Positions 1-21,976 of a stretch of 21,976 nucleotides of DNA are shown here, piece after piece (the first letter of the stretch is position 1; each line of letters opens with the position of its first letter). The notes below the pieces were generated by a model that saw nothing but the letters and a program-made list of their open reading frames with translations, had not been told where the DNA came from and did not search any database. Both the position numbers and the translations under genes were made by a program. Source of the DNA: a virus; IMG/VR virus record IMGVR_UViG_3300021371_000113, positions 1 to 21,976 of that record; one strand, written 5' to 3'.

Positions 1-963
1 GGTATAGTCAGTAGCTGGATCAAGAAGAATACCATTCAGATAAACTTGAAGAGCCCCTGCAGTGTACGCAAGTGTATTTGAGTTGGCATCAGAGCCAGAG
101 AAAGATGTTGTAGAAGACGATACATCGTACTTAAACTCAGTAATAGATGCACCCGCATCAACGCTTGCACCACCACCGCCACCAGAAGATGCAATAGTTA
201 CACTATCGCCTGCGGCACTTGTAGTAAGAGTAACATTGCTACCTGCAACAAGAGTTAACGTATCATTTGCCTGATCTGCAACAACACTTCCTTGTCCAGA
301 AACAGCAATAGTGCCAAATGAGTTTCCTGCACTAGCAGAGTTAGTAATAGTTACAGTATCAGTACTAGCATCTGTAGTTACGCTAATACCACTGCCGCCC
401 ACAAGGGTAAGAGTGTCATTTGTGCTGTCTGCAGCTACAGTAGTTTGCCCAGATACAGCAATATTACCAAAAGCATTGGCCCCAGTGGCTGTATTGGTTA
501 TAGTAATTGTATCGGTACTTGCATTAGTAGTTATACCAATACCAGAACCCGCTGCGAACGTAAGGGTATCTGTAGTAGAGTCTGCAACTACATCAGTTTG
601 CCCAGATACAGCAAAAGTAGAAAAAAGATTTTGGCTGCCGCCTCCACCAGAAGAAGCAAAAGTTATACTGTCTCCAGAAGCGTTCGTAGTAATAGTCATA
701 TTACTGCCAGCAACAAGAGTAAGCGTATCTGTAGCACTATCCGCAACTACATCGCTTTGCCCCGACACAGAAATAGTTTTAAAAGTTTCGGTTACAGTCC
801 CAGATGTGCCGCCTATCTCTACAATGGCATCAGAACCATCATTTTTCTTGATAAACATTTTGCCATCATATGTATTGATAGCAACTTCACCCAGCTCTAA
901 ATCTGAGGTACTAGGAGTATTCCCCGAAACGGAAGACCGTTTGAGTTTAATTGTCTGTGCCAT
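1..963 (-). CDS. Tail fibre-like virion protein, 3' end outside window
   Basis: This is an open frame of 321 codons from ATG at 963 that reaches base 1 without a stop, so the C-terminus is missing. A strong Shine-Dalgarno (GGGGAG, 5 bases before ATG) fixes the start. The protein opens with MAQTIKLKRS and a short segment (GE.AIN...GKMFIKK) that closely resembles the N-terminus of the neighbouring 557-residue fibre protein; in phage fibres such a conserved N-terminus is usually the virion-attachment part. Residues about 58-265 are four tandem repeats of roughly 51-53 residues with the pattern F.TIAVSGQ..VVADS..DTLTLVAGS...TT.AS.DS.TI, two of them ending in glycine runs. The composition is very rich in Thr, Ser, Gly and Ala, as in beta-rich fibres. 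After the repeats comes LQVYLNGILLDPATDYT, a motif common in distal fibre segments. It is probably a structural fibre or fibre-associated protein; the receptor specificity cannot be read. Confidence 0.85.
   Translation of the reverse strand, partial: MAQTIKLKRSSVSGNTPSTSDLELGEVAINTYDGKMFIKKNDGSDAIVEIGGTSGTVTETFKTISVSGQSDVVADSATDTLTLVAGSNMTITTNASGDSITFASSGGGGSQNLFSTFAVSGQTDVVADSTTDTLTFAAGSGIGITTNASTDTITITNTATGANAFGNIAVSGQTTVAADSTNDTLTLVGGSGISVTTDASTDTVTITNSASAGNSFGTIAVSGQGSVVADQANDTLTLVAGSNVTLTTSAAGDSVTIASSGGGGGASVDAGASITEFKYDVSSSTTSFSGSDANSNTLAYTAGALQVYLNGILLDPATDYT
172..789 (-). repeat. Four in-frame 51-53 codon repeats in fibre gene
   Basis: Four degenerate tandem repeats have a period of about 153-159 bases, a multiple of three. 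On the minus strand the most constant part encodes AVSGQ followed by VVADS..DTLTL; on the plus strand the marker TTTGCCC or a variant recurs near 291, 444, 597 and 756. The protein units agree better than the DNA, so this is an old, selected protein repeat rather than a recent DNA duplication. Confidence 0.85.
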
Positions 964-1003
964 GTGGCTCCCCTAAGATTGCGTATATACGCTAGGATTT
1001 TTG
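964..1003 (-). other. 40-bp gap with 12-bp palindrome and strong RBS
   Basis: Between the two fibre genes lie a perfect 12-base palindrome (GCGTATATACGC, 981-992) and a strong Shine-Dalgarno. No promoter or T-tract terminator is visible. The palindrome could form a small hairpin just ahead of the ribosome binding site, but 12-base palindromes are expected a few times by chance in a window this size. Confidence 0.4.
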
Positions 1004-2677
1004 TTAGAAAGTGCCGCCGTCCAAAGTGTTTGCCCATGAAGCGACGCCCGAAGTATTCATACTAAGAACATAATCTGAAGCAGTAGCATTTCCAGAGGGC
1101 TTCACTAATCTTGTGTATCCTGCATTTGCAGCTGCCCCTATTAGTAAGTCACCTACCGCTGTTGCTGTGATACCCTTTATTCGTAGCGCATCTCCGCTAA
1201 TTTCTAAAGTTTTATCGTCATCATTTACAGAAAGAGTATTCCCAGATTTAGCAAGACCGTCTCCTGCTGTAATTTGCCCAGCACCAGAAAATTGAGATAC
1301 ATCTAATGCAGTAGTACCTAATGTCGGTTCTCCATTATGTGTAAATACAAAACCATTATCAGCATTAACACTGCCCTGCTCTACAAATACAAACGTACCT
1401 CCAGTTATCTCGGCAGCAGTGTCTGTATCAGTTGATCTGGTAATTACAAAAGGCGCTGCACCCGAACCTACAGTGGTAACAGTATAGATGCCGTTTTCAA
1501 ATGCATTGCTTTGATTTTTAACAAGAAGTCGATCATTTAGCGATAGATTTTGTCCATCAATACCAATTGCACCATTTGAAGATGCTGTAATAGTACCTGC
1601 ACCGTTACTGTAAGTGCCTGGAAGATTTCCAGTGGTTGCTGCTACTACTGATGCTTTAACATCTAGGGATTGAGCTATAGAATCTACATATTCTTTTGTT
1701 GCAAGAGAGTTTGTACCAAAACCAGCGCGATTCTTATACCCAGAAGGAACAGTAACTGTTGCCGTTCCATCCGGCGATAAAATTAAGGCGCCGTTCGAAT
1801 CAGTAGTAGAAATAGTATTTGCATCAATTCTAACATTATCTACATCTAGTTGAGTTCCAGATATTGTAGTAAAAGTTGCGGCAGCTGCAGTATTAGCACC
1901 TATTGTAGCGCCATCAATAGCACCTCCATCAATATCAGGAGTATTAATATCAGGTGAAGTAAGAGTCTTATTTGTAAGCGTCTGCGTAGCAGTATCAGAA
2001 ATAAGATTACTACCTGTTGCAGGAAGTACTAAAACATTAGAGGCGGAAGCACTATGAGGAGCAGCTTGTATTGTTTGAAAATGAGCATTAGAAGATTCAC
2101 AATAGAACTTGATCTTGGAAACATTTCCAGTTCCTGTTCTAATATCTATAAGGCCGTCTGAGATAGTAACGCCACCAGTTGAACCGTCTCCTTCTATAAT
2201 CATAGACTTGCCTGTAACAATCTTCTCAGCAGAGTTGGTTGTTACAAAAGTCATAAAGGTATTAGTACCTTCAGTGATTGTAAGAGCGGTGGCAGAGTTA
2301 TCTATAATCTTAAACTCAGTTGCTTGAGTTTCTAAATTTATTGTACCTGCATCAATATCTAAGTTTGCAGCAGCAACGATATCTACGTCGCCAGAGCCTG
2401 ATGTAATAGAGTTGGCTCCAATTGTAAGATTTGCTGTTTTAAGCTGATCGATTTTACTAGAGGCATCAACAAGTATTGCACTACTAGCAGTAAGAGTACC
2501 TGCGGTGTGATCGAGCATATCAACATATACTTTACCACCAATAGCAGTTACTGAGTTATCAGAAGGTTGTCCAATAAATAACTTATCACTAGCATCAGAG
2601 TACGCTAGCTCACCTGCTACAAGGGAAGAGGGAGCCGAAGTACTAGTACTGCGTTTGATTTTAATTGTTTGAGCCAT
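1004..2677 (-). CDS. Tail fibre / virion structural protein
   Basis: A complete 557-residue protein. ATG at 2677 has GGAG seven bases upstream. The N-terminus (MAQTIKIKRS, GELAYSDASDKLFIG) parallels that of the next fibre gene downstream. Residues about 60-330 are low-complexity and beta-rich, with the TATQTLTNKTLTSP motif seen in many phage fibres and a run of D-I-D-G-G-A type turns. Around residues 337-470 lies a recognisable fibre domain: LDVKASVVAAT, then LNDRLLVKNQ, NGIYTV, FVFVEQGS and NGFVFTHNG. This block recurs in many phage tail fibres. The C-terminal 90 residues (DGLAKSGNTLSV to WANTLDGGTF) resemble repeated fibre-shaft or tip elements. No chaperone-type autocleavage motif or lysin domain is visible. 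It lies in the fibre operon driven by the promoter at 3468-3496. The structural role is firm in general terms; whether it is a side fibre or an adaptor is not known. Confidence 0.85.
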   Translation of the reverse strand: MAQTIKIKRSTSTSAPSSLVAGELAYSDASDKLFIGQPSDNSVTAIGGKVYVDMLDHTAGTLTASSAILVDASSKIDQLKTANLTIGANSITSGSGDVDIVAAANLDIDAGTINLETQATEFKIIDNSATALTITEGTNTFMTFVTTNSAEKIVTGKSMIIEGDGSTGGVTISDGLIDIRTGTGNVSKIKFYCESSNAHFQTIQAAPHSASASNVLVLPATGSNLISDTATQTLTNKTLTSPDINTPDIDGGAIDGATIGANTAAAATFTTISGTQLDVDNVRIDANTISTTDSNGALILSPDGTATVTVPSGYKNRAGFGTNSLATKEYVDSIAQSLDVKASVVAATTGNLPGTYSNGAGTITASSNGAIGIDGQNLSLNDRLLVKNQSNAFENGIYTVTTVGSGAAPFVITRSTDTDTAAEITGGTFVFVEQGSVNADNGFVFTHNGEPTLGTTALDVSQFSGAGQITAGDGLAKSGNTLSVNDDDKTLEISGDALRIKGITATAVGDLLIGAAANAGYTRLVKPSGNATASDYVLSMNTSGVASWANTLDGGTF

Positions 2678-2696
2678 TTAAAACTCCAAAATAGCC

Positions 2697-3104
2697 TTAA
2701 AAGGCTCCTGCATCCACTGTATCAGAGTCATCTGAGATATTGCCTATCATTATAGGAACCCACTCAAATGTTCCGGAACTAGTTTCACGGTAAACTTTTA
2801 GTTGATCATCGTCTGTATCATACCAGGTATCGCCTTCGGATACGTTTGCACCCGTGGGGGCGCTATCAGAACGAAAATCTTGATCTGCAAGTTGTTTTAA
2901 TGCATCATAAACTGTAGTTGCACTGATTGTATTGTAGGGAGTAAAAGAAACATTTGTAGCGTCTACACTTATTGAAGGTAGTGCCACATTATTTACCGTT
3001 ACGCTGGTGTCTTCGGTAACAAGATCTATAGAAATACCGTTGGTATTATTTACAGTTATATCTGTTACTTCTTCTGTAATTGTAATGGAATTTACAACGC
3101 CCAT
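2697..3104 (-). CDS. Small tail/fibre-associated structural protein
   Basis: A 135-residue protein, highly acidic at the C-terminus. The N-terminal 60 residues are beta-strand-rich and full of V-T-V-N-N patterns. The second half holds YDALKQLADQDF, then SAPTGANVSEGDTWYDTDDDQLKVY and FEWVPI. This GDTWYDT...LKVY...W module is widespread in phage fibre and tail-tip proteins, where it forms a small domain often placed near attachment sites. It starts two bases after the stop of the upstream 113-residue gene, with only a weak ribosome binding site, so translation is probably coupled. No enzymatic motif is present. It could be a fibre-anchoring or collar protein; function is inferred from context only. 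Confidence 0.75.
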   Translation of the reverse strand: MGVVNSITITEEVTDITVNNTNGISIDLVTEDTSVTVNNVALPSISVDATNVSFTPYNTISATTVYDALKQLADQDFRSDSAPTGANVSEGDTWYDTDDDQLKVYRETSSGTFEWVPIMIGNISDDSDTVDAGAF

Positions 3105-3106
3105 GC

Positions 3107-3448
3107 TTATCTCGTTACTTCTTGGTTCAAGGTTACCTTTCCTTCAAGAAGGCGCTTAACAATTGCATCGCTACCTGTATGTATTTCTAGATCATAGTAG
3201 TATAAACCAGCTGTCATTGCGGTAGAAGTAGCGGCTGATAATTCCATTTTTACTTGTCCATTTGTAGGAGGAGTAAGAACAGTGCAAGTAAAGGTACCTG
3301 CTACGGCAGAATCTGTTTTAGTTGATCGCATTTGTGCCCTGGCTGAATAGCCAGTAAGATTTTTAGCGGATCCGGATTCTTTAACTGTAAGATCAATAGC
3401 AAAAGTTGATCCTTGGTCAATCACTAGGTCATAGTTAGCTGCGCTCAT
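3107..3448 (-). CDS. Small virion protein with BppU-N-like beta domain
   Basis: A 113-residue protein, first gene of the fibre operon. ATG at 3448 has GGAG seven bases upstream and lies only about 12 bases from the predicted transcription start. The sequence reads as one beta-sandwich: YDLVIDQGSTFAIDLTVK, then LTGYSARAQMR, a Ser/Thr-rich loop, GQVKMELSAATST, GLYYYDLEIHTG and RLLEGKVTLNQEVTR. This order (Q-G-x-T-F, L-T-G-Y-x-A-x-x-Q-x-R, Y-Y-D-L-E, G-x-V) is typical of small tail proteins whose fold resembles the N-terminal domain of receptor-binding baseplate proteins such as lactococcal BppU. In related phages it sits just before the fibre genes. A fibre-to-tail adaptor is the likely role, but it rests on pattern recognition, not a search. 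Confidence 0.75.
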   Translation of the reverse strand: MSAANYDLVIDQGSTFAIDLTVKESGSAKNLTGYSARAQMRSTKTDSAVAGTFTCTVLTPPTNGQVKMELSAATSTAMTAGLYYYDLEIHTGSDAIVKRLLEGKVTLNQEVTR

Positions 3449-3467
3449 TGAAATTCTCCATGATTAA

Positions 3468-3496
3468 ATTATAACAAAGGGGACATACGTAGTCAA
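3468..3496 (-). promoter_or_regulatory. Sigma-70 promoter P2 for fibre operon
   Basis: On the minus strand, TTGACT (3491-3496), a 17-base spacer and a perfect TATAAT (3468-3473). An A-rich tract lies directly upstream and a second TTGACC at 3513-3518. The predicted start falls near 3460, leaving a leader of roughly a dozen bases before the ATG at 3448. It shares its upstream block and a TCCCCT spacer element with the promoter at 15919-15947. Confidence 0.88.
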
Positions 3497-3528
3497 GAAT
3501 TATTTTTTTAAGGGTCAATCCTACCTTA

Positions 3529-6500
3529 TTACGATAAGTTTCCTATTCTAACCCTTAAATTTCCGCTAGAGTCTTTGATATCTATTCTATTATTCGTGCC
3601 GTCAAAAAACATGCTGGAAGCTGTAGAAGAGTTTGCTGAAATAGTTAGCTGCGCTGCATCTACACTACCTGTAGTTATCTTTCCTCCATTAACCGTAGTT
3701 GTGTTGTTATTAATTCTGTCAGCAGGATTGTAGGTGTTGGTGCCGTCATCAATGTCTCCGTCTGCCTGAAAAGTTACCAATCCTGAGAATCCTATTCCCG
3801 GAAGCACAGTTCCTATATCAACACTTTGACTACCTTGATACGTTGACTCTTCCACGGTGAATCTAACATACCAATATCTATTGGTGTTAGCAGCCACAAA
3901 TTCAGGTGCATCTTCATCCCAACCACTACTCTTTGAACCAAAAACTCCGGTTCCAAAGTTATAGCTACTAGCAGAAGGAGCACTAGGTTGTAATGTGGCA
4001 GAATTCTGATAGTATAAGAAACCACTCGCAGTTCTTGCTCCTGTCGCTCCATCCTCTTGAGTTTTAAGAGGGGATGTCCATGTTAAAGAAGTGTCTGTTC
4101 CGGTTGTCCCCTGTATACTAGCAAGAGTTCTTGACTCATATAAAGGATTACCATTTGTAGCTGGAGCAGCTGCACTCCACCCTGTCGGCGGAGTTATTGC
4201 TTGAGTTCCAAAATTATAAGAACCTCCAGTAGGTGTTGCTGGAGCAGAAGCACTTCTTTTAAATACAGAGAAAGCAAAAGTAGATAATCCATCCGACCCA
4301 TCTTCTACGAATTTCGCGGGTGTAGACCAAGTTACAGAGTTATCCGTTCCTGTATCTCCTGAAATCTGAAACTGTGTTCGAGAGGCATACATAATGTTAG
4401 ACCCACCAGGAGGTGAAACATTCCAGCCGCTAGGAGCTGTTAAAGTATTTGTACCAAAATTAAAGGAACCTCCAGTAGGAGTGCTAGGAACACTACTATC
4501 TCTTCTGAAAACAACAGCCTGAAAAGTTGATAGCCCCGTATCTCCGTCATTTAAAGCCAGTACAGGAGTTGACCACGTTAAACTACTATCAGTAGTTGTA
4601 CTTCCTGATACTGAAGCTGTTGTAAGTATCACATACTGAGGGTCAGTTCCAGATGTGGGAGCAACACTCCAACCAGTAGGAGGAGTAAGTGTATTATTAC
4701 TAAAATTAAAGGAGCCTCCAGTTACAGTTGTATTCAACAAACTCGTCGACGATCTCTTATATGCCGCTATTTGTGCTACACTAGTGGAGGGGCTTGCATC
4801 AATACCTGCTCGACCTTTTGTAAAGGTTTGAATTTTAGTATGTACAGTTTCTCTTCCTAGGCTGTCCGTTACTGTTATCTCAAATGTTATTGTTCCACTG
4901 TTCTGGGATAAAGCAGTAATAGAACCCAATGCATAGCTATTAGAGGTTGTTGCAGGGGTAGAGTCCCTAGTAACATTGCTAGTAGTTACGTTTGAAACTC
5001 TGAAAGAAGGCTTAGTATACGGGCTAGAATCATCATAGGCAATTAAAGTTCCTCCAATGTACACAATAATGGTAGTTCCTGTATTATCAAAGCTACTTGG
5101 AGTCCCGGCACTATTACAAGGTACTGTAACATTATCGTTGGTCATATTTACAGTTATTGCATCTTGTGCGCCGTCAGATATGCCTATTCTACCGTTAGAA
5201 GGGCTGGAGGGAAAGAAATCTGAAACAATTGATCTGGGAGCTGTAGAACTTGTTCGTCTTGATGGAGACAGTACGTTATATCTTAACCAGTAATAAAAAG
5301 TTTGCTGCCCCTCTCCAACAATAGGATCAGTAAAAAAGTTACTCTTAGATATACCAACTAACTTTGCATCGTCCCTATCATTAGTGCTAGATCTGTGTAT
5401 TTCTACACTATATGTAGCGGAGTTGAATGCCGGTATATTAGTCCATTGTAGCTCAATACCACCCCTATCATTTTGGGAAACACCATCTCCACTACCACTC
5501 ATATTCATAACGCTAGGAGCGCCTACAATAGCAAGAGTAGGGTCTGTATTTTTTATAACACCCTTTACTCTAGGAGATTCAACTAAGTAGGCATTATCAT
5601 CATGCTCTTCTGCAGTTACCTGAGTAGTACAGTCCTCGTTATAATTTAAATTCGTAACTCTATATAATTTATTAGACCATCCAAATCTTGGGTACGTTAT
5701 CCTAATTATATTACCTGCAACTAAAAGTAGCCCTTTAGGACCTATCTCAAAATTTACTTTCAAGCTTGAGCGAGAGTTCAGCAAATACTGCTTTGCATTT
5801 ACCCTAGCATTAAAATAGTTTGTTACAGAGGGAGTTCTTATGCTTCCTTTCTTAGGAACCATTCTGTCTTCTTTTAAGTAGTTAGAGTCGAAGAGGCTTA
5901 TAGATCTACTTTCAAATCTATTTTGAGGGTCTACTATGCTCAGGTCTACTTGATTAAAAGTTCCTTTTTGACCTTTATCCTCAATAGCAATAGACCCAAT
6001 AATATCCTCATCTGATATATCTTCCGCAACATAATCGACTCCATCGACAGTGATAGTGCTGGGGGGAATGGAAGATCCTTTTACGCCTAAAGAATACTTA
6101 CCGTTAGAATATCGCAGCATTCCGTTAAAGTGCCCCAACATACTATTGATATTTTCAAATATAGGAGTCGAAGTATTTAATACTGTATTAGTTTGATGTC
6201 TAGTAACATGTCTTTGATTTTGGGCCTCCCAACCAAGATATCGCCAATATTTAACATCATCAGAATCATATAAGCTATATCCTGAGTTATAAGTATCTTC
6301 ATTTATAAAGGTCTTAACGACAGGATTACCTTCAAAAGTTGCTCTAGCAGAAGAGACATCTACAGGCAGGCTTGCATTACCAGTGCCACTGACTTTAGTG
6401 ATATTGAAAGAAGTTACACTACTTGTAGTAGAAGGAGTGCTACCTACTGTGCCGTCGCCGGACTTCTGATGTAATCCTCCTAGATAATAATATAAATCTC

Positions 6501-9408
6501 CCGAAGAAAAAGATTTCCAACCTTCCCATCTCTTTGCTAGCTTGCCAAGAACATTTGTGAACGTTATAGAAGTATAGCTCTGATTATTAACAGTAACAGC
6601 TACAGTACTTTTTACCTCTCCTTCCCATATGCATCTAGTTCCAGAAGTATATTTATAAACAGCTCCTACCGAAGGAACATTATTTGAAGCAATTAGTAAT
6701 GTAACATCTGACCCCGTATCACAAGTTCTAGCACTAGCTAAAAATGACTCTAAATCAATGTCAGTAGACAAATCTAAATCACGACCATATCTGTTGTTAG
6801 TAAGATAATCAAGTAGTTGCATTACAGGATTTATAGACACTCTAATATCGCTGTCTTTAGAGAATATTTTATATGTATCAGAAGAAGTAGGCAGAAGCTC
6901 ATCCTCAAAAGGTGCTTCAACTACAGCAACTCTTGAGCCTCCATCATAGTCTACTATTTTTCTTTCTTGAACTTTAGTGCTGCCATCAGATTTAACTTTA
7001 GTAAGCTCTATAATCATTCCATTATAAGCATTATCTGTACTGCTTGCTCCAGAGCCCAGTACAACAGCATCTTTTAATGTTACATAGCTTCCTACAACAT
7101 TTGCAACTCCAGTTGCAGTGCTTCCTATCTCTGTAATAACATTTCCGCTTCCTGAATAAGAAAAAGTATATTCATCTAATAAAGCTTTTGAAAAATCATC
7201 GCTTGCAGTCTCAGCTAGGGTTACTAAATCAGATATAGCTAAAGCGTCCTGCATTGCAGTACTAGGAGAGCTTAAAGTAAGATCAGCTGAAACACCATTA
7301 GAATTAGCTGCGACAGAACTTACTTGAGTTTTTAGAGTTTCTGCGACTGTTCCTGTGTTTTCAGTATTATTATAAGTTTGTAAATGATAAGTATTTGAAC
7401 CACTAACAATATAAAAAGAAGTGGTTGTACCTATAGGAGGAAGATCAACAAACTGAATTCTAGGAGTTTTTGTACCATTAACTTCTAAACGTTCAAAAGT
7501 ATCTTTAATTACAGCGGTGCCTAAAGTACTGTCATCTGAAGTTTTCTTTACAGTTACTGTTTCTCCAAGTGTAAAAACGTCATATGCAGCATCCCCAGAA
7601 GTGTAGGAAGGATGTTGTGCATAAGAAAAATCATAATTGTAGCACTTTACACCCTTTCCTCTAACTACAAAATCTAAAGAAGGAATTGTTGTTTCTCCTT
7701 CTGAAATCTTATATTCCGCAACAGCATATGCTGTGTCTAATACGCGGTGGCTTGCTCCCCAGTAGTCAGAGGTACCAGAATAATATGCATTGCCTAATTT
7801 AAAATTTGCAGCTTGACTTAGCAATAATGCATCGGCTTTTTGATCGCTTTTACCAGAGTGAAAAATTAATCTAGTATCAATTGGAGTAATAAAAGAAGTA
7901 CCCTTTTCATGAGTTACTCCTGCTCCTTGTTCGGTTGCTCCACCTGCAAAAGTAGTTGAAGGAGTGTTATAGCTGTAAGAAGCATAAGCTGTTTCATTTT
8001 CTGTTCTCGAACTACTATGTGAGCTGGCTCCATTTGATTCAGAGTGAGGAGAGGCGGTTGCAGTTGAACCACTATTAATATCTCGAGGTGCAAGAGTGTC
8101 TCCTCTATCCATTCTACCGGAGCAAACTACATCTACACTTCCTTGATCAGATTGAGAGCCTCGAGTCCCGGAATCTTGTAAGTCAATACAGATAGAAGAA
8201 GTATCATCAAAATATACATCGTATAAGCCGCCTATTTCCCCTTCACATAGAGCATAGGCACAGTAAACTGTACTTGCGTCATTATTTAAAGTATCGACAA
8301 AAAATGGAATACTATCAATTTTATTTACCCCATATACAACAGGTAGGTACTTTGCTTCTAAGTTAAATCGAAGATCAGTTTCTCTATCAACTGTTACTTC
8401 GTACTCCACCATCTTTTTGCCGCCAAAAGCGCCCGCTAAGCCACCTCGTCTCTTTTCTTTATATCGAGTTTCTTGTACTTGATATACTCCTATAAGATTT
8501 ACAGCGAGTTCACTGTGTTCAAACCCTAAGTCTTTCGCATACGCAGGACGTATAGTAGCTTCTGGATCTGGCTTATTGGAACTATTAAGGGCTCTGTGAG
8601 AGGCATCTGATGTTATTCTTCCCTGCACCCTTGAAAAATCAGCCCAGTGGCTGCTAAGTGTCCAGGAAATAATTGCTTCCTTTTCTGGATCTTCGGTCAT
8701 TTTACCGCCAGAAATAATTCCCTTAAATAATAAGTACGGATCTCCTATAATACTTCCTGTGGCATCCATGTGGGCTTTATAGATAAAAACATCTCTATTA
8801 ATATATCTGGCATAACCAGTAAGAGATCTATCTGTTATAACCCCATCTATTTCAGGGCTGGAAAAGGAGATAGTGATTGAAGTTGAGCTTTCATTAGACA
8901 ACGATGTAATTGCAGTAATATTTGCAGTAAGATTATTGTTTGAAAAAGTATTAATTCTGGCTTCTTTGCCGTTATTGGTTCCTCCAGATATAGAAATTAA
9001 ATCGCCTTCTCTAAAGCCTTCTTCCACTAAATCTTTGGTACCAGTTATAGAAGAAGCAGTTGTTGTGAAAAGATCTGTTACAGAAGTATTAAGTGCAGCT
9101 GCAGACAAGGTTATTGTCATAGAAGATGCTTTTGCTTGAATAGTTTCAGATACTGGGCCTACTTTTTTTAACTTATTTGCAATATAAGTCTGGGAGCCAG
9201 TATTATTACCTGCAGCATCTTGAGTTAAGTCATCATAGATAATATCCATAGAACCATCTGTAATATATGAGTAGTCTTTTGCTCTACGAGGGCTTTTACC
9301 TAAATCAGTGGCGAGCGGTTTCTCAAACTTTACAAGATGAGCATATGAAAATGCGTCTTCTTTCAATAAAGAATTTCTAAGAGTGGTACCTATATTTCTA
9401 ATTGCCAT
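3529..9408 (-). CDS. J-like tail tip / central fibre protein
   Basis: A very large 1959-residue protein, the usual last gene of the tail-tip block. Residues 1-260 (FEKPLATDLG, YITDGSMDIIYDD, LLFKGIISGG, ISWTLSSHWADFSRVQGR) resemble hub proteins of the lambda gpL/DUF2163 type, suggesting a hub domain fused to J. Residues about 330-900 hold variable beta domains. INPVMQLLDYLTNNRYG (residues about 855-870) and ENINSMLGHFNGMLRYSNGKYSL (about 1085-1110) are hallmarks of J-family host specificity proteins. A fibronectin-III-like segment (IELQWTNIPAFNSATYSVEIHRS) follows near 1315-1345. Residues about 1540-1880 are tandem 82-86 residue repeats. The C-terminus ends in a short fibre-like segment (TTGSVDAAQL, FFDGTNNRIDIKDSSGNLRVRIGNLS). 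The start shares one base with the stop of the upstream gene (TAATG), with GGAAG nearby. It should form the tip that contacts the host receptor. Confidence 0.88.
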   Translation of the reverse strand: MAIRNIGTTLRNSLLKEDAFSYAHLVKFEKPLATDLGKSPRRAKDYSYITDGSMDIIYDDLTQDAAGNNTGSQTYIANKLKKVGPVSETIQAKASSMTITLSAAALNTSVTDLFTTTASSITGTKDLVEEGFREGDLISISGGTNNGKEARINTFSNNNLTANITAITSLSNESSTSITISFSSPEIDGVITDRSLTGYARYINRDVFIYKAHMDATGSIIGDPYLLFKGIISGGKMTEDPEKEAIISWTLSSHWADFSRVQGRITSDASHRALNSSNKPDPEATIRPAYAKDLGFEHSELAVNLIGVYQVQETRYKEKRRGGLAGAFGGKKMVEYEVTVDRETDLRFNLEAKYLPVVYGVNKIDSIPFFVDTLNNDASTVYCAYALCEGEIGGLYDVYFDDTSSICIDLQDSGTRGSQSDQGSVDVVCSGRMDRGDTLAPRDINSGSTATASPHSESNGASSHSSSRTENETAYASYSYNTPSTTFAGGATEQGAGVTHEKGTSFITPIDTRLIFHSGKSDQKADALLLSQAANFKLGNAYYSGTSDYWGASHRVLDTAYAVAEYKISEGETTIPSLDFVVRGKGVKCYNYDFSYAQHPSYTSGDAAYDVFTLGETVTVKKTSDDSTLGTAVIKDTFERLEVNGTKTPRIQFVDLPPIGTTTSFYIVSGSNTYHLQTYNNTENTGTVAETLKTQVSSVAANSNGVSADLTLSSPSTAMQDALAISDLVTLAETASDDFSKALLDEYTFSYSGSGNVITEIGSTATGVANVVGSYVTLKDAVVLGSGASSTDNAYNGMIIELTKVKSDGSTKVQERKIVDYDGGSRVAVVEAPFEDELLPTSSDTYKIFSKDSDIRVSINPVMQLLDYLTNNRYGRDLDLSTDIDLESFLASARTCDTGSDVTLLIASNNVPSVGAVYKYTSGTRCIWEGEVKSTVAVTVNNQSYTSITFTNVLGKLAKRWEGWKSFSSGDLYYYLGGLHQKSGDGTVGSTPSTTSSVTSFNITKVSGTGNASLPVDVSSARATFEGNPVVKTFINEDTYNSGYSLYDSDDVKYWRYLGWEAQNQRHVTRHQTNTVLNTSTPIFENINSMLGHFNGMLRYSNGKYSLGVKGSSIPPSTITVDGVDYVAEDISDEDIIGSIAIEDKGQKGTFNQVDLSIVDPQNRFESRSISLFDSNYLKEDRMVPKKGSIRTPSVTNYFNARVNAKQYLLNSRSSLKVNFEIGPKGLLLVAGNIIRITYPRFGWSNKLYRVTNLNYNEDCTTQVTAEEHDDNAYLVESPRVKGVIKNTDPTLAIVGAPSVMNMSGSGDGVSQNDRGGIELQWTNIPAFNSATYSVEIHRSSTNDRDDAKLVGISKSNFFTDPIVGEGQQTFYYWLRYNVLSPSRRTSSTAPRSIVSDFFPSSPSNGRIGISDGAQDAITVNMTNDNVTVPCNSAGTPSSFDNTGTTIIVYIGGTLIAYDDSSPYTKPSFRVSNVTTSNVTRDSTPATTSNSYALGSITALSQNSGTITFEITVTDSLGRETVHTKIQTFTKGRAGIDASPSTSVAQIAAYKRSSTSLLNTTVTGGSFNFSNNTLTPPTGWSVAPTSGTDPQYVILTTASVSGSTTTDSSLTWSTPVLALNDGDTGLSTFQAVVFRRDSSVPSTPTGGSFNFGTNTLTAPSGWNVSPPGGSNIMYASRTQFQISGDTGTDNSVTWSTPAKFVEDGSDGLSTFAFSVFKRSASAPATPTGGSYNFGTQAITPPTGWSAAAPATNGNPLYESRTLASIQGTTGTDTSLTWTSPLKTQEDGATGARTASGFLYYQNSATLQPSAPSASSYNFGTGVFGSKSSGWDEDAPEFVAANTNRYWYVRFTVEESTYQGSQSVDIGTVLPGIGFSGLVTFQADGDIDDGTNTYNPADRINNNTTTVNGGKITTGSVDAAQLTISANSSTASSMFFDGTNNRIDIKDSSGNLRVRIGNLS
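3757..4785 (-). repeat. Tandem 82-86 aa repeats in tail tip protein
   Basis: Successive units begin with GGSFNF, GGSFNF, GGSYNF and SSYNF at residues 1564, 1646, 1728 and 1814; the first three start exactly 246 bases apart. Each contains TPPTGW or a variant, then SLTWSTP, then DG..GLSTF..V.FKR. A partial unit precedes the first (VAQIAAYKRSS) and a diverged one follows the last (SGLVTFQADGD). The periods are in frame, as expected for domain duplication in a fibre-like tip. Confidence 0.88.
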
Positions 9409-10139
9409 TACTGTACTTCTTCCAATTTTAAGGAATATTCATATAAGTTATTAGTATTTAATGAATATTGCTGGGTATCTGTAGCGATTACTTTAATTAA
9501 AGGATTATGAAAAATAAAATCATCCGCAGCTTCAACTTGCTTTGACATAGGAGGAATAAAATGTATTCGAACCTGAGAGTTATTGGGCGCAACTGTACCA
9601 CTTAAATAATCTGCATCAGTTTCTACTCTAGTAACCATATATGCTTTTTTATGGTTTGAGTTTGTTCCACTGATAGTGAATAAGTCTCCAGGCAAAGGTT
9701 TGCTGTTGGAGCCGTCATTATTATTATAACCAGACTTCTCTATGAGCGCAGAGGTAGATCCTGCTGTCACAGTTACATCTGCCTCTAGGTTATTACTTGC
9801 AGCATAAGTAGCAAAATTAGAGTTTTGTGGGACTCTATACTGAGGAAGAGAGACAAAAAAAGGATTCATTGCACCCTGTCTCTGTAACAAAAAAGTATAG
9901 ATAGGATCAAACTGCTCTTTTGTCATAGGATTATACTTTATATCTATAGTCCATTTATGGGAAGCAATTGATCTTGCGAGTAGTCTTCCAGAATTTGTAA
10001 AATCTCTAATAGTTGGCTGTGCCGATTTTAGAACAACAGACGAGTACCCAGGACCTGCTGTACCTGCAGATTGTCCTGCATGCCCAATAGAATTATTGGG
10101 ATCAGGAAGTATATTTTGAAAAGAAGAAAAAGCTGCCAT
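9408..10139 (-). CDS. Distal tail / minor tail protein, gpM- or Dit-like
   Basis: A 243-residue protein between tape measure and tail tip genes, overlapping both neighbours by one base (TAATG), which implies tight translational coupling. The diagnostic segment is HKWTIDIKYNPMTKEQFDPIYTFLLQRQGAMNPFFVSLP (residues about 61-100): a W-x-I-D-x-x-Y...M...Q...I..F...R-x-G...F pattern seen in lambda gpM-type minor tail proteins and other distal tail proteins. The rest is beta-rich, with GDLFTISGTN and LNTNNLYEYSLKLEEV at the end. In siphoviruses this protein forms the ring at the tail end that receives the tip complex. Only this gene stands between tape measure and J, so it probably takes the place of several lambda tip genes. 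Confidence 0.8.
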   Translation of the reverse strand: MAAFSSFQNILPDPNNSIGHAGQSAGTAGPGYSSVVLKSAQPTIRDFTNSGRLLARSIASHKWTIDIKYNPMTKEQFDPIYTFLLQRQGAMNPFFVSLPQYRVPQNSNFATYAASNNLEADVTVTAGSTSALIEKSGYNNNDGSNSKPLPGDLFTISGTNSNHKKAYMVTRVETDADYLSGTVAPNNSQVRIHFIPPMSKQVEAADDFIFHNPLIKVIATDTQQYSLNTNNLYEYSLKLEEVQ

Positions 10140-13100
10140 TAGTATCTACTCACACCACCTGCAGAGGGAGTATATGTTGAAGTATCTACTTCCTCTACAA
10201 AGTCTTGGCCATATGAATTTGCGGCCTGACGTATCATTCCTATAATATTACCTCTCTGGGCAACTAACATATCCTCTACTCCTGAAGCGTCGATAGCGTT
10301 AATATTAAAACTTACATTAGTAGGAGCACCTGCAATCATATCATCATTTGGTACTACTCTACCAGGTATTTGTGGAACAAAGAGTTCAGGCCCCTGTTCT
10401 CCTACAATTAATCCGGTAGTCCCACCTTCTGCTCTATTTTTATATCCTGAGAAGGCTGGGTGCGGGGTTTCTGTCCCTTCCTCTCTATTTTTATATCCTG
10501 CAAAAGCTGGTCGGAAGTTCTCTGCGCCTCCCGACCCTTCCTCTCCCCTCATGTACGCAATTTCACCACTCGAAGAGCGAGATGTTGCTAAATCAACAGA
10601 ACTGCCCCTAGAGCCCATAGAAACACTTGAAGGCGCAGCACCTGATACACTAGCACCACCATTGAAGGAGGTAGAGGCTATCATTGCCATTTGCTTTGCT
10701 CCCATTGCAATAACAAGACCAGCCATCATCGCCCCCACTATCTGCCCAAAAGGAGGCCCCAGCACCTGTGCAGAAGCATAAGCTTGAAGTGCTCCCACTG
10801 CCGTAGAAATAGCAACTTGAGCCATTTTCATCTTTTTCTCTTGCTCAAAAGCCTTTCTAGCAACGGCTGTTTTCTTTTTCTCTAAGGATGATATCTTACT
10901 AAGAGACTCCTGGGATTTTCCGTCTCTGTTTCTCTCTGCCTCTATTTCTTGTTCTAGTGCTCTTGTCTTTTGAGCACTTGCTGCTTTTTGAACTTCAGCA
11001 ATAGTATTTATAATAGCTGAGACTGGTGCCAATGCAGCGGCAATCTTCTGACCAGTGGTAGCGCTGTCGGTGGCAAAAACATCCATGGCGGCACTTATAG
11101 ACCCAAGAGTATTAGCAATCCCTGAGCTAAGAGCAGACATCAGCTCTCCTTCAGGACCTAACTTCTTAAATTCTTCTGCTAAAGCATCAAAGGTATCTGT
11201 GAGTCCCAGCAGCATGTTTTGGAAGGGGGACATACCGGAGGCAGTCCTAGTCTCCATGTCATCTATGCCCTTTATAAGGGCTTCAATTGATGCATTATTA
11301 CTTCTTCGTCCTAGCTCATCAGCAGCTATTTGGCGCTCTGTTATCTCTAAAACCTTTAGTTTAGCTTTAGCTAAATCAATCTCAGTTTGAATTATTGCTT
11401 TTTTGACAGGACCTATGTCTGTTAATACAGCTTTTTCTTTTACGGCTATTTCTAGCGCTAATGCCTCTGTTTTTAGTGAGGCCGCGCGTGCTTTACCTCC
11501 CGCACCGGATATTGAATTAGCAAAGAGTTGAGCCTCAGCATTTTCATTTATCCCCTTCCTTAATTTTTCTAAAGTAGTTCTTAACTCTTTAGCATTCTCA
11601 TCAGCTATACTTACAGAGTTCTTAAAACTATTTAAAGCAGCATCTGCAGACTCTGTTTCACCTAAAAGTCTAAAGCTTTCAGCTGCACTTTCAGCTGATC
11701 TTTCCATCTCTATAAGAGATTGAATAGCGGAGCTAACGTCTCCCGAACCGAGAGAATTTGCTAATTTAGGCGCTATATCACTTACTTGTGTTTTTAACTC
11801 TGCTGACATTGCTACTGCATTACTGGCAGCAATTTCATAGTCTTCTAGATTCTTTATATCCTTAGACGTAGAGAAATAACTAAAAGCCTTTTCTATCAAG
11901 CTGCCGTAAGCTTCGCTAACCCCGCTTGCTCCGGCAAGAGAATCTCTTAGATTATCAATTGCAGCTGCTTGATTCTTTAAAATTTCTTCTTTTTGCGAAT
12001 CTGTGGCGCTCTCTGGTATACCAAAACTAGATTCGATTTTTTTCTTCTGCCCTGTTACGCCCAGACTTGCTATACCTTCTGCTACTGCTAAGCCACGTTC
12101 TGCTGCGTCAGTCTCTGCATTTATTCCTGCGGTGATTCCTAATAGGTCTTTCTGCATTGCATCTGAGACTTTATTTAGCGCTGCAAGTTGTTCTTCTGAA
12201 GCTAAAACTGCCTTTCTACCTTGCTCAAATTCTTTTAAAGCGCCCCCATACTTTTCCACCGCAGCTGTTGCTATTGAAATATTTGTGGCAAAAGGGGTAA
12301 AAGAGTCCGCTAAGTTACTAACAGAGGTATTTAGCTCATCTGCAGGAGCTACAGTATCAGCTAGTTCACTTTTAAGTGTTAATGTACTAAAGTTAGTTTT
12401 TAAGAGTAAATTGGATGCATCAATAAGATCATTAACCACACTTACTGCCCCATTAACAGTAGAATCTATAGCTGAGAAAAGTCCAACAAATACAAGTCGA
12501 ACACCTCTTCCTGCTAGTTGGAATCCCATAGATATTGAATTAACTATAAAATCTACAATTGAAAGTACGCTTTTTGCCCAGAAATTAAATAGCATAATAA
12601 TACCATTTAGTATTCCATCAGCCGCCTTAGCTAAATTACTTAAAACCGTAAAAGGAGCATTATATAAGCTAGTTATAGCCTCTTTTACTATAATTATAAG
12701 TCCAAGTATTCCTGCGAATCTAAATGCCTTATCTACAGCATTGCCCATTACTGTGGCAGCTTTACCCGCAGTTATAAATGCAGAAGTAGCCTCCTTGCTT
12801 ACTTTTGCCATAACTACTTTACTGGTCAGAGCTAGTTTTCTATATTGAACTTGTACTTTTTGGAAAAAAGTTGTGCTAGATCGATCCATACTGTTAAATG
12901 CTGAATTAAAACCTCTAACAATATCTATGTTGAGTCCTTTGAATTGTCCGCGGACAATCCTACCGTGCCGAGTATACTGATGCTCGGCCTCTTTTAGCAT
13001 TTTATTTAACTGACCTTTTTGAGCAGGACTCAGTGTAATTCCTTGAGCTACTTTAGATATCAGGCTTTTTGGACCTGCTTTTGATTTACTCTGGTCTATT

Positions 13101-14185
13101 ATATCGGAAGCACCCTTAGAAGCGGTCAAGCCTCGCTGCTCCGCTATTTTTGCTGCAGTTTTATCTAACTCGCTTCTATATCGTTTCAAATCGTCTTCTG
13201 CTTTACTAAGATTAGCACTGGATGATGATGTCCAGTCTTCAAACTTTTGCTGTATAGTGTCCAGAGGCACAGCAGCTTTAAATATATTTATAGCGAGTAG
13301 GCCAAAAGCTGCCACAGCAGCCGATGAACTTCTAGAAATAATATCTGCTATACCAGAAAACACGGGGAGTACTGCTTGAGTAGCAACTTTAACTAAATCT
13401 TCAAAAGTTTTACTTAATTTTACAAAAGGATTGGATTGTGCCTCTATATCTCCAAATAAATCATTTAATTGCCTTTGAGTCTCTATAAGTACTGCCTGGC
13501 TTCGTTGAGTAGCATTTAATTCGTCTCTATTTACTCCTATGGCATCGGCATATCTTCTTGTAGCTTCTTCGAGTCGTAAAGTAATACCTAATTCATCCAG
13601 CAGTTCGGGTTCTGCCTTAGATGCACCTCGTACAAGTCTATCAAAAGAATCCGAGAAGTCTCTACCCAAAGCAGTAGAAGCTCTGCGGGCACCGTCAGCT
13701 AAATCTTCTAGCTGCTTAGGGGAGAATCCTTTGGCTAAACCGATAGCGGCTGCCTGTCCTGCCTCAGAGAAGCCTAAGAGACCATCTGATGCTTCTCTCA
13801 GTCTAGCCGTAACAGACTGTAGTGCAACTCCTGTATTAGTTGCAAAATCGACTTGAGATTTCTGAAGTATGGTTACATCTGCAGCATTTTTTAGAAATTG
13901 AAACGCAGCGCTAAGAGCAAAAACATTTGCAGCTAAAACTGCATAAGCAGGTACTAATCCTCCCCCAACTACTGAGGCCTGCTTAGCAAAACCTTTTGTA
14001 GAATTACTAGTAAGGCCTGCAGTGCCTTTTTCTAGCTTATTATATTTATTTTTTGATCGGGATGCTTTATCAGTAGCGCCGGTTAGCTTTTCTGTAGCAG
14101 CAGCAGCTTTTTTTGCATTCTTACCAATAATATTAAGAGTGCCATCATCATCGACAGTTATCTTTAGTTTTACTGTATTAGCCAC
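10139..14185 (-). CDS. Tail tape measure protein
   Basis: A 1348-residue protein directly after the chaperone pair, as expected for the tape measure. Translation starts at GTG (14185), sharing one base with the preceding TAG. There are long Ala/Lys/Glu-rich helical stretches throughout, with hydrophobic segments near residues 70-100, 270-305, 490-515, 525-575 (IIMLFNFWAKSVLSIVDFIV) and 1130-1175 (QVLGPPFGQIVGAMMAGLVIAMGA). A charged coiled coil lies near 1090-1130. The C-terminal segment TTGLIVGEQGPELFVPQIPG matches the G-x-x-G-x-E-G-P-E-L motif found late in many tape measures. Just before it is a 17-residue tandem repeat. By the usual rule of about 0.15 nm per residue the tail would be near 200 nm. 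No lysozyme or peptidase domain is evident. Confidence 0.93.
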   Translation of the reverse strand: MANTVKLKITVDDDGTLNIIGKNAKKAAAATEKLTGATDKASRSKNKYNKLEKGTAGLTSNSTKGFAKQASVVGGGLVPAYAVLAANVFALSAAFQFLKNAADVTILQKSQVDFATNTGVALQSVTARLREASDGLLGFSEAGQAAAIGLAKGFSPKQLEDLADGARRASTALGRDFSDSFDRLVRGASKAEPELLDELGITLRLEEATRRYADAIGVNRDELNATQRSQAVLIETQRQLNDLFGDIEAQSNPFVKLSKTFEDLVKVATQAVLPVFSGIADIISRSSSAAVAAFGLLAINIFKAAVPLDTIQQKFEDWTSSSSANLSKAEDDLKRYRSELDKTAAKIAEQRGLTASKGASDIIDQSKSKAGPKSLISKVAQGITLSPAQKGQLNKMLKEAEHQYTRHGRIVRGQFKGLNIDIVRGFNSAFNSMDRSSTTFFQKVQVQYRKLALTSKVVMAKVSKEATSAFITAGKAATVMGNAVDKAFRFAGILGLIIIVKEAITSLYNAPFTVLSNLAKAADGILNGIIMLFNFWAKSVLSIVDFIVNSISMGFQLAGRGVRLVFVGLFSAIDSTVNGAVSVVNDLIDASNLLLKTNFSTLTLKSELADTVAPADELNTSVSNLADSFTPFATNISIATAAVEKYGGALKEFEQGRKAVLASEEQLAALNKVSDAMQKDLLGITAGINAETDAAERGLAVAEGIASLGVTGQKKKIESSFGIPESATDSQKEEILKNQAAAIDNLRDSLAGASGVSEAYGSLIEKAFSYFSTSKDIKNLEDYEIAASNAVAMSAELKTQVSDIAPKLANSLGSGDVSSAIQSLIEMERSAESAAESFRLLGETESADAALNSFKNSVSIADENAKELRTTLEKLRKGINENAEAQLFANSISGAGGKARAASLKTEALALEIAVKEKAVLTDIGPVKKAIIQTEIDLAKAKLKVLEITERQIAADELGRRSNNASIEALIKGIDDMETRTASGMSPFQNMLLGLTDTFDALAEEFKKLGPEGELMSALSSGIANTLGSISAAMDVFATDSATTGQKIAAALAPVSAIINTIAEVQKAASAQKTRALEQEIEAERNRDGKSQESLSKISSLEKKKTAVARKAFEQEKKMKMAQVAISTAVGALQAYASAQVLGPPFGQIVGAMMAGLVIAMGAKQMAMIASTSFNGGASVSGAAPSSVSMGSRGSSVDLATSRSSSGEIAYMRGEEGSGGAENFRPAFAGYKNREEGTETPHPAFSGYKNRAEGGTTGLIVGEQGPELFVPQIPGRVVPNDDMIAGAPTNVSFNINAIDASGVEDMLVAQRGNIIGMIRQAANSYGQDFVEEVDTSTYTPSAGGVSRY
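10432..10500 (-). repeat. 17-codon tandem repeat near tape measure C-terminus
   Basis: An identical 18-base block (plus strand CTCTATTTTTATATCCTG) occurs at 10432-10449 and 10483-10500, exactly 51 bases apart. It encodes part of PAFAGYKNREEG and PAFSGYKNRAEG. A related Glu/Gly-rich stretch (GEEGSGG) lies just before. This is an in-frame duplication with slight divergence. Confidence 0.85.
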
Positions 14186-14571
14186 TATTTTTTTCTCTTT
14201 AGCTTATCATACTCTTTCTTCATTTGCTCTGAAGACTTTTTGATAGCTCTTGAGTCGAGAAAAGACAGTATTTCTAAAAAGAATTCAATGTCTTCAATCG
14301 CATACAATTCTATATAATAAGGTAGATTAGTATAATCTTTTCCCATGTAACCTATTTCTGAAGCTACTCTATCTCCTAACATATTAAAAGTATTAGCAGC
14401 ATAAACAATAATTTCTGGAAGATCCTCCCAATCAGGAGGAATTTCGTTATCTTTGGGCTCTTGCCCCAGCTGCTCCATCATCGTGAAATATTTATCACGA
14501 GTCATTCCGGTATCGCTATTCTGAAACAGCTTTTCTAGCCTTGCTAGGGCTTGTTCCTTTTGTTCTGTCAC
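14185..14571 (-). CDS. Second tail assembly chaperone frame (gpT-like position)
   Basis: A 128-codon open frame between the first chaperone and the tape measure. The earliest start in frame is GTG at 14571, with no Shine-Dalgarno before it; an in-frame TAG lies at 14581-14583. It overlaps the preceding gene by 56 bases. The product is acidic in the middle and lysine-rich at the end: RLEKLFQNSD, then EIPPDWEDLPEIIVYAANTFNMLGDR, YYIELYAIEDIEFFLEILSFLDS and MKKEYDKLKRKK. Position, size, helical character and frame overlap fit the downstream half of a G/GT-type chaperone pair, normally made by programmed frameshifting. It ends in TAG overlapping the tape measure GTG. Independent initiation at the GTG cannot be excluded. 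Confidence 0.75.
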   Translation of the reverse strand: MTEQKEQALARLEKLFQNSDTGMTRDKYFTMMEQLGQEPKDNEIPPDWEDLPEIIVYAANTFNMLGDRVASEIGYMGKDYTNLPYYIELYAIEDIEFFLEILSFLDSRAIKKSSEQMKKEYDKLKRKK

Positions 14572-14965
14572 GAAAGTTTTCTAGATCAAAGACTACCTCG
14601 TTGAGCCATGTATCAAACTCAGAGGAATTTGTTACTAATACTTCTGCGTTATCTTTAGTGTACTCTACTTCTGCATTTTTATCCTGCCCTTCCGCATCTA
14701 TAAGAATTAAAGTTTCTAGATGATTTACAGTTAAACCCTTCCAGTCCTTGATGCTAGCGTCAGCAAACTCTACTACGAACTTATCTTCATCTAGATTTTC
14801 AACAGGTTGTCTTGTTTTTCTGTCAAATTTGGTTGTAGTACACCTTTTTCTTAGTGCATTTAATTCTTTTCTAGAAAGATTGGCTACTTCTACAGAGAAG
14901 CCTTCTAAGCCGGGAAAGTCCATCCATACAGACTTAGTGTCGACCATTAATTTTTTAAGATCCAT
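14516..14965 (-). CDS. Tail assembly chaperone (gpG-like)
   Basis: A 149-residue protein. ATG at 14965 follows a Shine-Dalgarno (AGGAG) that overlaps the TAG stop of the upstream gene. The sequence is a compact mixed alpha/beta protein: VWMDFPGLEGFSVEVANLSRKELNALRKRC, then FVVEFADASIKDWKGLTVNHL and SSEFDTWLNEVVFDLENFRDR, ending in a Lys/Arg-rich tail. Substrate-module style phrases such as SVEVANLSRKEL and IKDWKG are common in siphovirus tail assembly chaperones, and the protein is in the canonical position before the tape measure. Such proteins coat the tape measure during tail assembly and are absent from the mature virion. The last 56 bases overlap the next frame, probably for recoding. 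The call rests on position plus pattern. Confidence 0.82.
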   Translation of the reverse strand: MDLKKLMVDTKSVWMDFPGLEGFSVEVANLSRKELNALRKRCTTTKFDRKTRQPVENLDEDKFVVEFADASIKDWKGLTVNHLETLILIDAEGQDKNAEVEYTKDNAEVLVTNSSEFDTWLNEVVFDLENFRDRTKGTSPSKARKAVSE

Positions 14966-14977
14966 TAAACTAAACTC

Positions 14978-15868
14978 CTAGTTTGTTACATATTTAAAGA
15001 TTGACGCTAGAGAGGAACTATTATCAGTAACTCTCCAGTCATAGTTTTGAAGAAATACAGCACCTGTATTCATTCTATTTGTAAAAGTACCTGTGGCAGC
15101 TCCAATATGAAATCCTCTAAAAGAGGAGCCGCTAAGACCGTTACCTGCTTTAATCTCTAAAGTAATAGAGGATTTCCAGGATTGGGCAGTACTTGTATTT
15201 GTATCTGTAAGATACTGAGAAATTGAACCGGCAAGTATTTTCTTAGACACAGTATACCCAGAAGGGTACATTGAGTTTGAGGCAGATGTAACATCTCGAG
15301 CAGCATGAACAGTGGAATAAGGTGTCCAATCTATCTCATTTTGAAGCTCAACTTTTAATGCTACAATATCTGTTAGGGTGGCAGAATCTATAACTACGTC
15401 TAAAATAGGGTTCACTAAAAAATTCTTTGTAGTGGACCTACTTTGAAGAGTACCCGATAAAGTACTATCCGTAGTTAGCTTAGATGCTTCTCCTTGAATC
15501 TCAATACTCAGGGGTCGTGATTTCTCAATTACGAAACTACCATTTGTAATGACACATGTTTCAAGTTTAAAAACATCTGTGGGTGTAGAAACAAATAAGG
15601 TAAAAGAAGTATTATCTATTAACAAAGTTTCTACAATACTAAAGTCGGCTTCTTGAATAGCCGCCATAGTGAAAGAAAAATTAGCAGGGTTAGCTTTATT
15701 AATAACACTGCCTTCAAAATAGTCTGTTAGAGCATGTAAAGTTTTAACAGTATAGCTTTCTTCTGCAAATGTTTGGCTGAAGGAAACATCACTGACATCT
15801 ATTCTGTGCCTAGAGTTGCCTTGTACTACATATACTTGTACTTCTTTCTTAAAATTGTAGCTAGGCAT
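14978..15868 (-). CDS. Second tail-tube-like structural protein
   Basis: A 296-residue protein, first gene after the promoter at 15919-15947. ATG at 15868 has only a weak AAAAAGAA element before it. It is beta-rich with no signal peptide or membrane segment. Its N-terminal part, DVSDVSFSQTFAEESYTVKTL (residues about 24-44), aligns by eye with VLDGFTFSQATNSSEITLNEM of the major tail tube protein. The following strand (ANFSFTMAAIQEADFSIVETLL) matches that protein's GDWSFSTYVRP and VEEVLWALF segments. This suggests a paralogue with the same tube fold: a second tube subunit, a tube-initiation ring, or a minor tail protein. The C-terminal third (residues about 185-290) is a separate beta-rich segment. 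The tube-like reading is inference from weak similarity. Confidence 0.7.
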   Translation of the reverse strand: MPSYNFKKEVQVYVVQGNSRHRIDVSDVSFSQTFAEESYTVKTLHALTDYFEGSVINKANPANFSFTMAAIQEADFSIVETLLIDNTSFTLFVSTPTDVFKLETCVITNGSFVIEKSRPLSIEIQGEASKLTTDSTLSGTLQSRSTTKNFLVNPILDVVIDSATLTDIVALKVELQNEIDWTPYSTVHAARDVTSASNSMYPSGYTVSKKILAGSISQYLTDTNTSTAQSWKSSITLEIKAGNGLSGSSFRGFHIGAATGTFTNRMNTGAVFLQNYDWRVTDNSSSLASIFKYVTN

Positions 15869-15918
15869 TTCTTTTTAACTCTAAGAGAATAACGTACTCT
15901 CACTTTTAATTAACCTAT

Positions 15919-15947
15919 AGTATAATGGAGGGGAGGAAAAATGTCAA
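15919..15947 (-). promoter_or_regulatory. Sigma-70 promoter P1 for tail assembly operon
   Basis: On the minus strand, TTGACA (15942-15947, perfect), a 17-base spacer and TATACT (15919-15924). It lies between the terminator at 15971-15992 and the 296-residue gene, so it restarts transcription for the tail assembly genes. A second TTGACC sits at 15963-15968. The predicted leader is about 45 bases. The architecture is shared with the promoter at 3468-3496. Confidence 0.85.
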
Positions 15948-15970
15948 GAATTATTTTTGTTTGGTCAAAG

Positions 15971-15992
15971 AAAAAGGGACCGAAGTCCCTTT
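15971..15992 (-). terminator. Rho-independent terminator after major tail gene
   Basis: On the minus strand the transcript reads AAAGGGAC, loop UUCG, GUCCCUUUUU: an 8-base-pair stem closed by a C(UUCG)G tetraloop, one of the most stable tetraloops, followed by a U run. It starts about 20 bases after the stop of the major tail tube gene. The opposite strand has a much poorer T tract. Confidence 0.92.
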
Positions 15993-16012
15993 ATCTGTAA
16001 GTACTCTAGTTA

Positions 16013-17296
16013 TTACGCGCCGAAATAAGTAAGAGTTGCTTCGTCTGCATCTGCAATTGTAGAAGGAAGTGCCATAAAACTTGTTTCCAAAGAAATTACA
16101 TCCTCAATACTATGAGTAGGGATTTCAACGTGACAGGTAGGCATTGCAATCTGCAAGCGAGGAGTACCGGAAGCTCCACCAATCTTAAACGTAAGATTAA
16201 ATGAGTTTGTTACTACATTAGTAATACTTCTCAGATCTTCAAAGAAGTCTGCTGATACATTCGTAGCATCAGTTTGCAGGGTTAAGTAACAGGTGAAAGA
16301 TCCACCAATATTACGAGTACCTGTAACATGACCAATTGGCACGTTTACAATACCAATCTCTTCTGGAGTAATGTATGTATTATTATTAGTCATAGTTACA
16401 CTACCACCAGTAAGCGTGAGGTCATAAGAAGATTCTAGCTCATTACTACCATCAGAATCAGGATCCTGACTTGTTGGTGCAATTGTAAGTACGGTCAGAC
16501 GATTACGAATAAAGTTATCCGTGTCTAATACACCCTCTTTAATATATGGATGGGTTGTTACATTTCCGCTGCCTGGTACAGTAGCTACAACGTGCAGTCT
16601 GTGACTATCATCACTTTCTAACCAGACATCGCCTACTGCAATAGTAGAGGAGTCGGCAGTTGTGGCAGTAACAGCAGGTGTTGATGCACCAGTATTAACA
16701 CTACCAGTAAAGTCTGTTACATTACTGGCATTTCCTGACCAATTAATTGTAGCAATACCATCAATATCAAAGTCAATAGCAGCCTCATTAACGGTTACAC
16801 CGTCTAGCTTCATAACAGTACGGTTAGCATCGCCTAGTACAAAATAAATATTAGCAGTACCCAAGGTAGATGAGTTTGATGAGCCTAGAGTAATTACACT
16901 CTGAGATCCAGCAGGAGTAATTACATTAGTACCACTAGTATCAAAATCAAAAGTACTTGTATCGTAGTTTTTAGCTCCAGCAAATAAAGCCCAAAGAACT
17001 TCTTCTACTGCGTGCACCTCTGCGGCATCGTCTGCTTTGCCCGTTCCTGATCCTGAAGACTGAAATGGACGTACATATGTCGAAAACGACCAATCGCCAG
17101 GAGCCAAAGAGTCATTAAAAGCTCTTCGACCACGACGAGATACGCCCCCAGCAGACTCCATCTCGTTCAAAGTAATTTCAGAGCTATTTGTAGCTTGTGA
17201 AAAAGTAAATCCGTCGAGTACAGGAACTTCCCATACTGCACTATCAAACTCGATGAACATTTTCGAGTCGCGACTAAAGTATAGCTGTTGTGCCAT
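16013..17296 (-). CDS. Major tail tube protein
   Basis: A 427-residue protein with a strong Shine-Dalgarno (AGGAG, 6 bases before ATG at 17296), between tail terminator and tail assembly genes, and followed by a strong terminator, as fits a very abundant virion protein. The N-terminus reads MAQQLYFSRDSKMFIEFDSAVWEVPVLDGFTFSQ, then ITLNEM and WSFSTYVRP: the beta-hairpin-rich pattern of siphovirus tube subunits. Residues about 105-270 are a Ser/Thr/Gly-rich insertion (NASNVTDFTGSVNTGA, DVWLESDDSHRLHVV) that may be an extra surface domain. The C-terminal half resumes tube-like strands (LTLTGGSVTMTNNN, GGSFTCYLTLQTD, RLQIAMPTCHVEI, SLETSFMALPS). It is longer than many tube proteins, which the insertion would explain. 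A sheath is unlikely because no sheath motif is present. Confidence 0.88.
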   Translation of the reverse strand: MAQQLYFSRDSKMFIEFDSAVWEVPVLDGFTFSQATNSSEITLNEMESAGGVSRRGRRAFNDSLAPGDWSFSTYVRPFQSSGSGTGKADDAAEVHAVEEVLWALFAGAKNYDTSTFDFDTSGTNVITPAGSQSVITLGSSNSSTLGTANIYFVLGDANRTVMKLDGVTVNEAAIDFDIDGIATINWSGNASNVTDFTGSVNTGASTPAVTATTADSSTIAVGDVWLESDDSHRLHVVATVPGSGNVTTHPYIKEGVLDTDNFIRNRLTVLTIAPTSQDPDSDGSNELESSYDLTLTGGSVTMTNNNTYITPEEIGIVNVPIGHVTGTRNIGGSFTCYLTLQTDATNVSADFFEDLRSITNVVTNSFNLTFKIGGASGTPRLQIAMPTCHVEIPTHSIEDVISLETSFMALPSTIADADEATLTYFGA

Positions 17297-17357
17297 AGTT
17301 TTCTCCTATGAAACTTGAAAAGACTTGGACGTGAACATCTGTTCGTGCCAGTATTTT
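17297..17357 (-). other. 61-bp gap before major tail gene, with GAACN4GTTC
   Basis: The gap holds the strong ribosome binding site of the tail tube gene and an inverted repeat GAACATCTGTTC at 17333-17344. No sigma-70 promoter and no T-tract terminator are visible. The repeat has the GAAC-N4-GTTC form of Gram-positive LexA (SOS) boxes, but nothing else supports that, and one such match in 22 kb is not surprising. Confidence 0.35.
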
Positions 17358-17816
17358 CTAATAACGAACTTCTATGACGAGTTCACCTACGCCTAAAGGT
17401 TCGAGTACACCTTCATCAGTATCTATACTAACGACTGTGATTTGTTGAACACTAAATTCATTGTTTTGGGCGTCGAAATACTGCAGATTTGAATTCTCTT
17501 CTACTACAGTCTCGACGTCTTCCATTAGTGCATTTAATGCATCTTGTGCATTTTCTTCATTTACATAGCAACGAACAGTTATAGCCAAAAATCGGTCTTT
17601 ATAACCACCTCCCTGGTATTCGCGTGTCTCGCTGCCGGCATTTAAATGAATTGCTGGAAATTCTTCTACTTCATCCCAGAACTTTAAAAAAGGAAAAACA
17701 TTATCCTCTACATCCGATAACATTCTTCCCGACCCATTTATAGTTTTAAACTTAGTTGCGAGCGCATTTACAATATTTGCTCTTCTGGAGGTATAAGTTC
17801 TAGCTGTACTTGTCAT
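17358..17816 (-). CDS. Tail terminator protein (gpU-like)
   Basis: A 152-residue protein. ATG at 17816 overlaps the upstream stop by one base, with AGGAG seven bases before it. Features of the tail terminator family are clear: an N-terminal helix (SRRANIVNALATKFKTI), a middle strand FPAIHLNAGSETREY followed by RFLAITVRCYVNEENAQDALNALMEDVETVVEEN, and the closing strand pair TVVSIDTDEGVLEPLGVGELVIEVRY. The last segment (D.G.L.P.G..E....V.Y) is the usual ending of this family. These proteins form a hexameric ring that stops tube polymerisation and joins the tail to the head. Size and position between neck and tube genes agree. Confidence 0.87.
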   Translation of the reverse strand: MTSTARTYTSRRANIVNALATKFKTINGSGRMLSDVEDNVFPFLKFWDEVEEFPAIHLNAGSETREYQGGGYKDRFLAITVRCYVNEENAQDALNALMEDVETVVEENSNLQYFDAQNNEFSVQQITVVSIDTDEGVLEPLGVGELVIEVRY

Positions 17817-19105
17817 TATACTCTCCTAGTAAATATTCTACCTAGTGCAAACTGAGCTGCGATTTCTCTAATTGACATATCGATTAGTGCTCTAGGGTCT
17901 CTGTCTGCGCTAGCAAATCTGGTTCCACTTGTTCTTTCGTATACTTGGTACGGCTGCTTAGCATATGTATAACCAATACTAGGAAATCCTTCCTTAGTTT
18001 CATTTATATCTGTTACGCGAACACTTCCAACAAATCTACCCGACCTATTAACTAGTCGGGGCTCTCTCATATTTTTTGCTACGGTATCTTGTAGCCTAGA
18101 GTTAATTATTCCTATTAAATTTTTAACATTAAGAGTCGATTGCTTAGCTCTTGTTCGGGCCCCCATCGGTATAGCTGTTAGCTTAGTTTTACCTCTACTC
18201 TTTTCGTGAGTAACTTTTTGCTTTTGACTAACAGATGTTGGAACCGTGCTAGACTTATTTACTTTTGTGTTCTCAGTTACTACTATAGCACCTTTCACTT
18301 TTTTAAAAGGGTCTGTTACTCTTTTTACTGCCTTCTTTCTGGTTCTAGTAACAGCGCTATCAGAGCCATCTTGATTCAACACATCTAGTTTGCTTATCGC
18401 TTTTTCTAAATCTTTTTGTACTTGAACCTTAAAACTTCTTTCTTCGTCTCTACCTGTTCTTCTATTAGCATAAGAAGATTCCAGAGTTACTACTACTGTA
18501 TCTTTAGCATCAATTTTTTGTAACTTTAAAATTTGGCTAACTTCTGGAACTTTTGCCAGCTTAGCAGGTATCTCACCGTATTGTAATAAATCTGACACTC
18601 TCCTCTTAATTACCGAAGAATCATTTGAGTGTCCTAAATCTAAGAATTGGCTTCTATTTAGCTGTTGTTTTGACTTTTTATAGTAAGTTTGAACAACATT
18701 TAAAAAATCAAATCTAGGTGTTAAATATATGTATTTTATAGAGTCAAAAGTCTTTCTAGCATCTAGAGAGACTATAGGACCCTTAGTTTTACTTTTGGAC
18801 CTAAATGTTATAAAAAAGTCTGTTGAAGTTGCTCCTCTATCAAATATCTCTATACCCTTTAAATTTCCCATAAAGCTTTTTTTAAGTGATTCAAAAAAAG
18901 TACTACATATTTTATTTAAATCTCTTTTTGAGATGGCAACACCATCTATATTCATCTGAAACTTTACTTGATTCTTTAGTCCGTCTAAAGAAAGGTAGAA
19001 TGTATGTACCCTTACATCAGATACCGCTTTTCTATATTCTTCTGAATTTTTCTCTAAATCTGCTTGAACTTTCAGTAAAAAACTTTTTAACTTTTTACTA
19101 CTCAT
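17816..19105 (-). CDS. Neck / head-tail joining protein, unusually long
   Basis: A 429-residue, strongly basic protein between the gp6-like connector and the tail terminator, overlapping both by one base (TAATG). No other gene stands here, although head closure and tail completion genes (HK97 gp7/gp10 type) normally do. Residues 1-200 (KLKSFLLKVQADLEKNSEEYRKA, FYLSLDGLKNQVKFQMN, FDFLNVVQTYYKKSKQQLNRSQFLDLG) are not recognised. Residues about 335-429 (IINSRLQDTVAKNMREPRLVNRSGRFVGSVRV, PYQVYERTSGTRF, LIDMSIREIAAQFAL) resemble HK97 gp10-type proteins, in which an arginine-flanked S/T-G-x-(F/L)-x-x-S motif follows a helix. The middle (residues 240-320) is Lys/Thr-rich and probably flexible. It may combine a gp10-like domain with an extra N-terminal module; the N-terminal function is unknown. 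Confidence 0.7.
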   Translation of the reverse strand: MSSKKLKSFLLKVQADLEKNSEEYRKAVSDVRVHTFYLSLDGLKNQVKFQMNIDGVAISKRDLNKICSTFFESLKKSFMGNLKGIEIFDRGATSTDFFITFRSKSKTKGPIVSLDARKTFDSIKYIYLTPRFDFLNVVQTYYKKSKQQLNRSQFLDLGHSNDSSVIKRRVSDLLQYGEIPAKLAKVPEVSQILKLQKIDAKDTVVVTLESSYANRRTGRDEERSFKVQVQKDLEKAISKLDVLNQDGSDSAVTRTRKKAVKRVTDPFKKVKGAIVVTENTKVNKSSTVPTSVSQKQKVTHEKSRGKTKLTAIPMGARTRAKQSTLNVKNLIGIINSRLQDTVAKNMREPRLVNRSGRFVGSVRVTDINETKEGFPSIGYTYAKQPYQVYERTSGTRFASADRDPRALIDMSIREIAAQFALGRIFTRRV

Positions 19106-19695
19106 TAGAAGTTCTTATATAAGTCCAAAACTCTTTTGATATGGTCAGGAAATGCAACATTATTGCGCTGACTTGTAGAGCTTTGATTCTGAATACTTGC
19201 AGCTCCTAAGGTTCTACGCTCTTTATGCTCGTCTTTTAAGTAGTACGTAATCAGATCAAATACAGCTAGCTTTAGGTCGGAAGGCAGAGAACCGTACCCT
19301 GCCGTATAAACAACTTTTACACTACCAAAACCTTTAGGCCAGTTTTTTGATCTGCCACTACTATTAGTTCTTAGAACACTGTCAGTAGCTTCATCTAAAA
19401 AATACTCATAAGCTCCTGTTGTAAGAGCAGTATAGGAAGCAGCGTATGAAGTGCGCTCCTCCACTGATACAATTGTATTTACAGGACTTTCTGTCAACTG
19501 TACAATATTAGTGTCCCAGTTAATGTTAAAAGTTTCTGTCTTATTTGTAGAGAAAAAATCTACAAAGCTATTACCACAATAAGTTTTTACTAATTGACTT
19601 ACAGAAGGAAGAAGCACACTTAATCTCTCATCCTCTTTAGGACTAGAGATGCCTTCTGCTTCTTTATATTCCGTTAATGTTATTAAATTTGCCAT
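19105..19695 (-). CDS. Head-tail connector, HK97 gp6-like
   Basis: A 196-residue protein just after the capsid gene. The N-terminus LITLTEYKEAEGIS...DERLSVLLPSVSQLVKTYCGNSF is the classic start of gp6/gp15-like adaptors: helices that bind under the portal. The middle carries beta strands (SPVNTIVSVEERTS, YEYFLDEATDSVLRTNSSGRSKNWPKGFGSVKVVYTAGYGSLPSDLKLAVFDLITYYL), and the end is helical (FPDHIKRVLDLYKNF). The motif KVVYTAGY..LP.DL..A...L typifies the family. The ATG at 19695 has no visible Shine-Dalgarno and lies 15 bases after the terminator T-tract, so it is probably expressed by read-through at a level below the capsid protein. Confidence 0.88.
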   Translation of the reverse strand: MANLITLTEYKEAEGISSPKEDERLSVLLPSVSQLVKTYCGNSFVDFFSTNKTETFNINWDTNIVQLTESPVNTIVSVEERTSYAASYTALTTGAYEYFLDEATDSVLRTNSSGRSKNWPKGFGSVKVVYTAGYGSLPSDLKLAVFDLITYYLKDEHKERRTLGAASIQNQSSTSQRNNVAFPDHIKRVLDLYKNF

Positions 19696-19710
19696 AAGTA
19701 TATTAGTAAA

Positions 19711-19735
19711 AACTTGGGGCGGCGAACCGCCCCAG
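19711..19735 (-). terminator. Rho-independent terminator after capsid gene
   Basis: The minus-strand transcript has GGGGCGG, loop UUCG, CCGCCCC (seven strong pairs, 19716-19733), then AAG and five U. It starts 20-25 bases after the capsid stop. A stem this GC-rich stands out in an AT-rich region. The plus-strand direction lacks a T run. Confidence 0.92.
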
Positions 19736-19755
19736 GTTATAGAGCTTAATTAGTA

Positions 19756-21132
19756 TTAAGCAATAAAGTCGATCTTGACTGAAGGCTCGGCACCGGTAGC
19801 ACCGGCAACGATTTCTTCAAAACCGAGTGACTGTGAAGCAACCAGTACACGACGCTGGTTCATTACTTCATAGTCTTGCTCTACTGATACACCACGGAGA
19901 CGTGGTACAACGTAGTTACGAGTGTTAACTGCGATTGCTGCAGGAATGCCAGCGGCTTCTGCTGGGAACTCTTCAGATACAATTACGGGTGAACCGAATA
20001 CTGCACCGATAGTACCAACAACTCGCGCTGCCAAATCTGATCCTACTTCATCCAGAGTCTGGAAGTTAGCATCATTCAACAGATCGAAGTAGCTATTCTG
20101 ACTTACGATGTATGCAACATCAGAAGGCATCAAGCCATACTTGCCCATTTGCTCACGAGCAGCCAACAATAGAGCTGCGGTCAAACGAGTGCCATCTGAG
20201 ATATCAAGCGTAGTGCCATGAGCAGCTGCATATCCGTCAAGACCAGTAATTGAACCGGAACCATTGATAATTGCATCTTCTACAGCACGACCGTGTGCAC
20301 GGGCTACTGACTCAACAAGCATAGGCATCAAGTTAATAAGTACCTGCTCATCTACATCGTTATCCATAAACGTGCTAGAAACCAGACGATATGCATTCAA
20401 GGTTACTTGCTTTGCATTGTACTGATTGTTCGTGATTTCTACACGGTTTTCCAAGTTACCAGAAGCAGCAGCGGTTGCGAAAGCAGCCTTACCAGCATCT
20501 GTTTGAATTGGCAGTACAGTTGCACCGCCGTTGACAGGAAGCTCACGGAACAATCGAGCTACTTTAAGCTCATGCATGATTTCCTTTTCGATTTGAGAAG
20601 ATACTTCTTGATCGATGTCAGCAGCATTAGCAGCGTAGTTGACGCCAGCTTTTTCTTGGATATCACGAGCAAAATCGGTATCCCAACCTTTGCGAGTCAT
20701 TACACCCAACATGTGAGCTGCCATAAAGTCTTGGCCCCACTTCGTGATGTCAGACTTTTCAGCACGGTCAGCGAATACACGCTTAGAGTCACGCATTGCT
20801 GCGATTTCTTGTGCTTTCTCTTCAAGCTCTGACTTATACTTATTAAGCGTTTCTTCCATATCGGCGTTACGCTTGGTAAGATCTTCTTGAACATCAGCCA
20901 ACAAACGCTCAGTACCTGATTCGATACCAGTTGCGATTGCAGTCTTGACTTCTTGCTGCTGCTGAGCTTTCGTTTCAGCTTCTGCTTTAGCTTGTTCAAT
21001 AGCTTCTTGTGCTGCGGTTTCATCCGCGGCTTTTTGTTCGGCTTGCTTCATTGCAATCTTTGCAGCAGTTTCTTCTGCTACTTTCTTAGCAAATGCTTCC
21101 AAGTCGATTTCTGGAGTATTAACTTCAGACAT
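19756..21132 (-). CDS. Nested in-frame capsid precursor (scaffold + MCP)
   Basis: This is the same frame as the fusion, read from an internal ATG at 21132 (residue 205), giving 458 residues beginning MSEVNTPEIDLEAFAKK. A perfect AAGGAG Shine-Dalgarno at 21139-21144 sits six bases before this ATG, better than anything seen at the fusion's own start (21744). The internal product would lack the protease and hold the coiled-coil scaffold plus capsid domain, the normal form of HK97-type capsid precursors. Since shells need hundreds of capsid subunits but few proteases, independent initiation here is a sensible way to set the ratio. This is inferred from sequence only. Confidence 0.65.
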   Translation of the reverse strand: MSEVNTPEIDLEAFAKKVAEETAAKIAMKQAEQKAADETAAQEAIEQAKAEAETKAQQQQEVKTAIATGIESGTERLLADVQEDLTKRNADMEETLNKYKSELEEKAQEIAAMRDSKRVFADRAEKSDITKWGQDFMAAHMLGVMTRKGWDTDFARDIQEKAGVNYAANAADIDQEVSSQIEKEIMHELKVARLFRELPVNGGATVLPIQTDAGKAAFATAAASGNLENRVEITNNQYNAKQVTLNAYRLVSSTFMDNDVDEQVLINLMPMLVESVARAHGRAVEDAIINGSGSITGLDGYAAAHGTTLDISDGTRLTAALLLAAREQMGKYGLMPSDVAYIVSQNSYFDLLNDANFQTLDEVGSDLAARVVGTIGAVFGSPVIVSEEFPAEAAGIPAAIAVNTRNYVVPRLRGVSVEQDYEVMNQRRVLVASQSLGFEEIVAGATGAEPSVKIDFIA

Positions 21133-21744
21133 TTGGATCTCCTTTTGAACCTCTTCGGTTCCGTCCGGTGTATCACTAGCTACGCTAGAAGTATTAACTT
21201 CGTCTTTAGCCAGAGTCTGACCGGCTAGATCTACACGATTTGTGAAAGTTTTCTTGAATTCTTCATACTCAGCTATAGAGTCAAAAGATTTCGCTAGTGA
21301 GAAAGTAGCCTCTTGATTGCAAGGAACGGATACAACCGATACTTCAAACAATTCAGCGTCCTTTATCTTTAGTCCGTCAGTTTCCGATAGGTAATCAGCA
21401 TCCTTGACTCGGAAACCAACAGAAAATGCTCCAAGGATACCTTCTTTAACTAGCTCGCAAACATTAGCGGGTGCAGACTTGCTAATTTTTGCTTCTAACT
21501 CCAGACCATTTTCTGTTACTTTTAGGCCTGTAGCTCGACCGATAGGACGGTCGTAATCATGATTAAAAAGAATAATAGGATTCTTTTCAAAGTTCTTTAA
21601 GCCACCTTTTGCCCATGCTTCTCCGGAGATTGAATCTCCAGCACGGTCAAAATCAGAGGTGCTTGCCATTCCACGAATCATTACACTACCGTCTTCAGCA
21701 GGCATTGATTTAAACGTAGAAGTAAGATTAAAAATTTTTTCCAT
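19756..21744 (-). CDS. Prohead protease-major capsid protein fusion
   Basis: A 662-residue single frame with two proteins. Residues 1-150 are an HK97-type (U35/S78) prohead protease: MIRGMASTSDFDRAGDSISGEAW, ILFNHDYDRPIGR, GAFSVGF, LFEVSVVSVPCN. By position His62, Ser108 and Glu134 are the likely catalytic residues. Residues about 205-330 are Glu/Ala/Gln/Lys-rich coiled coil, fitting the scaffolding delta domain. Residues about 335-662 are an HK97-fold capsid protein (HELKVARLFRELPVNGGATVLPI, HGRAVEDAIINGSG, RRVLVASQSLGF, ending VKIDFIA). The ATG at 21744 overlaps the upstream stop by one base. A good internal start (M205) lies at the protease/scaffold boundary. The protease should cut its own scaffold off during capsid maturation. 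Fused protease-capsid genes are known in some phages but are uncommon. Confidence 0.93.
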   Translation of the reverse strand: MEKIFNLTSTFKSMPAEDGSVMIRGMASTSDFDRAGDSISGEAWAKGGLKNFEKNPIILFNHDYDRPIGRATGLKVTENGLELEAKISKSAPANVCELVKEGILGAFSVGFRVKDADYLSETDGLKIKDAELFEVSVVSVPCNQEATFSLAKSFDSIAEYEEFKKTFTNRVDLAGQTLAKDEVNTSSVASDTPDGTEEVQKEIQMSEVNTPEIDLEAFAKKVAEETAAKIAMKQAEQKAADETAAQEAIEQAKAEAETKAQQQQEVKTAIATGIESGTERLLADVQEDLTKRNADMEETLNKYKSELEEKAQEIAAMRDSKRVFADRAEKSDITKWGQDFMAAHMLGVMTRKGWDTDFARDIQEKAGVNYAANAADIDQEVSSQIEKEIMHELKVARLFRELPVNGGATVLPIQTDAGKAAFATAAASGNLENRVEITNNQYNAKQVTLNAYRLVSSTFMDNDVDEQVLINLMPMLVESVARAHGRAVEDAIINGSGSITGLDGYAAAHGTTLDISDGTRLTAALLLAAREQMGKYGLMPSDVAYIVSQNSYFDLLNDANFQTLDEVGSDLAARVVGTIGAVFGSPVIVSEEFPAEAAGIPAAIAVNTRNYVVPRLRGVSVEQDYEVMNQRRVLVASQSLGFEEIVAGATGAEPSVKIDFIA
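21139..21144 (-). promoter_or_regulatory. Internal Shine-Dalgarno for capsid precursor
   Basis: AAGGAG on the minus strand, inside codons for Q-K-E, six bases before the in-frame ATG at 21132. It lies exactly where the protease linker gives way to the scaffold coiled coil, which argues for function rather than chance. Confidence 0.7.
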
Positions 21745-21976
21745 TAGTCTTCACTACTTTCTGCTTTTGCAGCCTTGCTCAATGCTGAAAGAGGATCAGC
21801 AATGGGAGCAGGTTCAGGAGCTGGCTCGGGGGCTGGCTCCTCTTTTAGATCGTGAAGTTCGCTCCACGCATCTGGATAATCATTTTTCATGATAGAGATA
21901 AATCTAGACCAGTTTCCAAAGTAGTTATCAACTTGACCTATTCTTAAAGGTACATCAGACTCTTTACTATATTCGT
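21744..21976 (-). CDS. C-terminal end of upstream head gene (possibly portal)
   Basis: A partial open frame entering from the window's end and stopping at TAA 21744-21746, one base overlapping the protease-capsid ATG. About 77 residues are visible: ESDVPLRIGQVDNYFGNW, then IMKNDYPDAWSELHDLKEE, a proline-rich run of EPAP repeats, and an Ala/Lys/Ser-rich tail ending KAESSED. The first part is a compact helical segment and the end is a flexible acidic tail. In HK97-like gene order the gene before the protease is the portal, so a portal C-terminus is the best positional guess, but the visible sequence carries no portal motif and a small separate protein is possible. Confidence 0.8.
   Translation of the reverse strand, partial: EYSKESDVPLRIGQVDNYFGNWSRFISIMKNDYPDAWSELHDLKEEPAPEPAPEPAPIADPLSALSKAAKAESSED

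Follow-up and report, generated by a model that had tools for sequence, protein, structure and literature searches.

Two promoters of an uncultured marine T5-like phage carry the letters of a putative late class

We found evidence that two minus-strand promoters of the window (the whole 21,976-nt stretch analysed, positions 1 to 21,976 of IMG/VR record IMGVR_UViG_3300021371_000113), here called site A and P1, very probably belong to a late promoter class, where "late" is taken from gene content and from the analogy with phage T5. One frame, AAAAATA(A/G)TTC-TTGACA-N17-TATAAT, would serve early and late operons of this phage group, and the promoters of virion genes carry additional letters upstream of it and in the spacer. 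On sequence comparison we consider it likely that site A and P1 are sigma-70-type promoters of late genes used by the host polymerase, and that the late-only letters are read in the switch from early to late transcription. In T5 all promoter classes use sigma-70 polymerase, and the mechanism of the early-to-late switch has been described as unknown (PMC7472727). More than 200 marine promoters whose letters differ consistently between early and late could narrow the T5 switch to a few positions and a candidate protein or two, and these letters allow early and late operons to be predicted from sequence alone in an abundant group of uncultured phages.

Judging from its genes, the window comes from an uncultured marine T5-like phage related to the Demerecviridae. 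It is a T5-like structural module with all large ORFs on the minus strand (Table 1), and it matches the major capsid, major tail, tail tube and distal tail families. When the proteins of T5 and of the window were mapped on 37 related records, T5 structural and replication genes were found in T5 order, the latter being D2, D3, ligA, ligB, D5, D6, primase, polymerase and D10-D15. The closest isolates are Demerecviridae with only 44-49% identity in terminase and polymerase, so the collection holds no close cultured relative. The predicted terminator directly upstream of P1 probably closes the major-tail-protein unit, after which P1 would restart transcription and drive the tail-tube, tape-measure and hub operon. 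Site A, which follows the stop codon of the 1959-aa gene and precedes the fibre operon, would in turn drive the fibre-assembly and fibre genes. The two adjoining fibre-like genes have a common start, MAQTIK(L/I)KRS, and relatives hold more copies of such genes (e.g. G004 45687-47766). At the other end of the window, the 662-aa ORF matches both the head maturation protease family and the major head protein family; protease and capsid, which are separate genes in T5, appear to be fused here, and a strong terminator-like hairpin, TGGGGCGGTTCGCCGCCCCA AGTTTTT, lies directly 3' of the capsid gene at 19734-19715 (-).

Table 1. Promoter elements, predicted terminator and genes of the window.
Feature	Positions	Strand	Basis or remark
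Site A -10 hexamer TATAAT	3468..3473	-	T after it (late-type), TGT before it
Site A spacer, 17 nt, ACGTATGTCCCCTTTGT	3474..3490	-	TCCCCT at 3478-3483, spacer positions 8-13
Site A -35 hexamer TTGACT	3491..3496	-	sequence
Site A AAAAATAATTC block, about -46 to -36	3497..3507	-	A-tract at proximal UP element position
Site A upstream TTGACC	3513-3518	-	22 bases up from -35
Site A late-promoter ACC element	3513..3515	-	5 nt before block; within TTGACC 3513-3518
P1 -10 hexamer TATACT	15919..15924	-	A after it
P1 spacer, 17 nt, TTTTTCCTCCCCTCCAT	15925..15941	-	TCCCCT at 15929-15934, spacer positions 8-13
P1 -35 hexamer TTGACA	15942..15947	-	sequence
P1 AAAAATAATTC block	15948..15958	-	same block as site A
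P1 upstream TTGACC	15963-15968	-	21 bases up from -35
P1 late-promoter ACC element	15963..15965	-	4 nt before block; within TTGACC 15963-15968
Predicted intrinsic terminator AAAGGGACTTCGGTCCCTTT-TTCTTT	15973..15992	-	-13.5 kcal/mol, z -3.9; directly upstream of P1
Capsid protease/capsid fusion ORF, 662 aa	19756-21744	-	family matches
Major tail protein	16013-17296	-	family match
Tail operon behind P1	3529..15868	-	gene content
Base plate tail tube family protein	14978-15868	-	first in P1 tail operon
P1 tail operon ORFs	14516-14965; 14185-14571	-	
Protein of tape-measure length	10139-14185	-	P1 tail operon
Distal tail protein	9408-10139	-	P1 tail operon
1959-aa protein	3529-9408	-	P1 tail operon
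First gene behind site A, 113 aa	3107..3448	-	phrog_1084 / L-shaped tail fibre assembly family
ORF after 113-aa gene, site A operon	2697-3104	-	
Fibre-like genes, site A operon	1004-2677; 1-963	-	

A generic sigma-70 scan of window positions 2500-21976, with shuffled sequence as the expectation, ranks site A and P1 at the top; both have a 17-nt spacer and they are the only sites at which the -35 and -10 together match 11 of 12 consensus positions, while looser matches number 43 against 48 expected by shuffling. The layout given for them in an earlier, sequence-only reading is exact: the identical 16-base block AAAAATAATTCTTGAC, the TTGACC upstream, the 17-base spacer and the TCCCCT inside it all stand where that reading placed them. 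In E. coli the proximal subsite of the UP element reads AAAAAARNR at about -46 to -38, and in the marine block this position is occupied by AAAAATAAT. Placed against the E. coli consensus, the A-tract may work as a proximal UP element and make both promoters strong; the marine block is, however, far more fixed than the E. coli element and includes a TTC joined to the -35.

The frame is shared by the 37 related records, with up to 17 copies per record. A 40-base search allowing at most three mismatches gave dozens of matches in 22 related records, and no more than 17 in each of 25 further ones, with none for the reversed pattern used as control in either set. With the block left free, TTGAC-N18-TATAAT occurs 193 times in the 37 records, against 0-9 times at each of eight other spacings, and the block is present at 8 or more of its 11 positions in 167 of these 193 sites as compared with 25 of the 2294 other TTGAC sites. 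Because the counts for spacing and block exceed their controls, we take the block and the 17-nt spacer to be a real promoter frame. The exact 16-mer has at least 125 copies at no fewer than 120 loci in IMG/VR, and among the matches listed 103 of 125 are followed at 16-18 nt by a -10 hexamer, the distance being 17 nt in nearly every case. There were no matches to the block in HTVC008M, Mosig, P-HM2, S-SSM7, KIT04 or D254, the pelagiphages, cyanophages and cultured Vibrio T5-like phages tested are without the frame, and a short-query phage search returned chance matches only. We found no published description of the motif in the freely accessible literature searched, where the matches for AATTCTTGACA were unrelated papers.

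The frame stands before early (replication) and late (virion) operons alike. The 16-base block had been considered as a signature of late or tail genes; since early replication operons use it too, it was ruled out in this role, and the block alone cannot co-regulate tail and fibre genes. On the other hand, the motif is indeed present at other operons of the relatives, where its absence had been named as the finding that would count against the proposal, and the idea of a distinct late-promoter class holds up in the form of the extra conserved letters that virion-gene promoters carry ahead of the block and within the spacer.

Promoters were labelled by the nearest same-strand gene downstream, the early positions being those before D2, D3, ligA, ligB, primase and D11, and the late ones those before the T5.156 homologue, between TerL and T5.153/portal, at P1 and at site A. 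The early logo reads AAAAATArTTCTTGACA......yTyAAAtTt..G-TATAAT-AT, with CTYAAAWTT-like spacers, G at -13 and TATAATA, and the late one aaCc....AAAAATAATTCTTGACAttt.accTc...T....-TATAAT-T. The trimer ACC stands 2-7 nt before the block in 55 of 70 late and 15 of 78 early promoters, where shuffling of the upstream sequence predicts 7.9 and 3.8; of the 64 trimers tested it gives the strongest difference. In each late position class its distance to the block is most often 4-5 nt, which places it at about -54 to -51, and in the portal-type promoter of record G006 it is located past the stop codon of the upstream gene. As the early count above expectation indicates, ACC is not exclusive to late promoters, being present in 6 of 15 ligB promoters. 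Directly after the -10, 77 of 78 early promoters have A and 48 of 70 late ones T, although P1-class promoters mostly keep the A, as early ones do. Late promoters are also richer in C; the per-sequence p values (Fisher 2.6e-13 for ACC, 3e-8 for C content of the spacer and 6e-13 for that of the upstream region) overstate independence, since orthologous sites share descent. Safer figures come from the comparison of four late with six early position classes, in which every late class exceeds every early one in spacer C content and the class means are fully separated, and from leaving out one position at a time. Site A and P1 themselves have the ACC 2-7 nt before the AAAAATA block, a C-rich spacer and a virion gene behind them, the features that define the late class, and their late-minus-early profile scores are 18.5 and 17.4 (with both sites included in the profile).

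The same letters were found in hold-out loci chosen by protein alone (TerL or D5-like), from which promoters already used had been removed. Here ACC is present in 43/45 portal-type promoters, 10/12 upstream of TerL and 15/102 early ones, and T follows the -10 in 39/45, 6/12 and 0/102 respectively; G at -13 is found in 2 of the 45 portal-type promoters against 68 of the 102 early ones. A late/early profile trained on the first set was correct for all 45 portal-type promoters, for 11 of the 12 upstream of TerL and for 101 of the 102 early ones. With one position left out at a time it was correct for 60/67 late and 72/77 early promoters. The P1 class is its weak spot (12/16 correct and 4/16 called early when this class is left out); the discriminator of this class looks early.

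The early and late promoters of T5 differ mainly in the discriminator, the early one being ATATT (PMC7472727), and the discriminator of the marine early class starts in the same way. T5 early promoters (P-H207, P-N25, P-K28a; AY543070) resemble the marine group in their A-tract before the -35 and their 17-nt spacer, and the marine early class also in a GCTTAAA-like spacer word and in TATAAT followed by ATAT; the operons behind them are the same (D2, D3, lig, D10/D11). Their -35 region, however, reads TTGCTT or TTGCTA, as against TTCTTGACA in the marine group. With TTGACT or TTGACA at -35, C-rich spacers and no CTYAAA word in them, site A and P1 fall outside the T5 early class. On the late side, P-J5, P-G25 and the oad promoter of T5 are similar to the window promoters in having near-consensus TTGACA with TATACT or TATAAT before virion genes, but P-J5 and P-G25 lack the ACC 4-5 nt before an AAAAATA block, and T5 late promoters occupy other operon positions and have no common C-rich spacer. 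The promoter annotated upstream of oad reads AAAAATAATTTTTTCATTTACATTCTCCCCTATTTAATTTATAAT. The marine system would best be called a T5-like variant, with the same operons and layout and a different -35 region and late signature. In a single case that echoes site A, T5 has AAAAATAATT together with TCCCCT in the spacer upstream of oad, which encodes the receptor-binding protein (AY543070, 110429, minus strand). The late promoters of T4 have no -35, read TATAAATA and use the phage sigma gp55. T4-type late promoters, like the marine ones, are a phage-wide class marking late genes; the marine late promoters differ from those of T4 in having normal -35 and -10 hexamers.

Two kinds of reader are conceivable for the late letters, a DNA-binding protein of the phage or an RNA polymerase that a phage factor has altered. 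We regard reading by a dedicated phage factor as a serious possibility, if somewhat short of an even chance. It is also quite conceivable that the two window promoters are strong sigma-70 promoters of the ordinary kind, helped by an A-tract UP element, and that host RNA polymerase alone reads all the letters; such tuning by the polymerase alone is nearly as likely as a multi-HTH protein as the reader. The late and early letters would then influence only strength, melting or start-site choice, and timing would come from the order of DNA entry, from replication or from a factor like gpT5.026 at the discriminator. Several observations are compatible with this explanation: both hexamers are close enough to consensus to do without an activator, the A-tract is placed as a UP element would be, all T5 classes use sigma-70 RNA polymerase while gpT5.026 acts via the discriminator, and the base right after the -10 is the strongest difference between late and early promoters. 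The ACC is harder to accommodate: at about -53 it is beyond the positions that sigma usually contacts, it lacks the A/T-richness of a UP subsite, and nearly every late promoter has it, at five operon positions whose flanks are unrelated.

Were a phage protein to read the late letters, the best candidate would be a D5-like protein (L285:5233-5970), predicted to contain four HTH modules, and the second a PC4-like protein (PF02229; L285:3136-3435), whose nearest solved structure is 4bg7; both are encoded in records holding the early block. The D5-like protein (phrog_323; Pfam Sigma70_r4_2 and HTH_23) has 86% mean column identity among 21 marine copies. Its AlphaFold model contains four three-helix modules whose arrangement is unreliable (pTM 0.32), and a fold search with this model gave no significant match to the whole protein. 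According to its annotation, the D5 of T5 binds DNA, is needed for late transcription and takes part in the shutoff of earlier genes; this known role, the conservation and the predicted HTH modules are the sole links that make the D5-like protein a candidate. We hypothesise, tentatively and with the odds against it, that a late regulator of the phage, most likely this four-HTH protein, recognises the ACC at about -53 together with the C-rich spacer. If true, this would offer a sequence handle on the unexplained switch of T5.

Promoter cassettes have been proposed for T4-type phages, and the marine promoters could similarly be kept mainly as recombination joints for module swaps, with the late signature spread by promoter copying. 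The relatives of site A, which hardly differ between the A-tract and the start codon and are wholly different upstream, are in line with such joints. However, spacer and leader vary among the late classes, which have in common no more than ACC, block, hexamers and C-richness, a pattern that resembles selection on parts rather than a copied cassette, and we regard this explanation as improbable.

Still less credible, and in our view very improbable, is that the two window promoters have only the A-tract in common and that TTGACC and TCCCCT are accidental matches between them. What could be said for it is that neither motif is kept in full. In site A orthologues the place of the ACC reads TAACC, ATACC, ACACC or AGACC, so the TTG of the TTGACC first noted is incidental and only its ACC core, 4-5 nt before the block, is retained. 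The supposedly fixed TCCCCT is found in most site A orthologues, which keep the GTCCCCTTTG stretch of the spacer, but in few P1 orthologues, whose spacers are mostly TTTTTCCTC or TTTTTCCTT (CCTC or CCTT); the common trait is C-richness (CCTC, CCCC, TCCC). The ACC and C-rich cores nevertheless recur in independent position classes and in hold-out loci, contrary to an A-tract plus chance. Dismissing TTGACC as pure chance on the loss of its TTG was likewise dropped, as the ACC core recurs in all late position classes. A binding geometry of two helical turns, suggested from the two window promoters, finds no support: the distance from the upstream ACC to the spacer C-run is about 32 nt in site A but about 28-29 nt in P1 and the promoters of the portal type.

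Capture of a host chromosomal promoter form by the phages is the least believable explanation: the exact block with TATAAT has 91 matches in bacterial contigs, mostly from Ruminococcus and other Clostridia (e.g. L184, L197, L202, L220), but in the two marine gammaproteobacterial bins searched the frame matches cluster on phage-like contigs, with 8/9 of those in a 2.1 Mb bin labelled Halieaceae on one contig bearing the T5 early block, so that the frame there is the phage's and not the host chromosome's, and 4/5 of those in a Porticoccaceae bin on one phage-like contig with T5 early genes. The matches in Clostridia are as expected for strong A/T-rich sigma-70 promoters. For the host of the window phage we lean weakly towards marine Gammaproteobacteria, weakly because the labels of the MAG bins in which such contigs occur disagree (Halieaceae, Porticoccaceae, unclassified Gammaproteobacteria and Euryarchaeota). 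The closest relative of P1 (IMGVR 2778260978_000002; L029/L165) is apparently the same as L208 (NYUL01000013.1), from the Gammaproteobacteria MAG CPC44, a weak hint at the host.

Two further elements were observed in the relatives. A conserved 135-aa protein (phrog_4258; L285:14715-15122 and homologues) is always encoded between D10 and D11 and has its own early promoter in front. Just downstream of P1-type promoters in L178-L181, G014, G041 and G043 there is a GC-rich terminator-like stem-loop, AGGGGCTTTTCGGAGCCCCT, which, being located in the leader, follows the promoter instead of preceding it and could be a leader element or attenuator; the P1 leader of the window has a weak hairpin only.
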